The position numbers and the translations under genes are program-made. 64,000 nt of DNA, taken from NCBI RefSeq assembly GCF_029016285.1, contig NZ_CP091975.1, positions 1,302,001-1,366,000 of the forward strand. The letters are read 5' to 3'. Below are positions 1 to 64,000 of the stretch, piece after piece (the stretch's first letter is position 1; every line of letters begins with the position of its first letter). The notes beneath the pieces were generated by a model, which saw only the letters and a list, made by a program, of their open reading frames with translations, did no database searches and was not told the DNA's origin. The stretch is from Vibrio sp. DW001. Its GTDB lineage: Bacteria; Pseudomonadota; Gammaproteobacteria; Enterobacterales; Vibrionaceae.

Positions 1-10
1 TCAACTTTTT

Positions 11-24
11 TTGATATATATCAA
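11..24. promoter_or_regulatory. Perfect FNR-type box upstream of ndh
   Basis: The sequence is TTGAT-ATAT-ATCAA, an exact match to the FNR consensus TTGAT-N4-ATCAA. It lies about 137 bases ahead of the NDH-2 start codon. In Escherichia coli ndh is repressed by FNR without oxygen, so the same logic is likely here. The transcription start is not evident, so whether the box overlaps the promoter is inference. Confidence 0.65.
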
Positions 25-160
25 TTAAAGTTGAAATAAAAGAGTGAGCAACCCCACAAGAAGCTGACCAAAACAAAGCGTGAATATCGGCCCAATTACA
101 GAATCCCATAGCTTGACACATTCAGGCTATTTAAAATTGTAGACTTAAAGGAGTGCCAAC

Positions 161-1450
161 ATGACTCGAATCATTGTTGTCGGCGGTGGAGCTGGAGGTT
201 TAGAGCTTGCGACTAAACTGGGAAATACACTTGGACGTAAAAACAGAGCGGTAATCACATTAGTAGACCGAAAAGGAAGCCATTTGTGGAAGCCGTTGCT
301 CCATGAAGTGGCTACGGGCTCACTCGATGAAGGTGTTGATGCTATAAGTTATCGTGCTCATGCAAAGAATCACCATTTTAATTTTGGATTAGGCACTCTT
401 AAAGCGATAGATCGCGATCGCAAAGTCATTTTATTAGCTGAGCTAAAAGACGATGATGGTGAACTATTATTGCCTCAACGCGAATTTGAGTATGACATTC
501 TGGTGATGGCCATTGGTTCAACCTCCAACGACTTTAATACACCGGGGGTCCGTGATAATTGTATCTTTTTGGACAGTCCTGAACAGGCACATCGTTTCCG
601 AACCTTAATGAACAACGAATTCTTGAAGCTTCACGCGAAGGCGGGCCAAGGAACCGTAGATATCGCGATCGTTGGTGCTGGTGCAACCGGCGTTGAGTTA
701 TCTGCTGAACTGCATAATGCGATCAAAGAGTTGAGAACCTATGGATTTGGTGATCTTGACTCAAGTAAACTTAATGTGAACCTGATAGAAGCTGGCGAGC
801 GTATTCTTCCTGCGTTGCCACCACGGATCTCCGCTTCAGCTCATCATGAACTAACGAAATTAGGCGTAACAGTAAGAACAGGGACGTTGGTGACAAAAGC
901 GGAAACCGATGGGTTAACTACCAAAAGTGGTGACAAAATTCACGCGCATATCATGGTGTGGGCGGCGGGTATTAAAGCGCCAGATTTCATCAAAGACATT
1001 GCGGGCTTAGAGACGAACCGCATCAACCAATTGGTGGTTAATGACACCCTACAAACCACCCGTGATGACAATATCTTCGTTATCGGTGACCTAGCTCAAT
1101 GCACACAAGTTGATGGCTCATTTGTACCCCCACGCGCACAAGCCGCGCATCAGATGTCTAGCCAAGCGTATACCAATATAATAGCGAAGTTAAATGGCAA
1201 GGCGCTTAAACCTTATATTTATAAAGATCACGGGTCACTGGTTTCTCTCAGCCGTTTTTCGACGGTCGGCAGTTTAATGGGTAACCTAACCAACGGCTCA
1301 ATGATGATAGAAGGGCGGATTGCGCGTGTTGTCTATATCTCTTTGTATCGTATGCATCAAATGGCGTTGCATGGGATGGTTAAGACTGCACTAATGATGT
1401 TGGTTGGCCGAATTAACAGAGTTTTAAGACCAAATTTAAAGCTACATTAA
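161..1450 (+). CDS. ndh: Type II NADH:quinone dehydrogenase (NDH-2)
   Basis: This single-subunit, non-proton-pumping NADH dehydrogenase passes electrons from NADH through FAD to quinone at the inner face of the membrane. The N-terminus holds a dinucleotide-binding motif, VVGGGAGG, at residues 6-13. A second one, IVGAGATG, lies near residue 171 for NADH. The motif VIGDLAQ near residue 308 is the FAD-ribityl contact typical of the family. The C-terminal 40 residues are basic and hydrophobic, as in the membrane-anchoring tail of NDH-2. At 429 residues it is close to the 434 of the E. coli enzyme. A clear AAAGGAG ribosome site precedes the ATG. It stands alone and ends in a strong hairpin. Confidence 0.95.
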
Positions 1451-1465
1451 CTTAGAAATATATGA

Positions 1466-1500
1466 TTGAACCGGATTAAAATGATCCGGTTCAACTTTTA
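1466..1500 (+). terminator. Rho-independent terminator of ndh
   Basis: Perfect 11-bp arms, TTGAACCGGAT and ATCCGGTTCAA, enclose a 7-nt loop and are followed by CTTTTATATTT. The hairpin starts 16 bases after the ndh stop codon. Confidence 0.85.
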
Positions 1501-1543
1501 TATTTCAGTGGAATACTGGGCAGTCCAATTTTATCTTTGTGCT

Positions 1544-1790
1544 TAGATATACTCAAGAGCAATGTGCTTTCTCGTTCGATTACAATCAACCTCTATGTAT
1601 TCGAAGATTGTTCGACACGTCTCATTTCGCTTCATTACTGGCTCACTTACACTTTCATGGAACGGAAGAAGCTCTCAACATAGGCATTGTACTAACCATT
1701 TCCTTTTCTACTCATACTGTGCTTTAGATTATAAGCGTTTATGAGTCCTCGATGGTCTTTAGAGCAGTAACCAATTCTCAATTTATGGAA
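1544..1790 (-). pseudogene. Decayed IS3-family transposase fragment (OrfB C-terminus)
   Basis: Reading the minus strand gives SMSRKGNG, a stop, then YNAYVESFFRSMKV. This is the SRKGNCxDNAxxESFF motif around the last acidic residue of the IS3-family DDE integrase domain. After a frameshift the sequence continues FEYIEVDCNRTRKHIALEYI, the usual C-terminal F-x-YI-x-x-x-N-x-x-R-x-H-x-x-L-x-Y signature. In-frame stops and a shift show it is dead. The rest of the element is not recognisable. The plus-strand open frames over this stretch are shadows. Confidence 0.8.
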
Positions 1791-1913
1791 GCAAGGAGGT
1801 GGGTTTAGTTATATTGGTCGAATTTTGGATGCAGCTCCTGGCACTGTTTGTACCGATTTCCGTGAGTCAGGTGGTATAAACCCGCAAACAAATCGAGAAA
1901 TAACCAATACTTA

Positions 1914-2100
1914 ATGTTAGAGGAACGAGAAGACGTCAAAGCTGCACTTATCGACCAAAGAGTCTCTTCGAACCATCGCTTGTATGCTTCAAAGATATCA
2001 AGGGAAATTATTACAAAGCCGTTGATGCTAATAATAGAGCCAAACGAATGGAAAAGCGCTCAAAGGCAAGTGTACTCGAACTCAACTATGAGTTGAGTTC
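1914..2100 (+). pseudogene. Decayed IS30-family transposase fragment (N-terminus)
   Basis: Three reading frames together give an IS30-like N-terminus. The first holds LEEREDVKAALIDQRVS, the second LRTIACMLQ followed by SREI in a further frame, and the last YYKAVDANNRAKRMEKRSK. These correspond to the helix-turn-helix region (EERE...S-LR-IA..L.R..STISREI) and the following YRA..A..RA..R..R stretch of IS30 transposases. At least two frameshifts break it, and no catalytic domain follows. It is adjacent to the IS3-type remnant, so this intergenic region has been a repeated insertion target. Confidence 0.65.
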
Positions 2101-2381
2101 ATTAGTGATACACATGATGGAAAAGGTGTATCGATGATCAGTTCTACCTGCAGTGGCCTTTTGAGTTTAGTCACCTCAGCAGCTAGGTTTTGTTTACGCT
2201 GACCCGTGGTGGTGCTATTGATAGTGGCTGTTTACTAACCGTAGGTTTGGAACTCATGCAAAGAGAGCCGCCTTGCCGTCACTTCTACAGTCTTAGGGTT
2301 TCAGCTTTAAATTCAGGGTAATGAATAATACGTTTTTCCTTGTTTGCTATGGTTCACCACGTTAGTGCGGATTATGAAAAA
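2101..2381. other. Gene-free stretch after the IS remnants
   Basis: I see no intact open frame with a family signature here. It may hold further decayed insertion-sequence DNA, but no motif can be supported. Confidence 0.4.
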
Positions 2382-3296
2382 TTAAGTACCTGTACTTGAC
2401 AGTACGGTTGATTGCAACAAGATTTTTGCCCCTGCTAGCGCATCACCTTTTGCTTTGATCCACCGATAGCTGTCTACATGTTCACTGCTTAGCAAGGCCG
2501 GTAGATAAAACGCCGCTAACCCGCCAATACAGGTAAACGGTAATGACTGTGCATTCTGGTTTTCGGCATGCAGTATAGTTTGATATAGCTTAATAATTTC
2601 TTTACAGCCTGCTTGGAAAATCGCTCTAGCTTGTGGGCAACTCTCTCGATGCTCTATTACTATCGGCGCTAATTGAGCGTACCAACTAGCTGTCGCACCT
2701 CGAAGTTGACTAAGGATATCAATTCGAGAATGTCCGATTTTATCGCAAACCGCTTGGCTTAATGCACTAAAGTCCTTAGTTTCGATATCATTAATGGTGT
2801 TTTGCATTGCTTGCAGTCCGAGCCAAGCTCCGCCACCTTGATCACCTGCAGGAAACCCCCAACCACCGACAATTTGATGGGTAAGGTTAGGGTACAAAAT
2901 CGTACCAACGCTGCCCGTACCTATTGCCAAACAGTTGACTGGTTGACCTAAGTTGGCCCCCAATACAGAGCAATAAGCATCTGTTTCAATTAAACACACT
3001 GGGTGCGCTGATAATTGATGAACTAATTGCCGCTTAGCTTCCACATTGGAGGCTCCGGCTAATCCGATTGCAAGATCACAGTCAACCGCAGAAATATTAT
3101 GCTTGTGTAAAGTATCCGTGATCAGTTGCGTGACAACATTTATTGCCGCTTTAGAGTCAACCGTTAGCGAAGCCGCTGTTGAACGCACCGAATCTACGGG
3201 TTTCTCGTCAACCAGCTCTTTTGCTGCGGTCTTTCGAATTAACTGGGCCACAGTTTTCGTCGCCGCCCCATCAATCACAATTGCAAACTCAGTCAT
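2382..3296 (-). CDS. BadF/BadG-type amino-sugar kinase (GlcNAc/glucosamine kinase-like)
   Basis: This is an ATP-dependent sugar kinase of the ASKHA fold, in the BadF/BadG/BcrA/BcrD ATPase family that contains GlcNAc kinase and the Vibrio glucosamine kinase GspK. Visible motifs are the N-terminal phosphate loop DGAATKT (residues 9-15 from the chosen start), AIGTGSVGT, and GDQGGGAWLG in the adenosine-binding region. The loop is normally DGGGT(K)T; here the second and third glycines are Ala, which is odd but probably tolerated. An AGAGG ribosome site favours the ATG at 3296 over the upstream in-frame ATG at 3326. It follows the GH3 glycosidase in the same direction, 16 bases away, so it probably phosphorylates the GlcNAc that enzyme releases. 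The exact substrate is inferred. Confidence 0.75.
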   Translation of the reverse strand: MTEFAIVIDGAATKTVAQLIRKTAAKELVDEKPVDSVRSTAASLTVDSKAAINVVTQLITDTLHKHNISAVDCDLAIGLAGASNVEAKRQLVHQLSAHPVCLIETDAYCSVLGANLGQPVNCLAIGTGSVGTILYPNLTHQIVGGWGFPAGDQGGGAWLGLQAMQNTINDIETKDFSALSQAVCDKIGHSRIDILSQLRGATASWYAQLAPIVIEHRESCPQARAIFQAGCKEIIKLYQTILHAENQNAQSLPFTCIGGLAAFYLPALLSSEHVDSYRWIKAKGDALAGAKILLQSTVLSSTGT

Positions 3297-3312
3297 CATT
3301 GCCTCTTTTGAT

Positions 3313-4788
3313 TTACACCAATTCAATTGGACATTTTCCAGTAGGAGTTAGTTGGAAAAACAGGGTCTCCCATAGCGCTTTTTGCGCAGCCACACTTTCT
3401 TCAAACAGCGCCCAAATAGTGTTGGCTCCCGAAGCATTAAGCTGTGAAGGTATACGGGTTAATACATGCAGCACATTACTAGGCACTTTTCCCGACAATG
3501 TTGTAGCATGCGGACTTACGACAATTCCTTGGCAGAGTTTAGTGTTAGCTGATGGAATATCGCTCTCTTGGTCAAGTAATTTAATGCCTAATTGTTGACA
3601 CTGCTGAGAGAACCAAGCGAAGTAATTATGTTTATCCTCTGCGTCACTAATACGGCCTCCATCGTCAAGATAGAGCCAATCGACATCTTTTATTGCCACA
3701 CTGGGCAGCGGTGTTTGTGATAGTTGTGTCACAGTTGCAATTTGCATGTTCTCTTGCGCTCGAATGTGCTCTCGCTGACGAATAAGATATTGAGCCTGCT
3801 CCCAATTGGGGATCGGCCCCAATTGTTGATGCAGTTGTTGGATTTGAACCTGTGCACGTGTAATAGCATCAAAATAGTCTCTATTATCTGCATGGGTCCG
3901 ATCTGCTTGTTCTATGGCTAGAATGGTTTGCGTCAAATCATGGCTAACCATAGGTATATCTACACCAGCCAACAAACTTTTGCTGATCGCTTGTGCGCGA
4001 TCTCCCCATTTTACTATCGCTCCCATGGTTAGACAGTCGGATAAAACCGCGCCACCAAAACCCATTTTATGCTTAAGTAGCCCTGTCACTACCTCTGAAG
4101 ATAACGACGCTGGTAGCGGCTCGGGATTTAACTGACTAAAATGAACATGAGCTACCATAATTGCCGGCAAACCTTGGTTGATCAAATCTTGAAACGGTCG
4201 CAATTCTATCTTTTCTAACCTCGCCATGTCGTGATCTATTCTAGCTAACCCTATGTGAGAATCTACATTCGTGTCTCCATGGCCAGGAAAATGTTTGGCC
4301 ACAGGTATTACACCACTTTCTAGGTAGCCTTTCATTTGCGCTGAGGCAAATTGGCTCACCGTAGTCGGTTTATCAGAAAAAGCACGCACATGAATAACGG
4401 GATTGTTTGGGTTGTTATTAACATCGGTGGTAGGGGCAAAATTCATGTTAATGCCGACGGCACTTAATTCAGTTCCACAGATTTTTGCAACTTGGCGAGC
4501 ATTATCGCTCTCTTGTGTGGCCGAAATCGCCATAGCACCAATTGTAGGTGTAAAGCCTTCGTCCAGACGAGTTACCACTCCACCTTCTTGGTCAACGCCA
4601 ATTATGATATTTGGTCCCAATAAATCACGCAACGCATCAGTTAGAGCACGTATCTGTATCGGTGTTTCGATATTACGACGAAACAAAATAATGCCGGAGG
4701 GTCGGATCTGCAAAAGCTTCGATTGAGTATCGTCGTCAAGAATGCTGCCAGGGATCCCTACCATTAAGGTATGGCCAATACTTTTCAT
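3313..4788 (-). CDS. NagZ-like GH3 beta-N-acetylglucosaminidase, extended C-terminus
   Basis: A glycoside hydrolase family 3 enzyme that should remove GlcNAc from GlcNAc-MurNAc (muropeptides) or chito-oligosaccharides. The NagZ signature KHFPGHGDT is at residues 165-173 and the catalytic His loop DSH at 176-178. The nucleophile Asp is in LSDCLTMGAI, Asp251. No signal peptide is visible, so it is probably cytoplasmic. At 491 residues it is about 150 longer than E. coli NagZ (341). The added C-terminal region resembles nothing I recognise and recalls the extra domain of long NagZ-type enzymes. It heads a two-gene unit with the downstream kinase. The neighbouring murQ and murR remnant point to peptidoglycan sugars as the substrate. 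It is likely a second, catabolic NagZ-type enzyme rather than the housekeeping one. Confidence 0.85.
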   Translation of the reverse strand: MKSIGHTLMVGIPGSILDDDTQSKLLQIRPSGIILFRRNIETPIQIRALTDALRDLLGPNIIIGVDQEGGVVTRLDEGFTPTIGAMAISATQESDNARQVAKICGTELSAVGINMNFAPTTDVNNNPNNPVIHVRAFSDKPTTVSQFASAQMKGYLESGVIPVAKHFPGHGDTNVDSHIGLARIDHDMARLEKIELRPFQDLINQGLPAIMVAHVHFSQLNPEPLPASLSSEVVTGLLKHKMGFGGAVLSDCLTMGAIVKWGDRAQAISKSLLAGVDIPMVSHDLTQTILAIEQADRTHADNRDYFDAITRAQVQIQQLHQQLGPIPNWEQAQYLIRQREHIRAQENMQIATVTQLSQTPLPSVAIKDVDWLYLDDGGRISDAEDKHNYFAWFSQQCQQLGIKLLDQESDIPSANTKLCQGIVVSPHATTLSGKVPSNVLHVLTRIPSQLNASGANTIWALFEESVAAQKALWETLFFQLTPTGKCPIELV

Positions 4789-4880
4789 TTAAAAAATCCT
4801 TCTACGTGCTTGGTTTCATTTATATTCAATCTAGAGTAGGCTTTCTGCATCACAACAGTAACGATTTACAAGATTAGTTT

Positions 4881-5480
4881 ATGTCCGTTCTTACTCGTAT
4901 CAATGCCTCGTTGGCGACCTTTTCACAGAGTGAGAGAAAAATCGCCATATACATTGTTGATAATGTTGCTTGTATTTTAGACCTCAGTTCTCAGCAATTG
5001 GCGCAACAAGCGAATGTTAGCCAAAGTAGCGTAGTCAAGTCCTGTCAAAGCTAGGCTTTAAAGGTTACAGCAAATTCAAATTGGCGTTGGTTCATGACAA
5101 CAGCAGCGCATTCTGTTATTTGGTGTCGGCTCCTCACGATTGGTGGCAGAAGACTTGACTTATAAGTTAACCAAACTGGGCCTACATGTGGTCTTTGGTG
5201 GCGATGCTCATATACAGTTGGCGAACTCTTCAATGCTCACACAACAAGATATATGTGTTTTATTTCTTTCTCCGGCTAAAGCCAAGAATGTTTATTAATG
5301 GCAAAAAAATGCTCAGCGCCGTCACGTTAAAGTACTCTCGGTTACTCAACTATCCTTGCGCGCAACGCGCAATTGATGATAGTCGACTGGTTATTTTTGC
5401 TGATTGTCCAGCGTTTGGAACACCGCGGAGAGTTAACCTCTTCTGCCGAGTAATCCGTTCAAGCGCTTAAAGTTTCTAAA
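4881..5480 (+). pseudogene. murR: Frameshifted RpiR-family regulator (MurR-like)
   Basis: Translation from the ATG gives an intact RpiR helix-turn-helix start: MSVLTRINASLATFSQSERK, then the LSSQQLAQQANVSQSSVVK recognition region. A stop follows at about residue 57. Other frames continue the family sequence with LGFKGYSKFKLALVHD, then LFGVGSSRLVAEDLTYKL (the SIS-domain start) and GLHVVFGGDAHIQLANSSM. Several shifts and probably a small deletion are needed to restore it. RpiR regulators with a SIS domain control amino-sugar genes, and MurR represses murQ in E. coli. Its position convergent to murQ supports that identity. The gene is non-functional as read. Confidence 0.85.
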
Positions 5481-5511
5481 TAGGCGAAACGCAAATAAAC
5501 TCGTTGCCTTA

Positions 5512-6402
5512 TTAGGCTAACGTGTGACGAATAAACCCTTTATTCGCTGCGAGTTGACTGACAGCCTTACTGGCACTACACCCTGTTAATACCATCAAAA
5601 TGGCGCTTTTACAGTGGTGATTACAAGCAGAAAGTGCGAGCTCTGCGCTGTCCAAACTACAATCAGTTGCTTGCATCACGATCCGTTTTTGACGCTCGAT
5701 TAACTTGGCATTAGTCGCTTCAACGTCCACCATCAAATTGCCATATACCTTTCCACTGCGGATCATCGATGCAGTTGTCAACATATTTAAAGTCAGTTTT
5801 TGCGCGGTACCCGCTTTCAATCGGCTAGATCCGGTGACTACTTCTGCACCGACTACCGGCACCATACTAATGTCAGCGCACTGCGCCATTTCTGAGTTCG
5901 GGTTACAGGAGATACAACCTACTGTTGCACCGACAGATCTTGCGTATTGCATCGCACCAATTACGTACGGAGTTCTGCCACTAGCGGCGATACCGACTAA
6001 AACATCCTTCACGTTAAAGTCGATAGATTTAAGATCGGTAACCCCTAAATCATGATCGTCTTCTGCATTTTCTACTGCATTAAGGATCGCAGGCTGCCCG
6101 CCAGCTATCAATCCAATCACCTGTTCGGCAGGTGTACCAAACGTCGGTGGGCACTCACTAGCATCTAAAATGCCTAGTCGCCCAGAAGTTCCTGCCCCGA
6201 TGTACACTAGTCGACCGCCAGCAGAAAAAGCAGAAACTATGCAATCGACCATAGCAGCAACCTCAGATAGTGTTTTTTCGACTGCTTGGGCAACTTTTTT
6301 GTCTTCTTGATTAATGACGCGAACCACTTCAAGAGTGGATAGGGTATCGATATTCTGACTTGCGCTGTTGCGACTTTCTGTGACTAGAAGTTCTAGATCC
6401 AT
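5512..6402 (-). CDS. murQ: N-acetylmuramic acid 6-phosphate etherase
   Basis: MurQ cleaves the D-lactyl ether of MurNAc-6-phosphate to give GlcNAc-6-phosphate and D-lactate, a cytoplasmic step of peptidoglycan sugar recycling. The protein is 296 residues, against 298 in E. coli. It has the SIS-fold loop [11 protein letters not shown] at 68-77 followed by [11 protein letters not shown] with the catalytic Glu83. Glu114, the second catalytic acid, is in NAVENAEDD. The C-terminal region holds a short helical UBA-like stretch, as in the family. It is convergent with the dead murR and divergent from the transporter operon, with a shared intergenic region carrying matching operators. No sugar kinase or PTS for MurNAc is visible nearby, so MurNAc-6-P must come from elsewhere or from an unrecognised step. 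Confidence 0.95.
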
Positions 6403-6453
6403 TTTTTGCCTCTTACGACTCGGTGACTTTAATTTTAATTGCTACTAGCATAG

Positions 6454-6470
6454 TGGAATTTAATATTCCA
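6454..6470. promoter_or_regulatory. Candidate operator ahead of murQ
   Basis: Inverted repeat TGGAAT-TTAAT-ATTCCA, 52 bases upstream of the murQ start. It has the same GAAT-N5-ATTC geometry as the longer palindrome at 6684-6710. I infer a MurR-type (RpiR family) operator from position; no binding motif was checked. Confidence 0.5.
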
Positions 6471-6683
6471 TTCAAATGTAAATATCAGAATAATTATTTT
6501 AGTGGGAGATTAATCATAATTTTTACATTTACATAAAACATTCAGATCAACATGAAAAACTACGGCACCTCTTATACCTTAAGCCGCGCTCTCATAGAGC
6601 CTATTATCGAGGCCCCGTTTTATGCGTCACTTCGGTACTACTTTTTATCCACTACAATTGATTTTTGTGATCAATTCGCTATC

Positions 6684-6710
6684 AATAATAGAATATTTTA
6701 TTCTATTATT
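6684..6710. promoter_or_regulatory. Long perfect palindrome ahead of the ABC transporter operon
   Basis: Perfect 12-bp arms AATAATAGAATA and TATTCTATTATT around TTT. The core TAGAAT-N5-ATTCTA matches the murQ-proximal repeat in spacing. It lies 74 bases before the start of the solute-binding protein gene. The most likely role is an operator shared with murQ. Confidence 0.55.
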
Positions 6711-6783
6711 GCCATCAAATAGGAATTATTAATTACCATTAACAACCTTAAATGGAACACACCCTACATGAAAGGAATGACAG

Positions 6784-8460
6784 ATGAGTAAGACTAAACG
6801 CACATTCACTGCGATCAGTGCTGGCATAATGCTAGCGGGATCGATGGCTGTCCCTTCAGCAGTCGCAAAGGACGTCACCTTAACTATCTTCAATAAACTT
6901 ACTACCGCCCATGTGCGCAACTTTAACCCGTACAACGAAATCAGCCGAGTCGAAACCACTCGTCATTTTATCTATGAACCACTGATAATATTTAACAGCA
7001 TGAACAACATGGAGCCGCATTACCGTTTAGCGACAGCATTTGAATACAACGACGACAATTCTGCTATTACCATGACGTTACGCCAAGGCGTTAAGTGGAG
7101 TGACGGACAAAGCTTTGATGCTGACGACGTGATGTTCTCTTTTGACTTAGTCATGAACAATTCCGCACTGGACGCCATCAACATCGTTGAAAAGGTTGCA
7201 CGCGTTGAAAAAATCGATGATTTCACGGTTAAATTTACTCTCGCTAAACCAAGCACGCTGGGCCTATATGATGTTGCTAAAGCGATCATTGTTCCGCAAC
7301 ATATCTGGGCTAATGTGAACAACCCTGTCACCTTTACAAACGAAAATCCTGTAGGGTCAGGCCCGCTAACAGAGATCAAACGATTCAAGTCGATGATTTA
7401 TGAGCAATGCCGCAACCCGTATTACTGGGATAACGACAACCTAGATATCGATTGTATCCGCGCACCACAATTTGCATCGAACGATCAAGCGCTGCTGGCT
7501 GCGCAAACTGGTAAACTCGATTGGTTTGGCATGTTCGTGGCTGAGATTGACAAAACCTTCGTCGCCCGGGACAAAGATAATAATAAGTATTGGTTCCCGC
7601 CAAACAGCCTTGTCTTCTACGCTATGAACAGCCAAATTGAAGATCCAGTCCTTAACGCTACATTCAATGATATTGCCTTCCGCCGCGCATTCTCGATGGC
7701 CTTAGATCGTGAAACATTACGCGTGAACGGTGCCAATGGTTATCCAACATTGAATGATGACCCAACATTACTTGGCGCGCCTTATGCCAGTTGGAATGAT
7801 CCAGCTGTTCTCGACAAGTACAAAAAATACACTACTTTTTCTATCGATAATGCCAAAGCAGAGCTTGCTGCCGCGGGCTACAAAGACACTAACAATGACG
7901 GTTTTATTGAGACACCAAAAGGTGAAGCAATAGAATTTGATATTGTGGTGCCCAATGGATGGACAGATTGGATCAACGTCGTCACTTTATCGCTAGAGAC
8001 ACTGCGAAAAGTGGGTATTAACGCTAACCTAAAATCCCCAGAAGCGACGGTATGGACCAGCAGCCAGCTAAATGCTAATTATGAAGTTGTACTGAATGCC
8101 ACAGTACGTGAGTCTAACCCATACAACTACTACAACCTGCTGCTTCACTCTGAACACATGGGTATTCCCGGTAATCGCTTTGCGTCGCATCGTTTTGCAG
8201 ATAAGGAACTCGATGCCATTTTAGATGAGTTTCCAACAGCTCTTGATGACACCACTAAGGCTAACATCATTGACCGCGCGCAAGTTCGAGTTGCTGAAAA
8301 TATGCCGATAATCCCTGTGTTTAACAATCCAATGTGGTACGAATATAGCACCAAAAACTTCACCGGTTTCTGGGATGGTGATAACGCGAAAGGTAACCCT
8401 ATTGTTTTTCAATATAACCCGGAACGTTTGTTGATGTTGCTTGATCTTAAGCCTCGTTAA
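6784..8460 (+). CDS. Periplasmic solute-binding protein, chitobiose/oligopeptide type (SBP family 5)
   Basis: A 558-residue extracytoplasmic binding protein of the DppA/OppA family with a signal peptide ending near SAVA at residue 28. The motifs HVRNFNPYNE, RQGVKWSDG, NPVGSGP, FRRAFSMALDR and FVYEPL-like FIYEPLI closely follow, from memory, the Vibrio chitin-oligosaccharide-binding protein CBP. That protein has about the same length and feeds (GlcNAc)2 into the cell. Here the neighbours are murQ, a murR remnant and a NagZ-like enzyme. The ligand may therefore be a GlcNAc-containing muropeptide or disaccharide rather than chitobiose. It is first in a five-gene transporter operon and is followed by a hairpin, so it should be made in excess over the permease subunits. 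Confidence 0.85.
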   Translation: MSKTKRTFTAISAGIMLAGSMAVPSAVAKDVTLTIFNKLTTAHVRNFNPYNEISRVETTRHFIYEPLIIFNSMNNMEPHYRLATAFEYNDDNSAITMTLRQGVKWSDGQSFDADDVMFSFDLVMNNSALDAINIVEKVARVEKIDDFTVKFTLAKPSTLGLYDVAKAIIVPQHIWANVNNPVTFTNENPVGSGPLTEIKRFKSMIYEQCRNPYYWDNDNLDIDCIRAPQFASNDQALLAAQTGKLDWFGMFVAEIDKTFVARDKDNNKYWFPPNSLVFYAMNSQIEDPVLNATFNDIAFRRAFSMALDRETLRVNGANGYPTLNDDPTLLGAPYASWNDPAVLDKYKKYTTFSIDNAKAELAAAGYKDTNNDGFIETPKGEAIEFDIVVPNGWTDWINVVTLSLETLRKVGINANLKSPEATVWTSSQLNANYEVVLNATVRESNPYNYYNLLLHSEHMGIPGNRFASHRFADKELDAILDEFPTALDDTTKANIIDRAQVRVAENMPIIPVFNNPMWYEYSTKNFTGFWDGDNAKGNPIVFQYNPERLLMLLDLKPR

Positions 8461-8476
8461 TGATTGTTCCCCCTAG

Positions 8477-8501
8477 AAAAGAGCCCTAGTCAGGCTCTTT
8501 T
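8477..8501 (+). terminator. Hairpin after the solute-binding protein gene (partial terminator)
   Basis: AAAAGAGCC-N7-GGCTCTTTT forms a perfect 9-bp stem, 17 bases after the stop. Transporter operons often carry such a leaky hairpin to raise binding-protein levels over membrane subunits. Confidence 0.75.
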
Positions 8502-8562
8502 CACCCTTTTGTTAGCATTTGTTTAACATTTTTCTGCTCCCGCAGCAATTTTGGAAGTATTT

Positions 8563-9552
8563 ATGTTGTTTCTCGTTCGTCGTTTATTCTTATATTTTTT
8601 GGCCTTTATTGTCGCCGCTACCCTTAACTTTATTTTGCCCAGATTCATGCCCGGAGATCCCGTTGACGTTATCTTGGCAAATGCAGGTGATTCACTTACT
8701 TTTGAGGCCGAAACCGCTTTACGCGAAGCATTGGGTTTCACTCAAGACTCGAGTCTAATCGAACAGTATTTCCAGTACATTGGAAACGTTTTAGACTTTA
8801 ATTTTGGTGTTTCAATCAAATTTTTCCCAGCGCCAGTTTGGGATATTCTTAGTCCCGCGCTAGGTTGGACGGTATTCTTAGCGGGAACTGCCACGTTACT
8901 CTCTTTTAGTATAGGTAGCTTCCTGGGTATTATCTCGGCATGGCGCCGAGGCACCCGTTTCGACTCTGTAGTTACGTTAACTGGCGTTATTTTGCATGCG
9001 ATTCCACCAGTGATCATTGCCCTCCTTTCACTCCTATTATTTTCAGTGATTTTGCAGTGGTTTCCTACTGGCCGAGCGTATGACCTTTACCTCGACCCAG
9101 AATGGAGTTGGGAGTTTATCGGCAGTCTGGCCTATCACGCAGTGCTACCAATTGGTTCGTTGGTACTTTATCAATACGGCGCATACTTATTGCCAATGCG
9201 AAATAGCATGATCAATTTACTCGGTGAAGATTTTATTGCGCTAGGTCGTGCTAAAGGATTGGGAGAGAAGCGTGTAATGATGCGCTATGGCGCACGTAAT
9301 GCTTTGCTTCCTGCAATAACAGCGTTGTCTATGGCGATTGGGTTTGTTTTGGGCGGCTCACTAGTGACTGAAATGATCTTTAACTACCCAGGTGTAGGCA
9401 ACACTTTATTCCAAGCAATCAAAGCTAGAGATTATCCATTAATTCAGGGAGTACTATTACTTGTCACTATGACCATTTTGGTTGCAAACTTTATAGCTGA
9501 TCTGCTTTACGTGGTCTTCGATCCTCGTGTTCGCACTGGAGGGGCACAATAA
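8563..9552 (+). CDS. ABC transporter permease, DppB/OppB type
   Basis: A 329-residue inner membrane permease of a peptide/nickel/oligosaccharide importer. It starts with the family-typical short N-terminal helix (MLFLVRRLFLYFLAF) and the periplasmic motif RFMPGDPVD. The cytoplasmic EAA loop is around DFIALGRAKGLGEKRVMMRY, ending in HAIPP/NALLPA-type segments. An in-frame TTG lies 12 bases upstream, but GGAAG spaced correctly before the ATG at 8563 decides the start. Its stop codon overlaps the start of the next permease gene (TAATG). It should form the channel with that second permease. Confidence 0.9.
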   Translation: MLFLVRRLFLYFLAFIVAATLNFILPRFMPGDPVDVILANAGDSLTFEAETALREALGFTQDSSLIEQYFQYIGNVLDFNFGVSIKFFPAPVWDILSPALGWTVFLAGTATLLSFSIGSFLGIISAWRRGTRFDSVVTLTGVILHAIPPVIIALLSLLLFSVILQWFPTGRAYDLYLDPEWSWEFIGSLAYHAVLPIGSLVLYQYGAYLLPMRNSMINLLGEDFIALGRAKGLGEKRVMMRYGARNALLPAITALSMAIGFVLGGSLVTEMIFNYPGVGNTLFQAIKARDYPLIQGVLLLVTMTILVANFIADLLYVVFDPRVRTGGAQ

Positions 9553-10457
9553 TGAACAACGAAAACTTCTTTCAAAAGATACTAAAAAACAAAAAATCTA
9601 AAATAGGTATTGTTCTAATTGCGATAATGATGTTGTTGTCTATTTTAGCGCCTCTTATTGCTCCGTATGGCGCTTTAGAGCGCGTTGGTAACCCGCACGA
9701 AGCACCAAGTTGGGACCATCTCTTGGGTACCACTCGCTTGGGCTACGATGTCTTTTCTCAATTGATGTATGGTGGCCGTGTATCACTCTTTGTTGGCTTG
9801 GCAGCTGGTTCCATGGTGGCATTTTTGGCCGTTATGATGGGTATCACAGCCGCTTATTTTGGTAAATGGGTCGATGAATTTATCTCTGTGATTATCAATA
9901 TCGTACTAGTAATCCCACAACTACCACTGCTTATTGTACTGGCTGCATTAATTGGTGAAACGGGTCCTTTATCGATTGCTCTTATTATCGGCTTAACCAG
10001 TTGGGCGTGGGGTGGACGTGTGGTTCGTTCTCAAGCTTTAGCTGTTCGTCAGCGTGATTTCATTCATGCTTCTGAGCTGATTGGCGATCCACCTTTTCAT
10101 ATCATTTTAAAAGAATTATTACCTAACCTAATCTCGATTATCGGCAGTAACTTTATCGGTGTGGTTATCTACGCCATCATGACTGAAGCCACCCTTTCGT
10201 TTATCGGACTAGGTAATGCTGAAATAGTCACTTGGGGTACTCAGTTGTATCACGCTAACAATTCGGCTGCGGTCGTCGTTGGAGCATGGTGGGAGCTCTT
10301 GGCCCCATGTATCGCCATCATCATCGTAGGTACAGGTCTTGCCCTACTTAACTTCGGTATAGATGAAGTGAGTAACCCCAAATTGCAAGCGCAAACTTGG
10401 TTTGCACGTTGGAAAAAAGAACAACAAAAAGCCCAAGCAGCGGAGGCAAAACAATGA
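9552..10457 (+). CDS. ABC transporter permease, DppC/OppC type
   Basis: The 301-residue second channel subunit. The cytoplasmic N-terminus carries a lysine-rich start, then a first hydrophobic helix near residues 20-37. The family motif HLLGTTRLGYDVFSQLMYGGR near residue 55 is the DppC signature. The EAA loop lies around RQRDFIHASELIGDPPFHII. Its start overlaps the stop of the first permease gene and its stop overlaps the next start (ATGA), so translation is coupled. Confidence 0.9.
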   Translation: MNNENFFQKILKNKKSKIGIVLIAIMMLLSILAPLIAPYGALERVGNPHEAPSWDHLLGTTRLGYDVFSQLMYGGRVSLFVGLAAGSMVAFLAVMMGITAAYFGKWVDEFISVIINIVLVIPQLPLLIVLAALIGETGPLSIALIIGLTSWAWGGRVVRSQALAVRQRDFIHASELIGDPPFHIILKELLPNLISIIGSNFIGVVIYAIMTEATLSFIGLGNAEIVTWGTQLYHANNSAAVVVGAWWELLAPCIAIIIVGTGLALLNFGIDEVSNPKLQAQTWFARWKKEQQKAQAAEAKQ

Positions 10458-11443
10458 GTGCTGTTATAGAAGTCAAAGATATTATAGTCGATTACATTAC
10501 GGAAAGCGGCCATGCTCGAGCCGTAGACAATGTCAGTTTTTCAATTAAAAAGGGAGAAATCCTAGGCCTAGCGGGTGAAAGTGGCTGCGGAAAAAGCACC
10601 ATAGCCATGGCTATCCCCCAGCTTCATCAACCTCCTGCCGTGATTAGTGGTGGCGAAGTATGGATGAGTGGTAAAGACGTACTGAAGCTTGATGAAACTG
10701 GCTTAAATAGCTTACGCTGGAATACTATCTCGCTTGTATTTCAATCTGCAATGAACGCACTAAATCCTGTGGTCTCTGTCTATAAACAGTTCGAAGATGT
10801 GCTACTGGAGCACAAAGCGGTCAACAATAAAAAAGAGGCTGAAACACGTACTCGTGAGCTATTTTCTCTGGTGGATATTCACTCCGACCGAATTTATGAC
10901 TATCCGCATCAGTTTTCCGGTGGCATGCGTCAACGTATCGCAATTGCAATGGCAATGGCTCTAAATCCCGATTTGATCATTATGGATGAGCCAACTACAG
11001 CCCTAGATGTCGTGGTGCAACGCCAAATCCTTAAGAAGATCAAACAGCTGCAGGCTGACATAGGATTTTCGATTTTGTTTATCACTCACGATTTATCGCT
11101 GATGGTCGAGTTGTGTGATCGTATTGGTATCATGTACGCAGGTCGTATTGTAGAAATGAGCCCAGCTAAAACGATTCTAGAGTCGCCAAGGCACCCTTAT
11201 ACATTAGGTTTAAAAGAGTCGTTCCCCACTTTGCACCGCAGCACGAATGAACTACACAGTATTAAGGGTACCCCACCTAACTTGTTGGATCTTCCTGACG
11301 GTTGTGCCTTTGCTCCGCGTTGCCGCTTTGCGACTATTTCGTGTCAGCAAACTCAACCGACCATGGTCAGCAAAGAGAATGGCCAACATGTGGCTTGTTT
11401 TAATCCTATCGAGATCACCAACAGTAAGGAGGTCGTAGCATGA
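10454..11443 (+). CDS. ABC transporter ATPase, DppD/OppD type
   Basis: A 329-residue ATP-binding subunit. Walker A is GESGCGKST near residue 39, the signature is SGGMRQR, and Walker B is LIIMDEPT. The C-terminal oligopeptide-transporter domain holds the cysteine cluster CAFAPRCRF...CQQ...C that binds a 4Fe-4S cluster in DppD-type ATPases. A longer open frame begins at 10397, but the ATG at 10454 has GGAGG before it and overlaps the preceding stop. It works as a heterodimer with the next protein. Confidence 0.9.
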   Translation: MSAVIEVKDIIVDYITESGHARAVDNVSFSIKKGEILGLAGESGCGKSTIAMAIPQLHQPPAVISGGEVWMSGKDVLKLDETGLNSLRWNTISLVFQSAMNALNPVVSVYKQFEDVLLEHKAVNNKKEAETRTRELFSLVDIHSDRIYDYPHQFSGGMRQRIAIAMAMALNPDLIIMDEPTTALDVVVQRQILKKIKQLQADIGFSILFITHDLSLMVELCDRIGIMYAGRIVEMSPAKTILESPRHPYTLGLKESFPTLHRSTNELHSIKGTPPNLLDLPDGCAFAPRCRFATISCQQTQPTMVSKENGQHVACFNPIEITNSKEVVA

Positions 11444-12420
11444 GTGCAGCACTTGAAGTTAGAAACCTCACTAAAGACTTTGTGATTAACAAAGGATTTT
11501 TCCGCAAAGGTCAGGCATTTCGAGCCGTTAATAATGTCTCATTTAGTATTGATACTGGCAGAGCAATTGCTATTGTTGGTGAGTCTGGTTGCGGCAAATC
11601 AACCTTGGCCCGTCTCATTTGTCAGATGGCAGGTTACACCCCTACTTCGGGTGAAATCGCTATAAATGGAAAAGTGGTCGAACCAATCAAAACGCGCCAA
11701 GACAGAATAGATTTGGCTAGTGACGTGCAAATGATCTTTCAAGACCCTTATAGTGCGCTTAATCCAGTGCACACTATCGGTTGGCATCTTGATCGCGCAG
11801 CACGTAATCAGTTTCCTAATGACAAAAAAAAGCGCGAACAAATAGCTATTGAATCGCTCGAAGCCTGCGGTCTAACGCCTGCAAAAGATGTTTTGTACAA
11901 GCACCCATTTGCGTTGTCTGGTGGGCAGCGCCAAAGAGTGTGTATTGCTCGCGTAATTGCTACAGGTGCACAAGTCATTTTGGCCGATGAGCCAACCAGC
12001 ATGCTGGATGTGTCTATCCGTATCGGGGTGCTCAAGTTACTTGATGAGCTGAAAGGAAAAATCGAAGCCAGTTTTGTCTACATTACCCACGATCTTGCTA
12101 GTGCACGCTTTTTTGCCGATGATATTGTGGTGATGTACTCTGGACATGTGGTAGAAAAAGGGCCAACTCAAGCCATTATTGAAAACCCTCGTCATCCCTA
12201 CACCCAGCTATTGCTAGCTAGTGTGCCAGACCCCGACCGCGAAAGCAGCAGCGACAAGGTCAGTGATGTTATTGCAGAAGCGCCAATGTGGTCACCAGAT
12301 ACCATTGGTTGTCCGTTTTGGAGTCGCTGTCCTAAAGCGACTGACAGATGTAACAATGAAACCCCACAATGGCGCGATTTGGACGACCGACAAGTGTTCT
12401 GTCATTACGTTGAAGAGTAA
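11440..12420 (+). CDS. ABC transporter ATPase, DppF/OppF type
   Basis: A 326-residue partner ATPase. Walker A is GESGCGKSTLAR, the signature SGGQRQRV and Walker B VILADEPTSMLD. The C-terminal cysteine motif is GCPFWSRCPKATDRC. Its ATG overlaps the TGA of the preceding ATPase gene after an AAGGAGG ribosome site. This completes the binding protein, two permeases and two ATPases of one importer. Confidence 0.9.
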   Translation: MSAALEVRNLTKDFVINKGFFRKGQAFRAVNNVSFSIDTGRAIAIVGESGCGKSTLARLICQMAGYTPTSGEIAINGKVVEPIKTRQDRIDLASDVQMIFQDPYSALNPVHTIGWHLDRAARNQFPNDKKKREQIAIESLEACGLTPAKDVLYKHPFALSGGQRQRVCIARVIATGAQVILADEPTSMLDVSIRIGVLKLLDELKGKIEASFVYITHDLASARFFADDIVVMYSGHVVEKGPTQAIIENPRHPYTQLLLASVPDPDRESSSDKVSDVIAEAPMWSPDTIGCPFWSRCPKATDRCNNETPQWRDLDDRQVFCHYVEE

Positions 12421-12567
12421 CTAAGTCACGAAAGTATCAATAGGATTAAAAGTGATAGCACTTCATATTGTTATCACTCCTTTGGATTTTGTGTGTGTCT
12501 TTCTTTCACTCTCGATACTGCGCAATATTCAATTTCATCACCTAAAATATAATTAATTGGAGTTTTT

Positions 12568-13035
12568 ATGGACTTACTGGTTAAACTGTATGACTTACCA
12601 GAATTTACTGCCAAATGCCCAGACAACATTTACGTGCGCCCAGCCATGGTGCCCGAACGCCATTTAGTGGTTGACTTCGTTCGTGAGCACTTTAGTGAAT
12701 ACTGGGTCAGCGAAGTTGAGTTTGCACTATCGCAACACCCTGTACGCTGTTTGATCGCCACTAGAAATTCACAAATCGTTGGTTTTGCTTGCTATGACAC
12801 CACCTTCAAAGGCTATTTTGGCCCTACAGGAGTAAGTCAGACTGAACGTGGTTTAGGAATTGGAGAAGCTCTACTGCATCGTTCTATGCATTTAATGCAT
12901 CTTCAAGGTTATCAGTACGCCATGATTGGTAGTGCAGGGCCTATTGAGTTCTATAAACGCTCAGTAAATGCCACCGAAATAGTTGGATCTACACCGGGTG
13001 CTTATCAAAATTTGTTGCGTAAGAATGTTATTTAA
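12568..13035 (+). CDS. GNAT-family N-acetyltransferase
   Basis: A 155-residue acetyltransferase with the acetyl-CoA pyrophosphate loop QTERGLGIGEALL (motif A, Q-x-x-G-x-G) near residues 91-103 and a C-terminal PIEFYKRS segment. The core sits on strand 4 as usual for GNAT enzymes. It lies 147 bases after the transporter operon in the same direction, behind a TTGGAG ribosome site, and may be co-transcribed. Acetylation of an imported amino sugar or peptide amine would fit the context, but the substrate cannot be read from the sequence. Confidence 0.8.
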   Translation: MDLLVKLYDLPEFTAKCPDNIYVRPAMVPERHLVVDFVREHFSEYWVSEVEFALSQHPVRCLIATRNSQIVGFACYDTTFKGYFGPTGVSQTERGLGIGEALLHRSMHLMHLQGYQYAMIGSAGPIEFYKRSVNATEIVGSTPGAYQNLLRKNVI

Positions 13036-13490
13036 GTAGAGCGGGTTAATGAATTTAGCCTATCTCATATGTACTGAAAACCTGTTGTCCATTACCTATA
13101 AGGTGCTACACAGGTGAAACAAAATACACAGCTAGTTAAACTAACCTTTATAAATTATTTATATGATTGGTGATTGATTCTTATAGAGCAAGCTTTTGGT
13201 GTGAACATTTTTGAATAAAAGCGTGTTGTAGAATTCGTAAACTCTCAGATTTTTAATAATTTCTGTCAAGTCAAAAGTGGGCTGTTCAGAAGACCATGGA
13301 CATTTTTCAGTCTCATTTTTAGGCTGATTCAAACGGCATAAGACTCATGCCATCGAGGTGGGAATGACGCCTTATTCGACGGTAGTGTCCAGTCCTGAAA
13401 TGTATTTACACATTTCAGGACTAATCGGATCTAAAGACTGTATTTTTAAACAAAGAAGAGAAGAATAAAAAAAAGAACTTGGGTTTAGTT
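13036..13490. other. Gene-free stretch with a perfect hairpin
   Basis: No supported gene. The main structure is the inverted repeat at 13391-13422. The stretch around 13260-13390 has the feel of a decayed mobile element, but I cannot name one. Confidence 0.4.
13391..13422. repeat. Perfect 12-bp inverted repeat
   Basis: AGTCCTGAAATG and CATTTCAGGACT are separated by TATTTACA. No T-tract follows on the plus strand, so it is not a classical terminator. It could be an insertion-sequence end, a protein site or a stable RNA stem. Confidence 0.6.
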
Positions 13491-14078
13491 TCAAAGATCG
13501 GGAGTGATGCAAAAGACTAACCCGTCTCTTGGTTTGTCATTATAAATAAAGCGATTTCGATTGATCCCTTCATTAATGCCACCGCAAGTTAATGCAACGT
13601 TATGGCTAGGTACGTTGTCAGGGTCGCAGATTATTTCTATTCGTGTTAGGTGTAGTTTTTCGAAACAGAAACTGATTAGGGAATTCAAGGCTTCTTTGGC
13701 GTAGCCTTTTTGCTGGTGTTTATCGGCTATCCAGTACCCAAGGCTTGCAGAGTTAGAGACGAGATGGATTTCGGTGATGGCCGCCATACCAATAAATTCT
13801 TGGCTTTCTTTGCGAAACACCCCAAAGCCATATGAACTCCCTTTCACCCAGTTCAATCGGTTAGCGCGTATAAAATCCTGTGCATCTGTTTCGCTAAACC
13901 TAGGATGGCACCAATCCATCCAGTCATGCAAAGATAATGAATCAGAGATTCTATTGGCAAATGCATGGCTATGTTCTTGGCGAATGATTTTAAGCTGCAA
14001 TCGCTTGGTGAATATTTCTAAATTAGTGACCAAATTGAACAGTCCAGGGGTGTAAAATGCTCCCCAAAAGGGAAGCAA
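13491..14078 (-). CDS. RimJ/RimL-type GNAT acetyltransferase
   Basis: A 195-residue acetyltransferase of the RimJ/RimL (ribosomal-protein alanine acetyltransferase) class. The visible core includes FGVFRKESQEFIGMAAI (strands 2-3), then LGYWIADKHQQKGYAKEAL with the Q-x-x-G-x-A acetyl-CoA loop. IEIICDPDNVPSHNVALTCG contains the conserved N-x-x-S-x-x-V segment. The N-terminal 20 residues before LEIFTKRLQLKII may be extra, so a start near that point is possible. It lies downstream of csiV in the same direction. Substrate unknown. Confidence 0.8.
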   Translation of the reverse strand: MLPFWGAFYTPGLFNLVTNLEIFTKRLQLKIIRQEHSHAFANRISDSLSLHDWMDWCHPRFSETDAQDFIRANRLNWVKGSSYGFGVFRKESQEFIGMAAITEIHLVSNSASLGYWIADKHQQKGYAKEALNSLISFCFEKLHLTRIEIICDPDNVPSHNVALTCGGINEGINRNRFIYNDKPRDGLVFCITPDL

Positions 14079-14122
14079 TGTTAATAGGTTTAGGGCAAAC
14101 GGGGTTGAAGTAAATAGTCGCG

Positions 14123-14884
14123 TTAAGGCACTCGACGTATCTGAACAATAATGCCCATTAATGGGTGATCGAGGTAGTGCGTTTCACTGCTTCGTATGCG
14201 CCGTTTTTGATCCATTCTGTAGCTCTTCAAGAAGCGTTCCTCTTGAACCGTTGGCGACACTTCTCTCATATCACCGAACTGTACCGTTTCGTCAGAATCT
14301 GATTCTGTTAGAACCAATTGTTTATCTTCTAGGATAACGTCACGAACCCCTGGTGCTTTAAGATCTAAGGTGGTTTCTAAAAATAGATAATGTTGGACAT
14401 ATACCTGTAACTCTCCATCTAACTCATAAAGCGGGTTATCGATGGTTTGTTCTTGGATTGCTCCTTCGCTATTGTCAGTAAAAGCGACTTTTTGGCTGCC
14501 ATCTGGATTATAAGATTTGGAATAATCTTTACCCGCACGAATCCGAAATTTAGGCGCAGAGGCTTTACCATTATCACCTTGACGCCATACTTTATGCATC
14601 AAAACCTGAAAACCAGCGTGCTTTTTGAGTCGCTCTACTTGGTTAAGAAGTTTAAATTCGTCGTAACCACGAATTGAAACGCCTTTTCTTTGTCTATATT
14701 CGCTGTTTTCAAAGGTCCCCACATTGGTGAAGTCGATCGGTGGCAATGTACTTGGCCAAGATTCACTGAGTTTGTCCGGATCGATAGAACGTTTAAATAC
14801 AATAAGCTCTATATCAAATTGACGATCGGCCGCGAATGACGGCGAAGCCATGATAAAGAGTAGTAGAAAGACCAGTTTTTTCAT
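14123..14884 (-). CDS. csiV: Peptidoglycan-binding protein CsiV
   Basis: A secreted 253-residue protein with a signal peptide (MKKLVFLLLFIMASPSFAA, cleavage near residue 18). The mature part begins DRQFDIELIVFKR, the hallmark of this family. In Vibrio cholerae CsiV binds peptidoglycan and is needed for activity of the LpoA/PBP1A synthase pathway. It sits next to mfd, which supports the assignment. The periplasmic domain has no cysteine or catalytic motif that I can see. Confidence 0.8.
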   Translation of the reverse strand: MKKLVFLLLFIMASPSFAADRQFDIELIVFKRSIDPDKLSESWPSTLPPIDFTNVGTFENSEYRQRKGVSIRGYDEFKLLNQVERLKKHAGFQVLMHKVWRQGDNGKASAPKFRIRAGKDYSKSYNPDGSQKVAFTDNSEGAIQEQTIDNPLYELDGELQVYVQHYLFLETTLDLKAPGVRDVILEDKQLVLTESDSDETVQFGDMREVSPTVQEERFLKSYRMDQKRRIRSSETHYLDHPLMGIIVQIRRVP

Positions 14885-14951
14885 TTCGACTCCGCAAAAA
14901 TGGTGCTGTTAACGTTGAGCATCGTATTTCTTATTGGTTCATTATTGCTTA

Positions 14952-17900
14952 TCACGCGCTTTTAGGCATTCTATTTTGTTGAAATTGTTCAAGCAAATCA
15001 GAGATAAAGCGAATTCTTTCGCGTCTATCAGCCAAAGGCAGTGTGAATTTAAGCTTAGTAGGCCCTTCCATCTTATAATTTTGGGCCTGACCTTGTAATA
15101 GTTTAACTAGAAACATTGGGTTAATGTCAGCATTTGGATAAAACTCGATGTAACCACCCTTATCGTGCGCTTCAATTTTTTTGACGTTGATAGCGGCGGC
15201 GTCCAATTTCACTTCATTGACTGAGAGTAAGTTTTTAGCTGCATCCGGTAAGGTACCAAATCGATCGATGAGTTCTACTTTCATCTCCATCAGTTGATTA
15301 AGGTTTTGAACACTCGCGATTCTTTTGTACATAGATAAACGGGTATTAATATCTGGAATGTAGTCATCAGGCAATAGCGCGGGTAGCCTAAGTTCAACCT
15401 CTGTTTGTTCTCTTAATAAGTCGTCTAGTGAAGGCTCTTTGCCTTCTTTAAGCGCCTCTACTGCTTGCTCTAGCATTTCCATATACAAGGTAAAGCCTAC
15501 CGATTGTATCTGGCCGCTCTGTTCGTCACCAAGTAGCTCACCCGCCCCACGTATCTCTAAATCATGTGTTGCCAGCGTAAATCCAGCACCCAAATCTTCC
15601 AGAGAAGCGATAGCTTCGAGTCGTTTTACCGCGTCCTTAGAAAGAGCCTTAGGGTGTGGTGTCAACAGATAAGCGTAAGCTTGATGGTGTGAACGACCAA
15701 CACGGCCACGCAATTGATGGAGCTGCGCTAAACCCAGCTTATCGGCTCTGTCCATCAGTATGGTATTGGCGGTAGGCACATCGATACCGGTTTCGATGAT
15801 GGTAGTACAGACCAACACATTGAAACGTTGATGGTAGAAGTCGTTCATAATGCGCTCAAGTTCTCTTTCGCGCATCTGACCATGTGCCGTTGTAACTCGA
15901 GCTTCCGGAATGAGTTTGGCTAAGTCTTCGGCCACTTTATCGATGGATTCGACTTGGTTATGTAGGTAGTAAACCTGTCCGCCACGCATGATTTCACGAA
16001 GAATTGCTTCACGAATGACGCTGTCATCATTTTCCCGGACGAATGTTTTTATCGCTAAGCGACGGGCAGGGGGGGTCGCAATAATAGAAAGGTCACGCAT
16101 ACCACTCATCGCCATATTTAGCGTTCGAGGGATTGGTGTCGCAGTCAATGTTAAGATATCCACATCAGCACGCATCGCCTTAACTTTTTCTTTTTGCCTT
16201 ACCCCAAAACGATGCTCTTCATCGACGATGAGTAGGCCTAAATCCCGGAATTTTATACTATCTTGTAGTAGCTTATGAGTGCCTATTAGTATGTCGACTT
16301 TACCTTCGGCTGTATCGCTTAGAATCAGCTTTTGTTCTTTCGCGGACTTGAATCGGGAGAGAACTTCAACCCGTATAGGTAGGTTAGCAAATCGGTCTCG
16401 GAAGTTCTCGAAATGCTGCTGTGCCAAGAGGGTTGTCGGGACAAGAACGGCAACCTGCTTGTCGTTATCGGTACAAATAAAGGTTGCGCGCATGGCAACT
16501 TCAGTCTTACCAAAACCTACGTCACCACACACAAGTCTATCCATCGCCTTTGCTTGGCACATGTCTGACATGACGGCGTCTATTGTGGTTACTTGGTCGT
16601 CGGTTTCTTCAAATGGGAAGCCAGACTTAAATGTGGCGTATTGGCCTCGATCGAGTTTGAATTTGTGGCCCGGTTTTAGTTCGCGCTTGGCATAAACATC
16701 CAGCAGTTCAGCGGCCACATCGCGCACTTTTTCTGCGGCCCGTCGTCGGGCTTTACCCCAGGCTTCTCCACCAAGTTTATGTATCGGTGCACCATCTTCA
16801 GCGCTACCAGAGTATCGGCTTATGAGATTTAAGGACGCAACTGGAACGTAGAGCTTGGCTTCATTTTGATATTCAAGTGTTACGTATTCTGTCGTTAAGC
16901 CACCAGCCTCAAGTATTTGAAGGCCAATATAGCGACCAATACCGTGTTCTAAATGAACAACGGGTTGTCCGGGTTTCAGCTCAGCGAGGTGGCGAATTAT
17001 CGTGTCGCTATTAACCGCTTTCTTATCTTTTCGACGTCTTTGTATGACGCGGTCACCAAGTAAATCACTTTCACAGATAAGGGCGAAATCGGGTCCAGAA
17101 TGGACGAAGCCGTGTTCAGCGGCACCAAGTATCATGGTGAACTTGCGTTTGCTTTCTACCGCTTCGTTGAGAGAGGCCATCTCGGTTGGTTTAAGTTTGA
17201 TACGTCGAAGTAGCTCTAATAACGCCTCTCTTCGGCCTTCAGACTCAACGGAAAAGACAATGTTTCCGCTATAGCTCTCACTAAATTGTCTTAACTCAGC
17301 TAAGGGTTCTTTGTTTTGCTGCTTGGCGTGTAGATCTGGCAGTTTCTCCAATTTAGGATTGGTTCTGCCTGCTCTTGCTTGGATTTTTTCTATCGATAGC
17401 TGTGCAATAGGTTTCTGTTTGAAATACGAAAACAGTTCGTCTTTTTTCAGCCAAAGTTCTTTGGGTTCGAGTAATGGGCGTAAAGGGTCGATCTTGCGTT
17501 GGTCATAGCGATAATCAACATCGGTTAGAAAGGTATCTATCGCAGTTTCGAGATCACCGACATTGACCAACAAGGTATCGTCAGAGATATAATCAAACAG
17601 CGTTTCCGTGTTATCAAAAAACAGAGGTTGCCAATATTCGATACCAGCAGGCCATGTTCCTTTGGTTACCTGCATATAGATTGATTCTGGTTCACGTTTG
17701 GCTTCAAACTTTTGACGCCACCGACCACGAAACTCTTCTATCGCTTCTTTAGACGTTGGAAACTCATGAGCGGGTAATAAACGAATGGTCTCAATGTTTT
17801 CGATGGTACGTTGAGTTTCAGGGTCGAACGTTCGAATGGTGTCTATTTCATCGTCGAAGAAATCGATTCGATATGGGTCCACGCTACCCATAGGGAATAG

Positions 17901-18419
17901 GTCGATGATAGAGCCTCGGCTAGCATATTCGCCTGGACCAAATACCTGGTCTACATGGCGGTAGCCGGATTTCTCAAGCTGCATTCTCAATTTATCTAAT
18001 GAATAAAGATCACCTGCTTTAACCATCAAAGTATGCTGCATTAAGAAATCTCTTGGGGATTGTCTTTGCAGTAAGGTGCTAATCGGTACGATGGTGATGC
18101 CACTGGATTGAGTCGGCAACTGATAGAGTTTCGCGATCCGGTCCGAGATGATATCTTGATGAGGTGAGAAATTATCGTAGGGCAGCGTTTCCCAATCGGG
18201 GAATAGGCTGACTTCTTCATTAGAGAACTGTTCTATTTCTGCTAAAAGCTTTAACGCTAACTGAGGATCCGGAACCACTAACAGTGTGTGGCCTTGGTGT
18301 TGCTCAGAAATTTCAGCAATAGCGATAGGAAGGGCTGCACCGACAAGGTTGCCCACAAACTTTTTGTCACCGGCCTTCTCAGGGGTAACAATGGAAAAAA
18401 GTGATGTTTTATTCGACAT
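14952..18419 (-). CDS. mfd: Transcription-repair coupling factor Mfd
   Basis: A 1155-residue DNA translocase that removes RNA polymerase stalled at lesions and recruits UvrA. The N-terminal UvrB-like module is seen in LFPDWETLPYD and SRGSIIDLFPMG. The RNA polymerase-interacting region holds HLEHGIGRYIGL near residue 490. The translocase has Walker A CGDVGFGKTEVA, the box DEEHRFGV, TATPIPRT and QLRGRVGRS. The C-terminal TRCF domain includes LPALLPDDYI. Length matches the E. coli protein (1148). It is preceded at 3-base distance by the PilZ-type gene, so the two are co-transcribed. Confidence 0.97.
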   Translation of the reverse strand: MSNKTSLFSIVTPEKAGDKKFVGNLVGAALPIAIAEISEQHQGHTLLVVPDPQLALKLLAEIEQFSNEEVSLFPDWETLPYDNFSPHQDIISDRIAKLYQLPTQSSGITIVPISTLLQRQSPRDFLMQHTLMVKAGDLYSLDKLRMQLEKSGYRHVDQVFGPGEYASRGSIIDLFPMGSVDPYRIDFFDDEIDTIRTFDPETQRTIENIETIRLLPAHEFPTSKEAIEEFRGRWRQKFEAKREPESIYMQVTKGTWPAGIEYWQPLFFDNTETLFDYISDDTLLVNVGDLETAIDTFLTDVDYRYDQRKIDPLRPLLEPKELWLKKDELFSYFKQKPIAQLSIEKIQARAGRTNPKLEKLPDLHAKQQNKEPLAELRQFSESYSGNIVFSVESEGRREALLELLRRIKLKPTEMASLNEAVESKRKFTMILGAAEHGFVHSGPDFALICESDLLGDRVIQRRRKDKKAVNSDTIIRHLAELKPGQPVVHLEHGIGRYIGLQILEAGGLTTEYVTLEYQNEAKLYVPVASLNLISRYSGSAEDGAPIHKLGGEAWGKARRRAAEKVRDVAAELLDVYAKRELKPGHKFKLDRGQYATFKSGFPFEETDDQVTTIDAVMSDMCQAKAMDRLVCGDVGFGKTEVAMRATFICTDNDKQVAVLVPTTLLAQQHFENFRDRFANLPIRVEVLSRFKSAKEQKLILSDTAEGKVDILIGTHKLLQDSIKFRDLGLLIVDEEHRFGVRQKEKVKAMRADVDILTLTATPIPRTLNMAMSGMRDLSIIATPPARRLAIKTFVRENDDSVIREAILREIMRGGQVYYLHNQVESIDKVAEDLAKLIPEARVTTAHGQMRERELERIMNDFYHQRFNVLVCTTIIETGIDVPTANTILMDRADKLGLAQLHQLRGRVGRSHHQAYAYLLTPHPKALSKDAVKRLEAIASLEDLGAGFTLATHDLEIRGAGELLGDEQSGQIQSVGFTLYMEMLEQAVEALKEGKEPSLDDLLREQTEVELRLPALLPDDYIPDINTRLSMYKRIASVQNLNQLMEMKVELIDRFGTLPDAAKNLLSVNEVKLDAAAINVKKIEAHDKGGYIEFYPNADINPMFLVKLLQGQAQNYKMEGPTKLKFTLPLADRRERIRFISDLLEQFQQNRMPKSA

Positions 18420-18422
18420 TAT

Positions 18423-18992
18423 TTATCTGTTCTGACGGTCAATTGAACGTTGGCGTAACAATTTTTGTTGTTGATAGAGCGCCGCTTTAATCAACAAATC
18501 CTGATCGATTTCTCGAAGCAACTTATAGGTTAACGTTACGTCATAACCTAGTTCATCCTGATTACACTCAATGACTTCAGCGTAGCAGTATATTGCAGCA
18601 GGAGGATGGTCTAAGAAAAGCTTCACTCGTGCAAGCGACCCGACCGCAAATTCGTGCTCACTTTTAAATGTGAACTGACTTGCACCAAAACTGGACGTAT
18701 AGAACCGATGCTCTTCTTTATCTTGCTGCGCCAGCATAAAGGTGAGTAGTAGATTCAGTTTGCCGTTTTGATGGTCAAGAAGCTGAATAACATGTTTGAA
18801 ATCGCTGTTCTTTAGCTCACTCATTGCGCTTTCCGTCAAACTGTCAAGTTGACTAAATTCACTCGCGACGATGAATGGCGCTGGGATTTCTGAGATAAAT
18901 GCACTTTGGCTAGGCAAGGTAAAACCACTCTCAAGAGGCTCGACATTGGCAGTCAATTTGTGGTGGACAGTAAAAAATTCTTGTTGATCCAT
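18423..18992 (-). CDS. PilZ-domain-like protein
   Basis: A 189-residue cytoplasmic protein encoded immediately upstream of mfd. From memory the equivalent V. cholerae gene is plzB, one of five PilZ-domain genes. The fold fits a PilZ beta-barrel in the region YTSSFGASQFTFKSEHEFAVGSLARVKLFL, which resembles the x-S-x-x-G and SxA-x-V-x-L strands. I do not see the canonical R-x-x-x-R loop nor the clean D/N-x-S-x-x-G motif needed for cyclic di-GMP binding. It may therefore be a degenerate, non-binding member. The charged C-terminal tail is helical. Confidence 0.6.
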   Translation of the reverse strand: MDQQEFFTVHHKLTANVEPLESGFTLPSQSAFISEIPAPFIVASEFSQLDSLTESAMSELKNSDFKHVIQLLDHQNGKLNLLLTFMLAQQDKEEHRFYTSSFGASQFTFKSEHEFAVGSLARVKLFLDHPPAAIYCYAEVIECNQDELGYDVTLTYKLLREIDQDLLIKAALYQQQKLLRQRSIDRQNR

Positions 18993-19169
18993 GCCTTAAT
19001 TCCTTTTCTCTAACCTTTTGATTATCGTCATGTATGGCAACATAGCAAGAGCTGTAGTGTTTTCATTGCTGAAATCGTCGGTTTTTGTCTATTTGTATCA
19101 AATAGCGCTACAAACAGAGCCAATTAATCGTTACATTAATCCCATCCACAATTTTTGGTCTTCTTATCT

Positions 19170-20378
19170 ATGTTTCATCCTGTTTCGGCTTTTATTGGTC
19201 TGCGTTATTTAATCGGTCGCTCTGGTGATCGATTTAGTCGTTTTGTTTCCATTATGTCGACCGTTGGTATCACTATCGGGGTAATGTCTTTAGTCACGGT
19301 TTTATCTGTGATGAACGGTTTTGAATCTCAGTTGAAGAACCGCATTCTCGGTGTACTGCCGCAAGCCGTGGTACATCAACAAGATGAAAAAACAGTGAAT
19401 AGTGATCAACCGCCGGCATTTTTACAAGCTATACCTTATGTCACGAATATTGCGCCGATCGTCAGAAGTGAGGCTGTCATACAAAGCCCTGCTCAGCTTT
19501 CGGCAGGATTATTAATTGGGATTACGCCACTCGAACACGATCCAATTGGTGAGTATTTGATGGGGGGAAGACTAAGTGATCTTGAAGCCGGTAAATATCA
19601 ACTATTCTTGGGCCATACATTAGCAAGAAACATGAAGGTTTCGATTGGTGATAAGGTTCGTCTAATGGTGACTAGTGCCAGCCAGTTCACCCCATTAGGG
19701 CGAATGCCAAGCCAGCGCAACTTTACGGTGTCTGGCGTGTTCAATACCGGTTCTGACGTAGATGGCCAGTTGATGATCGGTAACATTGAAGATGTGGGTA
19801 AACTGATGAAGTTCAAAACAGACACGATTTCAGGTTGGCGGCTATTTTTTGATGACCCGTTTGTCGTATCGGAACTCTCCACTACTGCTTTTCCTGATGG
19901 GTGGATGTGGAGCGATTGGCGGGAGCAGCGAGGTGAGCTTTTCCAAGCGGTAAGAATGGAAAAAAACATGATGGGTTTGATGCTGGGTCTGATTGTCGGT
20001 GTCGCTGCATTTAATATCATTTCAGCGCTGATCATGGTGGTGATGGAGAAGCAATCTGAAGTAGCGATACTAAAAACCCAAGGGATGACTAACGGTCAAA
20101 TCTTGGCGGTGTTTATGGTGCAGGGTGCAAGCAGTGGCATTATTGGCGCGTTGGTCGGGGGCGGGTTGGGTGTGTTACTTGCTAGTAATCTAAACCAGAT
20201 TCTTGACGCGATGGGGGTGGCTTTGTTTGCGGCTGGTGGTCAATTGCCAATCAATATTGAACCTGTTCAAATCGCCGTGGTGATAGTGCTGGCCATTTTA
20301 CTGAGTCTACTCGCGACACTCTTTCCTTCTTATAGAGCATCGTCAGTTCATCCTGCTGAAGCGTTAAGATATGAGTAG
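19170..20378 (+). CDS. lolC: Lipoprotein-releasing ABC transporter permease LolC
   Basis: LolC and LolE form the membrane part of LolCDE, which extracts outer-membrane lipoproteins from the inner membrane and hands them to LolA. The protein is 402 residues (E. coli 399). It begins MFHPVSAFIGLRYLIGRS, has a first transmembrane helix around VGITIGVMSLVTVLSVMNG, a large periplasmic domain, and three more C-terminal helices (FtsX-like). The longer frame from 19155 begins at a GTG/ATG with no better signal. The family start MFHP is preferred. In relatives lolD follows directly; here a TRAP transporter on the other strand intervenes. Confidence 0.93.
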   Translation: MFHPVSAFIGLRYLIGRSGDRFSRFVSIMSTVGITIGVMSLVTVLSVMNGFESQLKNRILGVLPQAVVHQQDEKTVNSDQPPAFLQAIPYVTNIAPIVRSEAVIQSPAQLSAGLLIGITPLEHDPIGEYLMGGRLSDLEAGKYQLFLGHTLARNMKVSIGDKVRLMVTSASQFTPLGRMPSQRNFTVSGVFNTGSDVDGQLMIGNIEDVGKLMKFKTDTISGWRLFFDDPFVVSELSTTAFPDGWMWSDWREQRGELFQAVRMEKNMMGLMLGLIVGVAAFNIISALIMVVMEKQSEVAILKTQGMTNGQILAVFMVQGASSGIIGALVGGGLGVLLASNLNQILDAMGVALFAAGGQLPINIEPVQIAVVIVLAILLSLLATLFPSYRASSVHPAEALRYE

Positions 20379-20413
20379 TTAATACCTACCTTTATGACGA
20401 ATAGTTGTGATAA

Positions 20414-20455
20414 CTAAAAAGCACCATCGGTTAACAACGCGGTGGTGCTTTTTAG
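20414..20455. terminator. Bidirectional terminator between lolC and the TRAP permease
   Basis: CTAAAAAGCACCA and TGGTGCTTTTTAG form a perfect 13-bp stem with A and T tracts on the two sides. It serves both convergent genes. Confidence 0.9.
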
Positions 20456-20468
20456 TGTATGCCTCTAC

Positions 20469-22358
20469 TTAGGCAGTTTTTAGCGATTTCGATTTCTTTA
20501 CATTGATCATTACCATAAAGCCCAATCCGATAATGCATGCAAACGTCACGATAGTACTTCCTAACGCAATACCAACCGCGATTGCTAGCCAAATTAGACG
20601 CTCTACCTTGGTTAGATACTCTACAAAAAAACCTTCGATGCTGCCCGCAAAGGCGACAACCAATGCGATGGTACTTATGGTCGCAATACCAAATTCAACC
20701 ATTTGACTGCTATCAAAGATTAACCCTGAAAACGCCATCATAAGAGGAATAAGGAAGAAACCTTGTGCCAGTTTAAATGCTTGAACTGCGGATCTCATCG
20801 GTGAAGCTTTTGCGATACCTGCACCAGCAAAAGCGGCTAACGCAATTGGTGGTGTTACATTGGAGGTCTGAGATAACCAAAACACAATCATATGAGCAGC
20901 CAACATACTGATACCAAAATCGAGCAGTGTCGGAACTGCCATAATGGACAAGACAATATAGGCAGCGGTAACGGGTAACCCCATACCCAAAATGACAGCC
21001 GCTAGCGCTATCAAAGCCATGGCGGCAAAGAGGTGACCACCGGAAAGTGCGATTAGGAACTGGGTAAATTGAAGCCCAATGCCCGTTTGACCAACCACGC
21101 CGACGACTATGCCAGCAGTACCACAGGCAAGCGAGATGGGTAGAGCGAGAAAAGCGCCTTGCTTCATCCCTTCAAAGAAGGTCGCTAAGGTGATCCGGCT
21201 GTGTTTTCTACACAATGACGCGACCAATATGGCGGCACAACCTGCGATACCCACCAATACTGGCGAATAACTCATCAATAACAGTGCAGTGATCAGTATT
21301 AAGGGCACCAGAAAATGCCAACCCCTCTCCATGACCACTTTTATCTGTTCGACGCTGTCCATTCCTTTTAGACCCAATTTACACGCCATGATGTGCACGT
21401 ATAACAGGGTACAAGCGAAGTAAAGGATTGCAGGCATGATAGAAACCAACAAAATTTCGCTATAAGGAATACCCGTAAACTGAGCCATTACAAATGCTCC
21501 GGCACCCATAACTGGTGGCATTATTTGTCCACCAGTAGAGGCTGCGGCTTCGATACCTGCAGCCTGTTCAGGTTTGTAACCCAATTTCTTCATCATAGGA
21601 ATAGTCAGGGAACCCGTTGTAACAGTATTAGCGATTGCCGACCCAGATATAGACCCTAAAGCCGCAGACGCAATAACACTTGCTTTGGCTGGACCACCTC
21701 GGTATTTACCTGCAACAGCAAAAGCACTGTCTATAAAGAACTTACCAGCACCAGTTACCTGCAAGAAAGCCCCAAAGAGTACAAAAATAAATACTACGCC
21801 AGCGGCTATAGCAAGAGGTGCTCCAAATACACCGTTAGTAGAATAAATGTGGAATCGGATGATATCTTCTAGTGGAAAACCATTACTGGCGAACTGGTCG
21901 GGTAAGTAGTTGCCATACATCGCATAAGCAAGAAAAATTAACGCAATGGCTACCATCACGAATCCAACGGTTCTGCGAGTGGCCTCCAATAACAGAACGA
22001 TTATTATACAACCGGCGAGCTTGTCATAACCAACGATACCTTCTAATAAAAAGGTGATGTCGTCATAGTCAAATACCGCGATTCGCCACGTGGCCCAAAA
22101 TGCTAAGACACAAAAAATAAGGTCCAACCCTCGTCCCATCAAATAGAGTACAGGGTTATGTTTATTAGAAATAATTGGGTGAGTAAGAAAAACTAAAATC
22201 ATCACCCAACTAAGATGTATTGGTCGAAATATTGGCGCTGAAATATCAGCAGAGATCCCTTGCCAGATTTGAAACACAGATAAAGCGATAGCCGCAATAG
22301 CGGCTATTTTCATTAAAAGTTGGATAAGAGATTGCTGAATGGATAAAGCCTGCCGCAT
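20469..22358 (-). CDS. TRAP transporter fused permease (DctQM), TAXI type
   Basis: A roughly 629-residue inner membrane protein that fuses the small (Q) and large (M) TRAP subunits, the usual arrangement for TAXI-type TRAP transporters. The large-subunit motifs are visible: GAFLQVTGAGKFFIDSAF, SVIASAALGSISGSAIANT, GYKPEQAAGIEAAASTGGQ, GMGLPVTAAYIVL, and QTSNVTPPIALAAFAGA. The in-frame ATG at 22370 abuts its putative ribosome site. The ATG at 22358 has GGAG six bases before it and is preferred. Substrates of TAXI systems are often dicarboxylates or amino acids such as glutamate; nothing here defines it. Encoded downstream of its binding protein. Confidence 0.9.
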   Translation of the reverse strand: MRQALSIQQSLIQLLMKIAAIAAIALSVFQIWQGISADISAPIFRPIHLSWVMILVFLTHPIISNKHNPVLYLMGRGLDLIFCVLAFWATWRIAVFDYDDITFLLEGIVGYDKLAGCIIIVLLLEATRRTVGFVMVAIALIFLAYAMYGNYLPDQFASNGFPLEDIIRFHIYSTNGVFGAPLAIAAGVVFIFVLFGAFLQVTGAGKFFIDSAFAVAGKYRGGPAKASVIASAALGSISGSAIANTVTTGSLTIPMMKKLGYKPEQAAGIEAAASTGGQIMPPVMGAGAFVMAQFTGIPYSEILLVSIMPAILYFACTLLYVHIMACKLGLKGMDSVEQIKVVMERGWHFLVPLILITALLLMSYSPVLVGIAGCAAILVASLCRKHSRITLATFFEGMKQGAFLALPISLACGTAGIVVGVVGQTGIGLQFTQFLIALSGGHLFAAMALIALAAVILGMGLPVTAAYIVLSIMAVPTLLDFGISMLAAHMIVFWLSQTSNVTPPIALAAFAGAGIAKASPMRSAVQAFKLAQGFFLIPLMMAFSGLIFDSSQMVEFGIATISTIALVVAFAGSIEGFFVEYLTKVERLIWLAIAVGIALGSTIVTFACIIGLGFMVMINVKKSKSLKTA

Positions 22359-22453
22359 AAAAAACTCCATTCCTTTAAACTAAACGACGTTCTCTACATA
22401 GCTAAACTAATGGGTGATATAGTTAGCTATGTAGTTGATGTTACAATATAAAA

Positions 22454-23386
22454 TTATTTGGACTGCTCATCAAAATATTTTTGTGCACCAGCGTGGATAG
22501 GGACACCACCAAGTCGATGCATGTTTTCTAATGTTGTGTATTGAGTCACTTTAATCGCTTGGCGAACTTGGTCGATATTTTCAAACATAGATTTGGTCAT
22601 ATCATAAACCAATTTTTCATCGGCATTTTTATTAACGACAAGTACATTCCAGACCGCTGGAGTATTGAATGCGGCGACATTGTGGTAACTGTCAGCTGGA
22701 ATGTCTAATGGTTGGAATGATGGTATTGCTTCTGAAATGGCAGCAAGCTGTTCCGGTGTAAATGAAAGCATGCGAATATCACGAGTTAGTGCTAACTCAG
22801 TTACTGCCCCTACACCTAAACTACCAACAATTACGCCTGCATCTATCTGTCCGTTAGCAAGTGCTGACGTTGTCGCGGTGTAATTTAAGCTTTGAGATTT
22901 GAGTTCACTTTCATTGATTCCAAGTGCAGATAGAATGCCAATCGCACTCGTACGGGTGCCAGAGCCCGGTGCACCTAGAGAGACTTTCTTACCTTTTAAA
23001 TCTTCAATGTTAGTAATATCTGAGTCTGCTGGAACCATGAAATGAACAACGTTCGGGTAAAGTGCCGTTATAACGGCTACGTCCATTTTTTTCGGGAAAG
23101 GTTTAACGCCTTCGTGTGCTTTTTGTACCACACTTCCCATCGCAATACCGGCTAGCTGTTTAGAGGTTGCCACTTTGATACTGTTTTCTACAGAGCCTGC
23201 AGTTACCTCGGCTCTCATATTGAAATCTGGGATTGTTTCCCCCCAAATTTTCGCTAATGTTCCACCCAATGGATAATACGTGCCGCTTTGGCTACCTGTG
23301 CCAATAGTGTAATTTTCTGCTAGTGCAGAGAATGAAAGAATCCCTGACGCGACGAGGGTAAGAACCTTTTTATTGATTGTTATCAT
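22454..23386 (-). CDS. TAXI-family TRAP solute-binding protein
   Basis: A 310-residue periplasmic protein with a signal peptide ending near SALAEN (residue 24). It carries the TAXI hallmark YTIGTGSQSGTYYPLGG at its mature N-terminus and the segment LKGKKVSLGAPGSGTR near residue 130. This is the ligand receptor for the following fused permease. The two genes form a unit on the minus strand, inserted between lolC and lolD. Confidence 0.92.
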   Translation of the reverse strand: MITINKKVLTLVASGILSFSALAENYTIGTGSQSGTYYPLGGTLAKIWGETIPDFNMRAEVTAGSVENSIKVATSKQLAGIAMGSVVQKAHEGVKPFPKKMDVAVITALYPNVVHFMVPADSDITNIEDLKGKKVSLGAPGSGTRTSAIGILSALGINESELKSQSLNYTATTSALANGQIDAGVIVGSLGVGAVTELALTRDIRMLSFTPEQLAAISEAIPSFQPLDIPADSYHNVAAFNTPAVWNVLVVNKNADEKLVYDMTKSMFENIDQVRQAIKVTQYTTLENMHRLGGVPIHAGAQKYFDEQSK

Positions 23387-23703
23387 TTAACATTTCCTTT
23401 TGTTTAAATAACGTATAGAAAAACGTACATCGAACAGCTTATACCGAGCAAGGCAATTTACCTTATTCGACTTTAGTCTATAGGTGTATGAGTGCATATT
23501 GAGTGGGTAATCATCAAATTCAAGTTTTCGTTCCTCTGATTTGAAGGTGAATATTGATAGCTGGAGGTTGCTATCGTCTTTCACACTTGGTCTGTTTGGC
23601 TTACACTAGACACTCTTCTATACGTGCACTCATGCTATTAAAGTGATTAATTATCTGCTCGTGCTATTATAATTCGTAACGTGTTGTTTTAACTGGATCA
23701 ACT
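23387..23703. other. Intergenic region between TAXI binding protein and lolD
   Basis: Must carry the divergent promoters of the TRAP unit and of lolDE, since lolDE cannot be read from lolC through the terminator and opposing genes. A 65-residue minus-strand open frame here lacks family resemblance and is not called. Confidence 0.5.
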
Positions 23704-24423
23704 ATGCCTGAATCAGATGTAAATTATCTTTTAAAATGTGAATCAATTAGCAAAACCTACCGTGAAGGCTCGATGGAGACTGAAGTCCTGAAAGGGGTAA
23801 GCTTCTCTATGCAGAAAGGGGAGTTAGTTTCCATCATCGGTACGTCAGGATCTGGAAAAAGCACACTTCTGCATATATTGGGGGCACTTGATGATGCGAC
23901 TCAAGGTTCAGTGGAATTTTTAAGCTACAACCTAGCAAGCTTGAGTGCAAATAAACAAGCAAAGATACGTAATCGGCATATTGGTTTTGTATATCAGTTT
24001 CATCATCTTCTATCTGATTTCTCGGCGCTCGAAAATGTGGCAATGCCATTATTAATCGGGGGCGAAAAGGCAGACGTTGCCAAAGGTAAAGCGGCCGCAT
24101 TATTAGATAAAGTTGGTTTGTCTCATCGGCTTCAACATCGGCCGTCTGAGCTTTCTGGAGGGGAAAGACAACGTGTAGCAATTGCTAGGGCGTTGGTCAA
24201 TAAACCCGACTTGGTATTGGCGGATGAACCGACAGGTAACCTTGATCACAAAACCGCAGTAGCAATTTATGACTTGATGCGCCAGCTTAACCAAGAGTCG
24301 GGAACTGCATTTTTGGTGGTTACTCACGATGGTGAATTAGCGAGTAAAATGGATAGACAATTGAACATGCAAGATGGTCTATTGCTTAATAATCACCCTG
24401 TAGAATTGTCGGCGGAGGTGTAA
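23704..24423 (+). CDS. lolD: Lipoprotein-releasing ABC transporter ATPase LolD
   Basis: The 239-residue ATPase of LolCDE. Walker A is [12 protein letters not shown], the Q loop is in YQFHHLL, the signature is LSGGERQR, Walker B is [12 protein letters not shown], and the switch His is in VVTHD. The length matches the family. It is separated from lolC by about 3.3 kb of TRAP genes but lies directly upstream of lolE. Confidence 0.95.
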
Positions 24424-24424
24424 C

Positions 24425-25672
24425 TTGTTTCGTTCACTTGCTTTCTTTATTGGTCGTCGTTTTAGTGGTGGTAAGCAACGAAATAAAATGGTCTCCTTTA
24501 TTTCTGTCTCTTCAACCATTGGTATTGCTGTTGGTGTCGCGGTCATTATTGTCGGTCTTTCCGCAATGAATGGTTTTGAACGAGAGTTACAAAATCGTGT
24601 TCTGTCCGTTGTCGCACATGGTGAGTTTGAAGGTGTAAAGGGTGAAATCGTAGAATGGCGGAAGGTGATGGAACAAGCCAACGCACATGAGAAAGTGAGT
24701 GCAGCGGCACCTTACGTTCGTTTTACCGCTTTGGCCGAACGAGGTCAGAATATTAAAGCCATTGAGGTTCGTGGTGTCGACCCGGAGTTAGAATCTGCGG
24801 TCTCAAACCTGACGAATTTTATTCCTGCAGACGTATGGGAAGGGTTTCGAGCGGATGAGAAACAGGTGGTCTTAGGGAAAGGAATCGCGGATAACCTTGG
24901 TTTAAAGAAAGGTGACTCGGTTACTTTGTTGATTCCTGTATTAAATGCATCGATCAATAAAGTACAAGCCCCAAGACGAGTGAGAGTGAAGGTGGCGGGC
25001 CTGTTGACGCTTGGTGGACAGATTGACCACGCTTTAGCGCTTATTCCACTCAAAGATGCGCAGGAATATGCAAGACTAGGTGAGGCGGTAACAGGGGTTT
25101 CTATTAGAACGACCGATGTGTTTAATGCGCCGTTGTATGTTAGGCAAATTGGCAATCAATTAGAAAGCTACGTCTATCTTAAGAGTTGGAAGCAGAAATA
25201 CGGGTATCTCTACAGAGATATCCAGTTAGTCCGAACCATTATGTATTTGGTTATGGTGCTCGTGATAGGCGTTGCCTGCTTTAATATTGTGTCCACCTTA
25301 ATGATGGCGGTGAAGGAAAGAGCGTCAGAGATCGCGATTTTACGAACAATGGGGGCATCAGATGGGTTGGTTCGCCGAATCTTTGTCTGGCTTGGGGTTT
25401 TGTCTGGTGTCTTGGGAAGTATTGTTGGCAGTGTAGTAGGGGTAGTTGCGGCACTAAACCTAACCTCTTTGATAAAGGGGCTGGAAACTGTATTAGGTCA
25501 TCAGTTTCTCTCTGGTGATATCTATTTCGTTGACTTTTTGCCTTCTCAGGTTGAAAGCATGGACGTATTGATTGTTTCTGGCACCGCTATTATTCTTAGT
25601 TTATTGGCGACATGGTATCCCGCGACAAAAGCGAGCCAAATGAACCCAGCGAGAGTGCTGAGCTCTAAATAG
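24425..25672 (+). CDS. lolE: Lipoprotein-releasing ABC transporter permease LolE
   Basis: A 415-residue FtsX-like permease partner of LolC. The N-terminus (LFRSLAFFIGRRF) is that of LolE. The first helix is around TIGIAVGVAVIIVGLSAMNG, then a periplasmic domain and three C-terminal helices with ERASEIAILRTMGAS in the loop. The only upstream start is TTG at 24425, one base past the lolD stop. A GGAGG site inside the end of lolD is correctly spaced for it, so a rare TTG start with coupled translation is likely. Confidence 0.93.
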   Translation: MFRSLAFFIGRRFSGGKQRNKMVSFISVSSTIGIAVGVAVIIVGLSAMNGFERELQNRVLSVVAHGEFEGVKGEIVEWRKVMEQANAHEKVSAAAPYVRFTALAERGQNIKAIEVRGVDPELESAVSNLTNFIPADVWEGFRADEKQVVLGKGIADNLGLKKGDSVTLLIPVLNASINKVQAPRRVRVKVAGLLTLGGQIDHALALIPLKDAQEYARLGEAVTGVSIRTTDVFNAPLYVRQIGNQLESYVYLKSWKQKYGYLYRDIQLVRTIMYLVMVLVIGVACFNIVSTLMMAVKERASEIAILRTMGASDGLVRRIFVWLGVLSGVLGSIVGSVVGVVAALNLTSLIKGLETVLGHQFLSGDIYFVDFLPSQVESMDVLIVSGTAIILSLLATWYPATKASQMNPARVLSSK

Positions 25673-25979
25673 GACCGCTGTTAAAGACAAAAAATATACG
25701 CTTAGTCTTTTGTATCAATAACCTTCATTTCAATGAAGTCACTCTCAAGAGCGGCTTCATCTCTGCGCAATAATTACGTCGTCCTCATAAAAAATGGGGA
25801 CAACACGTCATACGGATTTACTTCAGGAAGTAACGACGTCATAGACGTATTAAACAAACCGTCTTGTTTGCTTGAGATGGGCATCTCTATTTTATTTCGG
25901 CTAGCATGTGGTTTGCAAAATATAATGACATCTACGTCGAAAGGTCAACGTTAAGTAGGGACGTTTTACGTACGAACGG
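25673..25979. other. Intergenic region after lolE
   Basis: No supported gene. A short weak stem (AAAGAC/GTCTTT near 25683-25710) could end lolE. A 73-residue plus-strand frame at 25733-25954 has no recognisable features. Confidence 0.4.
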
Positions 25980-26489
25980 TTATCTTGATTTTCTCTGCTG
26001 CCAACTTCTAACTACCGAATATCGCCATAAACCTCGAATACCAAAATACCCTACGGATGCGGCTAATAAGCCACAAACCAAGCAACCTAAAAGAAAGGGC
26101 GGGCCTATGGTGCTCATTTGGTTTATTAGAAAGTCCCAAGAAAGTTCGAAGTGGAACCCTTGGGAAGGTATATGCAAGATGTGCGCGCCTACTTTATAAC
26201 AAAAGTAAAACATGATCGGCATAGTGATTGGGTTACTCACCCAAACGAGAGCGACTGATAGCGGTAGGTTGACGCCTAACATGATGGCCATTCCAGCAGA
26301 CATGATCATCTGGCTTGGTAATGGAACAAAAGCCATAAATAAACCCAAAGCGAATGCGCCGGATGCAGAACGCCGGTTTAGACACCATAAATTAGGATTA
26401 TAAAGCACATTGCCAAATATTTTGAGCGCCTTTTGACGCTTAATTAATTCGTGATCTGGCATGAAGCGCTGTATGAACTTTCTAGGCAT
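25980..26489 (-). CDS. DUF2062-domain membrane protein
   Basis: A 169-residue protein with the DUF2062 pattern. A short basic N-terminus leads to LYNPNLWCLNRRSASGAFALGLFMAFVPLPSQM, then hydrophobic segments and the motif WVSNPITMPIMFYFCYKVG. Two to four membrane helices are likely. The function of the domain is not established. Its start is only 8 bases from that of comEC on the other strand, so promoters of each gene must lie inside the other or overlap. Confidence 0.88.
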   Translation of the reverse strand: MPRKFIQRFMPDHELIKRQKALKIFGNVLYNPNLWCLNRRSASGAFALGLFMAFVPLPSQMIMSAGMAIMLGVNLPLSVALVWVSNPITMPIMFYFCYKVGAHILHIPSQGFHFELSWDFLINQMSTIGPPFLLGCLVCGLLAASVGYFGIRGLWRYSVVRSWQQRKSR

Positions 26490-26497
26490 TGTGACGA

Positions 26498-28753
26498 ATG
26501 ACTCTCTATTGCTACTACTGGAATATTATCGTTTTTATCGCGACCACATTAACTTTTCCTTATTGGCCATATCCTTTAGCCATTAAAAGTGTCGTCGCTT
26601 TTCTTATCATCATTATAGTCAGTTACCAGATGCCTGCCTTTGGTTGGGCAAGAGGCTTTTTGTTGGCACTAAGTTTGATTTCCCTTCACAGTCATCTATT
26701 TCAAGTGAAGGTTGAATCTGTATTTCGCTTTGGAAATGATACTACTATAACGGCTCGCGTTGACAGCTTTTTTAAGCAAATAACGAGAGGTAATGAATAC
26801 TTGCTTAGATTAGAGTCAGTTAATGGAGAGAAAATGCCGTATTTTTTCCAACCAAACATCAAGTTAATTGCACCTAAAGAGGTAGAACTCAATCTAGGCG
26901 AACGTTGGGAGCTTGCGGTTGAGGTGAAACCAGTCATTGGTCGGCTTAACGAGGCAGGATTTGACCAAGAGAAATATTATATCAGCCAAGGTTGGCATGC
27001 CAAAGCGAAATTAACTGATATTCGTTCAGCGAAAATAATTGAACAATCCAATTCCTTAAGGCTGAGATTCTACCGAATCGTTATACGTCATATAGAAGCA
27101 CTACCAAATAAAGCAATGTTGTTGGCGTTGAGCTTTGGTGATCGCAATCATATATCCGCAGAACAATGGCAACAGCTTAAGGCAAGCGGTCTGATTCACC
27201 TTGTCGCGATTTCTGGTTTGCATATCGGTATTGCATACTTTATTGGTTGGAGAGCCGGATCTCTGGTGAGGTTGATTTTTCGGCACTGGTACAGCGCTCC
27301 ATTGATCATTGCACTGTTATTTTCCGCCACTTATTCATGGTTGGCAGGATTTAGTATTCCAACAATACGCGCCTTAATAATGTGTTGTATGTTAGGGGCG
27401 TTCTCGTATAGAAGGTTGCACTTCAGTTCTTGGCAGATACTTATTTTTGCTATGGCTGGATTATTGGCGTTTGATCCTTTTTCGGTACTTTCGGTGAGTT
27501 TTGGGCTCACATTTTTCGCTGTCGCTTGCATCTATATCGTAGTAAGCATCAAGTTTTTCTCCCAATCAGGTTGGTTTAGGACGCTGATCTTTATGCCTTT
27601 AGCACTGAGTGCGGTCATGGTACCCGTGACAAGTTACTATTTTGCTGGTTTTAGTTTGTCATCGAGTGTTTATAACTTCTTTTTTGTTCCTTTGTTTAGC
27701 TTCGCTATTGTCCCACTGTTGTTTGTGGCGCTTTTGGCCTCAATTACAATTCCAACGGTCGCGCCATATGTGTGGAAAGTTGTTGATAGATTACTGGACG
27801 TAGTTAACTGGAGTATTCCGTTTGCGATGGACAGTTGGATACATGTTGACCGAATGGCTTTAGCATCATTGACGGCTTTGATGGTTTTTATATGCGTTCG
27901 ACCATTAATGAGAAGAGAGCATCAGATAACGGTCTTCATAACGATTTTCTTTGTTATCCAAAGTATGACGTTTAAGTCAAAAGCGATGTGGGAGGTTTCT
28001 GTTCTCGATGTGGGTCATGGTTTAGCGGTTTTAATAGAAAAAGATAGCCGATATTTTTTGTATGATACGGGTGCTAAGTGGGAGACGGGTAGTATTGCTG
28101 AAATGATTATCGCCCCAGTGTTAAGGCGTCGCGGCGTAACCCGCTTAGATCTGCTGACTATCAGTCATTTTGATTCGGATCATGCTGGTGGACGAGAGTA
28201 TATTGAGCAGCAATTTTCACCTAAGCAGAAGCTAAGTAGCCAACATATCGATGGGTATTTACCTTGTATCGATAAAACAGAGATGGAATGGAATGGATTA
28301 ACGCTATCGGTGGTCTGGCCTCCTAAAATAGTTAAAAGAGCCTATAACCCCCATTCATGCGTGATTAAGGTGACCGATGGGGCATCTAGCGTACTACTCA
28401 CCGGGGACATAGAAGCAGTAGGGGAGTTGCTCTTAGCCCAACAAAAGGAAAGAATACGATCGGATATTTTACTCGTACCTCATCATGGTAGTAAAACCTC
28501 TTCAACCAACTATTTTTTGGATGCGGTTGGAGCAAAAGTTGGATTGGCATCCGTTGCTAAGGGCAATCAATGGGGCCTACCCGACAATAAAGTGGTGAGC
28601 CGATATACAGATCGTGGTGCAATTTGGTTGGATACGGGAGAAAGCGGACAGATATCAATAGTGTTTTCTCATGAAGGCTGGAAAATAATGACTAAACGAA
28701 GTAGACAATCACTGACTTGGTATAGGCAGATACTGCGTAAGGGGGTAGAATAA
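26498..28753 (+). CDS. comEC: ComEC/Rec2-family DNA uptake channel
   Basis: A 751-residue inner membrane protein that takes single-stranded DNA into the cytoplasm during natural transformation. The N-terminal membrane segments precede a periplasmic OB-type domain. The competence domain has LVAISGLHIGIAYFIGW near residue 232. The C-terminal metallo-beta-lactamase-like domain has SHFDSDHAGG and LVPHHGSKTSS. Vibrios take up DNA when grown on chitin, so a working copy is expected. It is followed at 32 bases by msbA in the same direction. Confidence 0.92.
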   Translation: MTLYCYYWNIIVFIATTLTFPYWPYPLAIKSVVAFLIIIIVSYQMPAFGWARGFLLALSLISLHSHLFQVKVESVFRFGNDTTITARVDSFFKQITRGNEYLLRLESVNGEKMPYFFQPNIKLIAPKEVELNLGERWELAVEVKPVIGRLNEAGFDQEKYYISQGWHAKAKLTDIRSAKIIEQSNSLRLRFYRIVIRHIEALPNKAMLLALSFGDRNHISAEQWQQLKASGLIHLVAISGLHIGIAYFIGWRAGSLVRLIFRHWYSAPLIIALLFSATYSWLAGFSIPTIRALIMCCMLGAFSYRRLHFSSWQILIFAMAGLLAFDPFSVLSVSFGLTFFAVACIYIVVSIKFFSQSGWFRTLIFMPLALSAVMVPVTSYYFAGFSLSSSVYNFFFVPLFSFAIVPLLFVALLASITIPTVAPYVWKVVDRLLDVVNWSIPFAMDSWIHVDRMALASLTALMVFICVRPLMRREHQITVFITIFFVIQSMTFKSKAMWEVSVLDVGHGLAVLIEKDSRYFLYDTGAKWETGSIAEMIIAPVLRRRGVTRLDLLTISHFDSDHAGGREYIEQQFSPKQKLSSQHIDGYLPCIDKTEMEWNGLTLSVVWPPKIVKRAYNPHSCVIKVTDGASSVLLTGDIEAVGELLLAQQKERIRSDILLVPHHGSKTSSTNYFLDAVGAKVGLASVAKGNQWGLPDNKVVSRYTDRGAIWLDTGESGQISIVFSHEGWKIMTKRSRQSLTWYRQILRKGVE

Positions 28754-28785
28754 GAGGTTAATTAACTTAAAAATAACGTGTTCCT

Positions 28786-30537
28786 ATGTCTGCTGATACC
28801 CATGATGAGACGACACTACAAACGTTTAAGCGTTTGTGGACGTATATTCGAAATTATAAGTCTGGTCTTATTGTTGCTGTTTTTGCGTTAGCAATAAACG
28901 CCGTTTCTGATACCTATATGATCTCATTGTTGAAGCCTCTTCTTGATGAAGGTTTTGGTGATGCAGAGACCGATTTTCTAAAAGTATTGCCGTTTATTAT
29001 TTTAGGTGTAATGGTTATTCGTGGATCCAGCGGTTTTGTATCTGACTATTGTATGAGCTGGGTCTCAGGCAATGTGGTTATGAATATTCGTCGTAAATTG
29101 TTTAACCATTTCATGCATATGCCCGTTGCGTTTTTTGATCGTGAGTCTACGGGGGCTCTTCTTTCTCGTATTACCTATGACTCTGAACAAGTATCGGCAG
29201 CAACCAGCAAAGCGCTTGTTAGCATTGTCCGTGAAGGTGTCAGTATCATTGGTTTGCTTTTCCTTATGTTTTGGAACAGCTGGCAGCTTTCTATTGTATT
29301 ACTGGTCGTCGCGCCAGTTGTCGCGTTGGCGATAGGTGTGGTATCGAAACGTTTTCGTAAGATATCTAAGAATATGCAGACTGCAATGGGTGTCGTTTCA
29401 ACCTCTTCCGAACAGATGCTTAAAGGGCATAAGGTTGTACTAAGTTATGGCGGACAAGCGATAGAAGAACAGCGCTTTGATAAAGTCAGTAATTCTATGC
29501 GCCAACAAACCATGAAGTTAGTGGCCGCACAAGCTATGGCGAATCCGATAATTCAGCTTATTGCTTCGTTTGCTATTGTGGTCGTACTCTACTTAGCGAG
29601 CATTGATTCTATTCGCAGTGAACTGACACCTGGTACGTTTGGTGTCGTATTTACTGCTATGTTTGGCATGATGAGGCCTCTAAAAGCACTGACTAATGTT
29701 ACGTCACAGTTTCAACGTGGTATGGCGGCATGCCAAACGCTTTTCGCTCTGATGGATCTTGATCCAGAGAAAGATAATGGTACGCATAGTGTTGATCGAG
29801 CGGACGGAGAAATCGCCGTAGAAAACGTAACATTTACCTATCAAAGTAAGGACAAACCTGCTCTAAGTAAGGTTAGTTTTGATATCCCGATTGGAAAGAC
29901 CGTTGCACTTGTTGGGCGTTCAGGTTCAGGTAAAAGCACGATCGCCAACCTGTTTACCCGTTTCTATGATGTGGATAGCGGTTCAATAAAACTCGATGGG
30001 AAAGAGATCCAAGATTATACCTTAGAGAACCTACGTTCTCAGTTTGCTCTCGTGTCTCAAAATGTACACCTGTTCAACGATAGCATCGCGAACAATATTG
30101 CCTACGCAGCAGAATCGGAGTATAGCCGGGAACAGATTGTTAAAGCAGCCAAACTCGCCCATGCTATGGATTTTGTCGATACAATGAAAGACGGTTTAGA
30201 TACAGTGATCGGCGAGAATGGTGCTAGTTTGTCTGGGGGACAGCGACAGAGAATCGCGATTGCAAGGGCGCTTTTACGTGATGCACCGGTGCTGATCTTA
30301 GATGAAGCAACATCGGCTTTGGATACAGAATCTGAAAAAGCCATTCAGGCGGCTTTAGATGAGCTGCAAAAGGATAAAACGGTGTTGGTGATTGCACATA
30401 GATTATCCACCATTGAAGGGGCAGACCAGATTCTTGTCGTTGATGAAGGGGAGATCATAGAGCGTGGGTCACATGCTGAATTAATAGCACGAGATGGTGC
30501 CTATGCACAACTTCATCGTATACAGTTTGGCGAATAG
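28786..30537 (+). CDS. msbA: Lipid A export ABC transporter MsbA
   Basis: A 583-residue half-transporter that flips core-lipid A to the outer leaflet of the inner membrane. The transmembrane domain covers about residues 20-320. The ATPase has Walker [10 protein letters not shown] near residue 378, the signature LSGGQRQR, Walker [13 protein letters not shown], and the switch VIAHRLST. It is within one residue of E. coli MsbA (582). It is followed 5 bases later by lpxK, the conserved lipid A pair. Confidence 0.97.
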
Positions 30538-30542
30538 CTTCC

Positions 30543-31550
30543 ATGATTGAAAAGATATGGTTTGAGAATCATTTTTTAGGCTTGCTTTTATGGCCCATCC
30601 TATGGCCACTAAGTAAGATCTTTAAATGGGTTGCAAGCTCCCGTAGAGACCGTTTTCTTCAGAATCACGCTCAAAGCTATCGGGCGCCAATACCCGTTGT
30701 AGTGGTTGGCAATATTACGGCTGGTGGTAATGGTAAAACGCCTGTTGTAATCTGGTTGGTAGAAAAACTGCAAGAAATAGGGCTAAAGCCTGCTGTGGTA
30801 TCTCGCGGATATGGAGGCAAAGCCAACCAATATCCACTTATTGTTAATGAGAGTACATCAACCAAAGAGAGTGGTGACGAACCAAAGCTGATATTTAAAC
30901 GCACAGGTGCTCCTGTCGTTGTCGACCCTATACGTTCAAACGCAGTGAAGGCTCTGCTTGATAGCGATGTCGACATCATCATTACCGACGATGGCTTGCA
31001 GCATTACGCATTAGCTCGTGATATTGAATTTGTCGTTATTGATGGGCAGCGTCGTTTTGGCAATGAGTCATTTATACCACTTGGTCCTTTGCGTGAAGGG
31101 CTTGATAGGTTAAATAATGTGGATTTTATAGTGAACAATGGTGGGATAACTCGTGATGATGAAATAGCCATGACGCTTTATCCGGGTTTTGCTAAAAATT
31201 TGGTGACGGGCGAAGAAAAAATGGTGAGCGAGCTAGATAAATTAGTTGCATTTGCCGCTATTGGTAACCCTAATCGTTTTTTCAAAACACTCGATTCGCT
31301 TGGCGCCGACGTTGTAAAAACGCAAGGTTTCACTGACCATCAAGATTTTAAACAGTCTGAGTTGTTTGAACTGCAGCAACTTGGCTTGAATATGATTATG
31401 ACCGAAAAAGACGCAGTTAAGTGTTCTTCGTATGCGAAAGAGAATTGGTGGTACCTACCAGTAACCGCGAGTTTCTCTCAGCAAGAAGAAAAGCAAATAC
31501 TAGACAAAATATTGAATGTTAGGAATGAGTATGGATCACCGTCTGCTTGA
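30543..31550 (+). CDS. lpxK: Tetraacyldisaccharide 4'-kinase LpxK
   Basis: LpxK phosphorylates the 4' position of the tetraacyldisaccharide to make lipid IVA. The 335-residue protein has an N-terminal membrane-associated helix and the P-loop [14 protein letters not shown] near residues 56-69. Other family motifs are [15 protein letters not shown], and [12 protein letters not shown] with the catalytic D-D-G-L-Q-H. Its end overlaps the start of the following small gene. Confidence 0.97.
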
Positions 31551-31710
31551 GATTGTTGCTTGCCCAGTGTGCAAAGGTAAGCTTTTTTATGATGCTGAAA
31601 ATCAAGAATTAATTTGTAAGTTTGATCGTCTGGCCTATCCAATAAAAGAAGGTATTCCAGTTTTATTGGAACCAGAAGCGCGCACAATGGAAGTAGAAGA
31701 GGGTAGATAA
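31531..31710 (+). CDS. ycaR: Trm112-like small protein (UPF0434, YcaR)
   Basis: A 59-residue protein with a rubredoxin-like start: [18 protein letters not shown]. It ends [19 protein letters not shown], the UPF0434 signature. The preferred ATG at 31531 has AGGA six bases before it and lies inside the end of lpxK. Upstream in-frame ATGs exist at 31516 and 31525. The lpxK-ycaR-kdsB order is conserved in gammaproteobacteria. Function is not firmly known. Confidence 0.9.
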
Positions 31711-32465
31711 TGTCATTTACTGTTGTCATTCCGGCTCGGTATCAATCAAGTCGTTTACCCGGTAAACCGCTCGCCGATATTGGTGGCAAACCGATGATCC
31801 AGTGGGTCTATGAACAGTCATTAAAATCTGGAGCAGAACAGGTTATTATTGCTACGGATGATGAACGTGTCGAGTCTATAGCGAGAGAGTTTGGTGCTCA
31901 AGTTTGCATGACCTCCCCTAATCATGAATCGGGTACAGAGCGTCTAGCAGAAGTTGTCGATAAAATGGGTATAGATAAACATCAAATTATCGTTAATGTT
32001 CAAGGTGATGAACCACTGATTCCACCAAGTATTATTAGACAAGTTGCAGAAAACCTCGCCAAAAATAGTGTTGCTCCTATGGCAACGTTAGCGGTCGAAG
32101 TTGCTGACGAAGATGAGGTATTTAATCCAAATGCAGTAAAAGTAGTAAGAGACGAGAAGGGATTTGCGCTCTATTTTAGCCGAGCGTCCATTCCTTGGGA
32201 TAGGGATAATTTTGCTAAAGATCCTAAAGATATCAAACAGTCATTACTGAGACATATTGGCATCTATGCATACCGAGCTGGGTTTATTGATACTTATATA
32301 AACTGGCAGCCTAGTGTGCTAGAAAAAATTGAAAGTTTAGAGCAGCTTCGAGTACTTTGGTACGGTGAAAAAATTCACGTAGATGTGGCAATCGAGTCTC
32401 CACCGGCTGGTGTGGATACACCAGAAGATTTACAAAAGGTGCGGGATATCGTTGCTAAGATTTAG
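31710..32465 (+). CDS. kdsB: CMP-KDO synthetase (3-deoxy-manno-octulosonate cytidylyltransferase)
   Basis: KdsB activates Kdo with CTP for lipopolysaccharide inner core synthesis. The 251-residue protein begins with the nucleotide-binding motif [17 protein letters not shown]. It also contains [24 protein letters not shown] and the C-terminal [16 protein letters not shown]. The start overlaps the last base of the preceding stop codon (TAATG). It closes a lipid A/LPS operon. Confidence 0.97.
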
Positions 32466-32525
32466 TTATTAACGCCCGATAGTTTTAGATAAGGCCATCG
32501 GGTATTAATATATTAGTTTACCCTA

Positions 32526-34040
32526 TTAAGACTCAGCCTTGTTCGGGCACGCACTAATTATGTTTCTACGGCCAGTCTCGGTTAACTCTTCTAGCACAAT
32601 ATCAAACCCCCATAATCGATACATATGTTTCAATACTTCATCGTGTCCATCGGCTAGAGGGACTCTATCATGAGGGATGTATTGGAGCGTCATCGAGCGA
32701 TCGCCTCTTACGTCCACATTCCATACCTGAATGTTGGGTTCTATATTGCTTAAATTATATTGTGCCGCTAATTTTTCTCTTATTTTTCTATAACCGGGAT
32801 CATCATGAATATGGCTGACCTCTATGAAATTTTGTCTGTCATCGTCCAAAACAGAAAACAGTTTGAAATCTCTAATCATTTTTGGAGAAAGATATTGGCT
32901 GATAAAACTCTCGTCTTTAAAGTTGTGCATTGCAAAGTGTAACGAATCTAACCAATTGGAACCGGCCAGATCAGGGAACCACTCTTTGTCTTCATCGGTA
33001 GGGGATTCGCAGATGCGTCGGATATCTTGAAACATCGCAAAACCAAGCGCGTATGGGTTTATTCCGCTGTAATACGGACTGTTGTAAGGGGGTTGTGCAA
33101 TGACGTTGGTGTGGCTGTGAAGGAACTCAAGAATAAATTTGTCAGAGACAAGGCCTTCATCGTAAAGGTGATTCAAAATCGTATAATGCCAGAAAGTTGC
33201 CCAACCCTCGTTCATGACTTGGGTCTGCTTTTGTGGATAAAAATATTGGCTTACTTTTCTTACTATACGAACGACCTCTCGTTGCCACGATTCCAACAGA
33301 GGTGCGTTTTTTTCGATGAAATAGAGTAAATTTTCTTGAGGTTCAGAAGGGAAACGACGCTTCTCTTCTTCTGATATATCTTTGGATTTTGGAACAGTAC
33401 GCCAAAGGTCATTCACTTGAGATTGCAAGTAAGCCTCGCGTTCTTCTTGGCGAATAGTTTCCTCTGCAATAGATATTTTCTCAGGGCGTTTGTATCGATC
33501 TACACCAAAATTCATCAGTGCATGACAAGAATCAAGCGTTTTCTCTACCTCATCAACACCGTGTTTTTCTTCACATTCGGTTATATAGTTTCTGGCGAAC
33601 AATAGATAATCAATAATGGAACTGGCGTCTGTCCATGTTTGAAATAGGTAATTGCCTTTAAAAAAAGAGTTATGTCCGTAGCAGGCATGTGCCATGACGA
33701 GTGCTTGCATGGTGACGCTGTTTTCTTCCATCAGGTAGGCGATACAAGGGTCAGAGTTAATGACTATCTCATAGGCCAAACCCATCTGACCATGTTTGTA
33801 ATTTTGTTCTGTTTGGATGAACTTTTTACCAAATGACCAGTGGTGGTAATTTATCGGCATACCAATACTTGAATAAGCATCCATCATCTGTTCAGAAGTA
33901 ATCACTTCAATTTGGTTTGGGTAAGTATCTAAACGGTAGTGCTCGGCGACTCGTTTTATCTCTTGGTGATACACCTCAAGCATATCGAATGTCCAATCTG
34001 GCCCGTCTGGTAACATTTTGCCGCTGTTCTTTTTTGTCAT
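32526..34040 (-). CDS. SpoVR family protein (YcgB-like)
   Basis: A 504-residue member of the SpoVR/YcgB family, begun by WTFDMLEVYHQEIKRVAEHY. It carries conserved histidine-rich segments: VMAHACYGHNSFFKGNYLF, NEGWATFWHYTI and NPYALGFAMFQDI. The histidines and glutamates suggest a metal site. In enterobacteria the equivalent gene belongs with yeaG and yeaH in a general stress and stationary phase group. It lies 11 bases after yeaH on the same strand. Biochemical role not established. Confidence 0.93.
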   Translation of the reverse strand: MTKKNSGKMLPDGPDWTFDMLEVYHQEIKRVAEHYRLDTYPNQIEVITSEQMMDAYSSIGMPINYHHWSFGKKFIQTEQNYKHGQMGLAYEIVINSDPCIAYLMEENSVTMQALVMAHACYGHNSFFKGNYLFQTWTDASSIIDYLLFARNYITECEEKHGVDEVEKTLDSCHALMNFGVDRYKRPEKISIAEETIRQEEREAYLQSQVNDLWRTVPKSKDISEEEKRRFPSEPQENLLYFIEKNAPLLESWQREVVRIVRKVSQYFYPQKQTQVMNEGWATFWHYTILNHLYDEGLVSDKFILEFLHSHTNVIAQPPYNSPYYSGINPYALGFAMFQDIRRICESPTDEDKEWFPDLAGSNWLDSLHFAMHNFKDESFISQYLSPKMIRDFKLFSVLDDDRQNFIEVSHIHDDPGYRKIREKLAAQYNLSNIEPNIQVWNVDVRGDRSMTLQYIPHDRVPLADGHDEVLKHMYRLWGFDIVLEELTETGRRNIISACPNKAES

Positions 34041-34051
34041 TGCAATACTCC

Positions 34052-35323
34052 CTAAGCTGTTTCCTTTTTAAACAGCTCCCTAAATACAGGGAAGATATCT
34101 TCCACAGAGCGAATGTTTTTCATCGCGAAGTTGTTTGATGTTTCTTTAATCTTCTCATATTCATGCCACAGAGTTTGGTGGCTCCTTTTGGTAATTTCAA
34201 TGTACGAAAAGTATTGGCAGGTAGGAAGTAAACTATCTCGTAATAGCTCCTTACACTTTGGAGAATCGTCCGCCCAGTTGTCTCCGTCAGACGCTTGTGC
34301 GGCATAGATATTCCATTCTCCTTGTGGATATCGTTCTTTAATAATCTTGTCCATTAACTTTAGAGCACTGGACACGATAGTGCCCCCAGTCTCTTGCGAA
34401 TAGAAGAATTCGTGTTCATCCACCTCTTTTGCTTGGGTATGATGTCGAATGAATATCACCTCTACGTTTTCATAGGTTCGAGTTAAGAACATATACAACA
34501 AAACATAAAAGCGCTTGGCAATATCTTTTGTCGCCTGATCCATTGAACCAGAAACATCCATTATACAGAACATGACGGCTTGGCTAGATGGGACCGGTCG
34601 TCTGTCGAAATTTTTGAATCGTAGGTCAAAACTATCAATAAATGGGACACTTGAAATACGTCGCCTAAGCTCTGCTATTTCTGCTTCGATTCGTGACTCT
34701 TCGAGTGGTTGTGCGGGCTCTTGTTTTCCAATTCGGTCTAACTCAAGCTCTAGTTCTTTGAGCAGACGTCGCTTGCCCGCTGTCATGGCCGTTCTACGCG
34801 CAAGAGATTGTTGTAAAGAACGGACAATAGCAATATTGGAAGGAACCCCAGAGGTTTTGTATCCCGCGCGGGAGGTTTTCCATTCAATGATTTTATTTAT
34901 CTGATTTTTTTCTAGATTAGGGAGTGCTAAGTCTTCAAACAATAAATCCAGATATTCATCTTTAGATATCTGGAAAACGAATTCGTCTTCCCCCTCTCCA
35001 TCGGGACTGGCATTACCTTCTCCAGAACCACCGCCGGAACTGCCGCCTTTTGGCCGCTCCATTTTGTCACCCTTGACGAACTGATCGTTTCCCGGATGAA
35101 TACGTTCTCGTCTGCCGCCTTGTCCCTGATGAAAGGTCGGCTCTTTAATATCTTTATGAGGGATAGCAATATCCTCTCCACTTTCAATATCTGTAATGGA
35201 GCGACGATTGACCGCATCGGCTATTGACTCTTTGATCCGCTCCTTATAACGACGCAAGAATCGTTGCCGATTGACAGTGCTTTTGTTTTTACCGTTGAGC
35301 CTTCTATCGATAAACTGCCCCAT
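34052..35323 (-). CDS. YeaH/YhbH family protein (DUF444, VWA-like)
   Basis: A 423-residue protein with the DUF444 pattern. The N-terminal [20 protein letters not shown] precedes an arginine-rich region. A glycine/serine linker near residues 95-110 ([11 protein letters not shown]) follows. The C-terminal von Willebrand-like part has the metal-site motif [11 protein letters not shown]. It is the usual partner of the PrkA kinase and SpoVR. A signalling or protein-complex role is inferred. Confidence 0.93.
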
Positions 35324-35467
35324 GAGTTACTCCTTGTAAACGCCATAGCGTAAGTATTCGCTCATCAATGAATGTATATAATGTGACGCGAATACTTCTT
35401 TCACTTGAAATAAATGCACTCGAGCGATGTTCAATCTACACATAGGCATTGGTTAAGGTTTACGTAC

Positions 35468-37402
35468 TTAAGAGGATTTACGAACGCGTAAATACCACTC
35501 AGACAGCAATCTAACTTGTTTCTTGGTGTAGCCTTTCTCCATCATTCGAGCGACGAAATCGTCATGTTTTTTCTGGTCATCTGTCGATGTTTTGGCATTA
35601 AACGAGATAACGGGCAGTAGTTCTTCTGTATTAGAGAACATTTTCTTTTCTATTACAGTGCGAAGTTTTTCGTAACTGGTCCAAACTGGATTAGATCCTT
35701 TATTACTGGCGCGTGCGCGCAATACGAAATTTACTATTTCATTACGGAAATCTTTCGGGTTGCTTATTCCTGCAGGCTTTTCAATTTTCTCTAGTTCACT
35801 GTTAAGCGCTGATCTGTCAAATAGTTGTCCAGTTTCCGGGTCACGATACTCCTGATCCTGTATCCAAAAATCTGCATAAGTGACGTAGCGGTCAAAAATA
35901 TTCTGCCCATACTCTGAATAGGACTCTAAATAAGCGGTCTGTATCTCTTTTCCGATGAACTCAATATATTTTGGTACCAAATACCCTTTTAAGAACTCTG
36001 TGTACTTTTCTGCTAATTCCGCTGGGAATTGTTCGCGTTCAACTTGTTGTTCTATGACGTAAAAGAGGTGTACAGGATTGGCTGCGACTTCTGTTTGGTC
36101 AAAATTAAACACCCGAGATAGGATCTTAAATGCAAAGCGAGTCGATAAACCTGACATACCTTCATCGACACCGGCAAAGTCTCTATACTCCTGATAACTT
36201 TTTGCTTTTGGATCGGTATCCTTGAGCGTTTCTCCATCGTAAACTCGCATTTTAGAGAACAGAGATGAGTTTTCTGGATCTTTAACTCGAGAGAGGATAC
36301 TGAATTGCGCCAGCATTTCTAAGGTACTTGGTGAACACGGTGCTTTGTAAAGTTCACTGTGTTCTAACAGTTTTTTATAGATTTTAATCTCTTCAGAAAC
36401 TCTTAAGCAATAAGGTACTTTGACAATATAAACGCGATCTAGGAACGCCTCATTATTCTTATTGTTTCTAAAGGTTTGCCATTCAGATTCGTTGGAGTGG
36501 GCGAGTATCATGCCATCGAAAGGTAGTGCTGAAAGCCCCTCGGTACCATTGTAGTTTCCTTCTTGTGTTGCAGTTAGTAGTGGGTGCAATACCTTGATTG
36601 GTGCTTTGAACATCTCCACAAACTCCATTAAGCCTTGGTTGGCTTTACAAAGTGCACCTGAATAACTGTACGCATCTGGGTCATCTTGTGAATAGTGCTC
36701 CAACTGTCGGATATCGACTTTACCAACCAGCGATGAGATATCTTGGTTGTTTTCATCACCCGGCTCAGTTTTCGCCACACCCACTTGGTCCAAAATAGAA
36801 GGACGCAATTTAATTACGGTAAACTTACTGATGTCTCCACCAAATTCGTGCAGTCTTTTCGCTGCCCATGGTGACATGATTGATCGTAGGTATCGTTTTT
36901 CAATACCATAGTCTTTCTTTAGTAAGGCGGCATCTTCTTCAGCATTAAATAAACAGAAAGGATGGTCGTTAACCGGGCTACGTACTCCGTTTGCGGCAAG
37001 TATATAAATTGGGCACTGTTCCATTAGCGCTTTGAGTTTTTCAGCCAATGAGGATTTACCCCCCCCAACGGGTCCCAATAGATATAGAATCTGTTTTCGT
37101 TCTTCCAACCCCTGAGCGGAATGCTTTAAGTAAGAAACGATTTGCTCAATCGCGTCTTCCATACCGTAGAAGTCCTCAAAGGTTTTGTATCGAGAAATGA
37201 CTCGGTTAGAGAAAATGCGGCTCAATCGTGGATCGTGAGCGGTATCAATAACTTCTGGTTCGCCTATCGCAAGTAAAAGGCGTTCAGCTGCATTCGCGTA
37301 AGCACTTTTATCTTTTTGACAAAGTGATAAAAAATCTTGTAATGAAAGCTTCTCATCCTTGGCCGCTTCATAACGCGCCTGATAATGGTCAAAAATACTC
37401 AT
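35468..37402 (-). CDS. PrkA family serine protein kinase (YeaG-like)
   Basis: A 644-residue protein, the same length as E. coli YeaG. The AAA-like N-terminal part has the P-loop LLGPVGGGKSSLAEKL near residues 107-122. The C-terminal PrkA domain follows. YeaG-type kinases respond to nutrient and nitrogen stress. It heads the prkA-yeaH-spoVR set, with a 144-base gap before yeaH that may hold a second promoter. The upstream intergenic region has no obvious operator. Confidence 0.93.
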   Translation of the reverse strand: MSIFDHYQARYEAAKDEKLSLQDFLSLCQKDKSAYANAAERLLLAIGEPEVIDTAHDPRLSRIFSNRVISRYKTFEDFYGMEDAIEQIVSYLKHSAQGLEERKQILYLLGPVGGGKSSLAEKLKALMEQCPIYILAANGVRSPVNDHPFCLFNAEEDAALLKKDYGIEKRYLRSIMSPWAAKRLHEFGGDISKFTVIKLRPSILDQVGVAKTEPGDENNQDISSLVGKVDIRQLEHYSQDDPDAYSYSGALCKANQGLMEFVEMFKAPIKVLHPLLTATQEGNYNGTEGLSALPFDGMILAHSNESEWQTFRNNKNNEAFLDRVYIVKVPYCLRVSEEIKIYKKLLEHSELYKAPCSPSTLEMLAQFSILSRVKDPENSSLFSKMRVYDGETLKDTDPKAKSYQEYRDFAGVDEGMSGLSTRFAFKILSRVFNFDQTEVAANPVHLFYVIEQQVEREQFPAELAEKYTEFLKGYLVPKYIEFIGKEIQTAYLESYSEYGQNIFDRYVTYADFWIQDQEYRDPETGQLFDRSALNSELEKIEKPAGISNPKDFRNEIVNFVLRARASNKGSNPVWTSYEKLRTVIEKKMFSNTEELLPVISFNAKTSTDDQKKHDDFVARMMEKGYTKKQVRLLSEWYLRVRKSS

Positions 37403-37723
37403 GCTTTACCCCTCCAAAACCGTCAAACAGACAACAGCAAAATAGTAATCCTTCATTAACTAAGACTAGACGTTGTTTTGAGATAATGTTTAACAATTAT
37501 GTATTTATTTATACTTTTTTCGAATAATGGTGTTGATTGATAGCCCCAAAATGTGGGTTATATGAGTCACATTTTAGATGCCTATTTCTAATAGAAAATA
37601 TGTAAAATTTCTGGTCAGTAGCACTGGTAGTAGTTATGATTTGCAAGCTTGTCGTTGAAAGAAGTTATTCGGTTATAAACAAGCGTTTAAATGCTAGATT
37701 GATTCTAATGAGAAGGTTGAGCC
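37403..37723. other. Intergenic region between prkA and the MipA gene
   Basis: A gap of about 320 bases between divergent genes, AT-rich, with no supported gene. It should hold the promoters of prkA (minus) and of the MipA gene (plus). Confidence 0.4.
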
Positions 37724-38482
37724 GTGAGAAATTTTAATAAAATCGCAATATTGAGTGTAATTGCAATAAATAGTTCTTTTGCAATGGCTAGTCCGTCACC
37801 ATGGTCAGTTGGTGTTGGTGCCGCTTATTCTCCAAAGGTCTATAAAGGAACACCAACCAATAAAACCGTCATCCCTATTCTCGGTTACGAAGGTGAGAAC
37901 TTCTTTTTTAGAGGGTTTAGCGCTGGATATCGATTCAATCCGAGAGGGTCGACTCATAACTTCATAGTAAGAGCGATTTATGACCCAAGGACCTTCAAAC
38001 CGGGTGATTCTGATATTGCCAATATGAGGTTACTCGATGAAAGAGAAGACACTGTTTTAGCCGGTGCTAGTTATCAGTATTTGACACCTGTTGGGCTGTT
38101 TGAAGCCGCGTTAGGCGCAGACATACTTGGCGTACACAATGGACTATATGGCGAGTTAGCGTGGCGATTCCCTCTCCGGTTTAGCGGTGGTGGCATCACT
38201 CCTGCCGTAGGTTACTCATACAATGACAATAAAATGAATCAACACTTATATGGAGTCTCCCAGCAAGAGTCAGATAAGACGGGTGGGGATATAAGTGAGT
38301 TTGATATTAACGGAAGCGGGCAGTATTTCGTCGGCGTTAGTGGTTACGTTTTCTTGAGCAAAAGTGTGATGGTTCGGGGCGGTGTAAGGTACACCAATCT
38401 AGAAGGTGATATAGAAAAAAGCCCACTTTTAGATTCGACGGATTCTACCACTGCGAATATTGGAATTACCTATTCCTTCTAA
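37724..38482 (+). CDS. MipA/OmpV family outer membrane protein
   Basis: A 252-residue beta-barrel protein. The GTG start follows GAGAAGG. The signal peptide runs to about residue 24 (SSFAMASP). The mature part begins SPWSVGVGAAYSPKVYKG, the usual MipA/OmpV start with P-x-Y-x-G. The C-terminus ends ANIGITYSF with the terminal Phe of outer-membrane barrels. MipA in E. coli scaffolds murein enzymes, and OmpV in vibrios is a surface antigen. It sits between prkA and the eut operon and may have arrived with the latter. Confidence 0.88.
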   Translation: MRNFNKIAILSVIAINSSFAMASPSPWSVGVGAAYSPKVYKGTPTNKTVIPILGYEGENFFFRGFSAGYRFNPRGSTHNFIVRAIYDPRTFKPGDSDIANMRLLDEREDTVLAGASYQYLTPVGLFEAALGADILGVHNGLYGELAWRFPLRFSGGGITPAVGYSYNDNKMNQHLYGVSQQESDKTGGDISEFDINGSGQYFVGVSGYVFLSKSVMVRGGVRYTNLEGDIEKSPLLDSTDSTTANIGITYSF

Positions 38483-38516
38483 ATTCATATTTAATAAAAC
38501 CAGAATAACAATGATC

Positions 38517-38553
38517 CACATCAACAAATCCATGTAATAGATTTGTTGATGTG
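38517..38553. terminator. Strong hairpin after the MipA gene
   Basis: CACATCAACAAATC and GATTTGTTGATGTG form a perfect 14-bp stem with a 9-base loop. The following bases (AACCTTTCC) make a weak T-tract, so it may terminate the MipA gene or act as a stable 3' end. Confidence 0.6.
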
Positions 38554-38760
38554 AACCTTTCCAAATATGCGATATGCTCATGTAATAGTACGTATTATAT
38601 AGGTATATATAAACATATATTTTACAGTTCGAATTAAATAAGTATTGGATGGAAATATTCTTACATAAATCGACTTAATTTTTTTATATTGCCTAGTCTT
38701 ATTCCTTATTGTGATTTCTATCTCTTAATTTAACTTTCGAAATAATAACAAATAATTATT

Positions 38761-38776
38761 TGAGATAAGTATCACA
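38761..38776. promoter_or_regulatory. CRP-like site ahead of the eut operon
   Basis: TGAGA-TAAGTA-TCACA: one half matches TCACA fully and the other matches TGTGA at 4 of 5. The spacing is the CRP N6. It lies 59 bases before eutS. If it acts as a class II site at -41.5, transcription would start near 38810, with TATTGT at 38798-38803 as the -10. A weaker CRP-like site (TGTGA-N6-TCTCT) lies at 38710-38725. The assignment is inferred from pattern. Confidence 0.45.
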
Positions 38777-38834
38777 TCTAATATAGAAGATTGGCGTTAT
38801 TGTAAAAAAAACAAACAGATAGTGAGTGGTTTAG

Positions 38835-39188
38835 ATGAACCATGAATTTGGTGACCCAATAGATAGGGTTGTACAAGAATATGTGCCCGGAAAGCAGATA
38901 ACGCTAGCGCATATGGTTGCAAACCCAACAGAAGAACTTTGTGAGCGGATTGGAGTTGTCCATAACGAAGCCATTGGGATACTAACGTTGACTCCGGGTG
39001 AAACAGCTATCATTGCTGGTGATATTGCCACCAAATCGGCAAACGTGGGCATAGGCTTCTTAGACAGATTTTCAGGTTCACTTGTCATTACAGGCTCTGT
39101 AGGGTCAGTAGAGGTCGCTCTTGAAGAGGTCCTGCGGACTCTGGCTGGTGATTTGTGCTATACAACCTGCAAGGCAACTCGCACATGA
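38835..39188 (+). CDS. eutS: Ethanolamine microcompartment shell protein EutS
   Basis: A 117-residue permuted BMC-domain protein that forms bent hexamers in the organelle shell. It starts with [21 protein letters not shown], the EutS/PduU leader forming the small beta-barrel. It then has the BMC core [20 protein letters not shown] and [18 protein letters not shown]. Length is close to E. coli EutS (111). It is the first gene of the operon, as in Enterobacteria, and its TGA overlaps the eutP start. Confidence 0.95.
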
Positions 39189-39664
39189 GTGAGCGCCTTC
39201 ATGAAGGTGCTAGTACATTACCTACTCATTTTGCCGTTATCGGTGAAGTCGATGCTGGTAAGTCAGCATTGATTACTCGTTTGGTTAATCCGCAAGGAAA
39301 CCAAAGGAAAACACAAACGCCAATTTATTATTCTGGTTGCGCGATAGATACCCCAGGTGAATATGTAGATAACCGAGCATGGAATGGTCCTTTGCTGTCA
39401 ACAATCTCGTCAGTAAATACAATTGTCTATTTGCAACCAGCAAATGCAAAAAGATTTTCTGTGCCAGAAGGATTATTAAGAGTCTACCCTAATAAGCGTA
39501 TTGTTGGTGTTATCAGTAAGGTCGATATGGATAATGCTGATGTAGATAAAGCTGAGCGATTTTTGATAAAAAATGATATTGAAGGTCCTTATTTTCATAT
39601 ATCTATTTTCGATGAAGAATCTATAAATAAATTAAGAATTTTTTTGTGCAGTTTAAATAAATAA
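39185..39664 (+). CDS. eutP: EutP, small GTPase-like protein of the eut operon
   Basis: A 159-residue P-loop protein, the same length as E. coli EutP. The G1 loop is [12 protein letters not shown], the Walker B-type region has [14 protein letters not shown], and the G4-like motif is ISKVDMDN. EutP was once called an acetate kinase candidate; its exact role is unsettled. The ATG at 39185 overlaps the eutS stop. The longer frame from 39155 would lie inside eutS and is rejected. Confidence 0.92.
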
Positions 39665-39683
39665 AGCCTTATATAATAAGGCT
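39665..39683 (+). repeat. Tight hairpin between eutP and eutQ
   Basis: AGCCTTAT-ATA-ATAAGGCT, directly after the eutP stop codon, with no T-tract. It could act as an RNA stability or partial termination element. Confidence 0.5.
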
Positions 39684-39698
39684 GTCAAGGTGAAATTA

Positions 39699-40409
39699 AT
39701 GAAAAAATTAATTACTGCTAATGATGTACGCGACGCTAATGCAAAAAGTATAAAAGAGATCGCTATAAAAGCAGGGTTTACTATTGTTACGCCGGAAGCC
39801 TATGACGTTGCGAAAACATTCGGGATATCTCTAATCGAAGAGGGGTCCAGTGCCATACCGACGAAGCCGAATGAAATAACTGTACAAAAGGATTCATCAC
39901 TAACTCCTCCTTCTCCTAAGCAACAAACCTTACACAAAATTAAGGATGAAATTCAGTCCAGAGTCGGTGCCAATGTGGAAAGCGACTTGATTGAATCATT
40001 GATCAAAAAAGCAATGGCGGATTTCAATGTAAAAGCACCGACATGCCCACGCCAGATCAATGATGATGGCATTGTTTTAGTCCGTGGTAATTCGGTAGAG
40101 CTTGATGCATTTGATGGTGCTCCGGGTAAAAATGTGGGGCTAACCGATGTGATTGGAACCGCACAAAATAGTACGTTAGGTGTTGGTTATATGGGATGGG
40201 AGAAAGCGTTTTTCCCTTGGACACTCAACTACGATGAAGTCGATGTGGTACTTGAAGGTGAATTGCATATCAAAACGCCATCTGGCACAACGATAGGCAA
40301 ACCAGGCGATGTTATTTTCATTCCGAAAGGAAGCAGTATTGAATTTGGCACACCGACGCATGTTCGCTTTGTTTATGTCGCATATCCTGCAGATTGGTCA
40401 GAGCAATAG
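39699..40409 (+). CDS. eutQ: EutQ, cupin-fold acetate kinase of the eut operon
   Basis: A 236-residue protein (E. coli 233) with a N-terminal helical stretch (LITANDVRDANAKSIKEI) and a C-terminal cupin, seen in VVLEGELHIKTPSGTTIGK and GDVIFIPKGSSIEFG. In Salmonella EutQ has acetate kinase activity and helps organelle assembly. A GTG at 39690 opens the frame, but the AAGG site fits the ATG at 39699. It would convert acetyl-phosphate from EutD into acetate and ATP. Confidence 0.93.
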   Translation: MKKLITANDVRDANAKSIKEIAIKAGFTIVTPEAYDVAKTFGISLIEEGSSAIPTKPNEITVQKDSSLTPPSPKQQTLHKIKDEIQSRVGANVESDLIESLIKKAMADFNVKAPTCPRQINDDGIVLVRGNSVELDAFDGAPGKNVGLTDVIGTAQNSTLGVGYMGWEKAFFPWTLNYDEVDVVLEGELHIKTPSGTTIGKPGDVIFIPKGSSIEFGTPTHVRFVYVAYPADWSEQ

Positions 40410-40417
40410 GTGGCGTA

Positions 40418-41221
40418 ATGAATACCTTCATTACTGAGGATTTTCTGCGAGCCGAGTTTGGCTTAGCACATGGAAGTGAAGTGCATCTTCCAAAAGAATC
40501 TCGCTTTACGCCTTCTGCTGCAGCATTGCTATCAGAGCGTAAGATATCGATTCGTTATGTTAACGAACAGGGTGAAGTCTTTGTTCCTCAGCGTGACGGC
40601 TCAGGTATTGAAAAAGTTCATCCATTAAAAATAAACAACCAAAGACCACAGAACGGTTGTTGGGCGTGCGGAAGTGATATCACTGACAAACCGTCATATA
40701 TGACGCATTTAGATGACCAAGTTCTTGTGCCAAAAAATCATCCCCGTATAGCGCTTAGAGGAAAGATAGATACCGCTATTTGTTTGTGTGTTGAAGCGCA
40801 GTGTGTTCTGCAAGAACAACCACTCTTCATCACTCATGCAATGTCTGACATTCGCTCCTACCTTGGACAGTTATTGAAATCTGAGGTTACCGGTGAATCG
40901 CTATCTCTTCCTTCCTTTGGCGATATTGATTCTGAAATCATCCATAAGTGGTCACATAATCCATTAAAATATTTAGGCTACGACCACATGTTACCGGAAG
41001 CCAAATTTGGTTTGGATGTCGCTAAGCTCAATACATTGAGAGCCTCTATTCGAGAACTAGAATTAGAAGCGAGTCGAGTATTTATTGATATCAGTATGCG
41101 TTTAGAAAGGGAAGATATTGTTGCGGGGCTAAACCGTCTATCCAGTTCTGTTTATGTGGTGATGATATTAGTATGGCAATGTAAGAACGGTAACGAAAGC
41201 GTCTTAGAGAGATTGAAATAA
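40418..41221 (+). CDS. eutT: EutT, ATP:cob(I)alamin adenosyltransferase
   Basis: A 267-residue enzyme making adenosylcobalamin for EutBC. Its start is [21 protein letters not shown], as in EutT. In Salmonella EutT the metal site motif is H-x11-CC-x2-C. Here it reads His68, eleven residues, Gly80, Cys81, two residues, Cys84, so the first Cys of the pair is a Gly while the other ligands remain. The C-terminal half has [20 protein letters not shown], fitting the all-helical adenosyltransferase fold. The ATG at 40418 has AGGTGG before it; the upstream frame extension into eutQ is rejected. Confidence 0.92.
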
Positions 41222-41222
41222 C

Positions 41223-42194
41223 ATGGAAATTCTAGAGCAGTGTAGGCACAAATGTCGTCAAGCTCCTAAGAGAATCGTCTTTCCCGATACGGACGATGTG
41301 AGGCTTCTTCATGCTGCAAATGAACTGAAGTTAAATGGGTTAGCTGAACCAATTATTCTTGGTAATCCGTTTATGCTTCGTGACCGATCTTATAAAGCAG
41401 GCATAGCAATGCCTTGTTTAACAACGTTAGCACCAGAAACTGCGGGCTGTTTTGATGAAATGGTTCAAATATTCGTCGACAAGCAACGCAAGCCGATAAC
41501 GATAGATGAAGCTCGAAAGCAGGTATCTAATCCCTTGCAATTTTCGGCACTTATGGTTGATCAAGGTTATGCCGACATATGTATAGCGGGTAATTTGTCG
41601 ACAACTGGCGATGTGATTCGCAGCGCAATTCGAGGTATAGGTGTTGCTTCTGGTAGCAAAACAGTATCGAGTTTTTTCTTAATGTTGTCCCCCGATGGCA
41701 CGAAGACTCATGCCTTTGCTGATGCTGGGGTTATTCCTTTGCCGACAACAGAACAGCTTGCAGATATCGCAGTTGATACGGCTAACAACTTTCAACGATT
41801 AACCGGTATCGAACCCCGTGTTGCGATGCTGTCATTTTCTACTAAAGGTAGTGCATCACACCCTGCAGCAAGCAAAATTTCTGAAGCAACAGAATTAGTT
41901 AGACAACGCTGCCCTAATCTTATCATTGACGGTGAAGTTCAATTTGATGCCGCTATAGAGCCTTTAGTCGCCGCTCAAAAAATGCCAAATAGTCCATTAG
42001 GTGGAATGGCAAATGTATTTATTTTCCCTTCTTTAAGTGCTGGCAACATTGCTTATAAAGTTGCACAGCGTTTAGGGGGGTATATTGCTCTGGGACCGAT
42101 GTTGCAAGGGTTAGCAAAACCCATGCATGATCTGTCTCGGGGTTGCAGTTCCGACGATATCGTCGATATATCAGTACTTACGTCATGTATGTAA
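41223..42194 (+). CDS. eutD: EutD, phosphotransacetylase
   Basis: A 323-residue enzyme (E. coli EutD 338) exchanging acetyl-CoA and acetyl-phosphate. It has the family start [20 protein letters not shown], the substrate region [25 protein letters not shown] (middle), and the C-terminal signature [22 protein letters not shown]. It regenerates CoA inside the organelle for EutE. It starts 2 bases after eutT. No N-terminal encapsulation peptide is obvious. Confidence 0.93.
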
Positions 42195-42224
42195 TTAATG
42201 TGAATAAACGTTAGGAGAATTCAA

Positions 42225-42527
42225 ATGGAAGCTCTAGGCATTATAGAAACAAAAGGTCTAACCGCACTTATCGAAGCATCTGATGCAATGGTAAAAGCGG
42301 CACGTGTTGAGTTAGTTGGCTATAAGCAAATTGGCTCAGGTTTAGTAACGGCAATGGTACGAGGCGATGTTGCGGCTTGTAAAGCAGCAACAGATGCAGG
42401 TGCAGCAGCAGCGCAACGTCTAGGCGAAGTAGTAGCGGTTCACGTTATTCCTCGTCCACATGGTGATTTGGAAGCTATCTTCCCAATAACTCAGGCGCCA
42501 GCACCAACACCGGCAGCTAAAAAATAA
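42225..42527 (+). CDS. eutM: EutM, major hexameric BMC shell protein (copy 1)
   Basis: A 100-residue canonical BMC-H protein. It begins [20 protein letters not shown] and has the pore loop [19 protein letters not shown] and the end [14 protein letters not shown]. It is close to E. coli EutM, with a 12-residue Pro/Ala tail after IFPITQ that copy 2 lacks. It forms most of the facets of the shell. A GGAG site precedes it. About 80 percent identical to copy 2 by eye. Confidence 0.96.
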
Positions 42528-42567
42528 ACTATTTTACGAAAAACAATGAATTTATGAGGAAATGCTA

Positions 42568-42846
42568 ATGGATGCGTTAGGCATTATAGAAACAAAAGGG
42601 CTTACCTCCTTAATCGAAGCTTCTGATGCGATGGTAAAAGCGGCTCGTGTTGAGTTAGTTGGTTATGAGCAAATAGGCTCCGGTTATGTAACGGCGTTGG
42701 TACGTGGCGATGTTGCTTCTTGTAAAGCGGCTACAGACGCAGGTGCTGTAGTTGCACAAAAATTGGGAGAACTCGTTGCGGTTCATGTCATTCCAAGGCC
42801 TCACCAAGATCTTGAGAATGTTTTTCCTATTTCTTTGAAAAAATAA
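42568..42846 (+). CDS. eutM: EutM-like BMC shell protein (copy 2)
   Basis: A 92-residue BMC-H protein, a tandem duplicate of the preceding gene. It differs at the residue before the pore loop (YEQIGSG against YKQIGSG), in place of the Lys found in EutM, and lacks the Pro/Ala tail. Glu at that position is also found in PduA-type proteins, from memory. An ATG at 42562 abuts GAGGA, so the one at 42568 with a 7-base spacer is preferred. It would mix in the same facets and could give pores of different charge. Confidence 0.94.
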
Positions 42847-42896
42847 GTTGCGCGTCGCCTCCTTGCTAGGTAGGCGTTAGAAGACAAGGGGGAGAC

Positions 42897-43193
42897 ATGC
42901 GTGTAGCAAAAGTAGTAGGGCAAGTAGTGGCTACAATTCGTAGCCCGGATATGAGAGCGGACAAACTCTGTTTAGTCGAGTTTGTTGATAAGAAAGGTAA
43001 TTCGACGAGTGAAGTCCATGTAGCTATGGATCAACTTGGTGCTGGTGAAGGCGAATGGGTGTTAGTTGTTGCTGGAAGCTCAGCTCGAATGGCCTATGGG
43101 ACAAGTGGTGAGCATTCGCCAATTGATCTTTGCGTCGTTGGAATTATTGATGAGATCACATCAGATAAGAGTGTCCAATACCACAAAAGCTGA
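42897..43193 (+). CDS. eutN: EutN, pentameric shell vertex protein
   Basis: A 98-residue BMC-P protein of the EutN/CcmL type that caps the vertices of the shell. It begins MRVAKVVGQVVATIRSPDM, continues KLCLVEFVD, and includes GAGEGEWVLVVAGSSARM and DLCVVGIIDEI, the family signatures. The length matches E. coli EutN (95). A GGGGGAG site precedes it. Confidence 0.96.
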   Translation: MRVAKVVGQVVATIRSPDMRADKLCLVEFVDKKGNSTSEVHVAMDQLGAGEGEWVLVVAGSSARMAYGTSGEHSPIDLCVVGIIDEITSDKSVQYHKS

Positions 43194-43220
43194 TAAGTAC
43201 CTGGATTAGGGGAAAATAGA

Positions 43221-44615
43221 ATGGATCAGAGCGAAATTGAAGATATTGTCCGTCGGGTTGTTGTTCAACTAAAATCTGACGACCAACCGACGGGCAGTGA
43301 TCATGGTGTATTTGAGTCGCTAGATGATGCGGTTACTGCCGCTCGAGATGCGCAGAAACAGATCCGTAGCTTAGCGGTTCGAGATAATATCATCACCGAA
43401 ATTCGTCGCATGACAAAGAAACATGCAAAAGAGCTTTCTGAATTGGCAGTTGAAGAGACTGGATTCGGTCGTGTGGAAGATAAAATTCGTAAACATTTAC
43501 TGGTCGCTTCAAGAACACCTGGTACTGAAATTCTTACTCCTCAGGCGGTGTCAGGTGATAGTGGATTGAGTCTGATAGAGAATGCTCCATGGGGCGTTAT
43601 TGCATCGGTTACACCCAGTACAAATCCATCTTGTACTGTTATCAATAACTCGATCAGTATGATTGCCGCGGGTAATGGTGTGGTATTTGCACCGCATCCG
43701 GCCGCAAAAAAAGTGTCACAACGTGCTATTCAATTGGTTAATCAGGCTTCAGTTCGAGCTGGTGGGCCACCTAATCTATGCACTACGGTAAAAGTTCCGT
43801 CTTTAGATAATGCGAGAAAGCTTTTTACTTATCCTGGAATCAAACTTTTAGTGGTAACTGGCGGTGACGCCGTTGTTGATGCCGCAAAAGAGATCACAGA
43901 CAAACGTTTAATTGCAGCAGGCCCAGGTAATCCTCCTGTTGTGGTTGATGAAACAGCCGATATTGACCGCGCAGCTGTCTCCATTGTTGAAGGCGCTTCG
44001 TTTGACAACAATATCGTGTGTGCAAGTGAAAAAGAAATTATTGCAGTAGAGTCTATCGCAGACAATCTAATGCATGCGATGACTCAGCATGGAGCCTATG
44101 AAATTAGTGCTAGCCAAGCAGAAGAGATCGCCAAAAAAGTATTGAAAGGTTATCCAGGTAATTCGCCCAGTGCAAATCCTCAGTGGGTTGGAAGAGACGC
44201 AAGTAAGATTGCCGCGACCATTGGATTAGATATACCAGAGTCTACTCGATTACTCGTCTTCCATGCTACCAAAGACAATGTCTTTGCAACCACAGAACAG
44301 ATGATGCCCATTTTACCTGTAATCAAAGCCGCTAATGCAGATCAGGCTATTGATTGGGCAGTAGAGCTTGAATCAGGCAATCATCACACTGCCGCAATTC
44401 ATTCAAAAAATATCGATGTGTTGACGCGAATGGCTTATGAAATAGACAGCAGTCTTCTCGCTAAAAATGGCCCATGTATTGCTGCAATTGGTGCAGGCGG
44501 AGAAGGCTGGACAACCATGACAATCTCTACTCCAACCGGTGAAGGTGTGACCAACTCGTTGACCTTTACACGTAAACGTCGTTGTACGGCGGTCGATTCG
44601 TTTAGGATTATTTAG
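43221..44615 (+). CDS. eutE: EutE, CoA-acylating acetaldehyde dehydrogenase
   Basis: Converts acetaldehyde, NAD and CoA to acetyl-CoA in the organelle. The 464-residue protein has an amphipathic N-terminal encapsulation peptide (DQSEIEDIVRRVVVQLKS) followed by a linker. The catalytic Cys is in NNIVCASEKE near residue 266. The NAD-binding region carries LLVVTGGDAVVDAA. Length agrees with E. coli EutE (467). It starts 27 bases after eutN and ends 3 bases before eutJ. Confidence 0.96.
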   Translation: MDQSEIEDIVRRVVVQLKSDDQPTGSDHGVFESLDDAVTAARDAQKQIRSLAVRDNIITEIRRMTKKHAKELSELAVEETGFGRVEDKIRKHLLVASRTPGTEILTPQAVSGDSGLSLIENAPWGVIASVTPSTNPSCTVINNSISMIAAGNGVVFAPHPAAKKVSQRAIQLVNQASVRAGGPPNLCTTVKVPSLDNARKLFTYPGIKLLVVTGGDAVVDAAKEITDKRLIAAGPGNPPVVVDETADIDRAAVSIVEGASFDNNIVCASEKEIIAVESIADNLMHAMTQHGAYEISASQAEEIAKKVLKGYPGNSPSANPQWVGRDASKIAATIGLDIPESTRLLVFHATKDNVFATTEQMMPILPVIKAANADQAIDWAVELESGNHHTAAIHSKNIDVLTRMAYEIDSSLLAKNGPCIAAIGAGGEGWTTMTISTPTGEGVTNSLTFTRKRRCTAVDSFRII

Positions 44616-44618
44616 TCG

Positions 44619-45461
44619 ATGAATCAACTAGAAATTGTCACTCAACGTCTCGCGGTCATTAACGACCTTGTTAATGATGACACGCCAACAGATACGCCAG
44701 AGAACTGGATCATAGGCGTAGATCTTGGCACCGCAGATATTCAAACCGTGGTTCTAGATGGAGAAGGCGTGCCAATCGCCGCCTTCTTAGATTGGTCAAA
44801 TGTCGTCAATGATGGCGTAGTTGTTGATTATATGGGGGCGTGTCGGATTGTGCGTTCTCAGATAAAGCGGGTTGAAGAAAAGTTATCTATTACGGTTGAG
44901 AGCGCGATTACGTCGTATCCCCCGGGTACTGATCCAAGAATATCAATTAACGTTGTTGAGTCGGCGGGTATTGAAGTGACGAAGGTGATTGACGAACCGT
45001 CAAGTGTCGCAGATCTACTGAATATAGAAAATGGCGCGGTAGTCGATATTGGCGGTGGAACAACAGGTACCGCGGTAATCAAAAATGGGAAGCAGCTTTA
45101 TTCACTAGACGATCCTAGTGGTGGTAGACATGTTTCTTTAGTTATCGCCGGTAGCTTAAAAGTTGATGACGATGAAGCGGAACGCTTGAAGAGAACAAGC
45201 TTTGAAAAGAATGATATTGCCATCATTGTTAGGCCCGTTATCGAAAAAATGGCGGATATTGTTAAGCACCATATTAAAGAGGAGACACCCTCTCATATGT
45301 ACTTAACGGGTGGTGGAACTCTGGTTAACGGCGTGAACAAAATCTTTAGCGCCACGTTTCCAGAAACGGAAATTGTAACCTTCGAGCACGCTCTGTATTT
45401 AACACCGCTCGCGATTGCAAATTATGGCTTAAATCCTGTTGTTCATAGAATAGTGGAGTAA
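44619..45461 (+). CDS. eutJ: EutJ, Hsp70/ASKHA-like chaperone protein
   Basis: A 280-residue actin-fold protein. The first phosphate loop is IGVDLGTADIQTVVLD near residue 30, the second VVDIGGGTTGTAV near residue 144, and the third MYLTGGGTLVNG near residue 228. It resembles the ATPase part of DnaK. The role in the operon is presumed to be protein quality control or assembly. It starts 3 bases after eutE and ends 6 bases before eutG. Confidence 0.93.
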   Translation: MNQLEIVTQRLAVINDLVNDDTPTDTPENWIIGVDLGTADIQTVVLDGEGVPIAAFLDWSNVVNDGVVVDYMGACRIVRSQIKRVEEKLSITVESAITSYPPGTDPRISINVVESAGIEVTKVIDEPSSVADLLNIENGAVVDIGGGTTGTAVIKNGKQLYSLDDPSGGRHVSLVIAGSLKVDDDEAERLKRTSFEKNDIAIIVRPVIEKMADIVKHHIKEETPSHMYLTGGGTLVNGVNKIFSATFPETEIVTFEHALYLTPLAIANYGLNPVVHRIVE

Positions 45462-45467
45462 CTGACA

Positions 45468-46709
45468 ATGTCGTTTTCTCGTGAAGAATTAGTCCAAGTG
45501 GTCACTAATAGTATTCAGCAGTCGAAACTCTACAAAGGCTTTTTCTTCCGTTCACCTGCTATTACTTTAACGGGCGGGTATAGCGTCAATCAAATTGGTG
45601 ATGTGCTGATTGAGTTAGGCGTAGCCAAAGTGTTCATCGTTGTAGATAAAATGGTATATCAACTTGGTTTACTTGAAGGTTGTCAGCATTCTCTGACCTT
45701 TGCTGGAATTGAATACACTATTTTTAGCGAAGTAGTTGGCGAACCAGATTCAGACATTATCAGCAAATGCATACAGAAGATGAAAACCGCTGATGCTGAC
45801 TTTGTTCTCGGCATTGGTGGTGGCTCTGCTTTAGACGTAGCAAAAGCCGTGGCTGTTATGGTCGATTATACAGGCAGTATCAGTGATTTTAAGGTCGGAG
45901 GATTGGCGTCTCGTCGGGTTGGTTTAGGTGCTATTCCGACAACGGCTGGTACGGGCTCGGAAGTCACCGATATTACGGTGGTTAAAGATCTTGCCACTGG
46001 CGTAAAACTACCGATTAAAGGACCAGCACTGGTTCCGGATTTGGCAATTATTGATCCCGCATTGATGTTAGGTGTTCCACCGGAAGTGACCGCTGCGACA
46101 GGTGTAGATACATTAACGCACGCAATTGAAGCGTATGTTTCAAGAGGGTCTAACCCATTATCTAAAGCTTATGCCTATCATGCAGTGGAAGCTGTCGCCC
46201 GATCGTTACGTAGAGCCGTTGGTTGTGGCGACAACTTGGATGATCGATACGATATGGCTGTAGCTGCCTATAAAGCAGGGCTTGCTTTCAGTAATGCGGG
46301 TCTTGGCCTAACCCACGCAATATCACATCAAATCGGTTCTCAATTTCACATTCCTCATGGAACGGCTAATGCCATTTTGCTTCCTTATGTCATGGCATTT
46401 AATGCCCTTGTCAGTGAATCAGAATATGCAGAGTTAGCCGTCGCTTTAGGTGTGGCGAGAGAAAATATGACTCAAAGAGAGTGCTGCTGGGCGGCAATTA
46501 AAGCCGTCAGCCAACTCGTTCAGGATCTCGGGCTACCCACTTCGTTAGCTCATGTAGATATACATCTTGAGTCCATGCTGTCGCTTGCTGAAGATGCATT
46601 AGACGATATTTGCTTAGGCGGCAATCCACGCACAGTGACAGCAAAGCAGATCATTTCGTTACTGCAGGATGTTGTTAGCGGCTCGATTTCTGGTGAGGTT
46701 ATTGTATGA
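45468..46709 (+). CDS. eutG: EutG, iron-dependent alcohol dehydrogenase
   Basis: Reduces acetaldehyde to ethanol and regenerates NAD inside the organelle. The 413-residue protein is of iron-type ADH class. GIGGGSALDVAKAVAV is the NAD loop. Metal ligands are visible in THAIEAYVS and in the histidine cluster LTHAISHQIGSQFHIPHGTAN. The N-terminus (SREELVQVVTNSIQQS) is amphipathic and may be an encapsulation peptide. Its last codons overlap the eutA start by 4 bases. Confidence 0.94.
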   Translation: MSFSREELVQVVTNSIQQSKLYKGFFFRSPAITLTGGYSVNQIGDVLIELGVAKVFIVVDKMVYQLGLLEGCQHSLTFAGIEYTIFSEVVGEPDSDIISKCIQKMKTADADFVLGIGGGSALDVAKAVAVMVDYTGSISDFKVGGLASRRVGLGAIPTTAGTGSEVTDITVVKDLATGVKLPIKGPALVPDLAIIDPALMLGVPPEVTAATGVDTLTHAIEAYVSRGSNPLSKAYAYHAVEAVARSLRRAVGCGDNLDDRYDMAVAAYKAGLAFSNAGLGLTHAISHQIGSQFHIPHGTANAILLPYVMAFNALVSESEYAELAVALGVARENMTQRECCWAAIKAVSQLVQDLGLPTSLAHVDIHLESMLSLAEDALDDICLGGNPRTVTAKQIISLLQDVVSGSISGEVIV

Positions 46710-48136
46710 ATACTAAGTTAATCACTAGCGTAGGGATTGATGTTGGTACCACCACAACTCAAGTCATATTCTCGCGATTAACATTGGTTAACCGTGCACC
46801 AGCATCGCAAGTGCCTGTCTACGAATTCATCGATAGGAAAGTAATCTATCAAAGTCCCGTCATATTTACGCCAATCAACTTTGATGGCGTGATTGACAAT
46901 GAAAAAATCAAACAGTTTATAGAAGAACAAATATCCCTTGCAGGCATCACGCATGATGATATTGAGAGCGGCGCGATTATTATCACGGGTGAAACCGCGA
47001 AAGCGAAAAATGCACGTTCTTCTCTTCTCCATCTTTCACAGGAAATGGGTGACTTTGTTGTTGCTACTGCGGGTCCGCATTTAGAGTCCATTATTGCTGG
47101 TCGGGGTAGTGGTGCTCAACAGGTGTCCGAATCGAATCATCGTCGTGTTATGAACATTGATATCGGTGGTGGCACCGCCAATTTTGTTGTTTTTGATTGT
47201 GGTCGAGTAGTTGATACCGCCTGTATCAATATAGGTGGCAGGCTCATTCAGCTTGGAGAACAGGGACAAGTGACCTATCTATCCGAAGCTGGAGCCATGT
47301 TGGTAAAAGAGGTCTTTGGGGAGCAGATCAGTCCCAATGCATTAACGAAAGACCATATTAAACGTATTAGTAACAAAATGGCCGATATATTGTTCGGGTT
47401 GATAAGAGGGGAGAACACCCAGATTACTGCTCGATTATTACAAACGGCAGAGCTCAAGCAGCTTGATGATATTGATTCCATTTATATCAGTGGTGGTGTG
47501 GGTAAGTGCTTGTTTGAAGAACGAGTTGCACCCATTAACGATCTGACATTTGGTGACATGGGTCCGATGCTCGCTCGATCAATGCTAAGACACACTGAAT
47601 TTGAAAGGTTGCCATTTATAGAACCAAAACAGACAGTGAGAGCAACAGTTATTGGTGCTGGTGCTCATTCACTTTCTCTTTCTGGTTCAACTATATGGTT
47701 AGAATTAGAGAGCTTACCAATAAAGAACGTTCCAGTTATCCATCCAACAATTGATTGGAACGACCCAGATTTTGATGTTAGCAAGGAAATTTGTATCTGT
47801 GCTGAACGGATGGATATTGCCCTTGCTACGGACCAATATGCTATTGCACTAGATAGTAGCATGCCGACTAAATACCGCGCGGTGCTCCAAGCTGTCAAAG
47901 GACTCGAGCAGTTTTATCGTTTACATGGTAATCACAACGATTCAGCACTAATAATTTCTCATAATGATATAGGCAAAGCACTCGGAATGGAGTTACAACC
48001 GTTGCTTTTACCTCAACCGCTTGCGGTTATTGATGAAGTTGCTACCCGAGAAGGGGACTACATCGATATTGGTAAAAGTTATTTTGGAGGGGAGATTGTT
48101 CCTCTCACGGTGAAATCTCTCGCGTTTCCGTCATAA
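46706..48136 (+). CDS. eutA: EutA, reactivating factor of ethanolamine ammonia-lyase
   Basis: A 476-residue ASKHA protein that exchanges inactivated cobalamin on EutBC for fresh adenosylcobalamin using ATP. The phosphate loop is SVGIDVGTTTTQVIF near residues 10-22, the second MNIDIGGGTANFVVFD, and the adenosine region YISGGVGKCLF. The length matches E. coli EutA (467). It overlaps eutG by 4 bases and precedes eutB by 11 bases, so the three are co-translated. Confidence 0.95.
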   Translation: MNTKLITSVGIDVGTTTTQVIFSRLTLVNRAPASQVPVYEFIDRKVIYQSPVIFTPINFDGVIDNEKIKQFIEEQISLAGITHDDIESGAIIITGETAKAKNARSSLLHLSQEMGDFVVATAGPHLESIIAGRGSGAQQVSESNHRRVMNIDIGGGTANFVVFDCGRVVDTACINIGGRLIQLGEQGQVTYLSEAGAMLVKEVFGEQISPNALTKDHIKRISNKMADILFGLIRGENTQITARLLQTAELKQLDDIDSIYISGGVGKCLFEERVAPINDLTFGDMGPMLARSMLRHTEFERLPFIEPKQTVRATVIGAGAHSLSLSGSTIWLELESLPIKNVPVIHPTIDWNDPDFDVSKEICICAERMDIALATDQYAIALDSSMPTKYRAVLQAVKGLEQFYRLHGNHNDSALIISHNDIGKALGMELQPLLLPQPLAVIDEVATREGDYIDIGKSYFGGEIVPLTVKSLAFPS

Positions 48137-48147
48137 AGGAGTGGCTA

Positions 48148-49515
48148 ATGATTTTGAAAACTCGTCTGTTTGGTCAGACATATCAATTCTCAGACGTGAA
48201 AGAAGTGATGGCGAAAGCGTCCGATCTTCGCTCAGGAGATGTACTCGCTGGTATTGCAGCGTCTAGCTCTCAAGAGAGGGTTGCTGCGAAACAGGTGTTG
48301 TCTGAATTGACACTTAGAGACTTGCGTGAAAACCCTGCAGTTCCATATGAACTCGATGTGATCACGAGGATAAATCAGGACAGCTTGAATCGAGCTGTTT
48401 ATGAAAAAATCCAGAGCTGGACCGTAAGCGAACTACGAGAGTATGTGCTTTCTAATACGCCGAGCAGAGAAGAATTCCAGAGGCTCAGCAAAGGGCTAAC
48501 GGCTGAGATGGTTTCTGCAACGGCAAAGCTTTGTTCGAATGCCGACCTAATGTTTGGCGCGAAAAAATTACCAGTTGTAACTAAGGCGAATAGTACCGTA
48601 GGTATTCCCGGCCACTTTAGCTGTCGATTACAACCCAATGATACACGCGACAATATAAATTCAATTTTGGCGCAAACCTACGAAGGTCTTACGTATGGAT
48701 GTGGCGACGCAGTAATCGGTATTAATCCTGTAACCGACAGTGTCGAAAATACCACTCAAATGCTTAACGCAATTCAAGATGTCATTAATAAATTTGAGAT
48801 CCCAACACAGCCTTGTGTGTTGGCACATATCACTACTCAAATGGAAGCGGTTCGTAAAGGTGCGCCAGGAGGTCTTTTATTCCAGAGTATTTCCGGTTCT
48901 GAAAAAGGGTTGTCTGAGTTTGGCGTTTCTGTTGCGATGTTGGATGAAGCCTATGAAATAGGCAAACAGTATTGTCATTTAGCTGGCGACAATATGATGT
49001 ATTTTGAAACAGGGCAAGGTTCTGCGTTATCTGCTGATGCTCACTATGGCGCAGACCAAATGACAATGGAAGCGCGTTGTTATGGGCTGGCTCGCCGTTA
49101 TAAGCCGCACCTAGTTAATACTGTGGTTGGATTTATTGGCCCTGAATATCTCTATAATCACCAACAGATTATCCGTGCAGGCTTAGAAGACCACTTTATG
49201 GGCAAACTATCTGGCCTGCCTATGGGTTGTGATGCCTGTTATACAAACCATGCCGATACCGATCAGAACTCAAATGAGAACTTAGTAACGTTGTTAGCGG
49301 CATCAGGTATCAACTTTGTTATCGGTATGCCTATGGGGGACGACATTATGCTGAACTATCAGACAAATGCCTTTCACGATACTGCGACGGTTCGTCAATT
49401 ATTAGGGCTAAGACCTGCTCCAGAATTTGAAAAATGGATGGAGAAAATGGGGCTGCTAGAAAACGGGCTATTAACTGCAAAAGCTGGTGACCCTTCAATT
49501 TTCTTTAATCGATAA
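48148..49515 (+). CDS. eutB: Ethanolamine ammonia-lyase large subunit
   Basis: The catalytic subunit of the adenosylcobalamin-dependent enzyme that converts ethanolamine to acetaldehyde and ammonia. The 455-residue protein (E. coli 453) shows IPGHFSCRLQPNDTRDN, the region GCGDAVIGINPVTD, SAQGQ-like ETGQGSALSADAHYGAD, and MGCDACYTNHADTDQN. Core residues for substrate binding lie in these motifs. It is followed 12 bases later by eutC. Confidence 0.97.
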   Translation: MILKTRLFGQTYQFSDVKEVMAKASDLRSGDVLAGIAASSSQERVAAKQVLSELTLRDLRENPAVPYELDVITRINQDSLNRAVYEKIQSWTVSELREYVLSNTPSREEFQRLSKGLTAEMVSATAKLCSNADLMFGAKKLPVVTKANSTVGIPGHFSCRLQPNDTRDNINSILAQTYEGLTYGCGDAVIGINPVTDSVENTTQMLNAIQDVINKFEIPTQPCVLAHITTQMEAVRKGAPGGLLFQSISGSEKGLSEFGVSVAMLDEAYEIGKQYCHLAGDNMMYFETGQGSALSADAHYGADQMTMEARCYGLARRYKPHLVNTVVGFIGPEYLYNHQQIIRAGLEDHFMGKLSGLPMGCDACYTNHADTDQNSNENLVTLLAASGINFVIGMPMGDDIMLNYQTNAFHDTATVRQLLGLRPAPEFEKWMEKMGLLENGLLTAKAGDPSIFFNR

Positions 49516-49527
49516 GCGGAGATAACA

Positions 49528-50412
49528 ATGAACGATAAAAATATACAAGATATTGTCTCAGCCGTTTTACAACAGCTTGGAGAAAAGGATGTCTCCGCTT
49601 CAACGGTTAAGAGAGTTGTTAGTGAAGAAATCACACCAGTTGTAAATGATGGCTCACTGCCTGATTTAGGCGACGATGAATTCAAAAACTGGAACGGTGT
49701 GGTTAATGCTCAAGATCCTAAAATAATTGAGGACCTGATCACTCAAACAGGAGCTCGAGTTGGAAATGGTTGTGCGGGACCTCGTCCTAGGACAACGGCA
49801 TTGATGCGTTTCTGGGCCGATCACTCCCGTTCGAAAGACACAGTAATTAAGAACATCAGTGAGCAGTGGTTGAAAGACCATGATTTAGTAGAGGCTAAAA
49901 GCCAGGCTAAAGATAAAGATGAATACCTAACGCGTCCAGATCTGGGTCGAAAACTTTGCCCTGATAGTCGAGATATTATCACTAAAAATTGTGAGCAGTC
50001 ACCACAGGTTCAGGTGGTTCTGTCTGATGGATTGAGTATGGATGCTATCACAAGCAATCTGGATGAAATTCTCCCTCCGTTGATGAATGGCATAAAGAAT
50101 GCTGGGCTTAAAACAAATGCACCATTTTTCCTTAGATACGGTCGTGTAAAAGCTCAGGACGAAATCGGTGAACTACTCAATGCAGAAGTGAATATTCTGT
50201 TAATTGGTGAGAGACCAGGGCTTGGACAGTCGGAATCGTTGAGCTGTTATGCGATCTATAAACCGACTAAAGATACCGTGGAATCTGATCGTACCGTTAT
50301 TTCGAATATTCATAGCGGTGGAACTCCACCGGTGGAAGCGGCTGCCGTAATAGTCGATTTAATTAAAACGATGCTGGAACAAAAAACCAGCGGCATCAAT
50401 TTAAAAAGATAG
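49528..50412 (+). CDS. eutC: Ethanolamine ammonia-lyase small subunit
   Basis: The 294-residue partner of EutB (E. coli 295) that helps hold the cobalamin. A short N-terminal helix, DKNIQDIVSAVLQQLGEK, is the known encapsulation signal, followed by a linker. The core starts WNGVVNAQDPK... with RVGNGCAGPRPRT and YLTRPDLGRKL, then VLSDGLSMDAI and LIGERPGLGQSESLSCY. The end FSGGxPP appears as IHSGGTPPVEAA. Confidence 0.97.
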   Translation: MNDKNIQDIVSAVLQQLGEKDVSASTVKRVVSEEITPVVNDGSLPDLGDDEFKNWNGVVNAQDPKIIEDLITQTGARVGNGCAGPRPRTTALMRFWADHSRSKDTVIKNISEQWLKDHDLVEAKSQAKDKDEYLTRPDLGRKLCPDSRDIITKNCEQSPQVQVVLSDGLSMDAITSNLDEILPPLMNGIKNAGLKTNAPFFLRYGRVKAQDEIGELLNAEVNILLIGERPGLGQSESLSCYAIYKPTKDTVESDRTVISNIHSGGTPPVEAAAVIVDLIKTMLEQKTSGINLKR

Positions 50413-50421
50413 AGGTGAACG

Positions 50422-51078
50422 ATGGCTATTCAAGACAAAATTCCAGCATCTGTATTAGCAACCAGAGTGATTGCATCGGTTGAATCAGAATATGCTAAAG
50501 CACTTAAATTAAAGCCGAATCAAGTCAGTATTGGTTTGATTACTAGTGATTGTGATGATGTTACGTATTGTGCGCTAGATGAAGCAACAAAAGCCGCCAA
50601 CGTAGAAGTCGTATACGCTCGTTCATTCTATGCTGGTGCGGCACACTCATCTGGACCTACATCTGGTGAAGTCATCGGTATCATTGCTGGTGAATGTCCA
50701 GCAGATGTCATTGCAGGTTTAGACCGTTGCAAGGAAGTAATAGAAAACGAGGCAGCGTTCCAGACAGCAAATGAAGCTGGAGATATTGCTTATTTTGCAC
50801 ACTTAGTCACCTCAACAGGCAGTTACCTTTCTGCGGAAGCGGATGTAGAACAAGGTGATGCATTGGCGTATCTAATTGCGCCACCGTTGGAAGCCATGTT
50901 TGCTATTGACGCGGCGCTAAAATCAGCTGATGTTCAATTGAAAAACTTGTTTGAACCACCATCAGAAACAAACTTTGCTGGCGCTCATTTAGTTGGTTCT
51001 CAAGCGGCTTGCCGTGCTGCCTGCGAAGCGTTTGCTGAAGCGGTAATTAGCATTGCTAGCAACCCAATCTCTCACTAA
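50422..51078 (+). CDS. eutL: EutL, trimeric tandem-BMC shell protein
   Basis: A 218-residue shell protein of two BMC folds, nearly the same length as E. coli EutL (219). It begins with [17 protein letters not shown] and carries the EutL-type motifs [21 protein letters not shown] and [12 protein letters not shown]. The second half is [16 protein letters not shown]. EutL trimers have a central pore that opens and closes and can bind ethanolamine. Here it is followed by a PduS-like gene rather than eutK. Confidence 0.95.
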
Positions 51079-51089
51079 GGCACGTTAAC

Positions 51090-52433
51090 ATGAGCTCATT
51101 TTTAGATAAAGTCAGAGATGCTGGTGTCGTTGGTGCAGGAGGGGCTGGTTTTCCTACTTACGTAAAGCTAGATTGCAAAGTCGATCTGGTTCTTGCGAAC
51201 GGTGCTGAATGCGAACCTTTGCTAAACAAAGATCAAGTCGTTATGCAGATCTGGGCAGATGAAATGCTCGGCGGCATGTTACTCGCGATGAAACAAACAG
51301 GGGCGTCGCAAGCTATTATCGGTATCAAAGACAAGCATCAAGATACTATCGAGATAATTGAAAGCGCAATTCAAAAACTAACAAAACCTGAAGAATTTTC
51401 GGTTTTGCAAATGCGTGACGTCTATCCAGCAGGCGATGAAGTCGAGCTGATTTACGAAGCGACAGGGAAGCGAGTGCCTTCAGGCGGTCTTCCGAAAGAT
51501 ATTGGCGTTTTGGTGCAAAATTCTGAGTCATATATAAATATATTTAGAGCGGCGATAGATCAACCTGTTACACATACGATGCTGACCGTTCATGGTGAGG
51601 TGCAATCGCCTTATACGGCATGGTTGCCTGTCGGTATTTCGGTCTCTGACGCTCTGGACATTGCGGGTGGGACAACCTGTGATGACTTCATTATTATTGA
51701 TGGCGGCCCAATGATGGGTGGGGTGGTCAAGTCTCTTGATCAGCCGATAACACGGCTTTCAAGTGGCTTTATCGTTATTCCTAAATCATCGTCATTGGCG
51801 GTTAAAAAGACGATGCCAGAATCGACGTATCGACGTATTGGTAAAGCGGCTTGTGACCAATGTAGTTTGTGTACTTCGATGTGCCCACGAAACATGTTGG
51901 GGTATCCCATAAAACCTCATTTAGTCATGCGAGCATTACAGACATCAGGTCCTAATAGTGAAACGTATGCCTTATCGGCTCAAGCGTGCAGTGAATGTAA
52001 CCTTTGTTCGATGTGGTCTTGTCCTGAAGGTTTAGACCCGAGGAATATGTGCGTAACCACTAAACGTGATTTACGTGAATCGGGAAGGCTGATGACCCCT
52101 GAACAGTTGCAAGGGCAAACTGTAGAGGTGCACCCAATGCGTGATTATCGAGGTGTTCCTACTAAGCGATTGATTCAGCGTTTGGGCTTAGTGCAATACA
52201 GCAAAACAGAAGCCAAAAATCTAGAAGGTGAATTTGACTTTAAATACGTCAACATTCCACTAAAACAGCATATCGGAGCGCCTGCTCAAGCGTGTGTCAA
52301 AGTGGGTGAAAATGTGACGGTTGGTCAAGTGATTGGTTTGGCATTAGACGATGCTTTGAGCGTCAACATTCATGCAAGCATCGCTGGTAAAGTGACCTCT
52401 GTCACCGAGCAGCATGTCGTGATAACGAAATAG
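51090..52433 (+). CDS. pduS: PduS-like corrin reductase (RnfC-type flavin/Fe-S protein)
   Basis: A 447-residue protein resembling PduS of the propanediol organelle (451 residues), which reduces cob(III)alamin for adenosylation. The N-terminus has the glycine loop DAGVVGAGGAGFPTYVKL for flavin and NADH. The two 4Fe-4S sites are CDQCSLCTSMCP and CSECNLCSMWSCPEG, near residues 256 and 298. The C-terminal part ends with a SLBB/RnfC-like domain. Such a gene is not part of the enterobacterial eut operon. It starts 12 bases after eutL, and pduT-like follows with no gap. It would supply reduced corrin to EutT. Confidence 0.9.
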   Translation: MSSFLDKVRDAGVVGAGGAGFPTYVKLDCKVDLVLANGAECEPLLNKDQVVMQIWADEMLGGMLLAMKQTGASQAIIGIKDKHQDTIEIIESAIQKLTKPEEFSVLQMRDVYPAGDEVELIYEATGKRVPSGGLPKDIGVLVQNSESYINIFRAAIDQPVTHTMLTVHGEVQSPYTAWLPVGISVSDALDIAGGTTCDDFIIIDGGPMMGGVVKSLDQPITRLSSGFIVIPKSSSLAVKKTMPESTYRRIGKAACDQCSLCTSMCPRNMLGYPIKPHLVMRALQTSGPNSETYALSAQACSECNLCSMWSCPEGLDPRNMCVTTKRDLRESGRLMTPEQLQGQTVEVHPMRDYRGVPTKRLIQRLGLVQYSKTEAKNLEGEFDFKYVNIPLKQHIGAPAQACVKVGENVTVGQVIGLALDDALSVNIHASIAGKVTSVTEQHVVITK

Positions 52434-52994
52434 ATGAGTAAAAATATGATTAATGCAATTGGATGTATCGAGCTTAATTCTATCGCACGTGGTTTTTTTG
52501 TTGCTGATGTAATGTTAAAAGCGGCGCAAGTTGAAATAATTTTTAACCGTAGTATCTGTCCGGGAAAATTCATGGTGATGATATGCGGAGATGTTGCTGC
52601 GGTAAACGCATCAGTAGAAGCCGGTATGATCGCAGGTGGTACTGAGATTGTAGATGACCTAATAATTTCAAATGTTCATGAAGATGTATTTCCTGCGATC
52701 TCAGGTACGCGAGTCGTTGAGCGTACAGATGCGCTTGGAATTATCGAGACATTTTCAGTCGCTTCGATAGTTGAAGCTGCAGATGCTGCCGTGAAAGCGG
52801 CAAATGTTGAACTGCTTGAAGTCCATATGGCAATGGCCATTGGAGGCAAGGGATACGTCACTTTAACCGGAGACGTCGCTTCAGTTACTGCTGCAGTAGA
52901 GGCGGGTGCTGAGTGTATTAAACATAAAGGATTGCTCGTGGATAAGGTTGTGATTGCCCAACCACGCAAGGAAATATTGGCTGACAAAGTATAA
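52434..52994 (+). CDS. pduT: PduT-like tandem-BMC shell protein with Fe-S cysteine
   Basis: A 186-residue tandem BMC protein (PduT is 184). The first domain has the pore-loop motif SICPGKFMVMICGD with Cys42, matching the Cys38 region of PduT from Citrobacter that ligates a central 4Fe-4S cluster at the trimer axis. The second domain is [26 protein letters not shown], with the loop AIGGKGYVTLTGD where PduT has a Cys that is Gly here. It starts immediately after the pduS-like stop (TAGATG), so they are coupled. The two would pass electrons across the shell. Confidence 0.92.
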   Translation: MSKNMINAIGCIELNSIARGFFVADVMLKAAQVEIIFNRSICPGKFMVMICGDVAAVNASVEAGMIAGGTEIVDDLIISNVHEDVFPAISGTRVVERTDALGIIETFSVASIVEAADAAVKAANVELLEVHMAMAIGGKGYVTLTGDVASVTAAVEAGAECIKHKGLLVDKVVIAQPRKEILADKV

Positions 52995-53091
52995 AAATAA
53001 GGAGCACTAGCTAGTTAGTAAATAGATAGAAAAATTAAACAGAAAATAAACTAGAACAAACAGTATGTTAACTAAAAAATTATAGGGATGC

Positions 53092-53121
53092 ATCAATCCG
53101 TACCCTACAAGAAGGATTGAT
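53092..53121 (+). repeat. Inverted repeat ahead of the permease gene
   Basis: ATCAATCC and GGATTGAT, 8-bp perfect arms, separated by a 14-base loop, in the 192-base gap between pduT-like and eat. No T-tract follows. It could be an RNA element or a regulator site that adjusts permease expression. No function is claimed. Confidence 0.45.
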
Positions 53122-53186
53122 CCGTCATATCACTTGGTAGTCAGACGATGATTACTGGGTTAAAAATTAAATCATACGGGTGGCTT

Positions 53187-54611
53187 ATGTCTGAAAATAA
53201 AGCAAGTGATTTTGGTTCCTCCGAGTTTATGCATGAACGACAGCTTAAGAAAGGTGTAGCTGGTTGGTTTTTGCTCGCGACGCTAGGGGTATCTTACGTA
53301 ATATCAGGAGACTATGCAGGGTGGAACTTTGGTATCGCTACTGCTGGTTGGGGTGGGATGTTAATCGCATCGGTGTTGATGGGAATAATGTACCTAACAT
53401 TGGTGTTGTCATTGGCAGAAATGTCGGCAGCGATACCAACAGCAGGCGGTGGTTACAGCTTCGCTAGGAAAGTAATGGGGCCGATCGGCGGCTATGCCAC
53501 GGGTTTAGCGGTATTAATAGAGTATGCAATAGCACCTGCTGCCATTGTCATCTTTATTGGTGGTTACCTTGAAGCATTAGTTGGGTGGAACGGACCAACG
53601 GTGTATGCCGTTTTTTATGCAATATTTATTGGTATCCATTTGATTGGTGCTGGTGAAGCACTACGTATAATGCTTGTTATTACAGCATTAGCTGTTGTCG
53701 CAATCATTGCAACTGCATTTGGGTTGATCCCCTATTTTGAAGTGGCTAACCTTTTTGATATACCAGCCAACCCAGCAATAGCAGGCGCAACGACGTTCTT
53801 ACCACAAGGTTGGAATGGCGTTTGGGCTGCATTACCATTTGGTATGTGGTTATTCCTAGCAGTAGAAGGTGTACCTTTGGCTGCGGAAGAAGCAAAAGAT
53901 CCCGCGAAGGATATGCCTAAAGGTATCATCGCGGCAATGATATTCCTATTAATCACGGCCGTTGGGGTAATGTTGTTAGTTCCTGGTGCTGCCGGTGCTA
54001 AAGCTACTGCCGGGTATGCCGCGCCATTAGTCGATGCGTTGCGTGCTGTTCATGGTGAAGATTCCATGTTAGCCAACTTCGTGAACGTGGTTGGTTTGAC
54101 TGGCCTTATTGCGTCATTCTTCTCAATTATTTATGGTTATAGTCGTTTAGTATTCGCACTTTCGAGAGCGGGTTACCTACCAGCGTTCTTATCATTAACA
54201 GGTAAGCGTAAAGTACCAGTTTGGGCATTGATCATTCCAGGGATTGTAGGTTTCTTAGCGTCACTAACTGGTGAAGGTGATCGCATGATCATGATCGCGG
54301 TGTTTGGTGCAACAATCTCTTATGCTCTACAAGCTTATAGCCATATCTTGTTGAGAAAAAATGAACCTGATTTGGAACGTCCTTATAAAACACCAGGTGG
54401 CATCATTACGCCTTGGATCACGATAGTTCTTTCGTTACTAGCTCTATCATCATGTTTTGTATATGACGCAACAGCGGCATTCTGGGCTGTAGGTTTATAT
54501 GTGATTGGTATGGCTTACTACTTTATCTTTAAGCATAAAGAAGTATCTAAGCATACTGCGGAAGAAGAATTTGAAGCAATCTTTAAAGCAGAAGCGGAAC
54601 TGGATGATTAA
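53187..54611 (+). CDS. eat: Ethanolamine permease (APC superfamily, Eat)
   Basis: An inner membrane ethanolamine:H+ type importer of the amino acid-polyamine-organocation family, used in many bacteria instead of EutH. It starts LKKGVAGWFLLATLGVSYVISGDYAGWNFG and contains LSLAEMSAAIPTAGGGYSFARK, both characteristic. About twelve membrane segments are expected. An in-frame ATG at 53148 would add 13 residues but has a poorer start signal. The protein is 474 residues from the ATG at 53187. It is last in the operon and is followed by a terminator. Confidence 0.9.
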   Translation: MSENKASDFGSSEFMHERQLKKGVAGWFLLATLGVSYVISGDYAGWNFGIATAGWGGMLIASVLMGIMYLTLVLSLAEMSAAIPTAGGGYSFARKVMGPIGGYATGLAVLIEYAIAPAAIVIFIGGYLEALVGWNGPTVYAVFYAIFIGIHLIGAGEALRIMLVITALAVVAIIATAFGLIPYFEVANLFDIPANPAIAGATTFLPQGWNGVWAALPFGMWLFLAVEGVPLAAEEAKDPAKDMPKGIIAAMIFLLITAVGVMLLVPGAAGAKATAGYAAPLVDALRAVHGEDSMLANFVNVVGLTGLIASFFSIIYGYSRLVFALSRAGYLPAFLSLTGKRKVPVWALIIPGIVGFLASLTGEGDRMIMIAVFGATISYALQAYSHILLRKNEPDLERPYKTPGGIITPWITIVLSLLALSSCFVYDATAAFWAVGLYVIGMAYYFIFKHKEVSKHTAEEEFEAIFKAEAELDD

Positions 54612-54630
54612 TCTAGTTTTGTAAATACGT

Positions 54631-54660
54631 AAAAAGGAGGTCAATTGACCTCCTTTTTTT
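54631..54660 (+). terminator. Terminator of the eut operon
   Basis: AAAAAGGAGGTCA and TGACCTCCTTTTT form a perfect long stem with a tiny loop and a T-run. On the minus strand it has an A-run, so it can also end the convergent yfbU gene. Confidence 0.92.
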
Positions 54661-54678
54661 ATCGGAATTGTTTACCTA

Positions 54679-55179
54679 TTATGCGTTAAATATCTGAGTA
54701 AACTCAGTAGAAGATAGGTGATATTGACGTGGGCAATTACGCCATGTTGTTAGCATACGGGCATATTTTTCTAACATAGGCATCTGGGCATTAAAGTGGT
54801 GGTCACTCTTTTCAAATTGAGGGTAAAGCCCTTCAGAATCAACGAGGAAACGAACATAATTAACGAGTTGATGTTCACTTGCGATGTCAAAACCCAAGAA
54901 TTGTAGTCTACGTTGGTCAACGTTGTTCCTATCCGCTTCACTTAACATTTTGTTTGACTCTTGCATCGCGTGGTACATCTCCATGATGTTGATCACTTCG
55001 CGACATTCCTCTTCGGTGATCTTACCGAAATGTTTATCCAATTCACGCATTTGTAATTCATAGCCTCTTTCCACAATCGTTTGTAAACGGCTATATTTAG
55101 CTTCATTTTCAGGTCGGAGCTTAGACATAAGATAGTATTGATTTGAAAGGATCAAGCGTTGAGCGTTCGTCATTTCCAT
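54679..55179 (-). CDS. yfbU: YfbU family protein (UPF0304)
   Basis: A 166-residue cytoplasmic protein that begins [25 protein letters not shown], the family hallmark. It has a helical, charged sequence with [22 protein letters not shown] and [17 protein letters not shown]. Function is not known, though the E. coli protein has been linked to toxicity on overexpression. It lies next to the pfl genes, as in other vibrios. It is convergent with the eut operon. Confidence 0.9.
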
Positions 55180-55233
55180 TGTGAGACCTCGAAGTAATTA
55201 TTATCTGTTTGTTGTTAATTTATAATCAAAGTA

Positions 55234-55974
55234 TTAATATTTTACGTTGTCGACATACTGTTCGAGTATACCCACCATTTTATCCATGGTTTCTTTACTT
55301 GGTGGATTGACCCCTTCTAGAGGGTAATCATAGCCGAGTGCTTCCCATTTATGAGCGCCCAATTTGTGATACGGCAGCAGCTCAACTTTTTCGATGTTAT
55401 CCATATCTTTAATGAACGCACCTAGTAGATGTGCCGACTCTTCATCATCGGTATATCCAGGTACGATGACATATCGAATCCATGTTGTTTTACCTATTTT
55501 GTGTAGGTACCGTGCAAAGTCCAGAGTGCGCCTATTTGATACACCAATAAAGTCATGATGAATTTCATCCTTCATATGCTTGATATCAAGCATGACCAAA
55601 TCGGATGCCTCTAATACTTCATCGACTACATCGGTATGTTTCCGAATATAACCGTTGGTATCAAGGCACGTATGCATCCCTTCCTTTTGGGCTGCCCGGA
55701 AAAAATCACGAACAAATTCTGGTTGAAGCATCGCCTCGCCACCGGAACAGGTAATTCCGCCGCCGGATGCTTTCATGAAGTGTCGGTACGACTTAGCTTC
55801 GTTGATTATTTCATCTACGGTAACTTCTTTACCACCATGTGTATCCCACGTATCGCGGTTATGGCAATACATACAACGCATTAAGCAACCTTGTAGAAAT
55901 ACGATAAAACGAATACCAGGTCCGTCTACGGTACCGCAAGATTCGAATGAATGGATACGACCAGATGTTGACAT
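55234..55974 (-). CDS. pflA: Pyruvate formate-lyase activating enzyme
   Basis: A 246-residue radical SAM enzyme (E. coli 246) that generates the glycyl radical on PflB. The 4Fe-4S motif is Cys30-x3-Cys34-x2-Cys37 in [11 protein letters not shown]. The SAM-binding GGE is seen in [14 protein letters not shown]. The C-terminal [18 protein letters not shown] is conserved. It is not next to pflB: a chemoreceptor pseudogene and an LpxR-like gene separate them. Confidence 0.97.
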
Positions 55975-56190
55975 AGGTTCTTCTCAGAGAGTTTTTCTTA
56001 TCTGTTATTTTATTACATTTAGGTTCCATAACCTAGTCTAACTTTCTGCTAATACGTATGTTCTTTGATTAATGAAATGCTTTGATGGTGGTTTTTTTCA
56101 TTCGAGTTATCATTGTTACGATATTGTTAATATTTATCGTAGGGCGCATTTTGGTTGCGTTATTATTACTGGTGTGGCTAAGGAAAATAC

Positions 56191-58064
56191 ATGGAACGTT
56201 ATTTATTCTCACAAAAAGAAAAAATATGGATTGTATTAGGGGTATTGATTGTCGGTTTTATCGGGCTGGTTGCTTACACAAGCAGTAGCTTTAAAGCAAT
56301 GAATTCAGAATATCGCTTGAGTATAGATGTCACCAATGGATCCAACGAGATTGAACAGACTCAGGTGAATCTGTTCAAGTTAGCGAACAGTTTAATGACC
56401 ATGAATTCAGAGAAAGTAGAGGCAGTTAAGCAGTCTTTAGCTGTTATTCAAGATAAGGGGCAGATGAATAGAGAATATCTAAATAATGTTGGTATGGAAA
56501 CCGAGCAAATGAGCTGACGAACCTAATAGGCCGATATCAAAATACCGTCGAACCGTGGCTAGTTATTAGACGTGAACTGGGTTTTAGTGCTGATGATGGA
56601 AAGTTAGGTAGGCTGAAAGAAATCGCTGTGATTATAGAACAAAAAATAGCAGAAACCGGAATGGTAACGCTCAACTCTGATTTTCAAACGATGATAAAAG
56701 CGCAGCAAAACTATCTACTTACCCCTAATGAACAGAACCTGAAGTTTTTTAATCGTGCAAAAGCAGGTTTTAAGAATATGTCCAACACCTATGCGATGCT
56801 TGACCTATATGAAGAAGAGCTGGAAGCGTTTTCAGTTACTTTTGAACAGGTATCCGTGCTTTCTGGACAACTGAGTGATATTGAGTCGGATCTTTACGTC
56901 AATCAGGACGTGTTGTTAACGGCTGTGGAACAGATTACAACTGAACTTACTACTATTAGTGAGCGTTACCAAGCTTCAGCATCCTCGACAGCAGACGTTT
57001 CACTTTGGTCCGTTCATTGTCCTCGCGGTAATAACTATTGTGATATTTATTATGCTCTCTTTATCTATAACACGGCTGCTTAATCAAACCAATACGGCAC
57101 TTAACTCGATTTCGAAAGGAAACCTAAGTGTACGGCTGCCAGTGACCCTCAACAATAAAGATGAATTTAACCAATTATCGATGGCAATCAACCAAACCTG
57201 CGAGAGCTTAACGGAGTTAGTTAAAGAAGTGCAAAGTAATAGTGACGCGCTTTCACTTAACGCGAAAGAACTTAATCGAGGTATTGAAAGAGTGGTAATG
57301 GGGCAATCGGAGGCCATTGAACAGACGCATATACTTGCTTGTGCGACAGAAGAGGTGAGCGTAACCACGCAAGAGGTTTCAAACAGTTTAGAGCGCGTTT
57401 CAGCAATGAGTAAGTCGTCGGCTCAGTCTGCTGATGATGGAGGTAAAATTATTACGCTTGCCATTGAGTCGATAGAGCAAGTAGGCAGTATTTTAACTCT
57501 GGCAGCGACGCATATTCAGCAATTAGAGGCGGCGTCGAACAAGATAGACTCAGTCATGGACATTATTAACGGTATTGCCGAACAAACCAACCTGTTAGCA
57601 CTGAATGCGGCGATAGAGGCGGCTCGAGCGGGTGAACAGGGTAGAGGTTTTGCCGTTGTCGCTGATGAGGTTAGAAACTTGGCGGTTCGAACAGTGGAGG
57701 CTGTTTCTGAAATTTCAGGCACTATTGAGACGCTACAGACAGAGAGCGGTGAAGTGATTCAATACATTAACAAGTCTCAAAAATCGATGGAAGTAGGTCG
57801 ACAAAATGGCCATGATGCTGTTCAAGCGTTGTTTGAAATAACGGATAAGGCTGAAGACGCGAGTCAACAGACGGATATGATATTTTCGTCAATTCGAGAG
57901 TTGGCAATAACAAGCCAGTCGATGCGATGGCCGATAGTATGTCTCAGATATCAACTTCGATGACTTCTATCGCCCTTAGTAATAATGAACTTAAACAGAC
58001 GAGTCAACGAGTGGATAAACGTTCAACAACCTTAAATGAAAAATGCTTAAAGTTTACCCTGTAA
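56191..58064 (+). pseudogene. Frameshifted methyl-accepting chemotaxis protein
   Basis: A chemoreceptor gene broken by three single-base shifts, near 56510, 56985 and 57925. Repaired, it has a transmembrane helix (IWIVLGVLIVGFIGLVAY), a large sensor domain, a second helix ([19 protein letters not shown]), HAMP, and the signalling tip [16 protein letters not shown] and [19 protein letters not shown]. The last part ([20 protein letters not shown]) lies in the original frame again. No pentapeptide CheR tether is seen at the end. From memory an MCP gene sits at this spot in V. cholerae, so the loss is recent. Confidence 0.9.
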
Positions 58065-58102
58065 AACATACTTTGCAGAATCAAGGAGCGTTATTAGGTC
58101 GC

Positions 58103-59098
58103 TTAAAACATCCAAAAAAGTGACATAGACAGATTTGCTGAGTAACCATTTAGGTCCTGTTCAAAGTCTTCTGTTTTGAATGCTAATGTCGCGCTACCAC
58201 CTATAGACTCGCCATACACTGCGCCGCCAAACACGGCCGTTGCCTGAAGGTGTTCTACATCGGTAGGGTATACTTCATCTGGGCGATCGCCGTCTATGGT
58301 AATATCATTAAATCGATATCGTGCTTCGGCACCAGCGAATAGAAAAGCACCGGTTGTGTTACCCTGTACCATATAGGGCTTAAAGCTCATTTCATTCTCG
58401 GTTTTGGTACTGCCAGTACTGTCTTGCAAGTTCAACCCCCACCGCCATAAAAGTCCAGTCGCGATTTCGCTTCGATAATTGCCAGCCAAAATTCTAATCG
58501 GTGCACTGATCTCATGGGATAGACCCGCTGGATTATCAATAGTATATAACGGGTAACTACTATCATAAGAAAGGTTAGCAATGAAGGTACCTTCTATCTG
58601 ATAATCCCATCCTTGAGGAGTGTCGGAGCCGACAATTTCATGCACAATTCTTTGTGCGCCTTCGGCAAAAGATTTCGGGCCTGTTACACCAATCATCAAT
58701 CCGAAAGCCTGGGTGTTTTTATCTGAAATGGCAATGAGTTCTCCTTGTGTATATAAGAGACCGGCATAAGCTCGTTCATTTGGTTCTGGTTGTTCTTTTT
58801 TGATGTCCGAAGGTGTCCACATCTTCTGACCAATAGTTACGTGCCATTTATGTGTATTGAGTTCGTGATTGTCAAGCAATGATAGAGGTGAGTAGGCGAC
58901 TAAAGCACGGTCTAAATCTGAAAGTGATGTCGAATAATCGATTTGGATACCGTTCGTGTAATTTTGATCAGTACCAAACGGACCATCATTATCGAAGGAG
59001 ATAGCAATAATGCTATCGTTGGCGTTTGTTGCAAATGACAACAAGAAGATAGATGAGATAAATATATGTTTTAATTGGATAATATCAGCCTTAAACAA
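58103..59098 (-). CDS. LpxR-like outer-membrane lipid A deacylase (DUF2219)
   Basis: A 331-residue outer membrane beta-barrel with a signal peptide ending near SFATNAND. The LpxR pattern NDGPFGTDQNYTNG begins the mature part. NERAYAGLLYTQ carries the usual YAGxxY. In Salmonella LpxR removes the 3'-acyloxyacyl chain of lipid A and can alter host recognition. The family also includes members with unproven activity. It ends in FWMF, the terminal Phe of barrels. Downstream of pflB on the same strand but separated by a terminator. Confidence 0.85.
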   Translation of the reverse strand: MFKADIIQLKHIFISSIFLLSFATNANDSIIAISFDNDGPFGTDQNYTNGIQIDYSTSLSDLDRALVAYSPLSLLDNHELNTHKWHVTIGQKMWTPSDIKKEQPEPNERAYAGLLYTQGELIAISDKNTQAFGLMIGVTGPKSFAEGAQRIVHEIVGSDTPQGWDYQIEGTFIANLSYDSSYPLYTIDNPAGLSHEISAPIRILAGNYRSEIATGLLWRWGLNLQDSTGSTKTENEMSFKPYMVQGNTTGAFLFAGAEARYRFNDITIDGDRPDEVYPTDVEHLQATAVFGGAVYGESIGGSATLAFKTEDFEQDLNGYSANLSMSLFWMF

Positions 59099-59145
59099 CT
59101 TTTATTATAGTTACGCTTAGTGTAGCCTTTTTTTTATAAAAAACA

Positions 59146-59172
59146 AAAAGCCCCGCATAAATGCGAGGCTTT
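59146..59172 (-). terminator. Terminator of pflB
   Basis: On the minus strand, AAAGCCTCGCA pairs with TGCGGGGCTTT, followed by TTTTGTTTTTT. It lies after the pflB stop. Confidence 0.9.
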
Positions 59173-59218
59173 AATCAATGTTCGCTATAACTAGCGAGAT
59201 TGAATGACGTTTACTGGA

Positions 59219-61495
59219 TTACATAGTCTCAGTAAAAGTACGCGCGATTACGTCAGCTTGCTGCTCTGTAGTCAGAGAGTTAAAGCGAACAGCATAACCA
59301 GATACACGAATCGTTAGCTGAGGATAATTCTCAGGGTGCTTAACGGCGTCTTCTAGCGTTTCACGGTTAAGAACATTAACGTTAAGGTGTTGACCACCTT
59401 CAATGCCAGTCTCGTGGTGGAAATAACCATCCATAAGACCTGCAAGGTTCGCTTTCTGAGAGTTATCATCTTTACCTAGTGCGTTAGGTACGATAGAGAA
59501 CGTGTACGAAATACCATCTTTCGCATCAGCAAACGGCAGTTTACCGACGGATGTTAGTGATGCTACAGCACCTTTTTCATCACGCCCGTGCATTGGGTTA
59601 GCACCAGGAGCAAATGGAGCGCCTGCACGACGACCGTCTGGTGTATTACCGGTTTTCTTACCATAAACCACGTTTGAAGTGATAGTAAGAATAGACTGAG
59701 TAGGTACCGAGTTACGGTAGGTTTTCAGTTTACGGATTTTGCCCATAAATACGGATACTAATTCACAAGCGATATCATCTACGCGAGAATCGTTGTTACC
59801 AAATTTAGGATAGTCACCTTCGATTTCAAAATCGATAGCGATGCCGTCTTCGTCACGTACTGGTTTAACCGTCGCGTATTTGATAGCGGACAATGAATCA
59901 GCCGCAACAGAAAGACCAGCAATACCACATGCCATTGTGCGATAAACGTCACGGTCATGTAAGGCCATTAATGATGCTTCGTAGCTGTACTTGTCATGCA
60001 TGTAGTGAATGCTGTTTAGAGCTGTCACATATTGCTTAGCAAGCCAATCCATGAAGTGGTCCATCTTGCCCCAAAGTTCGTCGTATGAAAGCACTTCAGA
60101 AGTGATTTTATCCATAACAGGACCAACTTGAGCTTTAGACTTCTCATCAACACCACCGTTGATTGTGTAAAGCATGGTCTTAGCTAGGTTAGCGCGAGCT
60201 CCAAAGAACTGCATTTGCTTACCAACAATCATTGGTGATACACAACATGCGATAGAGTAGTCATCAGACTCCATATCTGGACGCATTAGATCATCGTTTT
60301 CGTACTGGATAGAAGAAGTATCGATAGATACTTTCGCACAGAAACGTTTGAACCCGTCAGGTAGTCGCTCAGACCAAAGAACCGTAATGTTCGGCTCTGG
60401 GCTTGGACCCATTGTGTATAAGCTGTTTAGGAAACGGAAGTTACTACGTGAAACTAAAGTACGTCCGTCAAGACCCATGCCGCCCATTGATTCTGTAGCC
60501 CAAATTGGGTCACCAGAGAACAACTCGTCATACTCAGGAGTACGTAGGAAACGAACCATACGTAGTTTCATCACGAAGTGATCGATCATCTCTTGAGCTT
60601 GTGCTTCAGTGATAGTGCCAGCAGCGATATCACGTTCGATGTAAACGTCTAGGAAAGTCGAAGTACGACCTAAAGACATTGCAGCACCGTTTTGAGATTT
60701 AACTGCAGCTAGGTAACCGAAGTAAGTCCACTGTACCGCTTCTTGAGCCGTTGTTGCAGGACCAGAGATATCACAGCCGTATTTAGCTGCCATTTCTTTG
60801 ATTTGCTTAAGTGCACGATGTTGCTCAGCAATTTCTTCACGAAGTTGCATTGTTGCTTCTAAATCTTCGCCATTTTCAAATCTCTCTTGAAGAGAATTGA
60901 ATTGAGCTAGCTTGTCCTTCATCAAGAAGTTAATGCCGTATAGAGCAACACGACGGTAATCACCGATGATACGACCACGGCCATAAGCATCAGGAAGACC
61001 AGTTAGAACACCAGACTTACGACACGCCATAATATCAGGCGTATAGATATCAAAAACACCAGCGTTATGTGTCTTACGGTATTCTGAATAGATTTTGCTA
61101 ACCATAGGATCAAGTTCGCGATCGTATGCTTTTGCAGAACCTTCAACCATGCGAATACCACCGTTAGGGATGATAGCGCGTTTCAATGGAGCGTCGGTTT
61201 GTAAACCAACAATGGTTTCTAGATCTTTGTTTATATAGCCAGCATCGTGTGCAGTGATGGTAGAAATAAGAGAAGTATCGAAATCCACAGGAGCATGAGT
61301 ACTGTTTTCCTGTTTGATGCCTTCCATTACTTTAGCCCAAAGCGAATTAGTTGCTTCAGTACCTTCAGAAACTAGGAAAGATTCGTCACCTTCATAAGGT
61401 GTATAGTTCTTTTGAATAAAGTCACGAACGTTTACTTCGTTTTGCCAATCTCCGTTCGCAAAACCTTCCCAAGCTTTAGCAAATTGCTCTGCCAT
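59219..61495 (-). CDS. pflB: Pyruvate formate-lyase (formate C-acetyltransferase)
   Basis: A 758-residue glycyl-radical enzyme (E. coli 760) converting pyruvate and CoA to acetyl-CoA and formate under anoxia. The catalytic Cys-Cys pair is in [12 protein letters not shown] near residue 418. The radical Gly is in [14 protein letters not shown] near residue 732. No focA is found beside it within the window. The DUF3360 gene lies upstream on the same strand after its own terminator. Confidence 0.98.
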
Positions 61496-61700
61496 GATAT
61501 ACCTACCTTTTTCGTAGAAAAATTACGTACTGTTTTTACTGATATTAGCTAGTGCCGAAGCACGCAGTACACTTTTTAATTAATAACAATATTTATGACC
61601 AAATGATACGTCATTAAACCATAGATATTGTAACCAAAATTGTCATTCGATTTTGTGATTCAAATTATATTGTAAAATTTAAAAAAAATATACAAAAAAA

Positions 61701-61722
61701 TGGGCAGCATTTCTGCTGCCCA
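61701..61722 (-). terminator. Terminator between DUF3360 gene and pflB
   Basis: TGGGCAGCA-TTTC-TGCTGCCCA, a perfect 9-bp stem. On the minus strand it is followed by TTTTTTTGTATATTTTTTTT. It ends the DUF3360 transcript. Confidence 0.9.
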
Positions 61723-61734
61723 ATTTTTATCTAT

Positions 61735-63276
61735 TTATAGAAAGCCCGGAATGCCATATTTTCCTTCAAACATACCGACTGAAAGCATTGCAATTAAGCA
61801 GATGACGAGCACAGAAGCAGGGATAACGATTTTATCAATGATCGACAATTTTTGAGCGCGTTCTTTGTTGCCGATCAAACCATTGTTATCAAGCAACATC
61901 GTTAAGGCCCAAGCCAATACTGGATTCGCTACAGCAGAAGCGAAAATACAGATACCAGCTGCATGGGAGTCTTTCGTATCTTTAACCATTTGCATGCCCG
62001 CTTCCAATAGTGGGAGGAACACACCCACTAGAAGAGCAATACGCATAACAGGAGGCCATACTGCCACATCCATAGGGAAACCTAAGATTGCAATAATCAT
62101 GACCAAAAGACCAAGCAGAATCGCACCACCCGGGATAGGACGCTTAGCAATAGCCGCTGGGATCATATAAGTACCCCAAGACGATGTAATGTTACCACCA
62201 CCCACTGCGGTACCAACCATCTGACGGATAGAACACATTGTCATCGTGTCATCTACATCCATAAGAACTTTTTCAGTGCGCTTAGGATAGTTAAGTTCTT
62301 GGAAAATACGGTGACCAAGGAAGTCAGGTGACCACATTGCAACCGCCAGAATAGCAAATGGTAAAGAGGCGATAAAATGTTGCAGGTTAGGTAGACCTAA
62401 CATCCAACCTTCTTGTGTATTACCCCACCAGTAAACTGGGTTTAGGTTAGGAAGACCCATCTCTGTTTCAAAGGTCAGGTCAAAACCAGCACCAAATATC
62501 AACGCGATAAGTAGTCCAGTTACCGCACAAGCTGGGATAGCCAGCCAACGCTTATTTATCTTCGCGAGGAATGCGTAAAGAACAATATTGACGCCTAACA
62601 CGACCAGACCGATGTAGCCCATACTGCCTTTCGCAATCTCAGCAGACTCAAGACCTACCGCCCAGCTTTGAATCTGGCCAATCTGACTCATGGTTCCAGT
62701 GAAGCCGAGGAAAACAAGCAAGCCGCCTGCAACCCCTTCACTGGTTAAGTTGACTAACTTAGACCCACCTTTGAAGTAACTAAGTAGAAGACCAAATACA
62801 CCGAGTAAAATAGCAAGCGCTAGAGGGTGAGCACCAGCAAGCGCAATCGTACCGATAAGTGGAATCATCGGTCCGTGGTTGCCTGCAAGGTTGGCACGTG
62901 GGTTAATAAAACCAGAAGCAAGGACACAGAAAAGTAGAGCAGGAATAAGCATTTCTACGCGCGCAACTTCAATCGCAAAATCTTTTCCTAAATTGATGTG
63001 GTCCCATGCTTGAGTTAGGCCATCAGCCCAAGACATCATCACAGCCGAGTACATCGCGATTATACCAATAGTACCCGCAATGGCAGGTACTAGATCTTCA
63101 ATTTCGAATCGGAAATCACGGCCCGGAAGGTTTAAGGCATAACGGCGTGGTTTCATTATTTGAAGTTCGTGGTCCAGATATTCAGAACGACTAGAGAACT
63201 CAGAAGCAGGGCGATGTAGCTCTGAATAGCTTTTCTCGTCGATTTCTGAGTGGTCTGTGTTGACTACGTCTGACAT
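61735..63276 (-). CDS. DUF3360 family integral membrane protein
   Basis: A 513-residue polytopic membrane protein. A hydrophilic 60-residue N-terminus is followed by MKPRRYALNLPGRDFRFEIEDLVPAIAGTIG and about a dozen hydrophobic segments. The sequence resembles SulP/uracil-xanthine permease folds: NHGPMIPLIGTIALAGAHPLAL, and TAVGGGNITSSWGTY in the second half. I recall the family as DUF3360, found mainly in vibrios and related bacteria. The substrate is unknown. Its place beside pfl suggests transport of an organic acid or anion. Confidence 0.75.
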   Translation of the reverse strand: MSDVVNTDHSEIDEKSYSELHRPASEFSSRSEYLDHELQIMKPRRYALNLPGRDFRFEIEDLVPAIAGTIGIIAMYSAVMMSWADGLTQAWDHINLGKDFAIEVARVEMLIPALLFCVLASGFINPRANLAGNHGPMIPLIGTIALAGAHPLALAILLGVFGLLLSYFKGGSKLVNLTSEGVAGGLLVFLGFTGTMSQIGQIQSWAVGLESAEIAKGSMGYIGLVVLGVNIVLYAFLAKINKRWLAIPACAVTGLLIALIFGAGFDLTFETEMGLPNLNPVYWWGNTQEGWMLGLPNLQHFIASLPFAILAVAMWSPDFLGHRIFQELNYPKRTEKVLMDVDDTMTMCSIRQMVGTAVGGGNITSSWGTYMIPAAIAKRPIPGGAILLGLLVMIIAILGFPMDVAVWPPVMRIALLVGVFLPLLEAGMQMVKDTKDSHAAGICIFASAVANPVLAWALTMLLDNNGLIGNKERAQKLSIIDKIVIPASVLVICLIAMLSVGMFEGKYGIPGFL

Positions 63277-63468
63277 AGATTCCTCATTTAGTATTGTTAG
63301 TGATTTGAATTTTAAGTAGCTGTATAGCCATCATAATTGTGTTTTGTCATCGACATACTGTGCCACATGAATGTCGTGTTTTAATCATACTTCATATTAA
63401 AGTGACAAAGGACTAAAATTTGCCCCATATTTGCTGACGGAGTCTAACAAGCTACCTATTTTGGGTGA

Positions 63469-63482
63469 TTGATCCTGATCAT
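63469..63482. promoter_or_regulatory. FNR-like box upstream of the DUF3360 gene
   Basis: TTGAT-CCTG-ATCAT, 9 of 10 consensus positions, 193 bases upstream of the DUF3360 start. It is consistent with oxygen control near the pfl genes. Confidence 0.45.
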
Positions 63483-63818
63483 TTTATGAAAAATAGTGAA
63501 ATAAAACTACGGGAAAATTGGTGAAAATGTGAGTTGGTAATCAGTTTCTGTAACTGCCTTTCAATAACTTAAGCATAGGAATATCTACTTTCACAACTGT
63601 CAATATGAAATTGGCAAGATAACTAAGAAATAAATAACCAATTATAAGGGTTTACAGTTGGGGCGGAGAGTTTGAAAAGTTCATTGGTTTAAATGGATGT
63701 TTAGGTCCTTAAAAAATGCCGTATATTTGTTCGCAGCGGCGTTGTGAAAAGAAACATTTGATTGAAGATGCCATGAAACCTTATCTATTTAGGGGATTAA
63801 TCTAGGTGCCAAAGAGTT

Positions 63819-63834
63819 TGTGATAGTTATCACT
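63819..63834. promoter_or_regulatory. CRP-like site near the window end
   Basis: TGTGA-TAGTTA-TCACT, 9 of 10 positions of the CRP core with the right N6 spacing. Its target gene may lie beyond the window. Confidence 0.45.
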
Positions 63835-64000
63835 AATTTTACTACTAATATCGGAATTAATTAACTTTATATTTACATGTTGCGTTTTTTATTTTCCTCA
63901 GATTTTGCTGTTTTATGCGTTCATGGCTAGGTTTATAGTCTGTATTTGAATAAAAATGCAGCACTATCGCTTGTGTATTGCTATCTTGTCAGTTAATGAT

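What the first reader, a model, noticed from the sequence alone, without database searches (positions are those of the whole stretch)
38835..54611. Hybrid eut/pdu microcompartment operon: ethanolamine core with a PduS-PduT redox shell pair
The gene order S-P-Q-T-D-M-M'-N-E-J-G-A-B-C-L is the enterobacterial order minus eutH, eutK and eutR. Directly after eutL come a PduS-like reductase with two 4Fe-4S motifs and a PduT-like tandem-BMC protein that keeps the ICPGKF cysteine of the shell Fe-S site. Both belong to propanediol organelles. This suggests electrons can cross the shell to recharge cobalamin for an ethanolamine enzyme, a combination I do not recall as described in detail.
Basis: partly seen in the sequence, partly recalled or inferred. 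Interest (0 to 1): 0.85.

Follow-up and report, generated by a model that had tools for sequence, protein, structure and literature searches.

The report
Marine ethanolamine organelle with electron-export pair
A marine bacterium carries an ethanolamine-eating protein organelle whose operon ends with two electron-carrying proteins that probably let surplus electrons leave the compartment; the arrangement is shared by marine relatives and is not a propanediol hybrid.

Summary
The genes are there as described (38835-54611): a eut operon ending in PduS, PduT and an eat permease. It is no one-off hybrid. Of 329 genomes of the family (Vibrionaceae, inferred), 14 have EutL over cut-off, and 14 of 14 keep this order through PduS-PduT. 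In the order, 4 of 9 further EutL-bearing genomes share it; 4 enterobacterial-type loci have eutK-eutR instead and one is EUT2-like. EutB, PduS and PduT tell one history: the pair joined the operon once, in a lineage sister to enterobacterial EUT1. It is not derived from propanediol operons: this genome's own pdu copies are 39% and 43% identical, and a joint PduT clade is rejected (p 0.011). Inward electron flow to recharge cobalamin is the weaker mechanism: published potentials make export downhill; 40 of 46 genomes with the pair outside eut/pdu loci show neither EutB nor PduC; and the eut-type pair sits in glycyl-radical Vibrio loci. Conclusion: a conserved EUT1-like subtype with its own probable electron-export pair; a new variant of a known kind.

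The parts
38835..39188 (+). eutS, BMC shell protein
   Evidence: NCBIfam PRK15468.1 142 bits, cut-off 123
39155..39664 (+). eutP (the start is more likely the ATG at 39185)
   Evidence: EutP/PduV model 95.6 bits, below cut-off 138; 38% to E. coli EutP
39690..40409 (+). eutQ
   Evidence: PRK15457.1 239 bits, cut-off 193
40394..41221 (+). eutT, cobalamin adenosyltransferase (start more likely ATG 40418); H-x12-C-x2-C motif kept
   Evidence: PRK15020.1 276 bits, cut-off 226; alignment
41223..42194 (+). eutD, pta-type phosphotransacetylase
   Evidence: PRK09653.1 365 bits, cut-off 310
42225..42527 (+). eutM, BMC-H
   Evidence: PRK15474.1 168 bits, cut-off 133
42562..42846 (+). second eutM paralogue, BMC-H
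   Evidence: PRK15474.1 158 bits, cut-off 133
42897..43193 (+). eutN, vertex protein
   Evidence: PRK15448.1 102 bits, below cut-off 118; 51% to E. coli EutN
43221..44615 (+). eutE, acylating aldehyde dehydrogenase
   Evidence: PRK15398.1 648 bits, cut-off 403; 60% to E. coli EutE
44619..45461 (+). eutJ
   Evidence: PRK15080.1 315 bits, cut-off 182
45468..46709 (+). eutG, iron-type alcohol dehydrogenase
   Evidence: 39% to E. coli EutG over 395 columns; EutG equivalog 299 bits, below cut-off 556
46706..48136 (+). eutA, lyase reactivase
   Evidence: best EutA model 560 bits, below cut-off 769; 49% to E. coli EutA
48148..49515 (+). eutB, ethanolamine ammonia-lyase large subunit
   Evidence: PRK15067.1 648 bits, cut-off 554; tree
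49528..50412 (+). eutC, ethanolamine ammonia-lyase small subunit
   Evidence: PRK05465.1 299 bits, cut-off 230
50422..51078 (+). eutL, BMC-T shell protein
   Evidence: TIGR04502.1 343 bits, cut-off 300
51090..52433 (+). PduS-like flavo-Fe-S reductase of the EUT-specific clade
   Evidence: Pfam Complex1_51K, Fer4_17, RnfC_N over cut-off, SLBB 26.6 bits just below 27; two tetracysteine motifs; tree
52434..52994 (+). PduT-like tandem-BMC shell protein with pore cysteine Cys42
   Evidence: two BMC stretches; best solved chains 3nwg, 3pac, 3n79; tree
53148..54611 (+). eat-type ethanolamine permease
   Evidence: TIGR00908.1 510 bits, cut-off 382

Best explanation
The locus encodes an EUT1-like ethanolamine metabolosome of a marine gammaproteobacterial subtype in which an EUT-specific PduS-PduT pair stands where enterobacteria have eutK-eutR. 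Inferred working: EutBC with adenosylcobalamin makes ammonia and acetaldehyde inside the shell; EutE turns acetaldehyde into acetyl-CoA and makes NADH; EutG can turn NADH back into NAD+ by making ethanol. PduS (FMN plus two 4Fe-4S clusters) oxidises lumenal NADH and hands electrons to the Fe-S cluster held by Cys42 in the PduT trimer pore, and so to a cytosolic acceptor. This relieves the demand that half the acetaldehyde become ethanol. Reduced PduS may also help EutT reduce cobalamin, as a side or second role. Shown here: gene content, conservation, motifs, clade and co-inheritance. Inferred: cofactor occupancy, contact between the two proteins, and direction of electron flow.
For: Gene order and identity. 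Same order in 14 of 14 EutL-bearing genomes of the family and in 4 of the 9 others of the order. Both tetracysteine motifs in 128 of 128 PduS rows and a CPGK-type motif in 127 of 128 PduT rows (the sets hold duplicate loci). Distances of EutB, PduS and PduT correlate at r 0.90-0.91 over 22 loci, 0 of 9999 permutations as high. Among 46 genomes whose pair lies in a stretch without eut or other pdu hits (two have a pduW hit), 4 have EutB and 2 the B12 diol dehydratase, so 40 of 46 show neither; of these, 30 were checked for other BMC genes and 30 of 30 have them. Eut-type PduS-PduT sits at the end of glycyl-radical loci where no pduC, pduD, pduG or pduO was hit. Potentials of the Citrobacter proteins favour outward flow (PMC2982820, passages).
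Against: EutG is kept in every such locus whose stretch covers that region, so export has not replaced internal NAD+ recycling. The potentials were measured on Citrobacter proteins, not these. Citrobacter PduS does reduce cobalamin. The eut-type PduS lacks the longer N-terminus of PDU-type PduS, and in Pdu the PduS N-terminus was implicated in docking to PduT, so docking here is unproven. Many of the 46 genomes are MAGs and may be incomplete, and some stretches are cut by contig ends.
Confidence: 0.58

Rival explanations
1. Cobalamin maintenance: PduS uses lumenal NADH to reduce cob(III)/cob(II)alamin for EutT, and PduT serves mainly as its anchor in the shell.
For: Citrobacter PduS performs both one-electron cobalamin reductions and binds cobalamin (PMC2982820, passages). 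EutT and EutBC are in the same operon here.
Against: The marine EutT keeps the H-x12-C-x2-C motif in 14 of 14 rows aligned, so there is no sign of a defect that PduS repairs. The 4 enterobacterial-type loci have the same B12 chemistry and no PduS in the stretch held. The pair recurs where no B12 signature enzyme was found.
Confidence: 0.25
2. Inward supply: a cytosolic donor feeds electrons through PduT to PduS to recharge cobalamin.
For: The two genes are adjacent and a shell cluster could in principle carry electrons either way (inference).
Against: In Pdu the PduT cluster is at +99 mV and PduS at -150/-262 mV, with cob(II)/cob(I)alamin at -610 mV (PMC2982820): inward flow is uphill at each step.
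Confidence: 0.05
3. PduT is chiefly another shell pore and PduS a minor flavin reductase; the pair is kept for reasons unrelated to electron transfer.
For: I know of no biochemistry on these particular proteins; EutG is retained.
Against: The pore cysteine and all eight PduS cluster cysteines are kept in nearly all rows, and PduS and PduT sit together in both eut and glycyl-radical loci with matching trees.
Confidence: 0.12

Closest known systems
EUT1 loci of Enterobacteriaceae (E. coli, Salmonella)
   Same: Same gene order S-P-Q-T-D-M-N-E-J-G..A-B-C-L, pta-type EutD, EutG; EutB 69% identical to E. coli; sister clade in the EutB tree
   Different: No eutK, eutR or internal eutH; second eutM; PduS-PduT after eutL; eat (or, in 9 of the 14 family loci, an EutH-like permease) at the end
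EUT2B/EUT2D loci with PduS (Axen 2014, PMC4207490, passages seen)
   Same: Ethanolamine organelle with PduS
   Different: EUT2 loci usually have a PduL-like phosphotransacetylase and another regulator; the seven EUT2 rows in my trees (Desulfosporosinus and Bacillota MAGs) are a separate PduS/PduT clade
PduT-like shell protein of the C. difficile and Listeria eut operons (PMC3483176, one passage; PMC8547011, passages)
   Same: A PduT-type shell protein in a eut operon, with a redox-carrier hypothesis in Listeria
   Different: No gene named PduS in the stretches fetched (the Listeria stretch starts inside the neighbouring pdu genes); PduT very divergent, on long branches
PduS-PduT of PDU1 propanediol loci, including this genome's own
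   Same: Domain make-up, adjacency, Fe-S motifs
   Different: 39% and 43% identical to the own copies; separate clades; longer PduS N-terminus
PduS/PduT of glycyl-radical microcompartments (Ferlez 2019, PMC6325248, passages seen)
   Same: The pair in B12-free organelles, with electron-transfer hypotheses
   Different: Different signature enzyme; that paper states that GRM4 lacks PduS and PduT, whereas the Vibrionaceae GRM4-like loci here end with the eut-type pair

Membership tests
EUT1 (as described by Axen 2014) | EutB, EutC and reactivase EutA | tested here: met
   (EutA below its NCBIfam cut-offs but 49% to E. coli EutA)
EUT1 (as described by Axen 2014) | pta-type EutD | tested here: met
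   PRK09653.1 over cut-off
EUT1 (as described by Axen 2014) | EutG alcohol dehydrogenase | tested here: met
   39% to E. coli EutG, though below the NCBIfam EutG cut-off
EUT1 (as described by Axen 2014) | EutR regulator in the locus | tested here: not met
   no EutR hit in the marine loci; best genome hits 26-28% identical and elsewhere. Hence filed as an EUT1-like sister subtype, not canonical EUT1
PDU/EUT fusion locus | propanediol and ethanolamine signature enzymes in one locus | tested here: not met
   no diol dehydratase among the operon genes; the only match to the dehydratase family in the genome is on the other contig
PDU-type PduS/PduT | clusters with PduS/PduT of propanediol loci | tested here: not met
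   trees; AU test p 0.011 for PduT
PduS protein family (works like) | FMN domain, two 4Fe-4S motifs, RnfC barrel | tested here: met
PduS protein family (works like) | NADH oxidation, cobalamin reduction, binding to PduT | not testable with these tools
   needs purified protein
PduT protein family (works like) | tandem BMC with pore cysteine | tested here: met
TIGR02526 eut_PduT equivalog | score over 250.3 bits | tested here: not met
   132 bits; 0 of 39 genomes searched reach it, genomes with pdu loci included, so the model is narrow

The most novel reading that the evidence does not exclude
PduS-PduT is a self-contained electron-export cassette that microcompartments exchange regardless of their chemistry. 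In marine Gammaproteobacteria one lineage of it became a fixed part of the ethanolamine organelle and was later passed to a B12-free glycyl-radical organelle in Vibrionaceae, so 'cobalamin reductase' is a secondary use of a general outlet for electrons.
Probability: 0.42. Interest if true: 0.62.

Novelty: new variant of a known kind. Interest (0 to 1): 0.45.

Why it matters
How closed protein organelles balance NADH, and whether electrons cross a protein shell, is an open question. This clade gives a natural comparison: sister ethanolamine organelles with the same core enzymes, with the pair (marine) and without it (enterobacterial), plus the same lineage of the pair in a glycyl-radical organelle of the same bacterial family. 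That lets experiment separate the cobalamin-repair and electron-export hypotheses.

Tried and rejected
Recent copy of the genome's own pdu genes: rejected, 39% and 43% identity and separate clades. Compensation for a broken EutT metal site: no support, motif kept in the 14 of 14 marine rows given (that the motif binds metal is recalled). Replacement of EutG: rejected, EutG kept. Non-organelle role for pairs outside eut/pdu loci: not supported, 30 of 30 such genomes checked (of 46) have BMC genes beyond the pair. RNA families and tRNAs in the window: none found. Promoter-like sites 22 against 38 in shuffles, terminator-like 22 against 14: uninformative. A DNA search of plasmid records gave only partial matches, 16 records, none over 80% of the query.

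Limits. Rows dropped: tree 49 left out 16 duplicate loci or short reads (112 of 128 sequences, plus the window); tree 61 also left out L005, L150 and L139. In one search four rows labelled 'sat' (L087-L090) are second copies of eut loci, and L005 is the own pdu locus; the group counts printed there are off by that. L045 and L135 carry identical proteins and are probably one genome. One search shows 18 of 24 eut-type and 7 of 9 PDU-type PduS rows, the rest failing the anchor pattern; one EUT2 row also has a start at 14.
Full report
Observation. ORFs, families and order agree with the finding. The E. coli K-12 order was read from its annotation. The window operon lacks eutH, eutK and eutR, doubles eutM, and closes with PduS, PduT and an eat permease. 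PduS shows Complex1_51K, Fer4_17 and RnfC_N domains (SLBB just under cut-off) and two tetracysteine motifs; PduT has two BMC domains and Cys42 in ICPGKF, in register with position 38 of the solved chain 3n79.

The same genome has its own propanediol locus. A BMC scan of the whole genome found a second locus on the other contig. Its ORFs run from pduA to pduW with pduS and pduT (names by homology to window genes or by recall; no pduJ seen), and the genome's one diol-dehydratase match lies there. PduS is 39% and PduT 43% identical between the two loci, so the eut pair is no recent copy.

How common is it? Of 329 genomes of the family, 14 have EutL over cut-off. All 14, the window included, have the order S..L-PduS-PduT followed by eat (5) or an EutH-like permease (9). 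Of 394 genomes of the order, 10 have EutL over cut-off, own genome included. Of the other nine, four have the pair after eutL, four enterobacterial-type loci have eutK-eutR there instead, and one is EUT2-like (one stretch starts inside the operon and one ends inside it). A class-wide draw found only the own genome in 369. A PduT-driven scan of genome contigs (biased by design) added Shewanella benthica, Paraglaciecola, Exilibacterium and Marinobacter loci. Four loci of the last three genera (L007, L018, L028, L056) keep EutH between eutG and eutA, and Paraglaciecola and Exilibacterium have a small BMC protein between eutL and PduS.

Lineage. PduT tree of 113 rows: the 24 eut-type rows form one supported set (99/80) with five rows nested inside it that come from other Vibrionaceae loci (two of them identical). 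KSB1 and Gemmatimonadota pairs are next; PDU and EUT2 rows are far away. PduS agrees (short search, SH-aLRT only): the corresponding set has support 94, its two halves 99 each. Holding eut-type and PDU-type PduT (with four related Vibrio loci) together as one clade is rejected (p-AU 0.011); that tree has very long branches for the C. difficile and Listeria rows. EutB (34 rows): marine loci one clade (98/90), enterobacterial EUT1 its sister (100/99), EUT2 as outgroup. Within 22 marine loci EutB, PduS and PduT distances correlate at r 0.90-0.91, and at 0.81-0.86 within the 18-locus subclade, with 0 of 9999 permutations as high. The simplest reading is one acquisition, then descent with the operon.

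Evidence on mechanism. (a) The nested rows: in two genomes of the window's genus (L168, L169) the order is pduA-pduB-[3.6 kb]-pduF-K-L-M-N-P-Q-U-W-alcohol dehydrogenase-PduS-PduT, with no hit to pduC, pduD, pduG or pduO. In L168 the 3.6 kb hold an 839-aa glycyl radical enzyme and its activase; in L169 I did not scan them. L170 has a glycyl radical enzyme and a divergent PduT without a PduS hit. L045 (Photobacterium pectinilyticum) has the same right-hand part; its signature enzyme lies outside the stretch held. So the eut-type pair also sits in a glycyl-radical organelle. The label GRM4-like rests on gene order and on how PMC8217296 and PMC4207490 describe GRM4 (passages). (b) Of the 80 loci, 46 have the pair (one of them PduT only) and no eut or other pdu-type hit, save pduW in two; some are cut by contig ends. 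Of 46 genomes, 4 have EutB and 2 the B12 diol dehydratase, leaving 40 with neither. The EutB search rang in E. coli; the dehydratase search rang in none of the 14 control genomes but did in the own genome. Thirty of the 46 were also searched for BMC domains, and all 30 have some beyond the pair. Many are MAGs. (c) In one Calditrichota locus the pair is followed by 2-oxoacid:ferredoxin oxidoreductase genes, a hint only; neighbours scanned in the KSB1, Gemmatimonadota, Ignavibacteriales and Planctomycetes loci L008, L011, L034 and L024 gave no redox partner. (d) Potentials measured on Citrobacter proteins make flow from NADH through PduS to PduT downhill, and those authors already suggested electron passage out of the compartment (PMC2982820, passages). 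(e) Against pure export: EutG is kept wherever its region is held, and Citrobacter PduS does reduce cobalamin.

A difference to test. The eut-type PduS has a possible start 14 residues before the GxGGAGFP motif in 18 of 18 rows shown (of 24), as have the four glycyl-radical-type rows (three distinct). The seven PDU rows shown (of nine) have none at 14; their longest candidates are 27-49 residues. In Pdu the PduS N-terminus was implicated in binding PduT (PMC2982820), so the docking mode may differ.

Literature. Already in print: PduS in EUT2B and EUT2D (PMC4207490, passages); PduT in the C. difficile eut operon (PMC3483176, one passage); a PduT-like redox-carrier hypothesis for Listeria eut (PMC8547011, passages); PduS/PduT electron-transfer hypotheses in glycyl-radical organelles (PMC6325248, passages). 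The BMC catalogue (PMC8217296, passages and one section) has no PduS or PduT by name in its main text. Khatri 2012 lists eut proteins in Vibrio and Photobacterium (PMC3542024, first of four parts). A Vibrio sp. VB16 genome paper mentions an 18-gene eut operon with a microcompartment in the albus clade (PMC10868602, passages and one section); the search listings count no 'pdus' or 'pdut' in it. Genome G260, 95-100% identical gene by gene across the operon and with a 3.64 Mb contig, is probably that strain (inference). The listings of searches showed me no paper describing PduS-PduT in marine EUT1-type operons. The library lacks most subscription journals, and supplementary files could not be read.

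Verdict. Real, well conserved, and not a propanediol hybrid: an EUT1-like subtype with its own electron-carrier pair. The organisation appears undescribed in what I could search, while the general idea of PduT as a redox carrier in ethanolamine organelles is not new.

Changes on checking.

Noticed in passing
L168, L169, L045 (and L170): Vibrionaceae GRM4-like loci in which PduS-T is missing between pduQ and pduU but the eut-type PduS-PduT stands at the end; PMC6325248 (passages) states that GRM4 lacks both. L170 has only a divergent PduT with CPGR.
   Followed up: partly
G000:C2:1130141-1144317 (L005, L006): Propanediol locus on the second large contig of the same genome, with its own PduS and PduT.
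   Followed up: yes
L016:8419-13824: Calditrichota PduS-PduT followed by 2-oxoacid:ferredoxin oxidoreductase genes, a possible electron partner.
   Followed up: partly
L038:2434-10573: Calditrichota locus with a BMC-H protein bearing a weak helix-turn-helix match (EutK-like), pta-type EutD, two EutM-like proteins, EutE, EutJ, PduS and PduT but no eutB or eutC hit in the 20.6 kb held: signature enzyme unknown.
   Followed up: partly
42225-42846: Tandem eutM paralogues, also hit in the other marine loci L091-L106 and L108.
   Followed up: partly
56191-57963: A methyl-accepting-chemotaxis-like gene appears in three adjoining or overlapping open frames, suggesting a frameshift or sequencing error (by eye, not scanned).
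   Followed up: no
L018:10625-11686, L028:10612-11673, L019:4355-5416: A quinolinate synthase (nadA)-like gene (Pfam hit on the L018 copy; the other two by clustering) directly after PduT in three Marinobacter loci; may be chance.
   Followed up: no
38513-38557: 20-pair inverted repeat between the mipA-like gene and eutS, terminator-like on the minus strand.
   Followed up: no
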